DNA of 64,000 nucleotides from Branchiostoma lanceolatum (Eukaryota; Chordata; Leptocardii; Amphioxiformes; Branchiostomatidae): NCBI RefSeq assembly GCF_035083965.1, contig NC_089724.1:253001-317000 (forward strand). Reading direction: 5' to 3'. Within the stretch, counting starts at the first letter, position 1. Each line of letters begins with the position of its first letter. The notes beneath the pieces are model-generated. The model ran no database searches. It worked only from the letters and a program-made list of their open reading frames with translations, and was not told the DNA's origin. Below, in pieces: positions 1 to 64,000 of this stretch. The translations under genes and the position numbers were made by a program.

Positions 1-312
1 GTGTATCTTTTGTACTAATCATGGCACAATCAGTTGGTATTTAGATCTCTTTGATTGTCTATTCTAGAAACCATACAATTTCTCACCTAAGTATCCAGTA
101 ACCTCACAGTCACCCTTGATTTAAATGGGGTCCTCCTGATGAGTGATGTGAATAGTTCTTTTGGAAATAGAATCCCCCTTGCGCGTGGAAAGATGATAAA
201 AAGATGGATGATTGTGGTGAATATGGGACATGCAAATTCGTATAAAACAGTTTTGGGGGTACGTTTTGCTGGGGCAGCGCTAGCTAACTTCAACATTCCA
301 AATGTCTTTCAG
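1..312. other. No gene seen; 5' flank or intron
   Basis: No exon or repeat can be supported here. An open frame runs through into the exon at 313, but a good acceptor (ctttcag) just before 313 suggests this is intron. Confidence 0.5.
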
Positions 313-420
313 GAACTAATCGTGAGAATGGCAGCAATCTTTGACAACACGGGTATCCTATATCTGCTGGTGGAAAAGCTACAGTGGACAGATGAGGATC
401 TCGCGTTCACACCTAGAAAG
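313..420 (+). CDS. Gene 1 exon: ankyrin-like repeat segment
   Basis: The exon has 36 codons, phase 0 at both ends, flanked by ctttcag and an AAG|GTAATA donor. It encodes a helix-turn-helix pattern like an ankyrin repeat (ELIVRMAAIFDN then GILYLLVEKL). It joins in phase to the exon at 3551, which is more clearly ankyrin-like. Ankyrin repeats before a KAP NTPase are known in animal Kidins220/ARMS proteins. The assignment rests on splice signals, phase and a weak motif, so it is less certain than the later exons. More ankyrin exons may lie upstream of the window. Confidence 0.5.
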
Positions 421-701
421 GTAATACGGTCCTTCTCAGATGTATGTGACGAGCAACTGAAGAAGAACACAAAAAGCCCGCTTTACATTCGTTTTCAAAA
501 GCACTTCCCGCAGCCCATGTAACCAGAAACGGGACGTTCTACAACGGCTTCAAGACACCTTCTAGCTCCGTATAACAAAAATGCGTTTTCAAAACTAGCT
601 TGTAGCGTTTTCAGCGCCAGTTTGTTGGTTAGGTGCCACATACTTATGTAAAATGTGAACGACGAAAATCGATCTGTTGGTATTAAAACTGGGTCAAGAA
701 T

Positions 702-1795
702 TAACGTTGGGTAACCTAAATTCGTGGGGTACTTAAAGTCGGGATTTTTCGAAAACGGGGTATTTAGGGATATGTGCTAGATGCAACATAAGTAATACCG
801 CAAGAAATGCAAACCTGACAGACTTACGTATTCAGAACACTGTCTGAAAAGCTTCGATAAGCATGGATTATAAGGCGACGAGGTCAAAAACTCTCCGTCC
901 CTTATTGGAACAGTCTGAGGGCTTCGTGGGAGAAGTACACAACATGGTTGTCGGCTGGTTTATAAGAAAAATGTCACATCCGCTTCCTGCTAAACACAAT
1001 TATTTACAAGACAACTTATTACAATCTCTTTTGCTAACCTACAACTGGATTCTAAGTGTGATTAATCATCAAAACTCCTCTCTGTTGCTACAACCTACGG
1101 AACGTGTATTTTCCCGCCGCCATATTGTTAACCAGAATCCTGTTGTCAAGCAGACGACAAAGGTTTGTGAGGAACACTTTTTTGTCTAAATGCTGCGTGT
1201 GATAGTGGACTGAGGAAGATATTTTCCTCAAAGTTTGATCCTAACACAACAAGGAACACATGGACATAGTAGTATTACCATTGCTACGGCATCCAGCTAA
1301 CTTGCCATGAATAATGTAACGTTACACGTTGCCCGATGATGACGATGGGCCGACTTTGAGTGAAGTTCTACCGACTCAACACACGGCTTGTTCCCGAACT
1401 GGCCTGATGTGTGCGGTACGGCCGTTTTTTCGTGTATTTTTTTTACTTGGACACGTCTATATCCATAGCACTCTCCTCAAGCCAAGGATGGAACGAATTG
1501 CTGCTGTATAAAATGTGATTAGCGGTAAGATATTCAAGACGAATCTTCTCTCCCGAATTAATGTGCCCCCCTGTCCGACAACACCCTCATTGCGCGTGCG
1601 GCGGACGGTAGTTTCAAGTTGAAATATTATGGTGTCAGCACGACTAGAGACAAAATCTACCATATATATGATTAGTGCAAAGATACTACATGATACTGAC
1701 AGAATAATAGAAAAAAAGGATGTTTTATTGTTCTGCTAGATTGATTTCAGTCAACCATTATCGGAAAAATCCCGAATTTAGGTTACCCAACGTTA
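702..1795. mobile_element. DNA transposon remnant with 23-bp terminal inverted repeats
   Basis: Positions 702-724 and 1773-1795 are inverted copies of each other (core GTTGGGTAACCTAAATTCG). They enclose about 1.1 kb. Both ends continue inward with a related GGGATTTTTC motif. The 108-residue open frame at 863-1189 inside it has no domain I recognise. I see no convincing target-site duplication. The element lies in the first visible intron of gene 1. Confidence 0.6.
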
Positions 1796-3550
1796 CCTGA
1801 ATGATCGAAATCATTTAGAACAAGTTTTGTAGAAATATTCTCGGCGTACAAAGAAGCGCTAGAAACTCATAATGTAGAGCGGAGGTTGGTATATCTCCAG
1901 TCGACGTAGATGTTTTGAAAAGTCCGTATAGTCAAATACTGGCTGCGACTCAGACAACTAGACGGTTCTTCGCATCCTCTCCAAGTAGTCGCACTTCTGT
2001 CCCAACATCATTTACCAGAGACTAATCGTAGAAAAAAATTGATTCACCCTGTAAATGTAATACTCGACAACAGCGGCTACTCATTCATTTGGAATACCGA
2101 CAGCTTTGATATGGGCATACATTGTTGAGCGTTGGGTGCAATGCATGCATGGCTTTTGGTATAAAACCTGGTTCTCCCAGTTCTTTCCTTTAGTCACTGA
2201 CGAAAGATAGTGGATGCTGTCTGAAACATCTGTTTCAAAATTCGATCCAGATGCTTGAGTAACTATTTTTGGCGAAGAGACAAAAAGCTTATCTTCATGC
2301 AATAACAATATAAACAAGAGTCCGTAGGACACAATTCTCCGTGAAGTATTTATAGTGTGTACATTGTGGGTGAGGTGTTTGTTAATTTCCTTTGCTAGTG
2401 ACCTGCTCAGTTGTAAGATAAATGCATGAAATGGATCTTGATGTCAGGTGTGAAATCACAGACAATTGCTATCCTGGTTTATTTTGTTGTATTTGGCGAT
2501 TAATTGTGTAGGGATGGGCCATACTGTATAATTGTTAATGATGGCCCCAGACTTTAATGGTTTGGTCAATTTTATGTCATCTTTATCATGAAGCACTATT
2601 TCTCGATTAGAACCGTCAGTCCTATATCATTTTGTGATACTTTAATACCTATGCAGCAACGCAACCGTGGGTTGTATGTGAAGCCAGGTGTGAAAAGTGC
2701 ATTTTTGATAAGCGGTAATTAAAGAATTAAAAGTATTGACCCACACAAATTGCATCTCTGCACAGTCCAAGTAGTGTTTTAGAGCAAGTAAAGAAAAAGA
2801 GATTAATTATCTTTTTCTTTCAATACAGGAGTGGTCAACCTGCGGAAAAGTACGTTTTCACAGTATGGCACAGATGGGATCTAGAAATTCCGGGAAAAGT
2901 CACAAATTTAGATCTAGATGGCCCCTTTTGAAGATTATCAACGAACCATTCAGCCTTACAACTAAGATGTTTCAGAAATCACAAATATGCAGTAAATTCT
3001 CTTTCCACAATTTATTGCAGGCATGCCTGATCTATAGCTATCAACCTATTTGCAATAAAAAAGACTAATTTGTATTATCGTAACATTTCACGAAAGTCAA
3101 AGGTCACCGGATCTCTCAATCCGGTGAACCATCCGGAAGTGACACTGGTCCGGCCCGCGCGCACTTTTCTGAGAGATATATCTCAACAATCTTTCATCAC
3201 CTGCGTAAACTAGGGCGTTTTTGCGATATAACTGACCAGACGATTTCGACACATTTTCGGCATGTTGGCGATTGCCAAAGGGTAAAAAATTCTTGTTTTT
3301 ATTTCGAAATCAGGCGAAAATCAATGCGCGCGCTGATGTCATCCATAAAATGTACTTACTATGGCCTAACCACAATCATGGTGTTTGACTGACATGTGAT
3401 ATGTCTGGGGGTAGTCAGCAGTGACCCTGCAGTCACGGAATTGACCCACAGCATAACGATAAAGTAAGGTGTTTCAGATACCATTCAATATAGTACGTCT
3501 GCGATTTTCTAATGAAAGTCATCTAAAGTCTTAAAACTGTGTTTTCACAG
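1796..3550. other. Intron sequence, no gene recognised
   Basis: AT-rich intron with only short open frames. Around 3090-3340 there is GC-richer sequence with small inverted motifs (for example CCGGATCTCTCAATCCGG), probably an old transposon fragment. I cannot name a family. Confidence 0.4.
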
Positions 3551-3728
3551 GTTGATACACTACTTCACCTGGCCGTAGGGAAGAGATCTAAGAACTTCGC
3601 GCTGGCGCTGATGGATCTAAACCCCGGCCTCGCTGGGGAGAAGGACAGAAACGGGAAGACGGCGTTGGACCGAGCAGACGGCGAACTGAAGCAGGCATTG
3701 GCGGAGAGCCTGGAGTCCAAACGCAGCA
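3551..3728 (+). CDS. Gene 1 exon: ankyrin repeat
   Basis: Acceptor ttttcacag, donor A|GTGAGT; starts in phase 0 and ends in phase 1. It encodes an ankyrin-type sequence, TLLHLAVGKRSKNFALALMD, followed by GLAGEKDRNGKTALDRA. These are the canonical 'LLHLA' helix 1 and 'D..GKTALD.A' turn-helix of an ankyrin repeat. The exon sits directly before the KAP P-loop exon, matching the ANK-then-KAP order of Kidins220-like proteins. The role is probably protein binding. Confidence 0.75.
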
Positions 3729-3881
3729 GTGAGTGTTTGAAATAACGTAAAAGGGGGAAGTAGCTTTGAGATACCCTCTTAGGGATTTTTGGAGGGTATT
3801 GGTTGAAAATCGAAAAATTGGCCACCAAAACATATTACTTAACACTAATGCCTCAACTGTGCAGTTCTCAGATTATCTTCA

Positions 3882-3904
3882 CACACACACGTGCGTGCAC
3901 ACAC

Positions 3905-3970
<66 letters not shown>

Positions 3971-4088
3971 ATGTGTGTGTGCCTTTGTGCGCGTGTGTAT
4001 GTGTATATGTGTGCGTGTTTGTTTGTGTGTGTGTGTGTATATGTGTGTTTGTGTGTGTATGTGTGAATGTGTGTGTATATTTGTGTGT
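3882..4088. repeat. Compound (CA)n-(TA)n-(TG)n microsatellite
   Basis: A short CA tract leads into about 60 bases of pure TA alternation and then into imperfect TG with T and C interruptions. Long open frames on both strands here (IYIYIY, VCVCVC) are artefacts of the dinucleotide period. Intronic in gene 1. Confidence 0.95.
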
Positions 4089-4341
4089 CACTTGACCTAT
4101 GTATTGTATCTTTATTACTTTCTGTGTACTATTTGTATCATTTATATTACTTAATTATCATTATATTTATCGACTATAAGCTATACATGCTCCCCCTTCC
4201 TCCTGCACTTTTATTGCTAATCGCATTATGTACTTTAAATAAATAAACAATGGTGACAGTATTGTTTACTCATCGTTTCGAATATCATGTAATTAAATAA
4301 GTGTACCCGCTCTGCTAATTCTGGCGATGCTTTGTTCACAG

Positions 4342-4509
4342 TAAGCTTGAAGAGTGACAGCCACTTCGGGGAGGACTCCCTGGGCTACCAAGTTTACGCC
4401 CAAACAATTGCCAATATCATAACGGACGAGTCCACTACCATGCCTATCACTGTGGGAATTTATGCACGCTGGGGGAAAGGCAAGTCCTTCGTCCTCAACC
4501 AGATCAAAG
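4342..4509 (+). CDS. Gene 1 exon: KAP NTPase Walker A
   Basis: Acceptor ttgttcacag, donor G|GTGAGG; 2 nt complete the previous codon and it ends in phase 1. It encodes the KAP signature start (GEDSLGYQVYAQTIANII), then PITVGIYARWGKGKSF, which contains the P-loop WGKGKS. KAP-family NTPases have this 'VGIYG.WG.GKS' motif close to the N-terminus of the domain, as here (about residues 134-144 of the chain). The P-loop binds the nucleotide phosphates and all expected residues are present. Confidence 0.9.
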
Positions 4510-4758
4510 GTGAGGGTCATTGATGTCATATTTCACTCTCTATTTCAGGAAAAGAAATACAGTGTTTTTTCTATGTTTTCCCTTCCATTTCTATCCAAAG
4601 GCGTCACACCGCCATTATTTAAACAAGGACGTTAAATATTTAACTTTCTTGATTTAATCAGATGGTCTGACGTGTGGCATGGAAGTGGAGGGGGCTACTA
4701 TCGTTTTGTTAAACCGTCTTCAAAAGAGTTACGATGTTGCTGCCATCTTCTTTTTTAG

Positions 4759-5491
4759 TGGCGATTAATGAAAATATAGATAAACGAAAAAAGCTACACC
4801 AAAGCAACGAGCAGAGTAAAGCTGAGGAAACAACCCCCACCGTTCCAGAAAATAACCGCCACCGCGTCCAGGAGACAACCGGCACATCAGGTTCCTTTCG
4901 CTCTGGAAATAACAGCAGGCGGAATCTAGCCAAGAAAGCAACCATCTGTGTGAGCTGCTTGGCCCTCCTGCTCTTCTTTGGAACTGTGGTAGGGGGCATC
5001 TTGTCCCACATGTACTACCCCGCCATCTTCGCGATTGTTCTGAGCGTCGGTACCATTTTTAGCATCTGCATCTGCACGATTGCTGCTTTTCTCGCCAGAA
5101 GGATTTTGCTGAAGGCCTTTCCTTTATTATTCTGGATTTCAAGGAAGCAAAACCTTAAGCTGATTGGGCAGTGGCTAGATCTGCTAAAACTGGATCTGCC
5201 GGACTCGCCGAATCGAAAAACAAATATTAAGAAAGATCCCAATCCGCCGGACTCAGATCAAAAAGCAGACACTACCAATCCTCAGATTGAGGTCATTCAT
5301 GTGGAGTTCAATGCCTGGTTGTACTCCGGCTGCTCTGTGCTCTGGGCAGGAATCGTCACCGAGCTGTGTGAGAAAGTCGAGGAGAAAATCGGCCCGGGGA
5401 CAACCCGGTTGTACCGCGCCATCCATGACAAGATCAATCATCCGCAGGCATGGCAGGGAAGACCACCATTGCTAGATAGGCTGTGGGTTAG
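4759..5491 (+). CDS. Gene 1 exon: KAP NTPase, two membrane helices and W-box
   Basis: The start at 4759 uses acceptor cttcttttttag. It is the only one found that keeps phase with the Walker A exon. The exon opens with a charged linker, then two hydrophobic helices (KATICVSCLALLLFFGTVVG and YPAIFAIVLSVGTIFSICIC), a basic linker, and the KAP 'W' motif VEFNAWLYSGCSVLWAGIV. Membrane helices inserted between Walker A and this motif are a hallmark of the animal KAP group, which sits on the inner face of the membrane. The exon ends in phase 2 at AG|GTATGT. The ATG at 4734 would place a start inside the intron and is not used here. Confidence 0.85.
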
Positions 5492-6128
5492 GTATGTGTC
5501 AGTTCAACCTTCGTTTAAAAAATGATTTTGTTAGGTCACAACGACTTAATTTTATGGATGACATCCTCGTTCGCATTGATTTTCGCCTGTTCTAAATAAA
5601 TCACCTCCTCCGAGGCCCCACGGAACTCCGAAATTAATTTGCCGACTCATAGTGCCGCAAAAGGCCAGCATTGTGCCGACTTGTTGTAAAACTCGTTATG
5701 TACTACCACCAAATACGTCAGCCTCAAAGTTCACAAGCAAACTGGGGGCGTAATTGTGGATTGGTATGCCATCGACGTTGGCGAGTGGGATGTACCTTCT
5801 TCAAATATAGATCTGTTGTTTGTTTGGTTCAGTGTATTCTGTGGTTCGATTCGCAATACCAGCTTTGTTACACTGTGGTTTAGCAGCTTTTTTTGCTGGA
5901 TTTCTTTTTTTCGCCCTCTCGCATTTTTTGGGGGCCTCCAGATGATGTCATCCATAAAACTAAGTCAGTGTGGCAATATCATCAAAGATAGTAGATGCAA
6001 GACACTGCAAACAGCTAAAATGGAATTTTAACTTTCCGATTCACGCTTTGTTCACGCGCACATATGCAACTGGATGCAAGGCTGTTTCAGCAAACCAACA
6101 ACATTCCTTTCCCATGTTTTACTGCCAG
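5492..6128. other. Intron, no gene recognised
   Basis: Intron between the W-box exon and the third membrane helix. Short open frames on both strands have no recognisable domain. No repeat is identified. Confidence 0.5.
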
Positions 6129-6210
6129 GTTGTTGATCGCGGCGATTCTGGGGATAGTACTGATTGTGTTAGCAGTTCAACTGGGCGTCAATGGAGGTTC
6201 CCCTTCTGTG
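6129..6210 (+). CDS. Gene 1 exon: third membrane helix of the KAP domain
   Basis: Acceptor ttactgccag, donor GTG|GTAGGT; 82 nt, starting with 1 nt to finish the previous codon and ending in phase 0. It encodes LLIAAILGIVLIVLAVQLGV, a single strong transmembrane helix, followed by a Gly/Ser turn. It is one of the second pair of helices in the KAP insert. The exon is too short for standard ORF calling and is identified by phase, splice sites and hydrophobicity. Confidence 0.75.
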
Positions 6211-6351
6211 GTAGGTTTAGAGTGCTACCTTAAGAATGGTTAATGCTTAATGATAATGGTTATTTTTGTCTCTGAAGAAACTGTTTCTCAAGCAAATTTT
6301 TCTGAACGTTTAACCTTCATCGGCGCATCTCTGTGTTTCTGTTATTTACAG

Positions 6352-6516
6352 ATTGCAATAGAGATTCTCAGTGGCATCCTACTTAGCGTGGGATGTTTGA
6401 CGCACGCCAAACAAATCTGGTCGTTCCTTGAGAAAATGGTGATGTCCCAGAGAGATCAGCTGATGGCTCAGATGGAGAAACCCAACTTTGACGAGGAGCT
6501 GGGGTTCATGGCGAAG
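6352..6516 (+). CDS. Gene 1 exon: fourth membrane helix and coiled linker
   Basis: Acceptor tttacag, donor AAG|GTAAGT; 55 codons, phase 0 on both sides. It starts with a hydrophobic helix (IAIEILSGILLSVGCLTH) and continues with a polar helical stretch (KQIWSFLEKMVMSQRDQLMA) that leads toward Walker B. Four inserted helices, in two pairs, match the animal KAP architecture. Confidence 0.8.
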
Positions 6517-6600
6517 GTAAGTCTCCTGACATAACTGGAGATCTGATCAAATGAATGCCATCAGTAGGCAAGGCAAGCCATGGAACTTTAAGACTTAAGT

Positions 6601-6690
6601 CTTGTATTCACAAGCAAGGAAATTATAACAGCCGACGTTTCGATGATAGCTTTTTGTCGGCTGTTATGGATTCCTTGGTTGTGAATAACT
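6601..6690. repeat. Imperfect hairpin, MITE-like
   Basis: The two halves (6601-6636 and about 6655-6690) are imperfect inverted copies around AACAGCCGAC/GTCGGCTGTT. The size and symmetry suggest a small non-autonomous DNA element in an intron of gene 1. No target duplication is resolved. Confidence 0.5.
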
Positions 6691-6960
6691 TTGTTAATCG
6701 ATATCCATCTATCTATCACCAGCCATCTGAAACTCTGCAGGGATATTGCACAATACAAAAAAATCGAGCAACTGAATAAATGCTCTGAAGAGAATTTATC
6801 CCGTTGCTTGATTTGTTTTGCATTATCTAATTTTCTACCAGGATATGTAACCTCCTTCGACGTTATAATGACATTATAGATTTGTGATAGACTTTTACAG
6901 CGTTTTATCTGCTTGTAGCATCATTCTTTACAATTTCTGACAAGTTTCATTCTAACACAG

Positions 6961-7095
6961 GTGAAGAAAGAAGTCGAGGTGGTGACTGGTTTATTGCGGT
7001 ACTTCGAGAAAGTCTGGAAGAAGCAGTATCGGGTTGTTATTGTAGTGGACGATTTGGACAGATGCCCGACAGACAGAGTCACCAAAGTCATCGAG
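6961..7095 (+). CDS. Gene 1 exon: KAP NTPase Walker B
   Basis: Acceptor ctaacacag; 45 codons, phase 0 to phase 0. It encodes RVVIVVDDLDRCPTDRVTKV. A hydrophobic strand followed by DDLDRCP is the diagnostic KAP Walker B motif, with the adjacent acidic residues that coordinate Mg and activate water. All are intact. The donor (GAG|GTGCTT) is weaker than the others. The next in-phase exon is at 7618. Confidence 0.9.
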
Positions 7096-7617
7096 GTGCT
7101 TCCTACTTCTGATTACACCTTCAACACCACAACACTAATTTTATGTCGCGTACAAAGAACATAAGAAGTGAATGATGTATTATCCCGAATAAATGAACTA
7201 CCGTACTTAATTCATGAAATTATCTTATGGCGAAAATGGTTAAATGATGAAAACTACCGTTGTTAAACGGAAAACATGTAATGCCTTTGTCACAATTGCA
7301 CTGATCCCGTAGTCCACATGTAGTGTAGCCGATCCAAGCCTCGACCGGGCTCTGAAGTCGGGGTGACACCGGCTTGAGTAATAGCTGCGAACACGCAGAC
7401 ACAACCAATATCAGTACCACCGTAGCAGGTTAACCTCCTTCACGGAGGTAAAAATCTGGCTATGTAGCAGTGTACAAATAATGTAGACCTTTGTGTTATG
7501 AGATTATTCTAACATTCATTGGTATCATTTTCTCAGATTCCCCTGTCTGGTTTAACTTGTGGCGCAAGATAGATTAGACCGAAAGTGTTGGATTTATGCA
7601 CAATCTCATTCCTCCAG
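7096..7617. other. Intron, no gene recognised
   Basis: No exon or repeat can be supported. A GC-richer patch near 7300-7400 may be transposon debris. Confidence 0.4.
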
Positions 7618-7745
7618 GCAGTGAGCATCCTCCTGTCCGACCGAGACTCCCCCTTCATCTCCATCCTGGCAGTAGACCCCAGGATTGTCGTCAAGAGCAT
7701 CGAGGCTAGTTATGGGGACATGATGAAGGACGGCGACATCAACGG
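7618..7745 (+). CDS. Gene 1 exon: KAP NTPase conserved core
   Basis: Acceptor cattcctccag, donor GG|GTACAG; starts in phase 0 and ends in phase 2. It encodes SPFISILAVDPRIVVKSIEA, the strongly conserved KAP segment just after Walker B (pattern 'pF...lAvDprivv.aIe'). The split glycine at its end is completed by the exon at 8043. Confidence 0.9.
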
Positions 7746-8042
7746 GTACAGATCTAGAACTTTGTTCTTGTGGGAGTTCATTTTGGTAATATCGGTAATC
7801 GGCACATGTTCTCACGTTCCATCAACAGACCACTACACATTATTTGAATCAAAATCTTTTCAAAGTTTGACAAACTGAGAAACAACGAACAAGCAGTCAA
7901 ACACCAGTCCAGTATGTAATTTGATTGGTCTTTCTTTACACTCAGTCTTGTGCATACAATAACATACCTCTAAATTCTAACGTTCCTCTTTCCTTTGCCA
8001 GCCATGATTTCACTTCTGGTCCGATATTTGCCTCGTGTGTAG

Positions 8043-8463
8043 GTACGAGTACCTGAAGAAAATAGTACAGTTGCCCATCTGCCTGCCGCATCCGGGTGAG
8101 GAGGGGAGAAAACGTTGTCTTAGGCACATTGTAAAGGCTTCCAGGGGAAAGAAGTTTCAAGAAAAGTTGCCTGAAAAGGAAGATGGAGCCCTGCTGAGGA
8201 GAGGGCTGCGGATACTTCTTTATCATTGGAGGGATGACAGCGAATCTGAAAAGTCAGTCCCCCACACAGCTGGGCAATTGGGAAGTGACGTCGCCGACAT
8301 GAACCTTTTTCTGATGAACGCCATCGAGAGTCTACCGGGGGACGAGGTCCTTCGATACGTATCCGGAAATCCACGGCAAATGCGGCGCATCTTCAACATC
8401 CTTTGGGTCTCGGTAGGCCTTCTGTCCCAGCGGCAGAATCGGGAAAAATTCACTCACGAACAG
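8043..8463 (+). CDS. Gene 1 exon: KAP NTPase, EYLKKIVQLP and GNPRQ motifs
   Basis: Acceptor cgtgtgtag, donor CAG|GTATGT. It opens with GYEYLKKIVQLPICLP, another diagnostic KAP motif. A charged variable region follows, then DEVLRYVSGNPRQMRRIFNI, where the GNPR arginine corresponds to the arginine sensor seen in KAP and other STAND-like ATPases. It ends in phase 0. The arginine-rich C-terminal part fits the helical lid of the domain. Confidence 0.9.
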
Positions 8464-8619
8464 GTATGTAACCGTTCTGTGGCAACAGGACTATATTCTT
8501 AAAGTATACGTTCTATAGCATACAATACAATACGAATCAGGGACATTTTATCTAATCTAGCCTGGTGGAACAAAAGCCACATAAGGACCGGATGCTAAGT
8601 TTTTACGATATTTCGTTAG

Positions 8620-8895
8620 TTTTCCAGGTGGATGCTGCTTGTTGAGCAATGGCCCTACAGAATGAGCTGGATCATCCAGTACGTTGAGGACTTCGACCAA
8701 AGGAGAGAGCTGGAGCGTGAAAGGGGGGGATCTTCGGAGGAGGACATTCTGAAGGACAAGTTACTGGTCGACATCTTCGTCAACAAAGTAAAAAAAGAGA
8801 GTGGCACACACAAGGAGTGGAGTCATCTCAACCCATTGGACGATGACCCCGAAATGTTTGAGCTGTTCTTGACTAAAGCCAGATTCACTGTTGAG
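8620..8895 (+). CDS. Gene 1 exon: KAP NTPase C-terminal helical region
   Basis: The start uses acceptor atttcgttag at 8618-8619. This keeps phase and yields FSRWMLLVEQWPYRMSW, matching the conserved KAP 'lseQWPYR.SW' segment. The more obvious ccag at 8626-8627 would leave a 1-nt phase error. The exon has 92 codons and is rich in charged residues (an E/R-rich coil and then a PLDDDPEMFELFL motif). The donor is GAG|GTATGT. Confidence 0.8.
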
Positions 8896-8990
8896 GTATG
8901 TCCATCATTGAATCAAGTTGTATTCTCTCTGTGTCGAATTCCTTTATAGGCAATGGGTTCAAATGGAATTATATACTGCCAGACTCTTTG

Positions 8991-9262
8991 TTGAATGTTC
9001 ACTGTACGCTCGTTCTCATTTAAATGTACACCTTTTGTAATCTCCGTTACCGATTGAAATAAGACGTTCCTGGCATTAGGATATGCCACATATAAGATGT
9101 CAAACTGTAGTTTTTTATGACGACTTAAAACTTTTCTAGCTTTTAAAAACGGCAATTGCGTACCTTATATGTTGCATATCTTCATGTCAGGAACGTCTTA
9201 CTTCTAACGGTAACGGAGATTACAAAATGTGTACATTTAAATGAGAACGAGAGTGTATTCAA
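8991..9262. mobile_element. MITE with about 80-bp terminal inverted repeats
   Basis: 8991-9074 and about 9183-9262 are inverted copies (shared blocks include TCATTTAAATGTACAC, GTAATCTCCGTTACCG and AAGACGTTCCTG). Only about 110 bases separate the arms and there is no coding capacity, as in a non-autonomous fold-back DNA element. Intronic in gene 1. Confidence 0.75.
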
Positions 9263-9379
9263 GTAACGTAATACATACACATGATATATTTGTGTTATTT
9301 TCAGGATGTTTTTTTTTTTTCGTAGACAGCACATAGAATGATCGGTTGATGTACCCGGCATGTTTCATTCTTTGCATGA

Positions 9380-9434
9380 TACGAGGGGTGATCAATTCGT
9401 TCACAGCCTCGCTCAGAAATAAGGTGCACAACTG
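9380..9434. mobile_element. End of a mariner-like MITE (same family as 40707-40898)
   Basis: The sequence starts TACGAGGGGTGATCAAT and continues to AAATAAGGTGCACAAC. It closely resembles the terminal repeat of the element at 40707-40898. Only one end is seen here, so the copy is truncated or too decayed to trace. Confidence 0.45.
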
Positions 9435-9565
9435 AAATTTCGGACATGATTATAAAGTACAGTATGAATCCGTTAATTTATGAATTTCTACCAAAATTCT
9501 AACCATCGCACGAATGCATTTGACGTGACGAAAACCGAACGAAATGAAAACCGCTGTACTTATAG

Positions 9566-9689
9566 GTGTTGCTCTCATTTAAGGACATGCAACGCCTCCT
9601 TCCCTACGCCGTGAACCTTGACCATTCAATCCAGGAGAGGATTAGCTACTCTCGAGCCCAGACTGACGTCGAGAACTTCGAGTCACCAG
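9566..9689 (+). CDS. Gene 1 exon: end of the KAP module
   Basis: Acceptor acttatag, donor CCAG|GTAAGA; phase 0 start, phase 1 end. It encodes VLLSFKDMQRLLPYAVNLDH, then a polar helix. 'LLPY.VNLD' closes the KAP domain in Kidins220-like proteins. A strong donor shows that the transcript continues. The nearest in-phase downstream exon is the NACHT exon at 13893, where the split codon becomes GAT (Asp). Confidence 0.85.
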
Positions 9690-9734
9690 GTAAGACTGTC
9701 ACGCACAGAACCTTTCATAAACATCATGGCAAAA

Positions 9735-10330
9735 GCTGGTGACTAGAAAACTAGAGATAAGCTTGTCTGGAGGACAAAATTTGCTGTACCACTTCTGTCC
9801 TGTATCTGTACAGCCGGTATAACCGCCCTTCGGCGTCATACACCAGCTTCTGTATCTGTATAGCCGGAATAACCACTCTTCAGTGCAGTGCTGCGTACCT
9901 AAACCCCGAACCTGATCCGGATTGGACCTAACGTTTAGGTTCAAGTAAAAAAAAAACAACTAAACGACTGGAAACAAGTCGGGAAAAAAATCTATCGCTT
10001 ATACTCTCCTTTTTGTTTGAAACCACCTTAAACCATCCTTAGATCGTGAAAGTTGCACTGGAAAAATATGACAACATTGCTGTTTTTGTGTTTATAACTG
10101 AACTTTTATGTTTACTACTGACCGTAGATAATTTCGCATATATATTTTTCAAATTGCATGCAAAATATATGCCAATATGCAATTTTACAAGTAACAGGAA
10201 AAACTATTTAGCACACATATGCCATGGGTTCAGGTCCCGACTTTATAAGACAGTCTGAACCTGAACCTCTGGATCTAAATCCGGACCTGAACCTGAACAC
10301 GGGTTTAGGTACACAGCACTACTTCGGTGT
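9735..10330. repeat. Interspersed repeat debris with inverted ends
   Basis: A block around 9840-9905 (GCGTACCTAAACC, and tandem CTGTATCTGTA..CAGCCGG motifs) recurs inverted around 10300-10330 (GGTTTAGGTACACAGCACT). An AT-rich core lies between. Probably a decayed non-autonomous element, family not recognised. A related CAGGTTCAGGT motif occurs near 59500. Confidence 0.4.
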
Positions 10331-10617
10331 AACACACCAGCTTTCTATATTTTGTTATCTTCGCCGAGTACTTGTACTCGGAGAAGATTATGTTTTCGGT
10401 TGAAAAATCTGTTGGGTGGGTCTGTATTTATGTCAGGAGCATAACTCAAGAAAGCTGCAATGAATCTTTATGATTTTCGGTAGGTGTGTAGTGGTTGTGC
10501 AAAGAAAGGTCAAGTTCGAAAATGGCTCACCTTGCGTTTTCAAACAGTACTGCAGCGGACTTCTAATTTTTTGTGTTTGTTTGCATTTAAATGCATTTAA
10601 ATCCTACAACTACTTTT

Positions 10618-11226
10618 AGCCTCCGATGATACTACAATCGGGCAAGTTGCCGATTTCAAATACCTAGAAGGTTACACTGATAGTAAACATGACATGAATA
10701 TCAGGATAGCTCAGGCATGTAGTGCCCTCCACTCATTACAAAAAATTTGGAAGTCTTCGATTAGAAAACAAACTAAGACAAAAGTGTTTAAGGCATGTAT
10801 AGAAGCTATTCTTTTATATGGGTCTGAATCCTGGGTTATGACGACGACACGCCCCAGAAAACTCAATGGCACTTACAGGAAGATGCTTCGTGTGATCTGC
10901 AATACGCCACGGTGGAAGCACGCTACAAATAAACAGTTATATGGACCTTTGCCATATGTCACCACAGTGGTGAAACGTGGACGGCTGAGTCTCGCGGGCC
11001 ACGTTGTACGTAGCAGTGAACCAGCGGAAAAGCTTCTGATTTGGAACCCGGACGCAAACAGAAGGATTGGTCGACCAATCACAACTCTCAAGAAACTCAT
11101 AGAAACTGAAACTAATTTGGAAGGACAGGAACTCCTTTCTGCAATGAACGACAAGAAGTTCTGGCGAGCAAACTTCACTTGCTGCACCTCGTAAGAGGAG
11201 GACCGATGATGATGATGATGATGATG
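10618..11226 (+). pseudogene. 5'-truncated non-LTR retrotransposon (RT C-terminus, ATG-repeat tail)
   Basis: An open frame reads from 10618 to a stop at 11192-11194. It includes VADFKYLEGYTDSKHDMNIR, then LLYGSESWVM, LNGTYRKMLR and RGRLSLAGHVVR. These are typical of the region after the RT catalytic core and the C-terminal tail of abundant non-LTR elements. The catalytic YxDD part is missing, so it is truncated at the 5' end as retrotransposition often leaves copies. Just after the stop comes an (ATG)n tail (about 11204-11226), a likely 3' end. It lies in the intron between the KAP and NACHT exons. Confidence 0.8.
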
Positions 11227-11894
11227 TGTTTGTTTGTAGGCAAAAAAAGTGACGGAAACGTTGATGAATCTTCATGATTTTTTCAGGTGTGCAGATGTTG
11301 TCGGAACGGAGGTCAAGTTGAAAAATGGTTCCCCTGGCGTTTTCCGTCGGTACTGCAGTGGGCTTTGTGTGGATGTGTATTTGTATGTCGCCTGGTGGTG
11401 GTTCTGCATGATATTTAGTGGATGGGTAGGGTTTACAGAAAGGAAGGTCAAGTTCGATAATGGGCTTTCTAGCGGGTACCGAAAGTACTGCAGCGGAGCT
11501 TCAAAAGTTAGGGGCATATTTTCTGAATGTGCTATGGTCATGATTTTTGTGTGGTAGATAGTTCATGCCACAGGAAGTAAGTTCTGTAAATTTGGGCCCC
11601 TTAGCGGCTTGTTTAGAACTGCAGTGGGTGTTTTTGTTTTGACCTTCGGACATGAATAACTTGAGAAGGGGTCAACAGATCGTCGTGATGTTTGGTATGT
11701 AGAGAGCTCAGATGGTGCTTTACAGAATCAATGACTAATTATGCAAATCAGGAGCTAATTTCCATACTTAGTAATGAAAGTTTGTTAACCCACTGCATTT
11801 CATAATGGGACATGAGACAGTGTCAGGTCATGTAAACAGATGGCCTTGCATAAACGTACATGTAGGTCAAATAAATAAACAGATGGGGCACCCA
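11227..11894. other. Intron with repeated transposon-like blocks
   Basis: Three related blocks (near 10500-10560, 11300-11350 and 11440-11500) share the pattern 'GGTCAAGTT.GAAAATGG ... TACTGCAGCGG', which indicates internal repetition of a decayed element. The 102-residue open frame across it is therefore not taken as a gene. Confidence 0.45.
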
Positions 11895-12070
11895 CTATTC
11901 TCCAAGCAGGGGTCCAGCTGGTTTTTAACGTGTTCAGTTTAGGCATTTTTGTTCAACATACGGTTCGCTACATAACTAAAAGGGGACAAAATAGAAAGCC
12001 TGACAAAAACACCTAAAAACGCGTCAAAAACCACTGTCCAGCCAGACCCACTCCTCTGATTGGAGAGTAC
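11895..12070. mobile_element. MITE, TACTCTCC-ended family
   Basis: The ends are inverted (TATTCTCCAAGCAGGGGTC at left, reverse complement of CTCTGATTGGAGAGTAC at right). The interior holds GACAAAATAGAAAGCCTGAC and a diverged inverted partner. The same ends and interior recur at 26944-27137, so the two are one family. No coding capacity. Confidence 0.65.
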
Positions 12071-12342
12071 ACTGCACCAAAACTGCACCACTGCTAGGTG
12101 CGGAAAAGTCTCATGTACTATGTCTTTCAAAATGTGTATGATATGGAATAAAGATTTATTCTATTAAATATATTGACTGTACCATTTCATCATCACTTTC
12201 ATCTTACAAGTTACAACACTGCAATATTGAACCTTTATGGCCCATACAATATCAACATACTCATATTTTTTCATGACCCGTTATAACATATATCAGCACA
12301 CTCTACACATATACTAGTCCTGTACCACCAAATGATTTTTAA

Positions 12343-13490
12343 CCCTATCTAGACTGGACTCATTCGCCTCATCATAACTTCCAAATGGTATGGTGTATGA
12401 TCAAATTTGCAGGGGGTGATAAGCATGTAAATATTAATCACTATCCATAATAAGCCTTGATAATTTGGCGAAGATAATGTGTTCGTGGAACTCTAGTTTC
12501 TTATTTTTTTATTCACATATGTTTACAGAGTATTAGGCAGCAAGCGATAGCTTATCTAAAGCCTTCTACTCAAAACAACAAACATACATAATGACACACA
12601 TAAAAAAATGGATAAAAGGGAAATAGCAATGAACAATACAAGGCTCATCCGACCCCCCTCATAACTTCAGAACGGTATGTGGTGCAATCACCAAATTTGC
12701 AGAAAGTAATGTATATGTAAAATCTTATAATTCCTGAAATTTTGGTACTGTTATGACGTAATATGACGTAGTTATGACGTCATAAATGTAATTTTGGGGC
12801 TAAAATCGTCTAAATAGGGAATTCCTGTAATACCTAATGGTATTAACCGATCATTTAACAAAAAAGGGTATTTCTTTGCTAATGAAGTCTGACAAGACCT
12901 CTGTTGTCAATGGTAGCTGCGTTGACGTCAAATTTCGTCATAAAGTGACGTCATATGCCTTAAGCCATCCCCTGGGATCCGCCATCTTGGATAGGCGATC
13001 TTGAATTGTTTGAAATATAATTTTTGCTACTTAAGACCCCAAAACACAATCAAAATAGACTAGGTATGGACGAATTTGAAGGGGGAAAAGCCTGTTTACA
13101 CCTAAACTAATCATGTTGTCCGCCATCATGGATTTTGGCCGATGACGTCATCAAATTAGCATGATTTATGAATAGCTAATCATGAAAGTTACATTAGATA
13201 ACATAGGATCTTAATAATGTAGGAAAGCAAATGTGGTAGAGCAAGAAAGCCTTGAAACCTCATTGTTCAAACCGAAATTAGTGAATTTTGTATAAAAAAA
13301 TGTCTGTCAGAAACTCGTTGCCATGGCAACACAAAAAATCGTAAACTTATACTATTACTATGAAATTGTTGCCAACTACATTCTAGAAAAAGTCACCAAG
13401 TCTGGTAGTCCTAGCACATGTCGTTCAGTAGCTATAGGACGTCAAAGTTGGCGCGGGTACTTTTATCCCCCCCCCCCGGTCTAGATAGGG
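12343..13490. mobile_element. Non-autonomous piggyBac-like element with TTAA target duplication
   Basis: The left end is TTAA|CCCTATCTAGAC (TTAA at 12339-12342) and the right end is GTCTAGATAGGG|TTAA (TTAA at 13491-13494). Terminal repeats starting CCC and a TTAA target duplication on both sides are diagnostic of piggyBac-type transposition. The 1148-bp interior has no transposase frame. It contains related direct blocks near 12360-12430 and 12655-12720 ('CATAACTTC' to 'AAATTTGCAG'), so it may be composite. Confidence 0.75.
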
Positions 13491-13612
13491 TTAAATGAAT
13501 CTGCCTGTACAATGGATGTAAGTATGAACTATATCGAGTATATTACAGTTTTGTAAGTGTGAGAGTGACGTGGAACCACGTAACAGAAGAGAACATAATG
13601 AGCTGTCGTTGA

Positions 13613-13650
13613 CACACACACACACACACACGCACACACACACACACACA
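13613..13650. repeat. (CA)n microsatellite
   Basis: About 19 CA units with one CG interruption. Confidence 0.95.
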
Positions 13651-13892
13651 GGATAGCCTGAATGATGTTGAGAAAGATGTGAATGAAATAGCGCGATCAT
13701 TATAGCGGGTTCGGCTTAAATAACCTGCCATCGGGAAAGGATTTTGATGGAGATGAAACGTACCTAACTGTACGTTATAGAAGACCTACCCAAGTAACAA
13801 GAAACTCACTTTTCACGTATCTTATTGTTGTCATTGACCATTGAAGGTAATGAGTAGGCTTATGTCTTACTTCACTGTCACCTTTATTGCAG

Positions 13893-16800
13893 ATGTGCTC
13901 AAGGAGGCAGTGAAGACCTACTATGAAGTAAAGCTGGCAAACTTCAAGCCTCAGAGCTGGGAGGACAGCTTTTCACTTAGCTTCAGTAAGATATTCACGA
14001 AGTTAGAGTTGACGGCTGAAAAAGAAGGGAACACGGTCATACTGAGCTCCACAGACGACTTATTCAGCCCCGATGTCAAAGGACAGTCCACAGCACCAAG
14101 GTGCATTCTGATTGAAGGCGAAGCCGGAGCGGGGAAGACAATGTTTCTGTCCAAAGAAGCCCTAGATGCCGTCTCACAGAAAACAGAGCTGGGCAGACGG
14201 CACGACATCATCCTGTTTATCCGACTCCGGGAGGTGAGAGAGGGAGATACTATAGAGAAGATGGTGTGGGACCAGTGTGTTGATGAAGCAACTGAAGGTA
14301 TTGATGTTAAGTCCATCAGAGCCATCCTACAGAGGTACGAGTCCCGTGTGCTGTTCCTCCTAGACGGGTATGATGAGCTGCGCCCTGAGGCCAGGACAGC
14401 CGGGAAGGCCATTCCCAAACTGTTGTCTGGCAAGATGTGCTCAAAGAGCACGATAGTGATCACCTCCCGACCCTCAGCAGGAGTGCAGCAGCACACCCAG
14501 TCAAACTGCTATGTACGTATCGAGGGCTTCTCCCATTCACACGTACAGAAATACGTGCGGCAGTATTTCAGCATCACAGGAAACCCTGATCTAGCTGAAA
14601 AGCTCATTGCTAATACATGTACCGAGAGTAGCCAAGTTGTCTCTGATTTGATGCAAACCCCGCTTTTCCTGACAACGGTCTGTCTGATGTGGGAGGAGGA
14701 CCAAGCGATGGTTTCTACTGGAACCATAGCGGGGCTGTACCGGAACCTGCTGACTTGCCTGGGCAAGAATTACTGCAAGCGGGAGGGAGTGGACATGCCA
14801 CCAGACGGGCTGCCGACAGACGTGGCTGATGCGTTACTGCAGCTCGGCAAGCTTGCGCTAGAGGCGCTGCTAAGTAATGAGACTGTGGTAAAACTGACAG
14901 ACATAAAGGAACAAGAGAAGAATTGGGAACTGCTACAGAGGCTTGGCGTGGTCTACTTGGAAAAGTCTGCCTCTAAATGGAACTCTGAAGAACAGCTGAA
15001 GTTTTCACACAAGACGATGCAAGAGTTCCTTGCCGGACAATATGTCGCTCATGCTCTGGTGAAGGAAAAGAAAGAAATTGATGAATTGCTGCAGCTCACC
15101 TCAATAAGCACGGCGCTTGAACTCAGTAACCTGCTTCAGTTCACGTGTGGCCGTGACTCACGGGCAGCACAAGCTGTGATGGAGGAACTGCGCAAGCTCA
15201 GCAGTAAGGAGTTTACAAATTTGCAGGCAGAACATTTTGAAGAAAAGAAACATGTACCGAAAGACGCAAATGTTAGGAAATCCTGTGAAACCTACGAAAG
15301 ATTTGCAAAGTTGTGTCTGAACATCCTGAATGAAAGACAAGAACCTGAAGTGCTGAAGGCTTTCAGTCAAGCCCTGCCGATCGTCATGCTGGACGGCTCG
15401 GTTAACAGTAGAGAAGGAGCAGCTCTCAAGTATTACATACAAAACCTCGACAAAGTAAACCTGCCGGACAGACTTATAGTTAAAATTGAAGATGACATCA
15501 GCAACAGAGACACAGTCCAGTACTTGGAGCAGTGTTTCACAACTTCATTCCCTGAACTTAAGTTGGATCTGAAACTACCAGGAATGGTTGATTCAGATGA
15601 TCAGAAGATGCTGGATCTGTCATGTACGGGACTAAAACCTTCATCACTCCAGACAATTCTGCAGGGGCTCAGACACATGTCTCAGTTAGAGGAGCTGGAT
15701 CTTTCAGACAACCCTGCCCTTGGTGATGCTGGTATAAAAGTCCTGGATGACGCACTGTCCAGTTTTCCACACCTGTTTGTACTCCGCCTTAAGCGTGTCG
15801 GCATGACGTCTTCGGGCATGGAATCCCTGGCTCCCACCATGCGCCACCTAGCAGAACTGAGAGAACTGGATATTAGTGAGAATGAGATTGGTGATGCTGG
15901 GGTGGAAGTCCTGAAGGACGGGCTGTCCTGTGTTCCATACCTGGCTGTACTCCGTCTAAAGCGTGTCGGCATGACGTCTGAGGGCATGAAATACCTGGCT
16001 CCCAACATGCGCCACCTAGCGGAACTGAGAGAACTGGATATAAGTGAGAATCAGATTGGTAATGCTGCGCTGGAGTCTCTCACCACCATCCTCCTTAAGT
16101 TCACCGCCATGCAGGAGTTGGGCTTGTCACGGACCGGTATCAGTGCCACAGGCATGAGCAAACTGGTCCCTGCACTGCGTCACTTAAACGGACTGATCAA
16201 ACTGGACATTAGTGGGAATTACATAGGAGACCCTGGGCTGGAGTCTCTCGCCACCATCCTCCACAACTTCACCGCCATGCAGGAGTTGGGCTTATCACGG
16301 ACCGGTATCAGTGACAAATACATGAGCAAACTGGTCCCTGCACTGCATCACTTAACCGGACTGATCAAACTGGACATTAGTTGGAATGAAATAGGAGACC
16401 CTGGGCTGGAGTCTCTCGCCACCATCCTCCACAACTTCACCGCCATGCAGGAGTTGGGCTTATCACGGACCGGTATCAGTGGCAGAGGCATGAGGAAACT
16501 GGTCCCTGCAATGCGTCACTTAACCGGCCTGATCAAACTGGACATTAGTGCTAATGCCATAGGAGACCCTGGGCTGGAATGCCTGGCTGCTATCCTCCAC
16601 CACCTCACAGCCATGAAGGTGTTGGTTCTCAGTGGAACAGGTATCAGTGACAGGGGAATATCATCCCTGATCAAAGCTCTGCCTCACCTGGTACAATTAC
16701 AGATGTTGAATGTGAGCTACAATACCGTAGGGGACTCAGGGATTGTCTCACTTGTGGAAAGACTCTGCCAGCCCAGCAGTTTGGACATGGAACAAAACCC

Positions 16801-17130
16801 ACCTGGTGACAAGAGTCTGACCAAAGCCCCTCACTATAACAACACACTACAGGGGCTGGACATCGGGGGGAATATTGGAGTAACAGGAGCCGGACTGGGA
16901 AGGGTCGCACAGCTCATCAGGGCACTGCCGGCACTGACCTGGCTGGGCATGTCTTGTAACAGGAACACACCTTCACACCTGCCTGACACCGCTGCCATGG
17001 CTCTGGCCGAGGCTCTACCCAGACTCCCTGCCCTGGAGGAGCTGTACCTGGAGTACATCTCCATGGAGCCTGCAGGGTTCCGGGCTGTGGTGCAGGCTGC
17101 TGAGGAACACCCAACACTGGAGGAGCTGAG
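13893..17130 (+). CDS. Gene 1 exon: NACHT NTPase and leucine-rich repeats (NLR-type receptor)
   Basis: The exon start follows acceptor ctttattgcag. An upstream in-frame ATG at 13850 is the alternative start. It opens with the helical pre-NACHT region (VLKEAVKTYYEVKLANF). Then come Walker A GEAGAGKT (about 14118-14141), Walker B RVLFLLDGYDEL, the sensor strand STIVITSRPSAG, and the NACHT-associated helical region ending KFSHKTMQEFLAGQYVAHAL. From about 15600 the rest is LRRs of 28 residues, ribonuclease-inhibitor type, with motif 'L..LDIS.N.IGD.GLE.LA'. NLRs are cytosolic sensors that oligomerise through NACHT, and LRRs usually bind ligands or autoinhibit. No death, CARD or TIR domain is encoded in this exon. 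Upstream in-phase sequence encodes a KAP NTPase instead. Donor CTGAG|GTGAGT, phase 2. Confidence 0.92.
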
Positions 17131-17447
17131 GTGAGTACATGCAGAAATCTCTACGTTCATATCCTGTAGTCCTCAGACTGACTTTATTGAAAGAAGTGTA
17201 CAAATGGCAACTTCAAGCTATTCAAACGTATGGGCAAATAGGATTGATATGTACAACTGACGGCATATTTATATCATCAAAAAACATCATCAAGCTTATA
17301 TAGAGGTTGACACTGGTTTATACATTATGATAAAATGAGTTTTTGCTTAAGAAGCAGAGAGTATGAATAGAGAGGTGCTTATTATTTATTGGACAACATA
17401 GAAAATTGTACTCACCACATTTCATCCATTAGATGGATCGAAAAATA
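17131..17447. other. Start of the 20.4-kb last intron of gene 1
   Basis: Plain AT-rich intron with no feature seen before the inverted repeat. Confidence 0.6.
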
Positions 17448-17466
17448 TAGTTCATCCAGTTGACAG
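17448..17466 (+). repeat. 19-bp direct repeat at the left edge of the giant inverted repeat
   Basis: TAGTTCATCCAGTTGACAG occurs here and again in the same orientation at 32345-32363, just outside the other arm. It overlaps the first 3 bases of the left arm. Confidence 0.85.
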
Positions 17467-17689
17467 AATCCAAAATAATAAGGGAAAATCCATTTTATTC
17501 CTCTTTTTTTCCTTGAAAATTCGAAAATTGAGGGTTGAACTTTTCAAAAAATCACGTCATCTTGTACAAGTATTTGTCTTTTAACGACACTTATTTTCTG
17601 AAATGTCTGACTAGTGGGGGCGATTGCCCTGACCAATATTTGTATTATTCAGCCGTCTCGTCTTGATTTCATCATTTTGAATGGTAGCT

Positions 17690-18240
17690 CAGGGCAGTTG
17701 CCCGGCCAGCAGCTAGCACAGGGCAGTTGCCCGGCCGGTACCTCAGGGCAGTTGCCCGGCCGGTACCTCAGGGCAGTTGCCCGGCCGGTACCTCAGGGCA
17801 GTTGCCCGGCTGGTAGCTCAGGGCAGTTGCCCGGCCGGTACCTCAGGGCAGTTGCCCGGCTGGTAGCTCAGGGCAGTTGCCCGGCCGGTACCTCAGGGCA
17901 GTTGCCCGGCCGGTACCTCAGGGCAGTTGCCCGGCCGGTACCTCAGGGCAGTTGCCCGGCCGGTACCTCAGGGCAGTTGCCCGGCTGGTACCTCAGGGCA
18001 GTTGCCCGGCCGGTACCTCAGGGCAGTTGCCCGGCCGGTACCTCAGGGCAGTTGCCCGGCCGAAACCTCAGGGCAGTTGCCCGGCCGGTAGCTCAGGGCA
18101 GTTGCCCGGGGGGTAGCTCAGGGCAGTTGCCCGGCCGGTACCTCAGGGCAGTTGCCCGGCTGGTAGCACCGGGCAGTTGCCCGGCTGGTAGCTCAGGGCA
18201 GTTGCCCGGCTGGTAGCTCAGGGCAGTTGCCCGTCTGGTA
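17690..18240. repeat. 25-bp minisatellite (about 22 copies), left arm
   Basis: The unit contains three nested palindromes: GGGCAGTTGCCC (arms GGGCA/TGCCC), CCGGCCGG and GGTACC. Copies decay toward 18350. Because 25 is not a multiple of 3, the 200-residue open frame across it cycles through three frames and is not a gene. Confidence 0.95.
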
Positions 18241-18359
18241 GATGAAGGCAGTTGCCCTGTCGGTAGATGAGGGAAATTTCCCGGCCGGTAGCTGAAGATA
18301 ATTGCACGGCCGGTAGCTGGGAGCGGCTGTTCTTCCAGTAAGTGTGGCGATTGCCCTTC

Positions 18360-21300
18360 CGGGAGAACGGGCCGACGTCGACTATTTCGTCAATAGCCGG
18401 GAGCGACTGTCCCTGCGCATGACTTCAAATCAAAACGAATTAAATTTGATTTAAATCCTCAAAACAGAGGACACAGAGAAGAAAGCTACATTTAACAATA
18501 GATGCAAAATTGAGTTTTACAGATTTACAGATTTACAAAAGTTTTAGTGCAATTGATACTGTTACCTTGTCAGGAAAAAATGAAACGATCTTAGGAAAAG
18601 TGGTCTCATATTTGCTGTCTTATGGATTTTCCCATGGCAATTCACTCACAATTTGTTTTCGTTCGATACATTGAGAAAGTATTGCAAATGTAGACAGTAC
18701 ATGTATATACATATTCCTATAAAGCATCTTTAGGCCTTAATAATTTTTCACCCTCTCCAAGGCCTTGCTTAGTGGATGGTATTTGCAATTGAGGCTGTCA
18801 GTAAATACATATGTGTATCGATAAACTATGAATATCAAAAGATGCGTAAAGTAACAATCTGTTTAAGATTTGGCGTTCAGCTACTTGTAATTTATCAAAC
18901 CACTGATTACAGAGTATCAAGGGGATAAACCCTTAATAATTTCTTTTCATCTTGATTATTCTTGTACTTGTTAGGACATATGGCTTTCGCCGGTTGAAGC
19001 CAGGCTCTTCCACTTGTCGTGAGAAGACGTCATTATCAGTTCGGTCAAGCCCAACAAACCTGCACTACCCTTACACGTACGCTCTCGACCCTGGCTACGT
19101 CTTGTAGCTTGCCGTTCTCCCGTCAGCGCGACCACTACTAGACCATCCTTGCTTACTACGTTCCCTCGTCTTTTCCAACCATTTTGTTTCTCTGAACAGC
19201 AACCTGAAGCCATCGTGGTTCTTTCAACAGCAACCTGTAGCAAATGAATGAATGGATGATTGATTGGAGAATAACACCTAATCCAACACACTGATATAGC
19301 ACAATATGTGGCCCAAATCGTGTTTTACACACAGCATGCATGATAGCACAAGTCCAGACAAAACACAGACACGTCGTTTGGCGTATACATTTACATGCAT
19401 TACACTATTGCATGCATACCTACATACAACACTAGGGTACGTATATGCAAGACGAGATTAAATGGAATACAAATTTCGGCTAAGGACTGCAGTTAAGAAA
19501 AAAAACATATAACAATCGGAAACAAGAGAACAACTGAAGCAGGAGAACATATTTTGCTTAGGTACAGCCCATAAGAACAGCCAATAGGTTCAGGTATTCC
19601 TCATGATACATTCATTAGAGACATGGTCAACGTTACATATAGGAATCCACTGCATAAAATGTACGTTCAGAAAGATTACAATCCATCTTGCGATCACGTG
19701 TGGGATCAGTACTAGTGATAGCTTGATTGTTCTGTAATTTTGATATGAAGACGATATGAAACCGTGCATTGTGAGGCAGGGCTGTCTGAATAGTCTTTAT
19801 CTTTGTATACTGGCGAACTATGGAACATTTCAATGAATGAATCTCTATAAACATACACGATAATAAGAGCTGCATATACAGTAAACAGAAACCAGTAGGC
19901 AACAACCAGTAGCTATATTCACACAAGAAATTTCTAGCAACTGGCGAAAGATAAGGAAAAGGGCTCATGAATAGTAAGAGGTAGTAATATAGTACTATGG
20001 AAGGAGAATGATCAAAGTCACCCTCTATTCATGTTCTTTTCTTGACTGTGGTGCAGGTAAAACTATCACCTCATTGCTTCTATCACACAGCTTTGATTTA
20101 AGTCACTCGTGGACTTCAGAAGATCAGAAGGTGTCTCATAACGGCCTTATTACTAGTATTAGGGAAACAAAGACGGCTGGTAATCATATATATATAACGA
20201 GAATATCTTGACTTGGGTCAATAACATTCTTGGCACTCCTAACGTCTGTTGATAGGGAACCGTCATTCAAATAAACCCTACGGTCCTATGATATGGCCCA
20301 GTCAAAATCTAAAAAGACAGCCGGTTTGAAGGGAAGCAGAACACGTTTCCGGCCTATGTGGATGTACGGGCCCCAAGGTGACTAGCTTCAACGCGGTAAA
20401 AATTTTTGCGCGGTGCACTTGAGAAATACGAAAATCGAATATGTTTGAGTTTAGGGTACAACCTACAAATAACAAACAAAAAACAAACAAAAAATCCTGT
20501 CGGCGTATCGGCTCCTTACGCCCACTTTGAAGGGGAGGGACCGGTTAATGGCCATGCGCACAAAGCCCAGTTTGCATTTTTTTTTTGTTACTGATTTTGA
20601 GAAGTTTTTCCCGGTGAAATCTTTGGTCAATTTCTGGCCATTTTTTCAGGCAGGGAGACCAGACATCTGTTAACTTTTCAAATCCAGAAAGAAATTGTGA
20701 CCCTTGACATCTGTTGTGGTATAGAATTACATCTTTTGGTAAGGGGTTTTCCCCAACTAGACCAGTGTTTCCCAGCAGCAGGGGGTAAGGTCGTTGTTTG
20801 TTTACGTTCAAACAGGTCTTGTGCGTCAGAACGCAGGAGTCGAACCCCGGCTTTTTCCAAAAACGGCAACTAGACATATTTAGCTGTCCAGTGGGTGGAA
20901 GATTTTGGACATTGAAATACTGTTAAGTGTACTTTGAAGCCAGTTTTTGTTCCTTGTTTTGTACAGAATCCTATGGAAGTTTGTTTAGGTACTCCCTCCC
21001 CTGAAACATTGCTCTGCGAGAGGTCACTGAACTCCAGCCGACTGACCCCGTGAGGCGGTTGCACAAAATGGCGCTTTTATACACAAAGCGGAAAAGGCCC
21101 ACTTTCCAAATCCTACAGTCTATAAGCCGATATATTTCTACACCACAGTTTACACATGGATGCCTCTCACATGCAGCGTTCTACCCAGTCTTTAAGAGTT
21201 TGGGCCGCACGGATAAAAACTGTGTTCTGCGACCTTTGAAGAGAAACAGTAATTCATCGTGTTGACCCTTAATCCCCCATTGAATTATAGGAATAGCAGT

Positions 21301-22258
21301 GGGCACGGCTTACTTCTTATAAGTTATATACAACTAGCATGGCACATAAAGATAGATGGGGCAACCAAACTAACCTTCGTGCACATCATTGTTTCTGGTA
21401 AAAACGCTAGATATCCCTTACAGCAAGTCTTCAAAAGGTCGACACCACTCCTAAATCTATAACAAATGGCAACAGTCTCAGTAAAATGCGACAAGAGAAT
21501 GGCATCCATTGTTGAGAGTCGCCTGATCATGAACCGACGGAATACTACCGTTTTAGCAATGCTCAGTTGTTTTTCAAGATTTCTGAATGCCTGCGGAAAT
21601 AGCAAGTTTCATGCGCAGATGAGAATGCCCCCTTACCATCCCATTCCTCCCCTCCCCTAAAATACGGTCACTCGATAAGATGGCCTCTCGGTACCCAACC
21701 TCGCGTGGTGCCGTGTATGATGTCAGCAATAAGTTAAACATACCTTCTCAGGAAAGGCATATTCCAAAGCAGACGTGCACAGCCACCGTAGTTGCCACAA
21801 ATGAAAGTACCGTAGGCTGTAAACAGCGTTTGAATGAATGGGAGCCTCTTCTGGTGTCCGACTGTCCATACATTGGAACCATATGTGAATCATATGTCGC
21901 GAGTTCACCAAAGGGACTGTACATTATGTATATTAACACGGATGACAGTTGATTATGTCTATTCATGACATTGTATCTTAAATTGAAATATGTCCGTTTA
22001 AAGAACCTCATTGGTCTTTTGGCGGGATGAGCTTGAACCCGAAGCTCAGACCGCCGTAGAGAACAACTCTTCCTCACTCCCCCCAAGCATCTAATGAACT
22101 CTCTACTCAGAATCACATTCCTGTAAGGAATCCTCGGAATAGGCCAAACAAAGGTCACGAAGGGGTCGGTTATCTGTCGGTTTAAGTAGAATAAGTTACA
22201 TTTCAAAGATATCTTTTGATTGTTAATCGTTTCTTTTTTTCTGCTTCTTTCACTCAAC
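18360..22258. other. Left-arm interior, no gene recognised
   Basis: Several short open frames (for example 21748-22257 on the minus strand, 169 codons) are kept in the other arm, but the DNA identity alone explains that. None has a family motif I recognise. The block at about 18960-19310 has the least noisy reading frames, yet no start or splice context supports a gene. Confidence 0.4.
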
Positions 22259-22295
22259 CAAGGACATTATATTGGATGACTATATAATGTCCTTG
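22259..22295. repeat. Short palindrome CAAGGACATTATA..TATAATGTCCTTG (copy 1)
   Basis: A 37-base near-perfect palindrome with a short unique centre. Equivalent copies lie at 27778-27814 (the other arm) and 26904-26933 (spacer, an independent copy). Confidence 0.85.
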
Positions 22296-22860
22296 ACTCA
22301 ACTGACAAGGGTTGTTTCGGTCCGTCTGTTACGTGTCCCGTTTCCTGTCAGCGGCAGGCGGCCTAATCTCCCAGCAGATCTACACGATGCACACACCAGC
22401 CAGAGAAGCTCCTACGGTGCATTGTGTATAGAATTACTATAGAGTCTTCGGCCGCCGGACCAACATTAACGGTTGATCTCAGGGAAGTATATTCCAGCAT
22501 CAGTATCCCGGTATCTTCGTGAGGACAAAAGCGGAAAACCAGACTTTATTGTAGATAAATAGTGTGCATTACCCCTTTACGTTAAATCTCCTAAAGACTT
22601 AAAGCAATTGAAAACTTACTATGGAGCCTCTTTCGTCCCAAGCAATTGAAAACTGACCATGGACACTTTTTAGAGCAAGGCAACTATCTTGGGTCAAGGA
22701 AGGCTGCCAATGCGCTTACAGCCCAGCCGTATGCTATTTTCCCATGGGGCAGGTCAACTTTCCTTGGCGGTTTAATTTATTTCGAGGGCCAGGGTAAAGG
22801 AGCCTGTGAGCCAGATGGTTTCTCGATTTGTACATGTACATAACTTGTCGAGTCTTCGGT

Positions 22861-23605
22861 CAGGTAGGATGCGCTTAAACCGTTCCTAAACAGTGTTTCT
22901 CTTCCCACCAACAGTACAAAACCCATGTCAAGCAAGGCAACGTGCTTTGTTGTGTAATTTCGAAATGACAAGGATAGCCGCTTGCATGCCTACAGCTAGA
23001 GCGGAGGATCCGTTACAAAGGGGGTCAGCTTTCCTTTGCGGTTTTCATTTCGAGGGCGCCTACGAGCCAGGCCACGGGCTTTAGGCTACGGTATTTATGT
23101 TGGGTAACCGCCGCGGTACATGTTTTCGCTCAAATGCTCCCGAAGACGGTTTCTTCCGTCGCTCACTCCGGAAATGCCCCCCCCCCCCTCATTAGCGGGG
23201 ATGGTTTCTCGCTCAGACAGAGTTCGGTTCGGCTCTCCGAACGCCCCGCTCGTGCCTTCGGCACCGCTTCGGGTTTCGCTTGGAAGCTCGGCACGGGTGA
23301 TCCCGTGAGTACTTCGTCACGATCGGAACTTCAGCAGCTATTCAACGACAATACCTTTGCCTACCACCTGTGGCAAGGCTAGGGTTTCTCGGTTTGTATA
23401 CTGGTAACAGTGGGGGTTCAAGCGCCTCCAACTGACCAGTCTAACTGGTCGCGACCTTTTAGCCTAGGCGTGCGTGCCTGTGATCTGGGCTGCCGGTTTC
23501 GGCGTGGGTTCGAATCTCGGTTGGGTTCACTCGCTCCTTCGATTCGTTTCAAGACTGATATGCAAGACAATTGGGCTTGCTGGAAGACACCATCTCACGT
23601 ACAAG
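22861..23605. other. Inverted-repeat spacer, first part
   Basis: No gene recognised. A block at 22996-23085 loosely repeats 22725-22820 ('GTCAGCTTTCCTT.GCGG ... TTTCGAGGG'). GC-rich sequence near 23190-23300 and a tRNA B-box-like GGGTTCGAATC at 23509-23519 hint at a SINE-like fragment, but I see no convincing A box. Confidence 0.3.
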
Positions 23606-24087
23606 TGTAAGATATTACCAGTCTGGCTAATTAATAATAATAGAATATTCGTAAGCTGTTTAGTGAGAGATAAAGAGGCCTAGAGTCTAGAGTCTGAGGG
23701 AGTCAGAGAACAGAGTCAGTACAAACGCCGTCCTGTGTGTAAGCCAGGAGGTTATAGGGCCTCTATAACTATTACTCTATAACCTCCTTGGCGTAAGTGC
23801 CTGTGGAATGTTTCCCGACTATGAACCAGCGCCTGTCTATGTGCCGAACCGCTGACTAAGTGAGTATATTAAAAGTACACAACGCAATGTCAGAATGTAT
23901 GTAATGTCCTAGGAAATTCCCAGTGCCGACTGATGTTCTCGTGATTGTGTAAACTTGTGCCGTAACTTGTGTTTATTATTGTGTATGTCAATAAATATCA
24001 TTCCCAGGACACAGAATCCAGTATCGAACCGTCTTTGCTTATTATACTTGTAGTAGTATAAATATAGCGTAAGGGTAAATTGTTACA
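23606..24087 (+). mobile_element. Candidate LTR (482 bp) of an LTR retrotransposon
   Basis: The block starts TGTAA and ends TTACA, the short inverted TG..CA ends of LTRs. Near its 3' part it carries an AATAAA (about 23990) in a plausible R region. Directly after 24087 comes GCGTTATCAGCGTCGAC, which could be a primer-binding region. Flanking 5-mers do not match, so it is not a clean solo LTR. No gag or pol frame is seen nearby. Assignment to a clade is not possible. Confidence 0.4.
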
Positions 24088-24494
24088 GCGTTATCAGCGT
24101 CGACAGGCTATTCAAAATCCGTCGACAGCGAGAAACAAGATAGAAATTCCCCGGTACTATAAAGATGATATGAAAGGTGCTTATTTTTTACTTCAGTAAG
24201 CGTAAGTTTCGTTGTCTTACCACTGATGGTTCTATAGATCTATGACATGCATCTATCAAGACCTTGTTAGATAGGTAAACAGATAGAGAAGTATCATACA
24301 GATGGAGGAGTGGGGCGGGCTACAGTCCCTCGAGTTAGATCACAAGACTATGAACGATGTATCGATTTAAGTCCGAAAAATTCTGATGGCTAAAAATTCT
24401 GATGAACGTAATTTACTATACACAAAGCTATTATATAATTTCTCTCAATGGATTTAAACAGCAAGTTCATAGCCACCCGAGGACAACCTGCTTT
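24088..24494. other. Spacer sequence, no feature seen
   Basis: No exon, repeat or open frame of note. Confidence 0.5.
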
Positions 24495-24495
24495 G

Positions 24496-24852
24496 TAGGC
24501 CTCCCAGGCCGCGCCGGCGATTATGTTTAAAACTAATCGGGGTCTTTTGCTAGCCTCCGATGCAGACTCAACCCGGCTGTTTTCTTTTTCAAGTTATTGT
24601 TTTTATACTATTATATTTCTGTTCTTATTGCTGGCAATAAGAAAAAAATATAATAGTATAAAAACAATAACTTGAAAAAGAAAACGGCCGGGTTGAGTCT
24701 GCATCGGAGGCTAGTCTTTTGCTAGGGAACATTAGTAAATAAGCCGCCACTTGACGGGTTCTACACGGGTTCCTCGGCAAAAGACCCCGAAGTTGAAAAA
24801 CGGGAATCAGCGCTCCCCTCAAACATTATCGCCGACGCCGCCGGGAAGGCCT
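24496..24852. mobile_element. Older fold-back MITE interrupted by a younger one
   Basis: Outer halves are imperfect inverted copies (left block GCCGGCGATTATGTTT and GGGGTCTTTTGC; right side its reverse complement around GCAAAAGACCCC and AAACATTATCGCCG). The younger element 24551-24713 sits in the left half. Confidence 0.6.
24551..24713. mobile_element. Fold-back MITE with perfect 9-bp target duplication
   Basis: Arms of about 66 bases are almost perfectly inverted (start TAGCCTCCGATGCAGACTC) around a loop of about 25 bases. The flanks 24542-24550 and 24714-24722 are both GTCTTTTGC. A 9-bp duplication points to a Mutator-like (MULE) mechanism. No coding capacity. Confidence 0.85.
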
Positions 24853-26179
24853 TTTACAGTTACAGGGCCCTACTATGCTGGTCATGCCTGGCACGCTGGG
24901 GTGTCTTAGTAGAGAGATGAAGCTGTCAGTGCCAGCTTAAGGGACGCTAATGAGACAGCTCCATCTGTGTTTTTCCACCACGATGTCAAATAGAAAGACG
25001 CATTCTTCACATTTTTGGGTGAAAACGGAATATAGTCATAGGATTAAGTATATACAAATGAGATATCAAGCATTAACATGCTGTAGATGAACTTACTTTT
25101 GAACCTACGTCTAAGCTAGGTCCTCAAAACAATAGGTTTCTTGAATGATCTTCTAAACATTCATGCAACACTGCCTCCTGACCACCTTGCCTTATATTTT
25201 ACCTCGTCATCGTCGAATTTGTAACCAGGAAGAACTAGATCGGAGGTCAAAACACACGTAACTTTCCAAGGAAAATATTCCTTGTCATATCTGTATGTGG
25301 GTCATATGACCTCAAATGTTGCCTGATTAGCCTGTACTTAACTTAAGGCGAAAAACGTAACAAGTCCATTTACCATCACGGATACCGCAACATCTTGGAG
25401 GGAAACCTGTGTTGTAACTAAGAAACAGACTTAATATAAATTTTATATAGATTATATTCCACATGATAGGAGGGCGGAGCCCCTGCCAGGCCTTCTGGAG
25501 GCTGACCGCAGGGCCACTCTCCTTTTAGCATGTGCTCCCTCAGGGAGCTCCCTGATTGGAAAAACACATCGTTCTCTACTCCTCTTTACTAGTGAGAATG
25601 GTACCAAATTAGGGCTGGATTGCAGACTGGAAGTATGATATGGCGGGCCTTCGATTCATTCTATGCAGGCCCAGGGTTTTACAAGCAAGAACACTATGAA
25701 AGCTTCCTTTGCAGTCCCTTTTGGCGGCTTTGCAATTTCGGACCGGGGGGGGGGGGGTATTGCGGACATCTTTTGATAATTTCTGGGGTTTGCATTGATA
25801 ATGTTTTTGGAAAAGTTTGGGAGTACACCCTATCTGACCGATGATCACCGAAGACTCTTCTCTATTGCACAACAATTTTACAATATACAATGTATGGCGT
25901 CTACTGGTACTTTACTACAGCACACTTGGCTATATAATCTACCAAATGCAAGAGTGTATAGTATAGGATCATGAGCTTTCACACGCGTTGAAATAATTTA
26001 TAGCATCTAGACATTCTTTGATACATGTTCCTACATGTATGTACACCATGCCGGGGCTGCTACAGGTCAATATCTACTTTTAGAAAAACTTGAAGATTAT
26101 TCAACCAGGCTTGACTGTGACTGACATTCTGAACGGAGGGCCTAGGAGAATGTTAGAGCCAAGACGCTGGACTGTACAC
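24853..26179. other. Spacer sequence, no gene recognised
   Basis: Includes a G-run (about 25745-25758) and GC-richer sequence at 25470-25560, with only short open frames. Confidence 0.4.
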
Positions 26180-26350
26180 ATCGAGAAACCATCTGGCTCA
26201 CAGACTCCCTTACCCTATAGCTCTCGAAATCTAACCGCCAAGAAAAGCTGACCTGCCCCATGGGAATATATCATACGGCTGGTCTGTAGGCGCATTGTAG
26301 TTGCCTTGCTCCATAAATTGCCTATGGTCAGTTTTCAATTGCTTGGGACG

Positions 26351-26903
26351 AAAAAGGCAACGGCTGTTTAGAAAATAAATGGGTACCGGGCAGGGCGAAT
26401 ACAGGGCTAAGGTATTTCCAAATTCCAGTTGTTTCTTTTCAGACAAGTATAGTTTTACTTTACTTTCTAGATCTTTCAACGGCTCAGACTGGACCAGTCA
26501 GATCTAGTACTGAACCTGTCACTAACAGAGGATCACAGAGCTTTACATGTGTGTTTGGGGTTATTTGTACGTCTTTTTTTAAAATGGACCATTCACACCG
26601 TATACTTACAAGACTTACAACGTTCGGGATTTCTGTTTTTATCCTAATGAAGATATAACCAACCTGAACCTAGCCCTCGATTCGGCCGTCAATTCCAAGC
26701 CTTCGATTCTGCTGTCGATCAGATTTTGATTAATCGTAACTGTAGGTAGAGTAGAGTAGAGTAGAGTAGAATTTTCGGTCAGGTAGGAACTTACATGTCG
26801 TAAAATCCAGCTGTCCGGGGGTTTATGTCCCCTCCCCGCCGCTGGCCGGTCACGGGCCGGTGACTAGAACCGCGGTTAAAACAAACCAGGCTATAGGTAA
26901 ACA
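26351..26903. other. Unmatched insert in the right arm
   Basis: No gene. Four tandem GTAGA units occur near 26745-26770. The rest is unassigned. Confidence 0.4.
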
Positions 26904-26933
26904 CAAGGACATTATAATGTCATAATGTCCTTG
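26904..26933. repeat. Short palindrome CAAGGACATTAT..ATAATGTCCTTG (copy 3)
   Basis: A 30-base perfect palindrome, same termini as 22259-22295 but in sequence not shared by the arms, so it is an independent insertion. Confidence 0.85.
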
Positions 26934-26943
26934 GTAAACAGCA

Positions 26944-27137
26944 TCTACTCTCAAAGCAGAGGTTCGACTCAGGCAGGTTTTTGACGTGTTGTTAGGCTTC
27001 TTGGTCGGGCTTTCTATTTTGTTTTCCCTATGTTACCCGGCCATATAAAGAAAACTTGACGAAATAGAAAGCCCGACAAAAACGCCTAACAACACATCAA
27101 AAACCCACCTGGGCCGAACGTTTGCTTAGGAGAGTAA
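26944..27137. mobile_element. MITE, TACTCTC-ended family (fold-back)
   Basis: The left half (GTGTTGTTAGGC then GTCGGGCTTTCTATTT) is inverted in the right half (AAATAGAAAGCCCGAC then GCCTAACAACAC). The ends CTACTCTCAAAGCAG and TTAGGAGAGTA are inverted. Same family as 11895-12070. Confidence 0.8.
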
Positions 27138-27380
27138 ACATAACCTTGGACAGTAGGATTCTAAAAAGGACCAGAACAACCCTTTTTCAGTTGTATCGTT
27201 GAGTCAAGGAAGTGTTTTTCAAAAAGTTTGCAATTATATGTGTAAGTCTTTAGAAATTTAACGTAAAGGGGTAATGCACACTGTTTATCTACAATGAAGT
27301 CTGGTTTTCCGTTTTTGTCCTCACGAAGATACCGGAATACTGATGCTGGAATATACTTCCCTGAGATCAACCGTTACTGT

Positions 27381-27602
27381 TAGCCTGGTTGCCAGACCAC
27401 TGCGCTACTGGCGCTCAGAATCCTTCGGCCGGGGAAGCAACTCGCGCCGCCGCCACAGACAGCACACGGCCCACTAATAGCGCGATAGATATCAGGGTTC
27501 GGCTGCCAAGCGCCCGGGTGCCAACTCTATCCCTACTACCAGGTCTTCCCCGGCCAAAAAGGCTTATCATCGCATCGCGCGAAAGGTCTGGTATCCAGGC
27601 TA
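27381..27602. mobile_element. 222-bp MITE (TAGCCTGG family) with 9-bp target duplication
   Basis: Terminal repeats TAGCCTGGTTGCCAGACC and its diverged inverse. Both flanks are CGTTACTGT (27372-27380 and 27603-27611). The corresponding site in the left arm (22463-22471, reverse complement CGTTAATGT) is uninterrupted, so the empty site is visible. 9-bp duplications suggest a MULE-type transposase acting in trans. Confidence 0.9.
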
Positions 27603-27777
27603 CGTTACTGTTGGTCCGGCGGCCGAAGACTCTTCAGTAATTCAATACACAATGCACCGTAGGAGCTTCTCTGGCTGGTGTGTGCATCGTGTAGATCTGC
27701 TGGGAGATAAGGCCGCCGGCGCTGACAGGAAACGGGACACGTAACAGACGGACCGAAACAACCCTTGTCAGTTGAGT

Positions 27778-27814
27778 CAAGGACATTATATAGTCGTCCT
27801 ATATAATGTCCTTG
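27778..27814. repeat. Short palindrome CAAGGACATTATA..TATAATGTCCTTG (copy 2)
   Basis: Right-arm counterpart of 22259-22295. The central bases differ from the left copy. Confidence 0.85.
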
Positions 27815-30800
27815 GTTGAGTGAAAGAAGCAGAAAAAAAGAAACGATTAACAATCAAAAGATATCTTTGAAATGTAACTTATTCTACTTAAACCGACAGA
27901 TAACCGACCCCTTCGTGACCTTTGTTTGGCCTATTCCGAGGATTCCTTACAGGAATGTGATTCTGAGTAGAGAGTTCATTAGATGCTTGGGGGGAGTGAG
28001 GAAGAGTTGTTCTCTACGGCGGTCTGAGCTTCGGGTTCAAGCTCATCCCGCCAAAAGACCAATGAGGTTCTTTAAACGGACATATTTCAATTTAAGATAC
28101 AATGTCATGAATAGACATAATCAACTGTCATCCGTGTTAATACACATAATGTACAGTCCCTTTGGTGAACTCGCGACATATGATTCACATATGGTTCCAA
28201 TGTATGGACAGTCGGACACCAGAAGAGGCTCCCATTCATTCAAACGCTGTTTACAGCCTACGGTACTTTCATTTGTGGCAACTACGGTGGCTGTGCATGT
28301 CTGCTTTGGAATATGCCTTTCCTGAGAAGGTATGTTTAACTTATTGCTGACATCCATACACGGCACCACGCGAGGTTGGGTACGGAGAGGCCATCTTATC
28401 GAGTGACCGTATTTTAGGGGAGGGGAGGAATGGGGTGGTAAGGGGGCATTCTCATCTGCGCATGAAACTTGCTATTTCCGCAGGCATTCAGAAATCTTGA
28501 AAAACAACTGAGCATTGCTAAAACGGTAGCATTCCGTCGGTTCATGATCAGGCGACTCTCAACAATGGATGCCATTCTCTTGTCGCATTTTACTGAGACT
28601 GTTGCCATTTGTTATAGATTTAGGAGTGGTGTCGACCTTTTGAAGACTTGCTGTAAGGGATATCTAGCGTTTTTTCCAGAAACAATGATGTGCACGAAGG
28701 TTAGTTTGGTTGCCCCATCTATCTTTATGTGCCATGCTAGTTGTATATAACTTATAAGAAGTAAGCCGTGCCCACTGCTATTCCTATAATTCAATGGGGG
28801 ATTAAGGGTCAACACGATGAATTACTGTTTCTCTTCAAAGGTCGCAGAACACAGTTTTTATCCGTGACGCGGGTACAGAAAATAGTGCGGCCCAAACTCT
28901 TAAAGACTGGGTAGAACGCTGCATGTGAGAGGCATCCATGTGTAAACTGTGGTGTAGAAATATGTCGGCTTATAGACTGTAGGATTTGGAAAGTTGGCCT
29001 TTTCCGCCTTGTGTATAAAAGCGCCATTTTGTGCAACCGCCTCACGGGGTCAGTCGGCTGGAGTTCAGTGACCTCTCGCAGAGCAATGTTTCAGGGGAGG
29101 GAGTACCTAAACAAACTTCCATAGGATTCTGTACAAAACAAGGAACAAAAACTGGCTTCAAAGTACACTTAACAGTATTTCAATGTCCAAAATCTTCCAC
29201 CCACTGGACAGCTAAATATGTCTAGTTGCCGTTTTTGGAAAAAGCCGGGGTTCGACTCCTGCGTTCTGACGCACAAGACGTGTTTGAACGTAAAGAAACA
29301 ACGACCTTACCCCCTGCTGCTGGGAAACACTGGACTAGTTGGGGAAAACCCCTTACCAAAAGATGTAATTCTATAACACAACAGATGTCAAGGGTCACAA
29401 TTTCTTTCTGGATTTGAAAAGTTAACAGTTGTCTGGTCTCCCTGCCTGAAGTGGGCGTAAGGAGCCGATACGCCGACAGGATTTTTTGTTTTTGTTTGTT
29501 ATTTGTAGGTTGTACCCTAAACTCAAACATATTCGTTTTTCGTATTTCTCAAGTGCACCGCGCAAAAATTTTTACCGCGTTGAAGCTAGTCACCTTGGGG
29601 CCCGTACATCCACATAGGCCGGAAACGTGTTCTGCTTCCCTTCAAACCGGCTGTCTTTTTAGATTTTGACTGGGCCATATCATAGGACCGTAGGGTTTAT
29701 TTGAATGACGGTTCCCTATCAACAGACGTTAGGAGTGCCAAGAATGTTATTGACCCAAGTCAATATATTCTCGTTATATATATATGATCACCAGCCGTCT
29801 TTGTTTCCCTAATACTAGTAATTAGGCCGTTATGAGACACCTTCTGACCTTCTGAAGTCCGCGAGGGACTTAAGTCAAAGCTGTTTGATAGAAGCAATGA
29901 GGTGATAGTTTTACCTGCACCACAGTCAAGGAACGAACATAAATAGAGGGTGTCTTTGATCATTCTCCTTCCATATTACTAAATTACTACCTCTTACTAT
30001 TCATGAGCCCTTTTCCTTATCTTTTGCGAATTGCTAGAAATTTCTCGTGTGAATATAGCTACTGGTTGTTGCCTACTGGTTTCTGTTTACTGTATATGCA
30101 GCTCTTATTATCGTGTATGTTTATAGAGATTCATTCATTAAAATGTTCCATAGTTCGCCAGTATACAAAGATAAAGACTATTCAGACAGCCCTGCCTCAC
30201 AATGCAAGGTTTCATATCGTCTTCATATCGAAATTACAGCACAATCAAGCTATCACTAGTACTGATCCCACACGTGATCGCAAGATGGATTGTAATCTTT
30301 CTGAACGTACATTTTATGCAGTGGATTCCTATATGTAACGTTGACCATGTCTCTAATGAATGTATCATGAGGAATACCTGAACCTATTGGCTGTTCTTAT
30401 GGGCTGTGCCTAAGCAGAATATGTTCTCCTGCTTCAGTTGTTCTCTTGTTTCCGATTGTTATATGTTTTTTTTTTCTTAACTGCAGTCCTTAGCCGAAAT
30501 TTGTATTCCATTTAATCTCGTCTTGCATATACGTACCCTAGTGTTGTATGTAGGTATGCATGCAATAGTGTAATGCATGTAAATGTATACGCCAAACGAC
30601 GTGTCTGTGTTTTGTCTGGACTTGTGCTATCAGGCATGCTGTGTGTAAAACACGATTTGGGCCACATATTGTGCTATATCAGTGTGTTGGATTAGGTGTT
30701 ATTCTCCAATCAATCATCCATTCATTCATTTGCTACAGGTTGCTGTTGAAAGAACCACGATGGCTTCAGGTTGCTGTTCAGAGAAACAAAATGGTTGGAA

Positions 30801-31734
30801 GAACGAGGGAACGTAGTAAGCAAGGATTGTCTAGTAGTGGTCGCGCTGACGGGAGAACGGCAAGCTACAAGACGTAGCCAGGGTCGAGAGCGTACGTGTA
30901 AGGGTAGTGCAGGTTTGTTGGGCTTGACCGAACTGATAATGACGTCTTCTTACGACAAGTGGAAGAGCCTGGCTTCAACCGGCGAAAGCCATATGTCCTA
31001 ACAAGTACAAGAATAATCAAGATGAAAAGAAATTATTAAGGGTTTATCCCCTTGATACTCTGTAATCAGTGGTTTGATAAATTACAAGTAGCTGAACGTC
31101 AAACCTTAACAGATTGTTACTTTACGCATCTTTTGATATTCATAGTTTATCGATACACATATGTATTTACTGACAGCCTCAATTGCAAATACCATCCACT
31201 AAGCAAGGCCTTGGAGAGGGTGAAAAATTATTAAGGCCTAAAGATGCTTTATAGGAATATGTATATACATGTACTGTCTACATTTGCAATACTTTCTCAA
31301 TGTATCGAACGAAAACAAATTGTGAGTGAATTGCCATGGGAAAATCCATAAGACAGCAAATATGAGACCACTTTTCCTTAGATCGTTTCATTTTTTCCTG
31401 ACAAGGTAACAGTATCAATTGCACTAAAACTTTTGTAAATCTGTAAAACTCAATTTTGCATCTATTGTTAAATGTAGCTTTCTTCTCTGTGTCCTCTGTT
31501 TTGAGGATTTAAATCAAATTTAATTCGTTTTGATTTGAAGTCATGCGCAGGGACAGTCGCTCCCGGCTATTGACGAAATAGTCGACGTCGGCCCGTTCTC
31601 CCGGAAGGGCAATCGCCACACTTACTGGAAGAACAGCCGCTCCCAGCTACCGGCCGTGCAATTATCTTCAGCTACCGGCCGGGAAATTTCCCTCATCTAC
31701 CGACAGGGCAACTGCCTTCATCTACCAGACGGGC

Positions 31735-32100
31735 AACTGCCCTGAGCTACCAGCCGGGCAACTGCCCTGAGCTACCAGCCGGGCAACTGCCCGGTGCTAC
31801 CAGCCGGGCAACTGCCCTGAGGTACCGGCCGGGCAACTGCCCTGAGCTACCCCCCGGGCAACTGCCCTGAGCTACCGGCCGGGCAACTGCCCTGAGGTTT
31901 CGGCCGGGCAACTGCCCTGAGGTACCAGCCGGGCAACTGCCCTGAGGTACCGGCCGGGCAACTGCCCTGAGGTACCGGCCGGGCAACTGCCCTGAGGTAC
32001 CAGCCGGGCAACTGCCCTGAGGTACCGGCCGGGCAACTGCCCTGAGGTACCGGCCGGGCAACTGCCCTGTGCTAGCTGCTGGCCGGGCAACTGCCCTGAG
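31735..32100. repeat. 25-bp minisatellite (about 15 copies), right arm
   Basis: Inverse of the left-arm array with the same nested palindromes, but about seven units shorter. Arm-specific gain or loss has therefore occurred since the arms separated. Confidence 0.95.
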
Positions 32101-32344
32101 CTACCATTCAAAATGATGAAATCAAGACGAGACGGCTGAATAATACAAATATTGGTCAGGGCAATCGCCCCCACTAGTCAGACATTTCAGAAAATAAGTG
32201 TCGTTAAAAGACAAATACTTGTACAAGATGACGTGATTTTTTGAAAAGTTCAACCCTCAATTTTCGAATTTTCAAGGAAAAAAAGAGGAATAAAATGGAT
32301 TTTCCCTTATTATTTTGGATTCTGTTAGTATATCATCTAGTTCA

Positions 32345-32363
32345 TAGTTCATCCAGTTGACAG
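32345..32363 (+). repeat. 19-bp direct repeat at the right edge of the giant inverted repeat
   Basis: Identical to 17448-17466. About 20 bases of unique sequence lie between it and the arm end at 32324. Confidence 0.85.
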
Positions 32364-32424
32364 TATGCGTGTCGGTTAGGATTCACAGTTATAGTTTAGA
32401 ATGCATCAGATACGTATAAAAGGT

Positions 32425-32475
32425 ATGTTCACTCTCCCACCTACATACATGTATGTTCACTCTTTCACCTAGGGT
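32425..32475 (+). repeat. Two isolated monomers of the 28-bp repeat
   Basis: GTATGTTCACTCTCCCACCT is followed by ACATACATGTATGTTCACTC and TTTCACCTAG. These match units of the array that starts 1.1 kb downstream. The second ends in CACCTAG|G, itself acceptor-like. Confidence 0.85.
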
Positions 32476-33589
32476 GCCCTAACATGTCACGTTTTTTACG
32501 CGCTCGAACTCACGGCTACATCTCTGGTTGCCAGAGAGTGGTCAGGTTTTTATAAATGAATTTTGAACACATTCATCTCAAGAACATACTTGGACACAAA
32601 ATGAATTCATACTGTTCATGGGCCCTTCACGCTCCGCGTTACAAGCTGAAAATGCTGTGAGATGTTTTCGCGAATGTTCGTTCTGATTTAGTGCTAAGCT
32701 AGATAGTGTGCCTAACTTAGCACGCTTTTGTAATTTTGCTCTCTTCGGAAGTTGGTGATGAAGTTAAGAAAATGTAAATATGACTTGTAGTCCACTATAT
32801 TGTAGCTTTCTTTTGACCGGAAAGTTTCTGACTGTGTGCACGTCTCACGTCATGTGAGAAGGCCTATCTAGCGCATCCCAGCTCATGTTTTCATGGGAAA
32901 TAGGCTACTACGCACTGTGCGCGCGGCCCGACGTACGTATTGAACGTACGTACTTACAAAATCATTACGAAAAAACGACACCGCTTACATCAATAATACT
33001 CCGTCTACTTATTGGCAAATATCTTCGCCATCTCTGTTTTCAGTTTCCTTTTCATAGACGGTACCAATCACATGTTAGAGCGTAACACATCTGTGCGTTG
33101 AATCGTCCCGCCACCATCCCGGCCAGAAAAAAAGGCGGGAAAACAATATCGCCAGACGACAGCGATGTTTACGTTGTTTTTCTTTGGTCAGTTTTGTCCT
33201 GAACAAACATTTAAAGACCCAAATTTTAGTGCTTTTAAAGTTATATTTCTTACGTGTATGATAGTTGTGTATCTGCTTGGCACAGGTCGTATATTTTGGC
33301 ACTGGGCCGTCTAGCTATGCAGTGACCCTCTACTCAGCGCTACCATCATTATTGTCAAAATACTATTTTTCGACAAAACAAGAAATAAATATGTACACAT
33401 ATGTTTTGCATGCAAATGACAGCTATGTGCATGAACTTCATTTATTTACCTTCCTTATCAGTATAGTCAGTGGTCACAAACACGGTGTACTTATGCAAAA
33501 TAAGATCAGTAAAAATCCGTGCCATCTTAGGGCGCGTGACAAGTTCGGGCACCCCCCGTTACACGTATTTTACTCGAGCTTTTCCATCT
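32476..33589. other. Intron sequence between repeat blocks
   Basis: No gene or named repeat seen. Confidence 0.5.
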
Positions 33590-36500
33590 ACATACATGCA
33601 TGTTCACTCTTCCATCCACATACATGTATGTTCACTCTCCCATCTACATACATGTATGTTCACTCTCCCAACTACATACATGTATGTTCACTCTCCCATC
33701 TACATACATGCATGTTCACTCTCCCACCTACATACATGCATGTTCCCTCTTCCATCTACATACATGTATGTTCACTCTCCCATCTACATACATGTATGTT
33801 CACTCTCCCACCTACATACATGCATGTTCACTCTCCCACCTACATACATGCATGTTCACTCTCCCATCTACATACATGCATGTTCACTCTCCCAACTACA
33901 TACATGCATGTTCACTCTCCCACCTACATACATGCATGTTCACTCTCCCACCTACATACATGCATGTTCACTCTCCCATCTACATACATGCATGTTCACT
34001 CTCCCACCTACATACATGCATGTTCACTCTCCCACCTACATACATGCATGTTCACTCTCCCACCTACATACATGCATGTTCACTCTCCCACCTACATACA
34101 TGCATGTTCACTCTCCCAACTACATACATGCATGTTCACTCTCCCACCTACATACATGCATGTTCACTCTCCCACCTACATACATGCATGTTCACTCTCC
34201 CATCTACATACATGCATGTTCACTCTCCCACCTACATACATGCATGTTCACTCTCCCATCTACATACATGCATGTTCACTCTCCCACCTACATACATGCA
34301 TGTTCACTCTCCCACCTACATACATGCATGTTCACTCTCCCATCTACATACATGCATGTTCACTCTCCCAACTACATACATGCATGTTCACTCTCCCACC
34401 TACATACATGCATGTTCACTCTCCCACCTACATACATGCATGTTCACTCTCCCATCTACATACATGCATGTTCACTCTCCCAACTACATACATGCATGTT
34501 CACTCTCCCACCTACATACATGTATGTTCACTCTCCCACCTACATACATGTATGTTCACTCTCCCACCTACATACATGCATGTTCACTCTCCCATCTACA
34601 TACATGTATGTCCACTCTCCCATCTACATACATGTATGTTCACTCTCCTATCTTCATACATGTATGTTCACTCTCCCATCTACATACATGCATGTTCACT
34701 CTCCCACCTACATACATGTATGTTCACTCTCCCATCTACATACATGCATGTTCACTCTCCCACCTACATACATGTATGTTCACTCTCCCATCTTCATACA
34801 TGTATGTTCACTCTCCCACCTACATACATGTATGTTCACTCTCCCATCTACATACATGTATGTTCACTCTCCCATCTACATACATGTATGTTCACTCTCC
34901 CACCTACATACATGTATGTTCACTCTCCCATCTACATACATGTATGTTCACTCTCCCATCTACATACATGTATGTTCACTCTCCCACCTACATACATGTA
35001 TGTTCATTCTCCCACCTACATATATGTATGTTCACAGTCCCATCTGCATACATGTATGTTCACTCTCCCATCTACATACATGTTCGCTCTCCCATCTACA
35101 TACATGTATGTTCGCTCTCCCATCTACATACATGTATGTTCACTCTCCCATCTACATACATGTATGTTCACTCTCCCATCTACATACATATATGTTCACT
35201 CTCCCACCTACATATATGTATGTTCACTCTCCCACCTACATACATGCATGTTCACTCTCCCATCTACATACATGTATGTCCACTCTCCCACCTACATACA
35301 TGCATGTTCACTCTCCCATCTACATACATGTATGTTCACTCTCCCATCTACATACATGTATGTCCACTCTCCCACCTACATACATGTATGTCCACTCTCC
35401 CACCTACATACATGTATGTCCACTCTCCCATCTACATACATGTATGTCCACTCTCCCATCTACATACATGTATGTCCACACTCCCATCTACATACATGTA
35501 TGTCCACTCTCCCACCTACATACATGTATGTTCACTCTCCCATCTACATACATGTATGTTCACTCTCCCATCTACATACATGTATGTTCACTCTCCCATC
35601 TACATACATGTATGTTCACTCTCCCATCTACATACATGTATGTTCACTCTCCCATCTACATACATGCATGTCCACTCTCCCATCTACATACATGTATGTT
35701 CACTCTCCCATCTACATACATGTATGTTCACTCTCCCACCTACATATATGTATGTCCACTCTCCCACCTTCATACATGCATGTTCACTCTCCCACCTACA
35801 TACATGCATGTTCACTCTCCCATCTACATACATGTATGTCCACTCTCCCATCTACATACATGTATGTCCACCCTCCCACCTACATACATGTATGTTCACT
35901 CTCCCATCTACATACATGTATGTTCACTCTCCCATCTACATACATGTATGTCCACTCTCCCACCTACATACATGTATGTTCACTCTCCCACCTACATACA
36001 TGCATGTTCACTCTCCCATCTACATACATGTATGTCCACTCTCCCATCTACATACATGTATGTCCACTCTCCCACCTACATACATGTATGTTCAACCTCC
36101 CACCTACATACATGTATGTTCACTCTCCCATCTTCATACATGTATGTTCACTCTCCCATCTACATACATGTATGTTCACTCTCCCATCTTCATACATGTA
36201 TGTTCACTCTCCCATCTACATACATGTATGTTCACTCTCCCATCTACATATATGTATGTTCACTCTCCCACCTACATACATGTATGTTCACTCTCCCATC
36301 TACATACATGTATGTTCACTCTCCCATCTACATATATGTATGTTCACTCTCCCATCTTCATACATGTATGTTCACTCTCCCATCTACATACATGTATGTT
36401 CACTCTCCCATCTACATATATGTATGTTCACTCTCCCACCTACATATATGTATGTTAACTCTCCCACCTACATATATGTATGTTCACTCTCCCATCTACA

Positions 36501-37537
36501 TATATGTATGTTCACTCTCCCATCTACATACATGTATGTTCACTCTCCCATCTACATACATGTATGTTCACTCTCCCATCTACATATATGTATGTTCACT
36601 CTCCCACCTACATATATGTATGTCCACTCTCCCACCTACATATATGTATGTTCACTCTCCCACCTACATATATGTATGTCCACTCTCCCACCTACATATA
36701 TGTATGTCCACTCTCCCACCTACATATATGTATGTTCACTCTCCCATCTACATATATGTATGTTCACTCTCCCATCTACATACATGCATGTTCACTCTCC
36801 CATCTACATATATGTATGTTCACTCTCCCATCTACATACATGTATGTTCACTCTCCCATCTACATACATGTATGTTCACTCTCCCATCTACATACATGTA
36901 TGTTCACTCTCCCATCTACATACATGTATGTTCACTCTCCCATCTACATACATGTATGTTCACTCTCCCATCTACATATATGTATGTTAACTCTCCCATC
37001 TACATACATGTATGTTCACTCTCCCATCTACATACATGTATGTTCACTCTCCCATCTTCATACATGTATGTTCACTCTCCCATCTACATACATGTATGTT
37101 CACTCTCCCATCTACATACATGTATGTTCACTCTCCCACCTACATACATGCATGTTCACTCTCCCATCTACATACATGTATGTTCACTCTCCCATCTACA
37201 TACATGTATGTTCACTCTCCCATCTACATACATGTATGTTCACTCTCCCATCTACATACATGTATGTTCACTCTCCCATCTACATACATGTATGTTCACT
37301 CTCCCATCTACATATATGTATGTTCACTCTCCCATCTACATACATGTATGTTCACTCTCCCATCTACATATATGTATGTTAACTCTCCCATCTACATACA
37401 TGTATGTTCACTCTCCCACCTACATACATGCATGTTCACTCTCCCATCTACATATATGTATGTTAACTCTCCCATCTACATACATGTATGTTCACTCTCC
37501 CATCTACATACATGTATGTTCACTCTCCCATCTACAG
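33590..37537 (+). repeat. 28-bp minisatellite (about 141 copies) ending at a splice acceptor
   Basis: The unit has a pyrimidine tract (TTCACTCTCCCATCTACA) and a palindromic core (ACATACATGTATGT). The core comes in three versions, with cores CATGCATG, ACATGT or ATATAT, enriched in the 5', middle and 3' parts respectively. All three plus-strand frames are stop-free because 28 is not a multiple of 3, so the open frames of up to 1360 codons are artefacts. The last unit reads CTCTCCCATCTACAG and is the acceptor of the terminal exon. Confidence 0.97.
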
Positions 37538-37601
37538 GTACAGCGAGGATGAAGTTCCTGAGGGAGCGGACACCAGCGCCAGCTGCTTGGAGTTGATCTG
37601 A
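37538..37601 (+). CDS. Gene 1 terminal coding exon
   Basis: One base completes the AGG codon split at 17130. Then it encodes YSEDEVPEGADTSASCLELI and a TGA stop (37599-37601). The acceptor is CATCTACAG, formed by the last 28-bp repeat unit. Phase 2 matches the NACHT-LRR exon exactly. The acidic tail follows the last LRR and has no domain. The call rests on phase and splice-site fit, since the exon is too short for homology. Confidence 0.75.
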
Positions 37602-38480
37602 TTCTACAGCAGAGTTTATAAGGTCAAAGCATTGAGTATATTTAGAAATGAGCCTTGGCAAATATTTTGTGGTTTTGGCTGGTCTTGCTGCATGAACTTT
37701 AGTGTCTGCATTATGTTTTACATAGTACGTATCTTCTGTTTTCATGCTTTTGATAAAGATCAAATGGTTCAGTGGTGATTCAGTCTGTGCAGGTAAAGCT
37801 GGGCACCCTGATCAGCAGTTTGAGTTAGGCGCACCAGTAAACACGGCATCTCAAAAAGTTCGCTCTGCCCGGAGTCAAACTTTCATTCTGTTTGCTATAT
37901 AAAGTTATGTGCCTTATATAATTGATCGCACTATTCAAGTCAGCAAACCGTCTCAGTCTGTGACAGCTTCACACTTGGGACTGAAGTCATTCGAAAAGTA
38001 CTTTTACCTTTAGACTAAAGGACTGGCTTATTAAGGATGTGGGTTCTGACTGCATCACATGTTCACTTTTCCACCTACAGGGCCCGGAGTAGCTGTTATT
38101 GTCACTACTGTGGTTCTACATCAGGGCCAGCTGCTCAGAGCTGTTACCATGGAGATTCTACACTAGCACCAGCTACTTGAGGTTATCATGTATAAACTTA
38201 CTGTTCCCAAGCCATGATGTCTGCCAGTTCAGAGAACAGAATGATATGACAAAGATATGAGATGTTGGGAACATTGCATGTGGGAAGATTGTTGACAAAT
38301 GATTTACTTTGTACATGGAAATAGCGTAATACATCTTCATCATTACTTTTTGTATACAGAAGTAGCGTAGTTAATCTTTATGATGGTATAGTTTGGTGTT
38401 ATGATAAAAGAATCATGTTGTGTTTTGAGATGTGCCTTTGGTTTGATTAGGTTAAATTTCTATACATGTACATATTTGAA
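37602..38480 (+). other. Gene 1 3' UTR region with two terminal-exon look-alikes
   Basis: 38059-38080 repeats the repeat-unit acceptor (GTTCACTTTTCCACCTACAG). 38117-38150 and 38160-38190 each resemble the terminal exon core GACACCAGCGCCAGCTGCTT (as CATCAGGGCCAGCTGCTC and CACTAGCACCAGCTACTT). They look like decayed tandem copies of acceptor plus exon. Confidence 0.5.
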
Positions 38481-38489
38481 GTTACAAAG

Positions 38490-39190
38490 TTTGTTTGTGG
38501 GACTGGTCTAAGTTTGTAGTTTGTAGGACAGGTATGAAATGTAGTTTTTGGATGGATTTGACATCTTGTAGTTTGTGGAACAGATTTGATATTTTGTGGG
38601 ACTGGTTTTAAATTTGTAGTGACTGTCATATTTTGTAGTTTGTAGGTCTGGTTTTATATTTTGTAGTTTGTGGTACTGGTTTAAAAGTTTGTAGTTTGTA
38701 GGACAGGTTTTGAATTTTGTATCTTGTGGGACTGGCTTTAAATTTTGTAGTTTGTAAAGGGGGTTTGAATTTTGTGGGACTTTTTAAATTTTGCAGTTTT
38801 TTGGATTCTGGATTGGTTTTCAATTTATTTGTAGTTAGTGGGATCAGTTTTAGATTTTGTAGTTTGTAGGTCTGGCTTTAAATTCTGTAGTTTGTGGAAC
38901 AGATTTTATATTATGTACATGTACTAGTTTGTAGGTCTTGTTTTATAGTTTGTAGGTCTGGTTTTGAATTTGTGTTTTGTGGGACAGGTTTTAGATGTTG
39001 TAGTTTATGAGTCAGAGTGGTTTGAATGTTGTATTTTGTTGGAATTGTTTTATATTTTGTGGTACTGGTTCTGAATGTTGTAGTTTGCGGGACTGCTTTT
39101 GAATTTTGTAGTTTGCAGGACTGGTTTAAAATTTTGTACACTATGGGAATGATTTTGTAGTTTGTGGAAATAGTTTGAAATTTTGTAATC
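38490..39190. repeat. Degenerate TG-rich tandem repeat
   Basis: Loose repetition of 'TTTTGTAGTTTGTGGGACTGG' style motifs about every 34-38 bases, strongly diverged. Minus-strand open frames here are artefacts. Confidence 0.8.
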
Positions 39191-39671
39191 TGTGGTGTAT
39201 TAGGATGCTACTTAATAGGATTTTGGTCAGGGGAAATATTGGGTTTCCAGTGAGATTGGTAGACTTAGAGATGCAGCTATCATTGGTCAGTGGTAATTGC
39301 TGCAAATGTTTGTGAATATTGAAAAGGAAGGATATTATACAGGGCTGGAAATATTTGTACCAATTGAAACAAATAATGATGAGGATTTTCGGTGATGAAA
39401 ATGATTTATGTGATAATAATCATTCTGGTATCATTTGTAACTTAAAATGATTTCAAAATATAATCCCTTGGGCATGTATAATCAATTATAGGATGATTGT
39501 GTGAAATTGTAGGTTTAGTTGCTTCTGAAGACAATTATAACTAAGATGTATTCCTAAATGGGTGGATATGTCAGTTACATGTACAATAACTTGTGTGTTC
39601 AATTACTACATTTTCATGTTACTATACCGTGTTTGTTTTATGACTAAGCTTTACGTGTGACTTTATGTTAT

Positions 39672-39770
39672 ACTAACCTCCATTAACATTAGTCCGTCAG
39701 GTTACATAAATCCGCCACTTTGAAAAACAGTGGGTTTGAGAGATCTCTAGTACAGCACACCCCCATCAGT
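39672..39770 (+). repeat. Interspersed repeat, also inverted at 63247-63360
   Basis: TAACCTCCATTAACATTA, then GGTTACATAAATCC and GAGAGATCTCTAGT, recur in reverse complement at 63247-63360. They are two copies of one non-autonomous element end. Confidence 0.75.
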
Positions 39771-40442
39771 CTATCTGAGGTACCAGTATCCCAGTCTGAA
39801 ACTAGAAGTTTTTCCCTGGCAACTTAAATAACGTGCATTTCAGTACATGCAGCCAATTCCGGGGCAGAAGAACAAAATCTTCACGGCTCAAGCATTGAAC
39901 AGCGGCTAAAATTACCCAAAAGCATGAGTATTTTTTGGGTGTTAAATTTCACATTACAGCATCAGGTTGATGCCATTCCCTGTAAGTTCTCCTGATTTGC
40001 TAGCCCCTTTGTACACTGTCATGTGAACTGTGGCACCGGAAGGCAGATGCACTCCCATCAGCTGCCAGTCTTAATCAATCGTTGTGTCAAGTCATCTTCA
40101 TCATGTATTTGTAAACTGGACTCTATGAGAACAGTTTGAATCATATCTTAAAGTAAATAATCTTCATAGTTTAAGAAAAAGGTATATACATATACATAGC
40201 GTCATGCTGTTGGAAAATAATCTTAATAGTGGTACTCAACATTACTTAAAAATTACATTGTGTCTTTTAGATTTAAGCTTTTATTTGTGTTATTAAAGGT
40301 AAATTTTCATACTAGTCTTATAGCTTGTAAATATTGGAATACAAAAACCATGTTCTGCTGAGCAAAAATGATCACACCTATACAGCACCGTGCTGCATGT
40401 TCAGAACATCTCACAGCATAGACTCCACTTTTGGGCACTACT
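39771..40442. other. Intergenic sequence between convergent genes, no feature seen
   Basis: No exon or named repeat. Confidence 0.5.
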
Positions 40443-40662
40443 ACTGTAAATGCATTTAAGTTCGTGTGGTTTTTATTTCGCGGTAGGGAGAAAATTGAGT
40501 GTTTGCGGTGGTTTTAAGTTTGCGTTTGAAACAATAGTAGCGCTCAGTAACAGACATCGGTGGACAAAAAGTTTCGCGGTGGTTTTAAGTTCGCGCTGAA
40601 AGTTCACCGCGAAAACCGCGAACATAAAACCACCGCAATTTACAGTATATGCATTTACAGTA
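40443..40662. mobile_element. MITE with ACTGTAAAT ends
   Basis: The ends ACTGTAAATGCATTTAAG and CAATTTACAGTATATGC are inverted, and the interior has repeated GCGGTGGTTTTAAGTT blocks with inverse ACCGCGAAAACCGCG. No coding capacity. Confidence 0.7.
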
Positions 40663-40706
40663 TATGCCAGTCTGATTAGGAAGGATCCCAGGAAAATCAT
40701 AGAATA

Positions 40707-40898
40707 TGAGGGGTGATCAATGAGATCTTGGCCTCACCCAGACATAAGGTGCACAACTCTAATTGTAAAGTAACGATCACAATGATTTTAATTTTGGTAT
40801 ACAGTGATAAAAGACTTTAAACGCTTTAACCATGCCCTGAAATTTGTGTTGTGTACCTTATTTCTGGCTGAGGCCGGGAACTTATTGATCACCACTCG
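40707..40898. mobile_element. Mariner-like MITE flanked by TA
   Basis: Terminal inverted repeats of about 50 bases (TGAGGGGTGATCAAT and inverse ATTGATCACCACTCG). Both ends abut TA (40705-40706, 40899-40900), the Tc1/mariner target duplication. Same family as 9380-9434. Confidence 0.75.
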
Positions 40899-41399
40899 TA
40901 CAGGAGACTGTTGGACTGCAGATAACCACGTTTTTAGGTCTTGTATGTAGTAAAACTGGTGGTTTCAGGGATAAATGATAGAAATGATAACAAGCTGAAA
41001 TGATAATAAAATATTCTGGTAATGCTAGGGGATATTAATGGTGTTTTGAGAAAGTACTGTATATTTTAAAGACAATTTTGGTGACAAATAAAACAGGGTG
41101 AAAAATGCAAAGATAGTCACTGCTTGTTTGACAATGCCTCTATTATTCTATAGATTACCCACATGCTGATTTTCATTATCAACAAGAACGTTCCATGAAA
41201 GCCGCCATGAAGCTAGAAGACCGCAGTAATAATGACATAAGGGTGAAGTAGTGATGACGTGAAGGTCACCAGGGGAAAAATTGTAACATCAACAGTTCTA
41301 AACCAAGTCAGGTTTCCTCCGAAACCAAACCAGACTCACTGAACTGTCGTGTGATGTTTATTAAGGAAGTTAAGCAGAATTTCTGATCCACTGCAGCTG

Positions 41400-41720
41400 A
41401 TATAGAAATGAAGACATGAGGTCGTGGAACTGCAGTTTTAAGTTCTGTTTTATTTCTATTCTTAAGTTTTGTATCCCATAATGTGTCTTAAAAATCCTTA
41501 TAATTATTGGGGCTACATAATTATTCAACTAAGTCTTAGACTCTACATAGACTGTGTTGTAGGACTTACATGTTTATGAAGATATGAGGTCGTGGAACTG
41601 TAGTTTTAGTTCTGTTTTATTTCTTTTCTTGAGTTTTGCATTTCATCATTTGTCTTAAATCATTGCTGGTCAGGAAAAACATAATTATTTAACTTAGAAA
41701 ACACTCTACACAGAGTTCTT
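41400..41720. repeat. 168-bp direct duplication in the SAMM50 3' UTR region
   Basis: 41410-41480 and 41578-41650 are direct copies (GAGGTCGTGGAACTG, TTCTGTTTTATTTC). Read on the minus strand each contains GAAATAAAACAG. Confidence 0.8.
41616..41621 (-). terminator. SAMM50: Candidate SAMM50 polyadenylation signal
   Basis: AATAAA on the minus strand, about 480 bases past the SAMM50 stop. A second copy from the duplication is at 41449-41454. The position is plausible; usage is unknown. Confidence 0.4.
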
Positions 41721-42102
41721 GGGAGGACTCACACTTTGGACTTCAGTAATTTCAAACAGAAAATTCAGCGTTACAGTTATTTTGTTAAGTCCTCTTGATA
41801 TGAGTACGTCACTGAATTATGTCCTCTCGGACCTTAAATTTACAAATTCTGCTAAAGTCTGACAAGTTTCTGTCCCAACGTCTAAAACGGACTAACTCTT
41901 CGGTTCCTGGCCCTGATTGTGTTCCAAACTCGAGAAAAGTCTCAAAAGTTCTCTCATCTGAAATGTTGTTCACTCTCCCCGTCAAGTCATATTCATGATT
42001 CTCACCCCGTTGGGCAATGGTACAACCCAACACTTGCAGACAAACAATGTACTCCTGTTGGACTGTGGGCTGTTCCATTCTCCTGAAGGGTTGTGGTGTT
42101 GA

Positions 42103-42148
42103 TCACAGGAAGGTGACACCGACCCCCAGCTGCACACTTTCACTCACT
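42103..42148 (-). CDS. SAMM50: SAMM50 last exon (beta-signal and stop)
   Basis: Acceptor gtttacttcag on the minus strand. One base completes the Lys codon split at 47963. It then encodes VSESVQLGVGVTFL and TGA. The end fits the mitochondrial beta-signal (polar-x-Gly-x-x-hydrophobic-x-hydrophobic: QLGVGVTF). The length and end match the known SAMM50 C-terminus. Found by phase and motif, since it is only 15 codons long. Confidence 0.85.
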
Positions 42149-42689
42149 CTGAAGTAAACAACAAACAACACGACATATAAACAACAAAAAGTGCACCTTG
42201 TAAACAACCAAAAATGAATTAAAAATTATGGAAAGCTCGTGGCGAAACAATCCTGTGCCTGGAAACAAGTTGGACATTCAAAGATAAACTTTTCTACTCT
42301 GAACAGTAGAATATTTCCTAAAATGTTATCTGACACGATGTGAAAATCAGAATGTCCCGTCTTTCAGGTTGACATGAAACATCAGGGGCAACATTTGCAG
42401 CTGTTCCTTTGAAAAAGATTAGAATTGGTGATTTTCTAGAAAAGGGTAAAGCCTTTGAGGCCGTATGGGCAGTGGGCTGTTATCCACTGTGCCTAGGGGG
42501 CAGTACTGGAAGGCGGAGCCCATCCCTCTCCTTGCACCGCCTCTTTACCTCCCCAATCAAAGTCAGGTAAACATTTTCGGAGTGAGGAAAGTTGAGCAAA
42601 GTGTCTTTTCATTAAGGACAGAACGTCTAGCCAGGACTGAAACGTATCTCGATCTTGTAGCCACTAGCCACGCCACTAGGCCAAAGACC

Positions 42690-45600
42690 TTAAGAATAAG
42701 AAAACCTCTTTACTCCCCCCCCCCCAAGTCTAAGGTCTGTAAGAATAAGAAAGCCTTACTTGTCCCCCGTCCTGGCCCCCCCCTGGTATACAGTAGTTCA
42801 GCTGATTAAGAATGAGAAAGCCTTACTTGTCCCCCGTCCTGGCCCCCCCCTGGTACGCAGTAGTTCAGCTGATTAAGAATGAGAAAGCCTTACTTGTCCC
42901 CCGTCCTGGCCCCCCCTGGTATACAGTAGTTCAGCTGATTAAGAATGAGAAAGCCTTACTTGTCTCCCGTCCTGGCCCCCCCTGGTATGCAGTAGTTCAG
43001 CTGATTAAGAATGAGAAAGCCTTACTTGTCTCCCGTCCTGGCCCCCCCCGGTATGCAGTAGTTCAGCTGATTAAGAATAAGAAAGCCTTACTTGTCCCCC
43101 GTCCTGGCCCCCCCCTGGTATACAGTAGTTCAGCTGATTAAGAATGAGAAAGCCTTACTTGTCCCCCGTCCTGGCCCCCCCCTGGTACGCAGTAGTTCAG
43201 CTGATTAAGAATAAGAAAGCCTTACTTGTCCCCCGTCCTGGCCCCCCCTGGTATACAGTAGTTCAGCTGATTAAGAATAAGAAAGCCTTACTTGTCCCCC
43301 GTCCTGGCCCCCCCTGGTATGCAGTAGTTCAGCTGATTAAGAATAAGAAAGCCTTACTTGTCTCCCGTCCTGGCAACCCCTGGTATACAGTAGTTCAGCT
43401 GATTAAGAATAAGAAAGCCTTACTTGTCCCCCGTCCTGGCCCCCCCTGGTATACAGTAGTTCAGCTGATTAAGAATGAGAAAGCCTTACTTGTCTCCCGT
43501 CCTGGCCCCCCCTGGTATACAGTAGTTCAGCTGATTAAGAATGAGAAAGCCTTACTTGTCTCCCGTCCTGGCCCCCCCCGGTATACAGTAGTTCGGCTGA
43601 TTAAGAATAAGAAAGCCTTACTTGTCTCCCGTCCTGGCCCCCCCTGGTATACAGTAGTTCAGCTGATTAAGAATGAGAAAGCCTTACTTGTCCCCCGTCC
43701 TGGCCCCCCCCTGGTATACAGTAGTTCGGCTGATTAAGAATAAGAAAGCCTTACTTGTCTCCCGTCCTGGCCCCCCCTGGTATGCAGTAGTTCAGCTGAT
43801 TAAGAATGAGAAAGCCTTACTTGTCTCCCGTCCTGGCCCCCCCCGGTATGCAGTAGTTCAGCTGATTAAGAATAAGAAAGCCTTACTTGTCCCCCGTCCT
43901 GGCCCCCCCTGGTATACAGTAGTTCGGCTGATTAAGAATAAGAAAGCCTTACTTGTCTCCCGTCCTGGCCCCCCCTGGTATGCAGTAGTTCAGCTGATTA
44001 AGAATAAGAAAGCCTTACTTGTCCCCCGTCCTGGCCCCCCCTGGTATACAGTAGTTCAGCTGATTAAGAATAAGAAAGCCTTACTTGTCTCCCGTCCTGG
44101 CCCCCCCTGGTATACAGTAGTTCAGCTGATTAAGAATAAGAAAGCCTTACTTGTCTCCTGTCCTGGCCCCCCCTGGTATACAGTAGTTCAGCTGATTAAG
44201 AATAAGAAAGCCTTACTTGTCTCCCGTCCTGGCCCCCCCTGGTATGCAGTAGTTCAGCTGATTAAGAATAAGAAAGCCTTACTTGTCTCCCGTCCTGGCC
44301 CCCCCTGGTATACAGTAGTTCAGCTGATTAAGAATAAGAAAGCCTTACTTGTCCCCCGTCCTGGCCCCCCCTGGTATACAGTAGTTCAGCTGATTAAGAA
44401 TAAAAAAGCCTTACTTGTCTCCCGTCCTGGCCCCCCCTGGTATACAGTAGTTCAGCTGATTAAGAATAAGAAAGCCTTACTTGTCTCCCGTCCTGGCCCC
44501 CCCTGGTATGCAGTAGTTCAGCTGATTAAGAATAAGAAAGCCTTACTTGTCCCCCGTCCTGGCCCCCCTGGTATGCAGTAGTTCAGCTGATTAAGAATAA
44601 GAAAGCCTTACTTGTCTCCCGTCCTGCCCCCCCTGGTATGCAGTAGTTCAGCTGATTAAGAATGAGAAAGCCTTGCTTGTCCCCCGTCCTGGCCCCCCCT
44701 GGTATACAGTAGTTCAGCTGATTAAGAATGAGAAAGCCTTACTTGTCCCCCGTCCTGGCCCCCCCTGGTATGCAGTAGTTCAGCTGATTAAGAATGAGAA
44801 AGCCTTGCTTGTCCCCCGTCCTGGCTCCCCTGGTATGCAGTAGTTCAGCTGATTAAGAATGAGAAAGCCTTACTTGTCCCCCGTCCTGGCCCCCCCTGGT
44901 ATGCAGTAGTTCAGCTGATTAAGAATGAGAAAGCCTTACTTGTCCCCCGTCCTGGCCCCCCATGGTATGCAGTAGTTCAGCTGATTAAGAATAAGAAAGC
45001 CTTACTTGTCCCCCGTCCTGGCCCCCCTGGTATGCAGTAGTTCAGCTGATTAAGAATAAGAAAGCCTTACTTGTCTCCCGTCCTGCCCCCCCTGGTATGC
45101 AGTAGTTCAGCTGATTAAGAATGAGAAAGCCTTGCTTGTCCCCCGTCCTGGCCCCCCCTGGTATACAGTAGTTCAGCTGATTAAGAATGAGAAAGCCTTA
45201 CTTGTCCCCCGTCCTGGCCCCCCCTGGTATGCAGTAGTTCAGCTGATTAAGAATGAGAAAGCCTTACTTGTCCCCCGTCCTGGCCCCCCCTGGTATACAG
45301 TACGTAGTTCAGCTGATTAAGAATGAGAAAGCCTTACTTGTCCCCCGTCCTGGCCCCCCTGGTATGCAGTAGTTCAGCTGATTAAGAATGAGAAAGCCTT
45401 GCTTGTCCCCCGTCCTGGCTCCCCTGGTATGCAGTAGTTCAGCTGATTAAGAATGAGAAAGCCTTACTTGTCCCCCGTCCTGGCCCCCCCTGGTATGCAG
45501 TAGTTCAGCTGATTAAGAATGAGAAAGCCTTACTTGTCCCCCGTCCTGGCTCCCCTGGTATGCAGTAGTTCAGCTGATTAAGAATGAGAAAGCCTTGCTT

Positions 45601-48006
45601 GTCCCCCGTCCTGGCCCCCCCTGGTATACAGTAGTTCAGCTGATTAAGAATGAGAAAGCCTTACTTGTCCCCCGTCCTGGCCCCCCCCCCCCCTGGTATG
45701 CAGTAGTTCAGCTGATTAAGAATAAGAAAGCCTTACTTGTCTCCCGTCCTGGCCCCCCCTGGTATGCAGTAGTTCAGCTGATTAAGAATGAGAAAGCCTT
45801 GCTTGTCCCCCGTCCTGGCCCCCCCTGGTATACAGTAGTTCAGCTGATTAAGAATGAGAAAGCCTTACATGTGTCCCCCGTCCTGGCCCCCCCCCCCCCT
45901 GGTATGCAGTAGTTCAGCTGATTAAGAATAAGAAAGCCTTACTTGTCCCCCGTCCTGCCCCCCCTGGTATGCAGTAGTTCAGCTGATTAAGAATGAGAAA
46001 GCCTTACTTGTCCCCCGTCCTGGCCCCCCCTGGTATGCAGTAGTTCAGCTGATTAAGAATAAGAAAGCCTTACTTGTCCCCCGTCCTGGCCCCCCCTGGT
46101 ATACAGTAGTTCAGCTGATTAAGAATGAGAAAGCCTTACTTGTCTCCCATCCTGCCCCCCCCCCCCCCCCTGGTATACAGTAGTTCAGCTGATTAAGAAT
46201 AAGAAAGCCTTACTTGTCCCCCGTCCTGCCCCCCCTGGTATGCAGTAGTTCAGCTGATTAAGAATGAGAAAGCCTTACTTGTCTCCCATCCTGCCCCCCC
46301 CCTGGTATGCAGTAGTTCAGCTGATTAAGAATGAGAAAGCCTTACTTGTCCCCCGTCCTGGCCCCCCCTGGTATGCAGTAGTTCAGCTGATTAAGAATGA
46401 GAAAGCCTTACTTGTCCCCCGTCCTGGCCCCCCCCCCCTGGTATGCAGTAGTTCAGCTGATTAAGAATGAGAAAGCCTTACTTGTCCCCCGTCCTGGCCC
46501 CCCTGGTATGCAGTAGTTCAGCTGATTAAGAATAAGAAAGCCTTACTTGTCCCCCGTCCTGGCCCCCCCCCCCCCCCTGGTATACAGTAGTTCAGCTGAT
46601 TAAGAATAAGAAAGCCTTACTTGTCTCCCGTCCTGCCCCCCCTGGTATGCAGTAGTTCAGCTGATTAAGAATGAGAAAGCCTTACTTGTCCCCCGTCCTG
46701 GCCCCCCCTGGTATGCAGTAGTTCAGCTGATTAAGAATGAGAAAGCCTTACTTGTCCCCCGTCCTGCCCCCCCTGGTATGCAGTAGTTCAGCTGATTAAG
46801 AATAAGAAAGCCTTACTTGTCCCCCGTCCTGGCCCCCCCCCCCCTGGCATGCAGTAGTTCAGCTGATTAAGAATGAGAAAGCCTTACTTGTCTCCCGTCC
46901 TGCCCCCCCTGGTATGCAGTAGTTCAGCTGATTAAGAATAAGAAAGCCTTACTTGTCCCCCCCCCCCCTGGTATGCAGTAGTTCAGCTGATTAAGAATAA
47001 GAAAGCCTTACTTGTCCCCCGTCCTGGCTCCCCTGGTATACAGTAGTTCAGCTGATTAAGAATAAGAAAGCCTTACTTGTCCCCCGTCCTGCCCCCCCCC
47101 CCTGGTATACAGTAGTTCAGCTGATTAAGAATAAGAAAGCCTTACTTGTCCCCCGTCCTGGCCCCCCCCCCCCTGGCATGCAGTAGTTCAGCTGATTAAG
47201 AATGAGAAAGCCTTACTTGTCTCCCGTCCTGCCCCCCCTGGTATGCAGTAGTTCAGCTGATTAAGAATAAGAAAGCCTTACTTGTCCCCCGTCCTGGCTC
47301 CCCTGGTATACAGTAGTTCAGCTGATTAAGAATAAGAAAGCCTTACTTGTCTCCCGTCCTGCCCCCCCTGGTATGCAGTAGTTCAGCTGATTAAGAATGA
47401 GAAAGCCTTGCTTGTCCCCCGTCCTGGCCCCCCCCCCCCCCCCCCCCCCTGGTATCCAGTAGTTCAGCTGATTAAGAATAAGAAAGCCTTACTTGTCCCC
47501 CGTCCTGGCCCCCCCTGGTACGCAGTAGTTCAGCTGATTAAGAATGAGAAAGCCTTGCTTGTCCCCCGTCCTGGCCCCCCCTGGTATACAGTAGTTCAGC
47601 TGATTAAGAATGAGAAAGCCTTACTTGTCCCCCGTCCTGGCCCCCCCCCCCCCCCTGGTATGCAGTAGTTCAGCTGATTAAGAATAAGAAAGCCTTACTT
47701 GTCCCCCGTCCTGGCCCCCCCTGGTATACAGTAGTTCAGCTGATTAAGAATGAGAAAGCCTTACTTGTCCCCCGTCCTGGCCCCCCCTGGTATACAGTAG
47801 TTCAGCTGATTAAGAATAAGAAAGCCTTACTTGTCCCCCGTCCTGGCCCCCCCTGGTATACAGTAGTTCAGCTGATTAAGAATAAGAAAGCCTTACTTGT
47901 CCCCCGTCCTGGCCCCCCCTGGTATGCAGTAGTTCAGCTGATTAAGAATAAGAAAGCCTTACTTGTCCCCCGTCCTGGCCCCCCCTGGTATGCAGTAGTT
48001 CAGCTC
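42690..48006 (-). repeat. 66-bp minisatellite (about 80 copies) derived from SAMM50 exon 47963-48110 and its donor
   Basis: On the minus strand each unit reads CTGAACTACTG(C/T)ATACC, a G-run, GGACGGGGGACAA, then GTAAGG and TTTCTTATTCTTAATCAG. The first part is the coding end of the adjacent exon (LNYCIP..), GTAAGG is its splice donor, and the last part is acceptor-like. Units at 42800-44570 have constant length, so plus-strand frames stay open. Units at 44570-48000 have G/C runs of 5 to about 20. The open frames (22-residue period) are artefacts. Confidence 0.95.
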
Positions 48007-48110
48007 CAGTCTGGCGACGCGCCCCAGGCGGAACAGAACCCCGACGCCGTACGACCAGCGAACCTCCGACGACATCCGGGACCAGTGGTCGCGATAGTTG
48101 TACACGTCGT
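47963..48110 (-). CDS. SAMM50: SAMM50 exon (strands near the C-terminus)
   Basis: Acceptor gtttacag, donor GACAA|GTAAGG. It encodes HWSRMSSEVRWSYGVGVLFR and then LGRVARLELNYCIPGGARTGD, matching the penultimate strands of Sam50 ('RWSYG.G...RLG..ARLELNYC.P'). The last 41 bases with the donor are the seed of the 66-bp array. If the first donor is skipped, the next codons are AAG TAA, so translation would stop before the beta-signal. Confidence 0.93.
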
Positions 48111-48410
48111 CTGTAAACAAAATCAGGATATACCGATATGGAACATCACTTCGACACGTCTTCTGTAAACAAAATTCAGGATATACCGATAAGGAAGTTA
48201 GATATCCAGGTAGAACATTATTTGAGAATTACTGAGAACTTTGTACACGTCTTCTGTAAACAAAAATCACAATATACTGTTAACGAAGGTTAGATATCCA
48301 GGTAGAAAATCACTTAATAAGATCTCTGAAGAGTCAGACAACATCCGACGACTTCTGTGACCAGTGGTCACGGTAGTTGTACACGTCTTCTGTAAATCCA
48401 CATCAGGAAA
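48111..48410 (-). repeat. Decayed partial copies of the SAMM50 exon start and acceptor
   Basis: The plus-strand motif ACACGTCTTCTGTAAAC recurs at about 48155, 48246 and 48380, like the true exon edge at 48100-48117. The 48340-48395 copy extends into coding sequence (GACCAGTGGTCACGGTAGTT) but is mutated. They are fossils of acceptor-plus-exon tandem duplication. Confidence 0.8.
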
Positions 48411-48654
48411 CATCAACAACAACTTACTGTTAATCTTGACAAAATGTTCAATGTTCAAAGGTTTTTATGGATTCATGAAACCAAATGAATTTACTCTTAT
48501 TAGTCCTTATAGATTACATTGGGAGTTCAAGAAACATGAAAAAATATCTTACTGAAGGTTGTTGATGAAAAGATGAAAAACAACAAAATTTCACATAACA
48601 CTGATTTTTTTCATGGTGGAAATGTTTGTGAAGGTTAGACATCCAGGTAAACAA

Positions 48655-48750
48655 TATATAAAGAGAATTCAAACTCTACAGCTAAATAAAAATGTGGGGA
48701 TTTGTTTCCGTAGAATAAATCAGTTGTAGAGTTTGAATTCTCTTTATATA
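48655..48750. repeat. Perfect 26-bp inverted repeat (hairpin)
   Basis: 48655-48680 and 48725-48750 are exact inverse copies (AGAGAATTCAAACTCTACA core), separated by 44 bases. Probably a young small fold-back element in a SAMM50 intron. Confidence 0.85.
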
Positions 48751-48786
48751 TTCATGGAGGATAAACAATACAGAAAATGTACTGAC

Positions 48787-48933
48787 CTAAGTTGGGCTGG
48801 AAGAGATTTCCGGCCGTGACGAACATGTGAGTCCTGAACAGCTCTCCGAACCCCCCCTTACCCGGCCGGAAGGGCAGGGGGGTGTACAGGTGGAGCCCAG
48901 CCGCCCAGAAACCCTCCCCTCCCATAAAGTCAC
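48787..48933 (-). CDS. SAMM50: SAMM50 exon ([20 protein letters not shown])
   Basis: Acceptor gtgttgcag, donor TTAG|GTCAGT. It encodes [20 protein letters not shown], then [20 protein letters not shown], the most recognisable Sam50 barrel segment. Starts with 2 nt completing Gly; ends in phase 1. Its first half is duplicated 120 bases upstream. Confidence 0.95.
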
Positions 48934-48967
48934 CTGCAACACAAGCCAACATGTCACCCCCCTGTCT

Positions 48968-49071
48968 GAACCCCCCTTACCATGCCGGAAGGGCAGGGGG
49001 GTGTACAGGTGGAGCCCAGCCGCCCAGAAACCCTCCCCTCCCATAAAGTCACCTGCAACACAAGCGAACAT
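48968..49071 (-). pseudogene. SAMM50: Partial tandem duplicate of the SAMM50 exon 48787-48933
   Basis: Nearly identical to 48848-48952, including the acceptor, but ending inside the exon at a GGTAAGG motif. Reading on from it shifts frame relative to the true exon. Use of this copy would therefore disrupt the protein unless it is spliced out. Confidence 0.9.
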
Positions 49072-49329
49072 GGGAGTCCTTTACATCCTCCCTGCTACAT
49101 TGCTTGGTTGAATAATGTAAATCTACAATTCTACACACTTCTAAAACTAGTAGAAGATGTTACAATGTAGTAAACCACAAAATGCATAAAATTCATATCA
49201 CAGTCATAAGATTAAGTAATTCTATATTCAAGTCCCCTGTAAAAGACCAATCTGGAGATTGGCACAAAGATGTAGTACAATTCTGTTCTATACTACCTGA
49301 AAATAAAAACGGCACATTTTCTGACGTAC

Positions 49330-49468
49330 CTTCTGACTTGGGGCCGATGCCGTGCATGTCGAACCCCCGCAGCGTGGTGGGACCCCCCAGGAAGAAGCGG
49401 TCGTTGACCCTGGAGGACGTGCCCTTCAGCGGTTTCATGACGCCCCCTCGCAGCGAGCAGGACACGAT
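49330..49468 (-). CDS. SAMM50: SAMM50 exon (FFLGGPTTLRGFDMHGIGP)
   Basis: Acceptor tctccccccgtcag, donor GAAG|GTACGT. It encodes VNDRFFLGGPTTLRGFDMHG and then IGPKSEG. The '(F/Y)LGGP...RGF' motif is the conserved Omp85-family L6-loop region, whose RGF/RGY arginine is needed for barrel insertion in this family. Present and intact. Confidence 0.95.
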
Positions 49469-49910
49469 CTGACGGGGGGAGAAGGTCACAAAGATCAGAA
49501 ATGTATAAATTATAACATAGGATTACTCCATTTTCTGCAATCAGCATGATCTGGAGGGTGAAAAAAATGTACTAAAGACTAGAAAGGCACATTTTGTAAG
49601 CAAATATATAATGTCTACATGTACCCTCTAATTGTCCAGCATAACTAAATAATGCTCTGTTTATTTTTACTCAAACACACACAACCACAAGAAACAGCAA
49701 AAACAATATGTTTCCTTCTGTGCAGGTGAACATGATAAATAAAATTGAAATTGAAATAATCTGCTGCAGGGTTAGTTCATTTTCCACAGTCAATATGATG
49801 AGAACATGGCTTATTTTCTGCACATGTCGATGAAGGTTTGACATACTCAGTAATACTGGAAAAGTTCCTGCAGTTCCTACGCACCCCTCTAGGGGGCAGC
49901 GCTGACTCAC
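49469..49910. other. SAMM50 intron, no feature seen
   Basis: Plain intron with no array at either splice site. Confidence 0.6.
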
Positions 49911-49997
49911 CGTGTCCCAGACCAGCTCCTTGTTGACCTGGAGTTCAACGTCCTCCTTCAGAAACTTCACATCTCCGCCTGCAATACCGGCCAGCTC
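49911..49997 (-). CDS. SAMM50: SAMM50 exon ([12 protein letters not shown])
   Basis: Acceptor ccctgtag, donor ACG|GTGAGT; 29 codons, phase 0. It encodes [20 protein letters not shown] and VNKELVWDT, matching Sam50 'ELAG..GGDV.F.K...Q..K'. Confidence 0.92.
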
Positions 49998-50339
49998 CTA
50001 CAGGGGGCACACATAACTGGTCAGTTGGAGTATTGTCCACACCAAACGATAATGTCAGTTCAACAGAAATTAATGTCACAGACAGATATGATTCCAGCAA
50101 AATTGCCTATTTTTCCCTCCCCTACCTGAACAGGGGGTGGGACACATTCTGCTTTTTTCAGTAAATGATATTTTTCTAAACCTTTTGTGGACAGAACAAA
50201 CTTTAAGGTAATGCTACTGTATGGTCATCCTTGAACCTTGAAACATCATTTCAGTCCTACCCCAGGATTGACTCATACAGCATTCTGCAGAACACCTTTG
50301 AAGATGTAACATATTTGCCAATACAAAATGTTTCCTTAT
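49998..50339. other. SAMM50 intron, no feature seen
   Basis: No exon or named repeat before the 34-bp array. Confidence 0.5.
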
Positions 50340-52240
50340 CAATTTCTGCAAACATTACATATAATACAGAACACACATCACAGAACACACATTACAGAAC
50401 ACGCATTACAGAACACACTCAGCTGGTTGAGTTTGAACACACATTTTAGAACACACATTTTAGAACACACATTACAGAACACACATCACAGAACCCACAT
50501 TACAGAACACATCACAGAACCCACCTGGTTGAGTTTGAACACACATCACAGAACCCACCTGGTTGAGTTTGAACACACATCACAGAACCCACCTGGTTGA
50601 GTTTGAACACACATCACAGAACCCACCTGGTTGAGTTTGAACACACATCACAGAACCCACCTGGTTGAGTTTGAACACACATCACAGAACCCACCTGGTT
50701 GAGTTTGAACACACATCACAGAACCCACCTGGTTGAGTTTGAACACACATCACAGAACCCACCTGGTTGAGTTTGAACACACATCACAGAACCCACCTGG
50801 TTGAACACACATCACAGAACCCACCTGGTTGAGCTTGAACACACATCACAGAACCCACCTGGTTGAGCTTGAACACACATCACAGAACACACATCACAGA
50901 ACACACATTACAGAACACACATCACAGAACACACATTACAGAACACACATCACAGAACTCATGCAAAAGTTCGGCTTTTCGCCGATGACTGCATCTTGCA
51001 GATGAGTGTGAAAGAAAAGACTGACTGTGAAAAACTCCAGAGTGACATAAATGAAATCTGCAGCTGGGAGAAAAAGTGGTTGATGGCATTCAACCCGTCA
51101 AAATGCGAGGTGATGTCAGTCCCGGCTTCCAGAATACCAATAATATTCCCCTATACCCTCCATGATCATCCTCTGGCAAAGGTAAGTTGTACCAAATATC
51201 TTGGCCTTCACATTTCCTCAAACTTGACCTGGGGCAAACACGTCGAAGCAACAACTTCAAAGGCAAACAGAACCTTAGGGATGTTGAGACGCTGCCTGAG
51301 AATCTCCAGCACAGCGGCCAAGGAGAGAGCCTACATGGCTCTTGTAAGACCTGTCCTTGAGTATGGCTGTTGCGTTTGGGATCCCCACACCAGGGAACAG
51401 GTGAGGAGTGTTGAGATGGTTCAGCGAAGAGCAGCCCGATACGTGAGTAATGATTACAGACGCACCAGTTCAGTCACTGCTATGCTGCGTAACTTGGGCT
51501 GGCAAACGCTTGAACTGCGCCGAAAGATTGCCCGCCAAGTCACCCTGTATAAGATCATCCATGGTACTGTTTACGTTCCACACACGACTATGATTGCCCC
51601 GGTGGCTCGATGCTCCCGCCGCACCAATCACTCCCAAACATTGCAGGCCATCGCGTGCAGGAACAACTACTATAGGCTCTCGTTCTTCCCTCGCACCATC
51701 AAAGAGTGGAACGAACTTGAGCCTGGTGTGGCGGAGGCGGGGTCCCTCTCCCAGTTCAAAACCGAACTGGGGAAGACCCTGCTGCATTGAGCCACCCCTA
51801 CACGTCCTTGTATATATGTAAATACATGTATTACTAACTCACTAAATTCACTTGTCCTGTCATTTGCACACACAAATTCAGTTGTTTATGTTCCTTAGTG
51901 CCTCTCCTTTATTTTCCCTTCGTTTTACTTGTTCCGGTCACTTGTGTTGTATCTAACCCATGCGCAACTGCTGATAATCTCAGATATGAGGCTAAGCAGT
52001 AAAGAAGAAGAAGAAGAAGAACCCACCTGGTTGAGTTTGAACACACATTACAGAACACACATTATGGAACACACAGTACAGAACCCACCTGGTTGAGCTT
52101 GAACACACATCACAGAACACACATTACAGAACACACATCACAGAACCCACCTGGTTGAGTTTGAACACACATTACAGAACACACATTATGGAACACACAG
52201 TACAGAACACGCATCACAGAACACGCATCACAGAACCCAC
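50340..52240 (-). repeat. 34-bp minisatellite derived from SAMM50 exon 52241-52312 and its donor
   Basis: On the minus strand each full unit contains TTCAAACTCAACCAG|GTGGGT, identical to the exon end (FKLNQ) and its donor, followed by TCTGTGATGTGTG. Stretches at both ends consist of a shorter period (about 14-15 bases, ACACATCACAGA-type) that is a sub-part of the unit. The array is split by a retrotransposon at 50959-52018. Confidence 0.95.
50959..52018 (+). mobile_element. 5'-truncated non-LTR retrotransposon with GAA-repeat tail
   Basis: The frame begins at VRLFADDC, the RT catalytic FADD box. It continues with LQSDINEICSWEKKWLMAFN, KYLGLHISSNLTWGKHV and RRAARYVSNDY to a stop at 51788-51790. 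These are hallmarks of the jockey/CR1-like RT C-terminus. A 3' UTR and (GAA)n tail end at 52018, directly back in the 34-bp array. All upstream ORF1, endonuclease and finger-domain sequence is missing. It lies antisense to SAMM50. The frame is intact, suggesting a recent insertion. Confidence 0.9.
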
Positions 52241-52312
52241 CTGGTTGAGTTTGAACATGGCCCCTCTCGTCGGCAGGATGGGGTCGTCTCTACTGTCCAC
52301 TACGTAGACGTG
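52241..52312 (-). CDS. SAMM50: SAMM50 exon (DSRDDPILPTRGAMFKLNQ)
   Basis: Acceptor tgttttcag, donor CAG|GTGGGT; 24 codons, phase 0. It encodes HVYVVDSRDDPILPTRGAMF and KLNQ. 'DSRD..ILP.RG' is a conserved Omp85/Sam50 barrel motif. Its last 15 bases and donor seed the 34-bp array. Confidence 0.95.
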
Positions 52313-52343
52313 CTGAAAACACAAAAATAGTCAACATTTCAGG

Positions 52344-52759
52344 CAGGGCTCGAAATTCATCTTTGGGAATAGGTGCACTGGTGCACCCAACTCAAAAAAT
52401 TGGGTGCACAGAAAGAATTTTGGGTGCACCAGATAAAATAAAGTTGAATGTTCTTCAGACCATGATTACAAAGTTTAGAGCTGCTGCCTTTTTTAATTAA
52501 GAACTTCAATCTGTAATTCTAAAGCTAACTTCAAAATTTCAAACAAATAATACATTAAATAAAGTACAGCAAAAAGTTATCATGCTGTTTTGTATACTTA
52601 CATTTCAAGAATATTCTGTATACTAGTGTACAATAGTACCTTGACCCTATAGGCTACAAAAATATATAGGTGCACCAGTGCACCCAGAGTCATAAATTAG
52701 GAGCACAGCTCCAATTTTGGGTGCACTGGGTGCACATGCACCCACTATTTCGAGCCCTG
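52344..52759. mobile_element. MITE with CAGGGCTCGAAAT ends (hAT-like)
   Basis: The ends CAGGGCTCGAAAT and ATTTCGAGCCCTG are inverted. The interior has repeated GGTGCACC..GGTGCACCCA motifs on both sides. TCAGGC is present on both flanks, consistent with a partly merged target duplication. A similar end (CAGGGTTCGAAAT) occurs near 59731. Confidence 0.75.
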
Positions 52760-53100
52760 TCAGGCAAACACAAACAGTTTCAACAGCTCAGGAAAAACAC
52801 AATTCAAACTTGCAGTTTTTCTGATCATGATGTAAAAGAGAGAAAATGTTGAGGATTCAAAGTAAGTGTCTTGACTCAGGAAATAAGTCTTGCAATATGC
52901 AAGACAAGTGAGTGAGAAGCCTATATTCAAACCCAAGACCCTCTGGTCCAGAAGAACGGATACGAACAACTTTCCAGGGCCGCTGCTGTGGCCTGCCCGA
53001 CCAGCCCTGGAGGTCCTCTCTATAACTACACGGGAAACGGAACCATGACTTTGCAGGAGTAAACATGCAGGTTTCATCTCTCTAAGTGTTACGCTGCTGG
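52760..53100. other. SAMM50 intron, no feature seen
   Basis: No exon or named repeat is supported. Confidence 0.5.
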
Positions 53101-53102
53101 AT

Positions 53103-53150
53103 TTACCTTGAGTTAGGATTTGAGGGACTGTACAGCCTGCTCTCGAAGGT
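53103..53150 (-). pseudogene. SAMM50: Decayed copy of the SAMM50 exon 57838-57963 end plus donor
   Basis: On the minus strand: CGAGAGCAGGCTGTACAGTC, then CCTCAAATCCTAACTCAAG|GTAAAT. It resembles the true exon end 4.7 kb away (CGAGAGCAGGCCGGACATTC.., ATCAAG|GTAAAA). It marks the far edge of the 43-bp array. Confidence 0.85.
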
Positions 53151-53199
53151 TATGCCAAACAGCAGTTACTCAAGCAACTGGATATGATTTCGGAAATGG

Positions 53200-56100
53200 T
53201 CAGACATTTGAGTGAGTTAGAGTTAGGGACAGGTTTTACCTTGAGTGAGGAGGGTAGAGTTAGAGTTAGGGACAGGTTTTACCTTGAGTGAGGAGGGTAG
53301 AGTTAGAGTTAGGAGCAGGCTTTACCTTGAGTGAGGAGGGTAGAGTTAGAGCTAGGCACAGGTTTTACCTTGAGTGAGGAGGGTAGAGTTAGAGTTAGGG
53401 ACAGGTTTTACCTTGAGTGAGGAGGGTAGAGTTAGAGTTAGGAGCAGGCTTTACCTTGAGTGAGGAGGGTAGAGTTAGAGCTAGGCACAGGTTTTACCTT
53501 GAGTGAGGAGGGTAGAGTTAGAGTTAGGGACAGGTTTTACCTTGAGTGAGGAGGGTAGAGTTAGAGTTAGGAGCAGGCTTTACCTTGAGTGAGGAGGGTA
53601 GAGTTAGAGCTAGGCACAGGTTTTACCTTGAGTGAGGAGGGTAGAGTTAGAGTTAGGGACAGGTTTTACCTTGAGTGAGGAGGGTAGAGTTAGAGTTAGG
53701 AGCAGGTTTTACCTTGAGTGAGGAGGGTGGAGTTAGAGTAAGGGACAGGTTTTACCTTGAGTGAGGAGGGTAGAGTTAGAGTTAGGGACAGGTTTTACCT
53801 TGAGTGAGGAGGGTAGAGCTAGAGTAAGGAACAGGTTTTACCTTGAGTGAGGAGGGTAGAGCTAGAGTTAGGGACAGGTTTTACCTTGAGCGAGGAGGGT
53901 AGAGTTAGAGCTAGGCACAGGTTTTACCTTGAGTGAGGAGGGTAGAGCTAGAGTTAGGGACAGGTTTTACCTTGAGTGAGGAGGGTTAGAGTAGGGGTTA
54001 GGGACAGGTTTTACCTTGAGTGAGGAGGGTAGAGCTAGAGTTAGGGACAGGTTTTACCTTGAGTGAGGAGGGTAGAGCTAGAGTTAGGGACAGGTTTTAC
54101 CTTGAGTGAGGAGGGTAGAGTTGAGTTACGGACAGGTTTTACCTTGAGTGAGGAGGGTAGAGTTAGAGACAGGTTTTACCTTGAGTGAGGAGGGTAGAGT
54201 TAGAGCTAGGCACAGGTTTTACCTTGAGTGAGGAGGGTTAGAGTAGGGGTTAGGGACAGGTTTTACCTTGAGTGAGGAGGGTGGAGTTAGAGTTAGGGAC
54301 AGGTTTTACCTTGAGTGAGGAGGGTAGAGTTGAGTTACGGACAGGTTTTACCTTGAGCGAGGAGGGTAGAGTTAGAGCTAGGGACAGGTTTTACCTTGAG
54401 TGAGGAGGGTTAGAGTAGGGGTTAGGGACAGGTTTTACCTTGAGTGAGGAGGGTAGAGCTAGAGTTAGGGACAGGTTTTACCTTGAGTGAGGAGGGTAGA
54501 GTTGAGTTACGGACAGGTTTTACCTTGAGTGAGGAGGGTAGAGTTAGAGTTAGGGACAGGTTTTACCTTGAGTGAGGAGGGTTAGAGTAGGGGTTAGGGA
54601 CAGGTTTTACCTTGAGCGAGGAGGGTAGAGTTAGAGCTAGGGACAGGTTTTACCTTGAGTGAGGAGGGTTAGAGTAGGGGTTAGGGACAGGTTTTACCTT
54701 GAGTGAGGAGGGTAGAGCTAGAGTTAGGGACAGGTTTTACCTTGAGTGAGGAGGGTAGAGTTAGAGTTAGGCACAGGTTTTACCTTGAGTGAAGAGGGTA
54801 GAGTTAGAGTTAGGGACAGGTTTTACCTTGAGTGAGGAGGGTAGAGTTAGAGTTAGGGACAGGTTTTACCTTGAGTGAGGAGGGTGGAGTTAGAGTTAGG
54901 GACAGGTTTTACCTTGAGTGAGGAGGGTGGAGTTAGAGTTAGGGACAGGTTTTACCTTGAGTGAGGAGGGTGGAGTTAGAGTTAGGGACAGGTTTTACCT
55001 TGAGTGAGGAGGGTAGAGTTAGAGTTAGGGACAGGTTTTACCTTGAGTGAGGAGGGTGGAGTTAGAGTTAGGGACAGGTTTTACCTTGAGTGAGGAGGGT
55101 AGAGTTGAGTTACGGACAGGTTTTACCTTGAGTGAGGAGGGTAGAGCTAGAGTTAGGGACAGGTTTTACCTTGAGTGAGGAGGGTAGAGCTAGAGTTAGG
55201 GACAGGTTTTACCTTGAGTGAGGAGGGTAGAGTTAGAGTTACGGACAGGTTTTACCTTGAGCGAGGAGGGTAGAGTTAGAGTTAGGGACAGGTTTTACCT
55301 TGAGTGAGGAGGTTAGAGTAAGGGTTAGGGACAGGTTTTACCTTGAGTGAGGAGGGTAGAGTTAGAGTTAGGGACAGGTTTTACCTTGAGTGAGGAGGGT
55401 AGAGCTAGAGTTAGGGACAGGTTTTACCTTGAGTGAGGAGGGTAGAGCTAGAGTTAGGGACAGGTTTTACCTTGAGTGAGGAGGGTAGAGCTAGAGTTAG
55501 GGACAGGTTTTACCTTGAGTGAGGAGGGTAGAGTTGAGTTACGGACAGGTTTTACCTTGAGTGAGGAGGGTAGAGTTAGAGTTAGGCACAGGTTTTACCT
55601 TGAGTGAGGAGGGTAGAGTTAGAGTTAGGGACAGGTTTTACCTTGAGTGAGGAGGGTAGAGTTAGAGTTAGGCACAGGTTTTACCTTGAGTGAGGAGGGT
55701 AGAGTTAGAGTTAGGGACAGGTTTTACCTTGAGTGAGGAGGGTTAGGGTTAGAGTTAGGGACAGGTTTTACCTTGAGTGAGGAGGGTAGAGTTGAGTTAC
55801 GGACAGGTTTTACCTTGAGTGAGGAGGGTAGAGTTAGAGTTAGGCACAGGTTTTACCTTGAGTGAGGAGGGTAGAGTTAGAGTTAGGGACAGGTTTTACC
55901 TTGAGTGAGGAGGGTAGAGTTAGAGTTAGGGACAGGTTTTACCTTGAGTGAGGAGGGTAGAGCTAGAGTAAGGGACAGGTTTTACCTTGAGTGAGGAGGG
56001 TAGAGCTAGAGTAAGGGACAGGTTTTACCTTGAGTGAGGAGGGTAGAGCTAGAGTTAGGGACAGGTTTTACCTTGAGCGAGGAGGGTTAGAGTGAGTTAG

Positions 56101-57837
56101 GGACAGGTTTTACCTTGAGTGAGGAGGGTAGAGCTAGAGTTAGGGACAGGTTTTACCTTGAGTGAGGAGGGTAGAGCTAGAGTTAGGGACAGGTTTTACC
56201 TTGAGTGAGGAGGGTAGAGTTAGAGTAAGGGACAGGTTGTACCTTGAGTGAGGAGGGTAGAGCTAGAGTTAGGGACAGGTTTTACCTTGAGTGAGGAGGG
56301 TAGAGTTAGAGTAAGGAACAGGTTTTACCTTGAGTGAGGAGGGTAGAGCTAGAGTTAGGGACAGGTTTTACCTTGAGTGAGGAGGGTAGAGCTAGAGTAA
56401 GGGACAGGTTTTACCTTGAGTGAGGAGGGTAGAGCTAGAGTAAGGGACAGGTTTTACCTTGAGTGAGGAGGGTAGAGTTAGAGTTAGGGACAGGTTTTAC
56501 CTTGAGTGAGGAGGGTAGAGTTAGAGTTAGGGACAGGTTTTACCTTGAGTGAGGAGGGTAGAGCTAGAGTTAGGGACAGGTTTTACCTTGAGTGAGGAGG
56601 GTTAGAGTTAGAGTAAGGGACAGGTTTTACCTTGAGTGAGGAGGGTAGAGCTAGAGTTAGGGACAGGTTTTACCTTGAGTGAGGAGGGTAGAGTTAGAGT
56701 TAGGGACAGGTTTTACCTTGAGTGAGGAGGGTAGAGTTAGAGTTAGGGACAGGTTTTACCTTGAGTGAGGAGGGTAGAGCTAGAGTAAGGGACAGGTTTT
56801 ACCTTGAGTGAGGAGGGTAGAGCTAGAGTTAGGGACAGGTTTTACCTTGAGTGAGGAGGGTAGAGTTAGAGTTAGGCACAGGTTTTACCTTGAGTGAGGA
56901 GGGTTAGAGTGAGTAAGGAACAGGTTTTACCTTGAGTGAGGAGGGTAGAGCTAGAGTTAGGGACAGGTTTTACCTTGAGTGAGGAGGGTAGAGTTAGAGT
57001 AAGGAACAGGTTTTACCTTGAGCGAGGAGGGTAGAGTTAGAGTTAGGGACAGGTTTTACCTTGAGCGAGGAGGGTGGAGTTAGAGTTAGGGACAGGTTTT
57101 ACCTTGAGTGAGGAGGGTAGAGCTAGAGTTAGGGACAGGTTTTACCTTGAGTGAGGAGGGTAGAGTTAGAGTTAGGGACAGGTTTTACCTTGAGTGAGGA
57201 GGGTAGAGCTAGAGTTAGGGACAGGTTTTACCTTGAGTGAGGAGGGTAGAGTTAGAGCTAGGGACAGGTTTTACCTTGAGTGAAGAGGGTAGAGTTAGAG
57301 TAAGGGACAGGTTTTACCTTGAGCGAGGAGGGTGGAGTTAGAGTTAGGGACAGGTTTTACCTTGAGTGAGGAGGGTAGAGCTAGAGTTAGGAGCAGGTTT
57401 TACCTTGAGTGAGGAGGGTAGAGTTAGAGTTAGGCACAGGTTTTACCTTGAGTGAGGAGGGTAGAGCTAGAGTTAGGGACAGGTTTTACCTTGAGTGAGG
57501 AGGGTAGAGTTAGAGTTAGGGACAGGTTTTACCTTGAGTGAGGAGGGTAGAGTTAGAGTTAGGGACAGGTTTTACCTTGAGTGAGGAGGGTAGAGCTAGA
57601 GTTAGGGACAGGTTTTACCTTGAGTGAGGAGGGTAGAGTTAGAGTTAGGGACAGGTTTTACCTTGAGTGAGGAGGGTAGAGCTAGAGTTAGGGACAGGTT
57701 TTACCTTGAGTGAGGAGGGTAGAGTTAGAGTAAGGAACAGGTTTTACCTTGAGCGAGGAGGGTTAGAGTGAGTTAGGGACAGGTTTTACCTTGAGTGAGG
57801 AGGGTTAGAGTGAGTTAGGATTAGGAGCAGGTTTTAC
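53200..57837 (-). repeat. 43-bp minisatellite (about 108 copies) derived from SAMM50 exon 57838-57963 and its donor
   Basis: On the minus strand each unit contains CTCACTCAAG|GTAAAACCTGT, matching the exon end and donor (CTCAATCAAG|GTAAAACCTG), followed by CCCTAACTCTAACTCTACC. Variants are single-base changes plus a shortened form (GAGTTGAGTTACGG). Early units at 53220-53700 show a three-unit higher-order order (GGGAC, GGAGC, GGCAC). Confidence 0.96.
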
Positions 57838-57963
57838 CTTGATTGAGGATTTGAGGGAATGTCCGGCCTGCTCTCGGACTGCGAACGACGCCATTCTGGT
57901 GAGACAACCGAGCTCCCTCCACACGCCCTCCCACCGCAGGGTCTGCTGGCCCAGCAGGGGGAA
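57838..57963 (-). CDS. SAMM50: SAMM50 exon ([11 protein letters not shown])
   Basis: Acceptor gttccccag, donor ATCAAG|GTAAAA; 42 codons, phase 0. It encodes [20 protein letters not shown], then [20 protein letters not shown]. The 'WEGVWRELG' and 'ASF.VR...GHSLKSS' motifs are typical of animal SAMM50. Its 3' edge seeds the 43-bp array on one side and its 5' edge seeds the approximately 90-bp array on the other. Confidence 0.95.
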
Positions 57964-58560
57964 CTGGGGAACACCAATAACCAATAATCAATAATCACTA
58001 ATCAATCCAGCTCCCTCCACACCCCCTCCCACCGCAGGGTCTGCTGGCCCAGCAGGGGGAACTGGGGAACACCAATAATCAATAATCACTAATCAATCCA
58101 GCTCCCTCCACACCCCCTCCCACCGCAGGGTCTGCTGGCCTAGCAGGGGGAACTGGGGAGCACCAATAATCAATAATCAATCCAGCTCCCTCCACACCCC
58201 CTCCCACCGCAGGGTCTGCTGGCCTAGCAGGGGGAACTGGGGAGCACCAATAATCAATAATCAATAATCACTAATCAATAATCAATCCAGCTCTCTCCAC
58301 ACGCCCTCCCACCACAGGGTCTGCTGGCCCAGCAGGGGGAACTGGGGAACACCAATAATCAATAATCACTAATCAATCCAGCTCCCTCCACACGCCCTCC
58401 CACCGCAGGGTCTGCTGGCCCAGCAGGGGGAACTGGGGAGCACCAATAATCAATAATCAATCCAGCTCTCTCCACACCCCCTCCCACCGCAGGGTCTGCT
58501 GGCCCAGCAGGGGGAACTGGGGAGCACCAATAATCAATGATCAATATAATCAGGGATAGT
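57964..58560 (-). repeat. About 90-bp tandem array derived from the acceptor and first half of exon 57838-57963
   Basis: Six extra copies start near 58009, 58099, 58187, 58287, 58379 and 58465. On the minus strand each holds the acceptor TGGTG(T/C)TCCCCAG, the coding block [18 protein letters not shown] and a piece of intron made of TTGATTATTGATTAGTG-like repeats. Coding differences are few (GGCCTAGCAG against GGCCCAGCAG). Each copy ends before any donor. Confidence 0.95.
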
Positions 58561-58872
58561 CAATAACCAATCCAGTCCTCCCCCCAGCCCTGGGCAGCAG
58601 CAGTCATCACCATGTCAGGCTGCTGGCCCCGACCAAGTCCTTTCTGCCTCTCCAAGCAGGCTATTAGCTAGCAGGGCGTCTTCTGTCATGATAGTGAGTT
58701 CTGTATTTTTTTCTGTAAGAACTGCAAAGTATTAATTTCAAGGATTCAAATTACAGATTTTTCTGACTAGATTCTGGCCAAAATAAGTGAACGGTCACTA
58801 CTCAAATGGTAGTAACCATGACAACGTGTATCAGGTAACCATAACATGTAACCATGGCAACAGGTTACTCAC
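58561..58872. other. SAMM50 intron, no feature seen
   Basis: No repeat beyond a few GTAACCATGACAAC-type motifs near 58810-58860. Confidence 0.5.
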
Positions 58873-58960
58873 GGAGATCTCTGAGGCCACGCCCCTGTCC
58901 ACCTCCTTGTAGCTGCTCCATGGGAAATGTCCGACAGTCTTCCAGCCGCTCACGTTCAGT
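58873..58960 (-). CDS. SAMM50: SAMM50 exon (FPWSSYKEVDRGVASE)
   Basis: Acceptor tttccccaccag, donor TCC|GTGAGT. The first base completes a codon, then it encodes LNVSGWKTVGHFPWSSYKEV and DRGVASEIS. 'G.FPWSS..E.DRG' is conserved in Sam50. This is the most 5' exon of the gene in the window and requires an upstream exon ending in phase 2 beyond it. Confidence 0.93.
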
Positions 58961-59997
58961 CTGGTGGGGAAACAAACAAAAATATAAACAAAGAAATAAA
59001 TAAACAAACAAATAAATAAACAAGTCCTGGATATAACCAGGGCTGGAGAACAGAACATGGAGGAGATGTTTGACAGTTCAAGCCACTGAATAGGTGTTAA
59101 CTGATTAGGCATGAACAAGTCTTATATTGTCTGTAACAGGACAAGACATGGAGGAAAGTTGCAGCAGCTGATGTGCAGTCACAGCTAACCAAGTTAGCCA
59201 AATGCACATGACCGCTTAGGGGGAAATTTACCCATTAATCATCAATGGGAATATTAGGACCAAATCATTTCACTTCTGCAGACACGAGTTCCAGCCTGTC
59301 CTAAATTTGCAACGGCCAGGATCTTTGGATGGCAGCTTTATAAGTTTGGGTAAAGACTTAAGTAGAGTTTTTTCCTTTGGCACGGCAGAAGACTGCTGGG
59401 GACTTCAAAGAGGGGATGAATCGATTTTCGAATAATGCATATTAGGAGTTATAAGGGTCTAGATAAGTTTCCTTATCCAGGTGCAACTCCAGGTTTAGAT
59501 CGACAAGTTCAGGTTCAGGTCTGGACCAGGTTTTATGACACTTGAAATCAAGGATTTATGAATGGGAGACCACCATAACACATTCCTAGTATCCTGATGT
59601 CCGATTGCAACTTCTACCAGCAGAATCTGCCACACTGCAATCTTTATCCTGACGTATGACAAAGAATACTGGAGACTAAACTATATGTACGCTCCAACTT
59701 GTTAAGGGTATGAAACATGTATGTCTGTACAGGGTTCGAAATATAATTAAGCAACTTGCATTTTGGAAGCAATATTCAAGATTTGCAAGTAAAAATAATA
59801 TGAACTTGCAATTTTGCAAGTTCAAATACCAGTGGATCATTTAAGGCCAAGAAAATGCATGGTGTTGTTTTAAGGTCCTAAAACCGCTAAAAATGCAGAA
59901 ATTTCCCAACAAAAACTGTTAGGACTGGAGCGTGACTGTATGGGGCCATTTTTATATGCCCTAGTTGTATGTCACCTGACATAAGTATCATTTCAAT

Positions 59998-60500
59998 ATG
60001 TCTATAAAAAAAGAACCATCCGGGAAACATGTCCCATTTGGAACCAGATGTCAGGACATTAACATCTCCCTCCTCCGTGACTGTCCCAGATTTTCAGTGT
60101 CCCAAATTACTTCCTCCTTCCTCCTGACGAAAAAGCGTCATGCTCGGTCCACAGTCTGAGGTTTAACTGTTTTACTTTTACTTCATCATCATCATCATTC
60201 CAGGGTATCATCACTCCTTTGGAGGAACCCCTCCCTTGTCAGACTCCAGGTCTCCAGACTCTGTTGAGCGGTTCTTGGCCATGTAGGGCCCAGGTGTTTA
60301 GTTAGATTGTCACTCCATCTTATTTTGGGGCCGCCCTCTTTTACTTGAAATTTATTAATCATTACAAAATGTCTATCAAAAAAAAAGTGGGGGAAACCCC
60401 CCGAATTTGTAACCAGATGTTAGGACTTAAGTATGTCACTCCTCCGTCCCAGATTTTTCCATGTCCCAAATTACTTCCTCCTGACAACTCCTCCAATTCA
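59998..60500. repeat. Direct duplication flanking a retrotransposon fragment
   Basis: 59998-60130 and 60365-60500 are imperfect direct copies (AACCAGATGT.AGGAC, GTCCCAAATTACTTCCTCC). The insert between them is the fragment at 60180-60345. Confidence 0.7.
60180..60345 (-). pseudogene. Non-LTR retrotransposon 3' fragment
   Basis: Read on the minus strand it encodes RGRPKIRWSDNLTKHLGPTW and then RTAQQ, typical of the C-terminal tail of abundant non-LTR RT proteins. It ends in an (ATG)n tail, like the copy at 10618-11226. Confidence 0.7.
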
Positions 60501-61232
60501 GGACTCAAATCAAATCACACGACTATCGGGGACATCTGTACATCGTCATGGCGATGGGACGGGCCAGCCAATTGGTCGATGTCGACTATCAGGGCCATAA
60601 ATTATTCAGTTTACAAGATTCCCTGTCACAGAAACGTCTGATGTGGTCGGACCGCCGACGGTGATTAATGATGTTGGCATAATTAGCTGGTGGATTAGTC
60701 ATTGATTAGGATGGACTAATTAGCATGTGGGTTAGGATAAAATCTGGAGTGCAGCAGTAAAAATTCAGGCAGGCTTCAAGATAAATGAACTGGGAAGTTT
60801 GCTTTTATCTCACTTTATTATTTTTTCTCTCACATTGTAAATAAAGTACTGTCTGATTGACAGAAAGAGAAACCTTAAATTTCAGGAAACCTTCATTAAC
60901 ACAATAACAGGAGACCCATTTCCAAATGAGATTCATCAAAACATATCATGTTGTTGCAAGACTAAGTGATATAGTAAATATTTGACGATGAAAACAACTT
61001 AAGACATTTTATAGGAATTGGGGAAGGAGGCACTCAAGCTTACTGAAGTACTAGACTGATTAAAAGTTCTAAACAGGAACTATGTGGCTCTAGATGTTTT
61101 ACTGAGGGACGACTGTGGTGTGAAAGATGTCGGTTAGCTTGAGGAATGAATCCACTCTACTTATAGTATATACAACTAAAGACATTTTAGTTAGTTGAAT
61201 TTTGGAGCAAACAATTGTTTCTTGTATCTGTA

Positions 61233-61345
61233 AAGCCTGGGTGCCATCCTCTGTAGTAACCGCTGGCTCACTCTCTTATCTAGCCACGGATCAGCAAGCA
61301 AAAAGACTGAGCCAGCGGTTACTATGGAGGACGGGACTCAGGCTA
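61233..61345. mobile_element. Small MITE, TAGCCTG family
   Basis: About 38-base inverted ends (TAGTAACCGCTGGCTCA shared), starting AAGCCTGG and ending CAGGCTA. The flanks GTATCTGTA and GTATATGTG match at 7 of 9 positions, a likely decayed 9-bp duplication as for 27381-27602. Confidence 0.7.
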
Positions 61346-61794
61346 GTATATGTGGCTGTGATAGGGAACACCTTTTGCCTTCCCGATGTTGTGTTTTGTC
61401 TATCCATGTGGCCAACCCCTGTGTATAAAGTCTCCCCCCCCTCCAGACAAATGGTACATCCCCTGATAGTGGCAAGTTGATTGACATCCATCCATCTTCA
61501 TCAGGCCTCAGACCGGCTCACTTTATCTCATTATGACCAGATTAACTTCTAAAGGGGGAAATTGCTGAAATATTCATCAGATCAGATCAGATCGGCCTGT
61601 CCTGTTGGTGTTTCCTGCCGAGATATCCACATAGAGGGCCGTCTGATGGATCTGCCAACAGGGACTGGGGATCTGATGGATCCAAATGAACAAACACGAA
61701 CAATCTGAGGAACAGGGAAACTCCATATAACCTCCCGATCAGTAGGTCTAAAAGGAACAGAGACTCGCTCATTATGAGGGCTTTGAGAGACTTA

Positions 61795-62020
61795 CAAAGC
61801 CCATGTACACTTCGAGTTGTCTGTCATTGTCCGTCTAAAGGATGGTTTTTTATATATATGAGTTCATAAATATGAACATTGTGATGTAGTTTTTATGTAA
61901 TCAACTGCAATGTTTTAACGTGTTTTTAAAATTGTAAGAAACCTAATGAAATTCAGATGTGTCCTCAGATCACACATGCCTGCAAGGTTGGTTTCACAAT
62001 AAAGATTGATTGATTGATTG
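61795..62020 (+). repeat. Retroposon-like 3' end with AATAAA and (GATT)n tail
   Basis: AAGCCCATGTACACTTCGAG leads to GGTTTCACAATAAAGATTGA followed by GATT repeats. This is the layout of a transcript-derived or LINE 3' end. No coding sequence. Confidence 0.5.
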
Positions 62021-63246
62021 AACAATACACCAACTGTGTTTTTTATAATGCCCCGTACTGTATATGTAAAAACTTAAGTTTATGGATTTATAAGGACTTC
62101 AAAATCTGTCCAGTTGCTTCGGTAGCTTTTATCTTGTGTATTAGGACTTTGATCATGTATAAGCTGTGTCTTTGTTCTATTTTGTCCAACCCTTTCCTCT
62201 TGGAAAAATGGATGAAAGAGATCTTTTACATGGAATCAAAGATGTATTGAGTGCATTCCACGTTCTTGAGTGAAGAGGAAACATTTGTGCAAAAATCTCC
62301 ATTAAAGTTAATGACCAAGGAAGTTATGAGGATTCAGAGGCTGTTTGCCTCCGTGGTTTGACCCATAGTAATACACCTTGGAAGGGCAGAAGGTTGAAAT
62401 AAACAGGGAGGAAAAAGGGAAGAAAACATTGACAGACAATAGAGATGTGGTTGAGTTTCCACAACAACCAAAGAAATGATGTTTTAGTCAGAAGCTCTGA
62501 AGAAGGTGTCTGATAGACATCAAAACGTTAGCAGGTGAGATTACCTGGTTGTGTAAAAAGAATCCCCTATATCCGATGTTTTAGTTACTTTGTGACTCAA
62601 GAGTTAAAAACATGAAGGAGAAGACTCAGGCCCGATTCACACAGTCATGCGTTCTTGAGTTGACTTGGAGTCGACTCAGCGGCTCAAAATAACATAGACT
62701 CCAAATCTTCTTATGAACTGTGTAAATCGGTCTTTAGTTCCTAAAAATGCCCTAAGAAGAGACTATACACCTGGTGTACCTACCTGCCCCCAGGTGTGCT
62801 ACATGCAGCATCACAGGTGAGCAGAGGAGGAGAAACACAGGTGAGAACACAGGTAGTCATCATGCACGTAAGAGAGGGGGTTGGGGGGCTTAGAGATCAT
62901 CAGGCATAAATAATATAGAGATAGGCTGGCATAACAACATGCAAAGTATACCTTACAATACTACATGTATATATATATAATATATATAACTTCTGGAATT
63001 ATAACTAAGGTTTTTCTGAAATTTCGTGAGTGCCTTTTAGAATACCAATCCTCATAGAACACCTTTTCTAACACCAGCTTGACAGACCCAAATTTCCGCT
63101 AGTTTTGTACCATCAGCAGTTTAAGAAAGTAACACAATCGACTAACATAATTCCAGCAGGGTACATAATACATGTCCCACCACCCTAAAGAGATAAGTTT
63201 AAAACAGATCTCCAACCCAACGTCCCCCAGTATAATGCACTCCTGT

Positions 63247-63360
63247 ATATCTAAACTGTGTATACCTGGGGGGTGCTGCACTAGAGATCTCTCAAACTCA
63301 CTGTTTTTCAAAGTGATGGATTTATGTAACCCGGTGGATTAATGTTAATGGAGGTTACCT
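63247..63360 (-). repeat. Interspersed repeat, inverse copy of 39672-39770
   Basis: Contains ACTAGAGATCTCTC, GGATTTATGTAACC and TTAATGTTAATGGAGGTTA, the reverse complement of the copy at 39672. Confidence 0.75.
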
Positions 63361-64000
63361 CCTTCGGCAGTTCTGATATCACATCTTTCTAACTGACCCA
63401 AATTTTAGTCACAGTTTTTGATGAAGTTGTGGTATCAGTTTCAGTTTCAGTTTAATTGATAACAACTTGCATGTTAATGTAACAAATGTACAAAGTCACA
63501 TAGGTTGAAACTTACAGATTTTGTAACATCACTGTGGCAGTTCTGATGGGCAGATACAAGAGATAGACTTGCCCATAGGCAGTAATGCTTTAAAGCACTA
63601 AAACAAGGGCTCAGAAAAGGATTCACCTTCATTGCAAGCCCCCAAAATTCTTATGCACCAGAAAGCCACATCTGTCTACTTTAGAATCATGCAAAGAAAA
63701 TCAACAGTTGACCAGCTCGTTCTCTCGTAACAGCTGACAGACGAAAACAACCGTCAACTTTGACCTACTTCCAGCCTGGAAGAGTCCACTCGGAGCATGT
63801 GAAACCAAACCACAAAGATATCTCCTTACGCCAACTAAACGATTGAAACATACAAATTTTGACCAAACTGGGAAAGCTTAGATCCTACCTGTTTCTTCTA
63901 GCCCAAAAGTATCCAAAATGGACCAAAATTTTCAAGAAAAAAAAGTTTAGTGTAGGGACCAAATTTGTGTTCGCAATTTTTGCGCAACTCAACAGTGACG

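Follow-up and report, generated by a model that had tools for sequence, protein, structure and literature searches.

Tandem arrays across exon-intron junctions of the SAMM50 gene of Branchiostoma lanceolatum

In the accessible part of PMC3087553, the term 'mirages' is used for amphioxus tandem repeats that cross an exon-intron boundary; they were described in two globin genes (BflGb6 and BflGb9) and proposed as a source of new introns. The same text cites a mirage of Adh3 with somatic instability and two further papers on amphioxus genes (retinol dehydrogenase and presenilin). Boundary-spanning repeats of PGBD5 are described in PMC3902484, which, in the part available, also cites Adh and troponin C. 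Splice-junction minisatellites at amphioxus Adh had been mentioned in the original prediction for the DNA considered here, and these correspond to the 'mirages' of the two papers, as far as their accessible text goes. The window, i.e., the whole stretch of 64,000 nucleotides that was analyzed, contains one B. lanceolatum gene with such structures at several of its junctions. Among the titles and beginnings of abstracts listed from the open-licence literature, SAMM50 did not appear and no count of mirages over a whole genome was found, which is weak evidence of absence.

The SAMM50 gene and its junction arrays

The gene on the minus strand was identified as SAMM50, which encodes a protein of the mitochondrial membrane, in agreement with the original prediction, by a Pfam match to Omp85 (E 4.8e-49), by Sam50 proteins as the best solved relatives of its product (E 1.8e-27) and by its spliced translation, which is identical to the annotated SAMM50 of 'Branchiostoma floridae x B. 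japonicum' at 268 of 283 positions (95%), gap-free. Eight exons lie within the window, from Ea through Eh (Table 1). AG precedes every exon start and GT follows every exon end except the last, which carries the stop, and the joined reading frame is open up to this final stop. The seven exon joins are independently supported because the match to the protein of the relative is gap-free, and wrongly placed exon borders are thus unlikely; those named in the original prediction are correct. For the earlier part of the protein, no convincing match was present in the 64-kb window among the matches listed.

Table 1. Positions in the window of SAMM50 exons, their arrays and copies, and the TRF rows of the control gene
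Feature	Position	Strand	Remarks
Control-gene TRF row, TG-rich, intronic	3964-4088		Period at least 20 bp; touches no edge
Control-gene TRF row, exonic	4825-4885		Period at least 20 bp; touches no edge
Control-gene TRF row, intronic	10084-10121		Period at least 20 bp; touches no edge
Exon Eh (last)	42103-42148	-	VSESVQLGVGVTFL, stop; no array found
66-bp array	42740-48005	-	79.0 copies; TRF; Eg donor
Exon Eg	47963-48110	-	66-bp array at the donor; decayed copies at the acceptor
Decayed copies of Eg acceptor edge	48111-48408	-	48335-48408 (84%, 74 bp); 48241-48287 (83%, 47 bp); one near 48154-48196
Exon Ef	48787-48933	-	Acceptor duplicated
119-bp duplication, Ef acceptor edge	48852-49072	-	x1.9; TRF, self-BLAST
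Exon Ee	49330-49468	-	No array found
Exon Ed	49911-49997	-	No array found
34-bp array, distal part	50365-50958	-	With 14-bp sub-units; TRF; Ec donor
Reverse-transcriptase fragment splitting the 34-bp array	50959-52017	+	RVT_1, E 5e-6, 26.8 bits (Pfam cut-off of 29.6 not reached)
34-bp array, exon-proximal part	52018-52240	-	Mixed 62-bp and 14-bp periods; TRF, self-BLAST
Exon Ec	52241-52312	-	Donor arrayed
Longer copy of Eb donor edge	53096-53145	-	39 nt of exon plus donor, 43/50 identical; past distal end of 43-bp array
43-bp array	53214-57849	-	107.9 copies (about 108); TRF; Eb donor
Exon Eb	57838-57963	-	Donor and acceptor both arrayed, with different units
About 91-bp (84-105) array	57911-58546	-	x6-7; TRF 57980-58543; 280-bp row 57911-58546; Eb acceptor
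Exon Ea (first found in window)	58873-58960	-	No junction array found

By TRF and by self-BLAST of the exon edges, five tandem arrays with units of 66, 34, 43, about 91 and 119 bp were found to cross splice junctions of SAMM50. In total, six of the 15 edges are affected (five with TRF arrays and one with decayed copies), which according to the exon-edge self-BLAST are the donors of Eg, Ec and Eb, the acceptors of Eb and Ef, and, as a decayed set, the acceptor of Eg; no edge copies were detected at Ea, Ed, Ee and Eh by the same search (E 0.01). Units of 66, 34, 43 and about 90 bp at the Eg, Ec and Eb donors and at the Eb acceptor had been read from the letters beforehand, and TRF and self-BLAST concur; as the units match the neighboring exon edge together with its splice site in the exon-edge self-BLAST, the prediction that exon-intron junctions of this very gene have been amplified in tandem is confirmed. 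Two more edges with partial or decayed copies had been announced without being named, and these are presumably the acceptors of Ef (119-bp x1.9) and Eg. The arrays account for 11,334 of the 16,005 bp (71%) of the seven SAMM50 introns. The statement that the introns are built from such arrays is accurate for three of them, which as calculated from the coordinates consist of array to 90%, 84% and 62%; for the other four, it applies to a lesser degree or not at all.

Regarding the composition of the units, the 66-bp unit consists of the last 41 nt of Eg, the donor and 25 nt of intron (the TRF row ends 43 bp inside the exon), and its donor dinucleotide is GT in 70 and GC in eight of the 78 full units. 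The 43-bp unit comprises the last 12 nt of Eb, the donor and intron, with GT in all 107 full units, and the 34-bp unit about 17 nt of the end of Ec, the donor and intron, with 14 matches to the junction with an intact donor in 50300-52260, counting the exon's own. The unit of about 91 bp holds the first 53-59 nt (approximately) of Eb, the acceptor and intron, and seven intact acceptor copies are present, the exon's own among them. The stretch of Ef inside the 119-bp duplication is 82 nt long according to TRF and 92 nt according to BLAST. Splice signals thus occur in many units, as donors in the 43-bp and 66-bp arrays and as acceptors in the array of about 91 bp. The reverse-transcriptase fragment in the Ec array is antisense to SAMM50, has a short AAG run at its end and is probably 5'-truncated.

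All minisatellites of a period of at least 20 bp in the SAMM50 introns are junctional (5/5, TRF with nested rows merged), each of the five having a period of at least 34 bp, and no purely intronic tandem repeat of a period of at least 20 bp was found by TRF in these introns. For this count, nested TRF rows (periods 14, 19, 26, 62, 81, 84, 105, 280 and others) were folded into the five arrays, and repeats of a period below 20 bp, e.g., 58970-59023 near the Ea acceptor, were omitted. Two spaced direct pairs from an unbiased self-comparison (59987-60118/60358-60482 and 52369-52429/52666-52726) were not counted as tandem because their spacing exceeds the repeat length; the junction excess would be weaker if these two non-junction pairs were entered as intronic counter-examples. 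A weak spaced pair of 33 bp (48278-48310/48623-48655, E 0.002) was found by the exon-edge search alone.

Chance, base composition and a control gene

Segments of matching lengths were placed at random on the array-free SAMM50 gene, and the probability that all five cross a junction was determined. The nominal chance of five out of five was 1.8e-4 with the seven introns and 4.9e-6 if a 5-kb intron upstream of Ea was included (an earlier analytic version had yielded 2.5e-4 and 6.0e-6, respectively); as SAMM50 was chosen after the array pattern had been noticed, these values and those that follow are not clean p-values. The GC content is 0.615 in the SAMM50 exons, 0.389 in the introns and 0.47-0.65 in the array units, the 34-bp and 43-bp units being GC-rich to a moderate degree only. 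When the random segments had to show a GC content of at least that of the unit less 0.02, a conditioning that uses the units' own GC content and is partly circular, the chance of five out of five rose to 0.020 (seven introns) and 0.0026 (with the 5-kb intron). GC-rich exon edges accordingly explain much of the junction excess. The association between arrays and junctions is real, and the evidence for a preference for junctions past composition is modest; some preference beyond GC content may remain, five out of five still being somewhat unusual.

A second gene of the window served as a control. Over 98% of its length, an open reading frame of this gene (13838-17131) matches P0121, a protein annotated in B. 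lanceolatum, with 100% identity, and the exon borders were placed with the aid of this protein; the resulting model of 11 exons (3611-17131; KAP NTPase, NACHT and leucine-rich repeats) yields 1857 of the 1857 residues of that protein, an agreement by which the window is assigned to the European lancelet, B. lanceolatum. The ten introns of the control gene amount to 7,950 bp, and none of its 20 edges was found to be arrayed in the same edge search. Comparing six of 15 edges in SAMM50 with 0/20 in the control gene, Fisher's test yielded p 0.003, and for TRF arrays alone (5/15 versus 0/20) p 0.009; in both cases, edges that belong to the same gene are no independent observations. Arrayed edges cluster in SAMM50 and are not general to the genes of the window. 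With both genes pooled, five of the seven intronic arrays are junctional. The rule that every intronic array of a period of at least 20 bp is junctional was rejected, as it is contradicted by the two intronic arrays of the control gene.

Variation among the copies and retained codons

The number of exon nucleotides copied per array is 41, 17, 12, about 56 and about 87, the last two being the midpoints of 53-59 and 82-92. The position of the junction in the unit varies, with an exonic fraction of 0.28-0.73 for which no deviation from uniformity was detected (KS p 0.66, five values with little power), and no fixed offset of the copied piece from the splice site was found across the five arrays. 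Such varied lengths fit ordinary tandem duplications that straddle the border, whereas cutting or slippage at the splice site itself would be expected to yield copies of constant extent.

Skipping of the proper donor would lead to an in-frame stop 30 nt (Eb), 24 nt (Ec) and 1 nt (Eg) into the intron, and use of the array donors should be selected against because of these early stops. Early stops are not special to arrayed donors, since among the array-free ones they occur at Ea (39 nt) and Ef (32 nt) as well; the distances are 237 nt for Ed and 134 nt for Ee. The repeated donor junctions of Eb (CAAG|GTAAAA) and Ec (CCAG|GTGGGT) are of the type AG|GT, that of Eg (ACAA|GTAAGG) is not. In the 43-bp array, 12 substitutions were counted at the 12 exon-part positions versus 121 at the 31 intron-part positions, whereas in the 66-bp array 12 of the 41 exon-part positions are variable versus three of the 25 intron-part positions. 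A general splice-site constraint on the copies, as suggested by the 43-bp array, was rejected, since the 66-bp array contradicts it.

Mean pairwise identities of 0.957 and 0.943 were obtained for the units. No gradient of similarity to the exon copy with distance was observed (correlations of -0.02 and -0.01). When the order of the copies was examined for a local spread of variants, with shuffled order as the reference, the outcome was marginal, the best lag reaching 0.964 compared with a 99% null of 0.963, and 0.952 compared with 0.950; regarding higher-order repeats, the lag signal is no more than marginal. It is plausible, though weakly supported, that the copies were homogenized through slippage or unequal exchange.

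Some copies differ from the present exon in a manner that can be compared with the proteins of relatives. In all three decayed copies of the Eg acceptor, AG is followed by AAGAC, compared with ACGAC in the exon, and the codons at this place read Glu-Asp in 3/3 copies and Asp-Asp in the exon; the SAMM50 of B. floridae x japonicum (P0001) has Glu-Asp, like the decayed copies. Furthermore, the best preserved of the Eg acceptor copies carries Asp at a site that is Glu in the exon, and again the B. floridae x japonicum protein agrees with the copy. Differences in the opposite direction, in which the copy has changed, are Gln-Lys for Arg-Met (Eg copy) and His for Pro (Ef copy). At the Eb donor, a CTC codon (Leu) is found in 107 copies of the 43-bp array and ATC (Ile) in the exon; of nine aligned relatives, seven have Leu and two have Val at this site. 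Because the relatives have Leu (7/9) or Val (2/9), the Ile in exon Eb is probably the newer state. The more extended Eb donor copy beyond the array is read as older and as an indication that one junction was duplicated in two rounds or more. Judged from these codons, the array copies most likely predate the exon substitutions concerned, without later overwriting from the exon. Copies that keep codons older than those of the present exon do not appear in the accessible text of the earlier mirage reports.

Origin of the arrays and comparison with known systems

The SAMM50 arrays are 'mirages' and probably arose as chance tandem duplications over junctions that were tolerated by splicing and expanded later; no dedicated junction mechanism would be needed. 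The process may have started with an ordinary short tandem duplication that reached from a GC-rich exon edge into the intron. Splicing, as the protein of the relative suggests, would continue to use the copy attached to the whole exon (the first of the donors or the last of the acceptors), and the surplus copies would turn into nearly neutral intron. Duplications that straddle the border would be tolerated because splicing at the copy with the whole exon keeps the protein unchanged; a duplication wholly within an exon would alter the protein and be lost, which would make the exon edge the place where GC-rich, duplication-prone DNA can expand. Surplus copies may then expand, contract and homogenize via slippage or unequal exchange, up to 79-108 units, and exon and arrays would diverge afterwards, hence copies could retain older exon sequence. 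In the part that could be aligned, the annotated protein of B. floridae x japonicum is free of residues derived from the repeats, and because the exon borders match this Branchiostoma protein gap-free, no surplus copy is coding in that annotation; the exon-joined site is, by this comparison, presumably the one used. The clustering in SAMM50 (0/20 edges in the control gene) is not easily explained by uniform chance across genes and counts against this explanation.

The original prediction had suggested a mechanism at splice junctions, such as DNA breaks at R-loops or paused polymerase, or slippage at exon-border motifs. In a corresponding reading, R-loops, paused polymerase or breaks at exon borders would turn the splice junctions of transcribed amphioxus genes, or their vicinity, into hot spots of tandem duplication. 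All five intronic minisatellites of SAMM50 being junctional, with a nominal chance down to 4.9e-6, would fit such a mechanism, as would the several exons struck, two of them on both edges, and the like structures known from other amphioxus genes. It is nevertheless unlikely, and the prediction is not sustained in this respect: the copied exon part ranges from 12 to about 90 nt and bears no constant geometric relation to the splice site, acceptors are hit as well as donors, most of the excess is gone after GC conditioning, and the control gene has two arrays of at least 20 bp period within introns yet no arrayed edge. It is similarly doubtful that the exon edges of some transcribed amphioxus genes are true duplication hot spots tied to transcription or splicing, with SAMM50 struck at six edges and its arrays fossilizing older versions of these edges. 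Slightly less probable still is the idea that junction arrays persist or are re-seeded from the selected exon copy while purely intronic ones vanish, so that the excess would reflect survival and not origin. More than one generation per junction is indicated by the diverged Eb-donor copy, the mixed 14-, 34- and 62-bp periods at Ec and the decayed Eg-acceptor copies, and the SAMM50 introns are devoid of purely intronic repeats of at least 20 bp period; but ATC is found solely in Eb's own copy and CTC in the 107 array copies, without any sign of re-seeding since, exon similarity does not fall with distance, and the control gene does have two purely intronic arrays of at least 20 bp period, albeit short or TG-rich.

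That the arrays are kept by selection for a role in splicing, as decoys or as recursive or dual-specific sites (the units of Eb and of Ec having AG|GT), is highly improbable. The invariant GT of the Eb donor array (107/107) and the lower variability of its exon part would agree with such a role, and tandem AGGT dual-specific sites are reported for UBC in the accessible part of PMC10809524. The 66-bp array, however, is unconstrained (12/41 exon-part versus 3/25 intron-part positions variable, GC donors in 8/78 units), its spliced junction is ACAA|GT and not AG|GT, and the copies were amplified from each other, which makes the counts non-independent. Inflation of the arrays by collapse or expansion of long reads during assembly is the least credible reading; long arrays are difficult to assemble, and one mirage was apparently misassembled in the B. 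floridae draft according to the available text of PMC3087553, but the units differ among themselves at many positions, a reverse-transcriptase fragment divides one array, and the decayed copies are not products of collapse. An assembly error may have altered the copy numbers but would leave the existence of the arrays untouched.

SAMM50 represents, at present, a large and well-preserved instance of a known amphioxus feature. Its three donors with about 14, 80 and 108 near-alike copies represent a natural experiment on the choice of sites by the spliceosome, and codons lost from the exon and kept in the copies are a possible way of dating such arrays. Should arrays prove to be in excess at junctions throughout the genome with GC content matched, a new mutational process would be indicated, and with it a source from which introns grow or are gained.

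Among the related systems, tandem-duplication intron gain via a duplicated AGGT, as far as described in the accessible part of PMC3443670, shares the extra AG/GT signals and the conversion of exon sequence into intron; the SAMM50 unit, unlike that case, includes intron, so that the introns evidently existed beforehand. The dual-specific AGGT arrays of human UBC resemble the Eb and Ec donor arrays in having AG|GT in tandem units; there, according to the part of PMC10809524 at hand, the sites bound coding ubiquitin monomers that are variably spliced, whereas the SAMM50 units are intronic and reading into them meets stops. The published amphioxus mirages are alike in the head-to-tail unit over an exon-intron boundary, the involvement of donors and acceptors, the AG/GT in many units and the occurrence in cephalochordate genes, and normal splicing is thought to be unaffected in the cases covered by the available text of PMC3087553 and PMC3902484. 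The sizes given in these texts are 2-7 copies (globin, PGBD5), with units of 10-72 bp in Adh3, 150-160 bp in the globins and 60 and 108 bp in PGBD5. The SAMM50 arrays are larger than the mirages so described: six edges of one gene are affected, and two of the arrays comprise 79 units (5.3 kb) and 108 units (4.6 kb). Measured against the accessible literature, the kind of feature is already known, and what is exceptional about SAMM50 is how heavily a single gene is loaded, how large two of its arrays are and that the copies keep older codons.

The repeat unit at the SAMM50 Eg donor

The 66-bp unit of the junction array at the donor of SAMM50 exon Eg was considered as a consensus in the sense of the gene. 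Its intron part of 25 nt starts with GT and finishes with AG, with a pyrimidine run between the two, and the unit thus resembles a 41-nt exon followed by a 25-nt intron. This exon-plus-intron likeness is probably a coincidence.

Features near SAMM50 exon Ec

A reverse-transcriptase fragment sits within the 34-bp junction array at the Ec donor; it is oriented antisense to SAMM50, and its 3' end bears a short run of AAG. A further stretch looks by eye like a small terminal-inverted-repeat element, and GGTGCAC repeats were seen inside it on the same reading.

Features elsewhere in the window

A large inverted repeat was observed, with an arm-versus-arm identity of 97.6-97.8% for most of the arm length, falling to about 94% at the outer end; the spacer between the arms is about 5 kb, and both arms contain a 25-bp tandem array. 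The short palindrome has a self-complementarity of 95% over 166 aligned positions. No exon adjoining the 28-bp array was recognised; long forward frames stay open through this array. A single annotated gene combines a KAP P-loop NTPase part and a NACHT-LRR part; its product has 1857 amino acids and its gene model is identical to P0121, the annotated protein whose gene served as the control lacking arrayed edges.

Coordinates and properties of the features described
Feature	Position	Remarks
KAP-NACHT-LRR gene	3611-17131	
Inverted repeat	17463-32325	
Inverted-repeat arms	17463-22471; 27603-32325	
25-bp tandem arrays	17683-18315; 31644-32106	
Short palindrome	24550-24714	close to middle of inverted repeat
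28-bp array	33584-37536	141 copies, 95% matches
66-bp units	42740-48005	
Reverse-transcriptase fragment	50959-52017	
Element-like stretch	52345-52765	near-mirror ends CAGGGCTCGAAAT ... TTTCGAGCCCTG, read by eye
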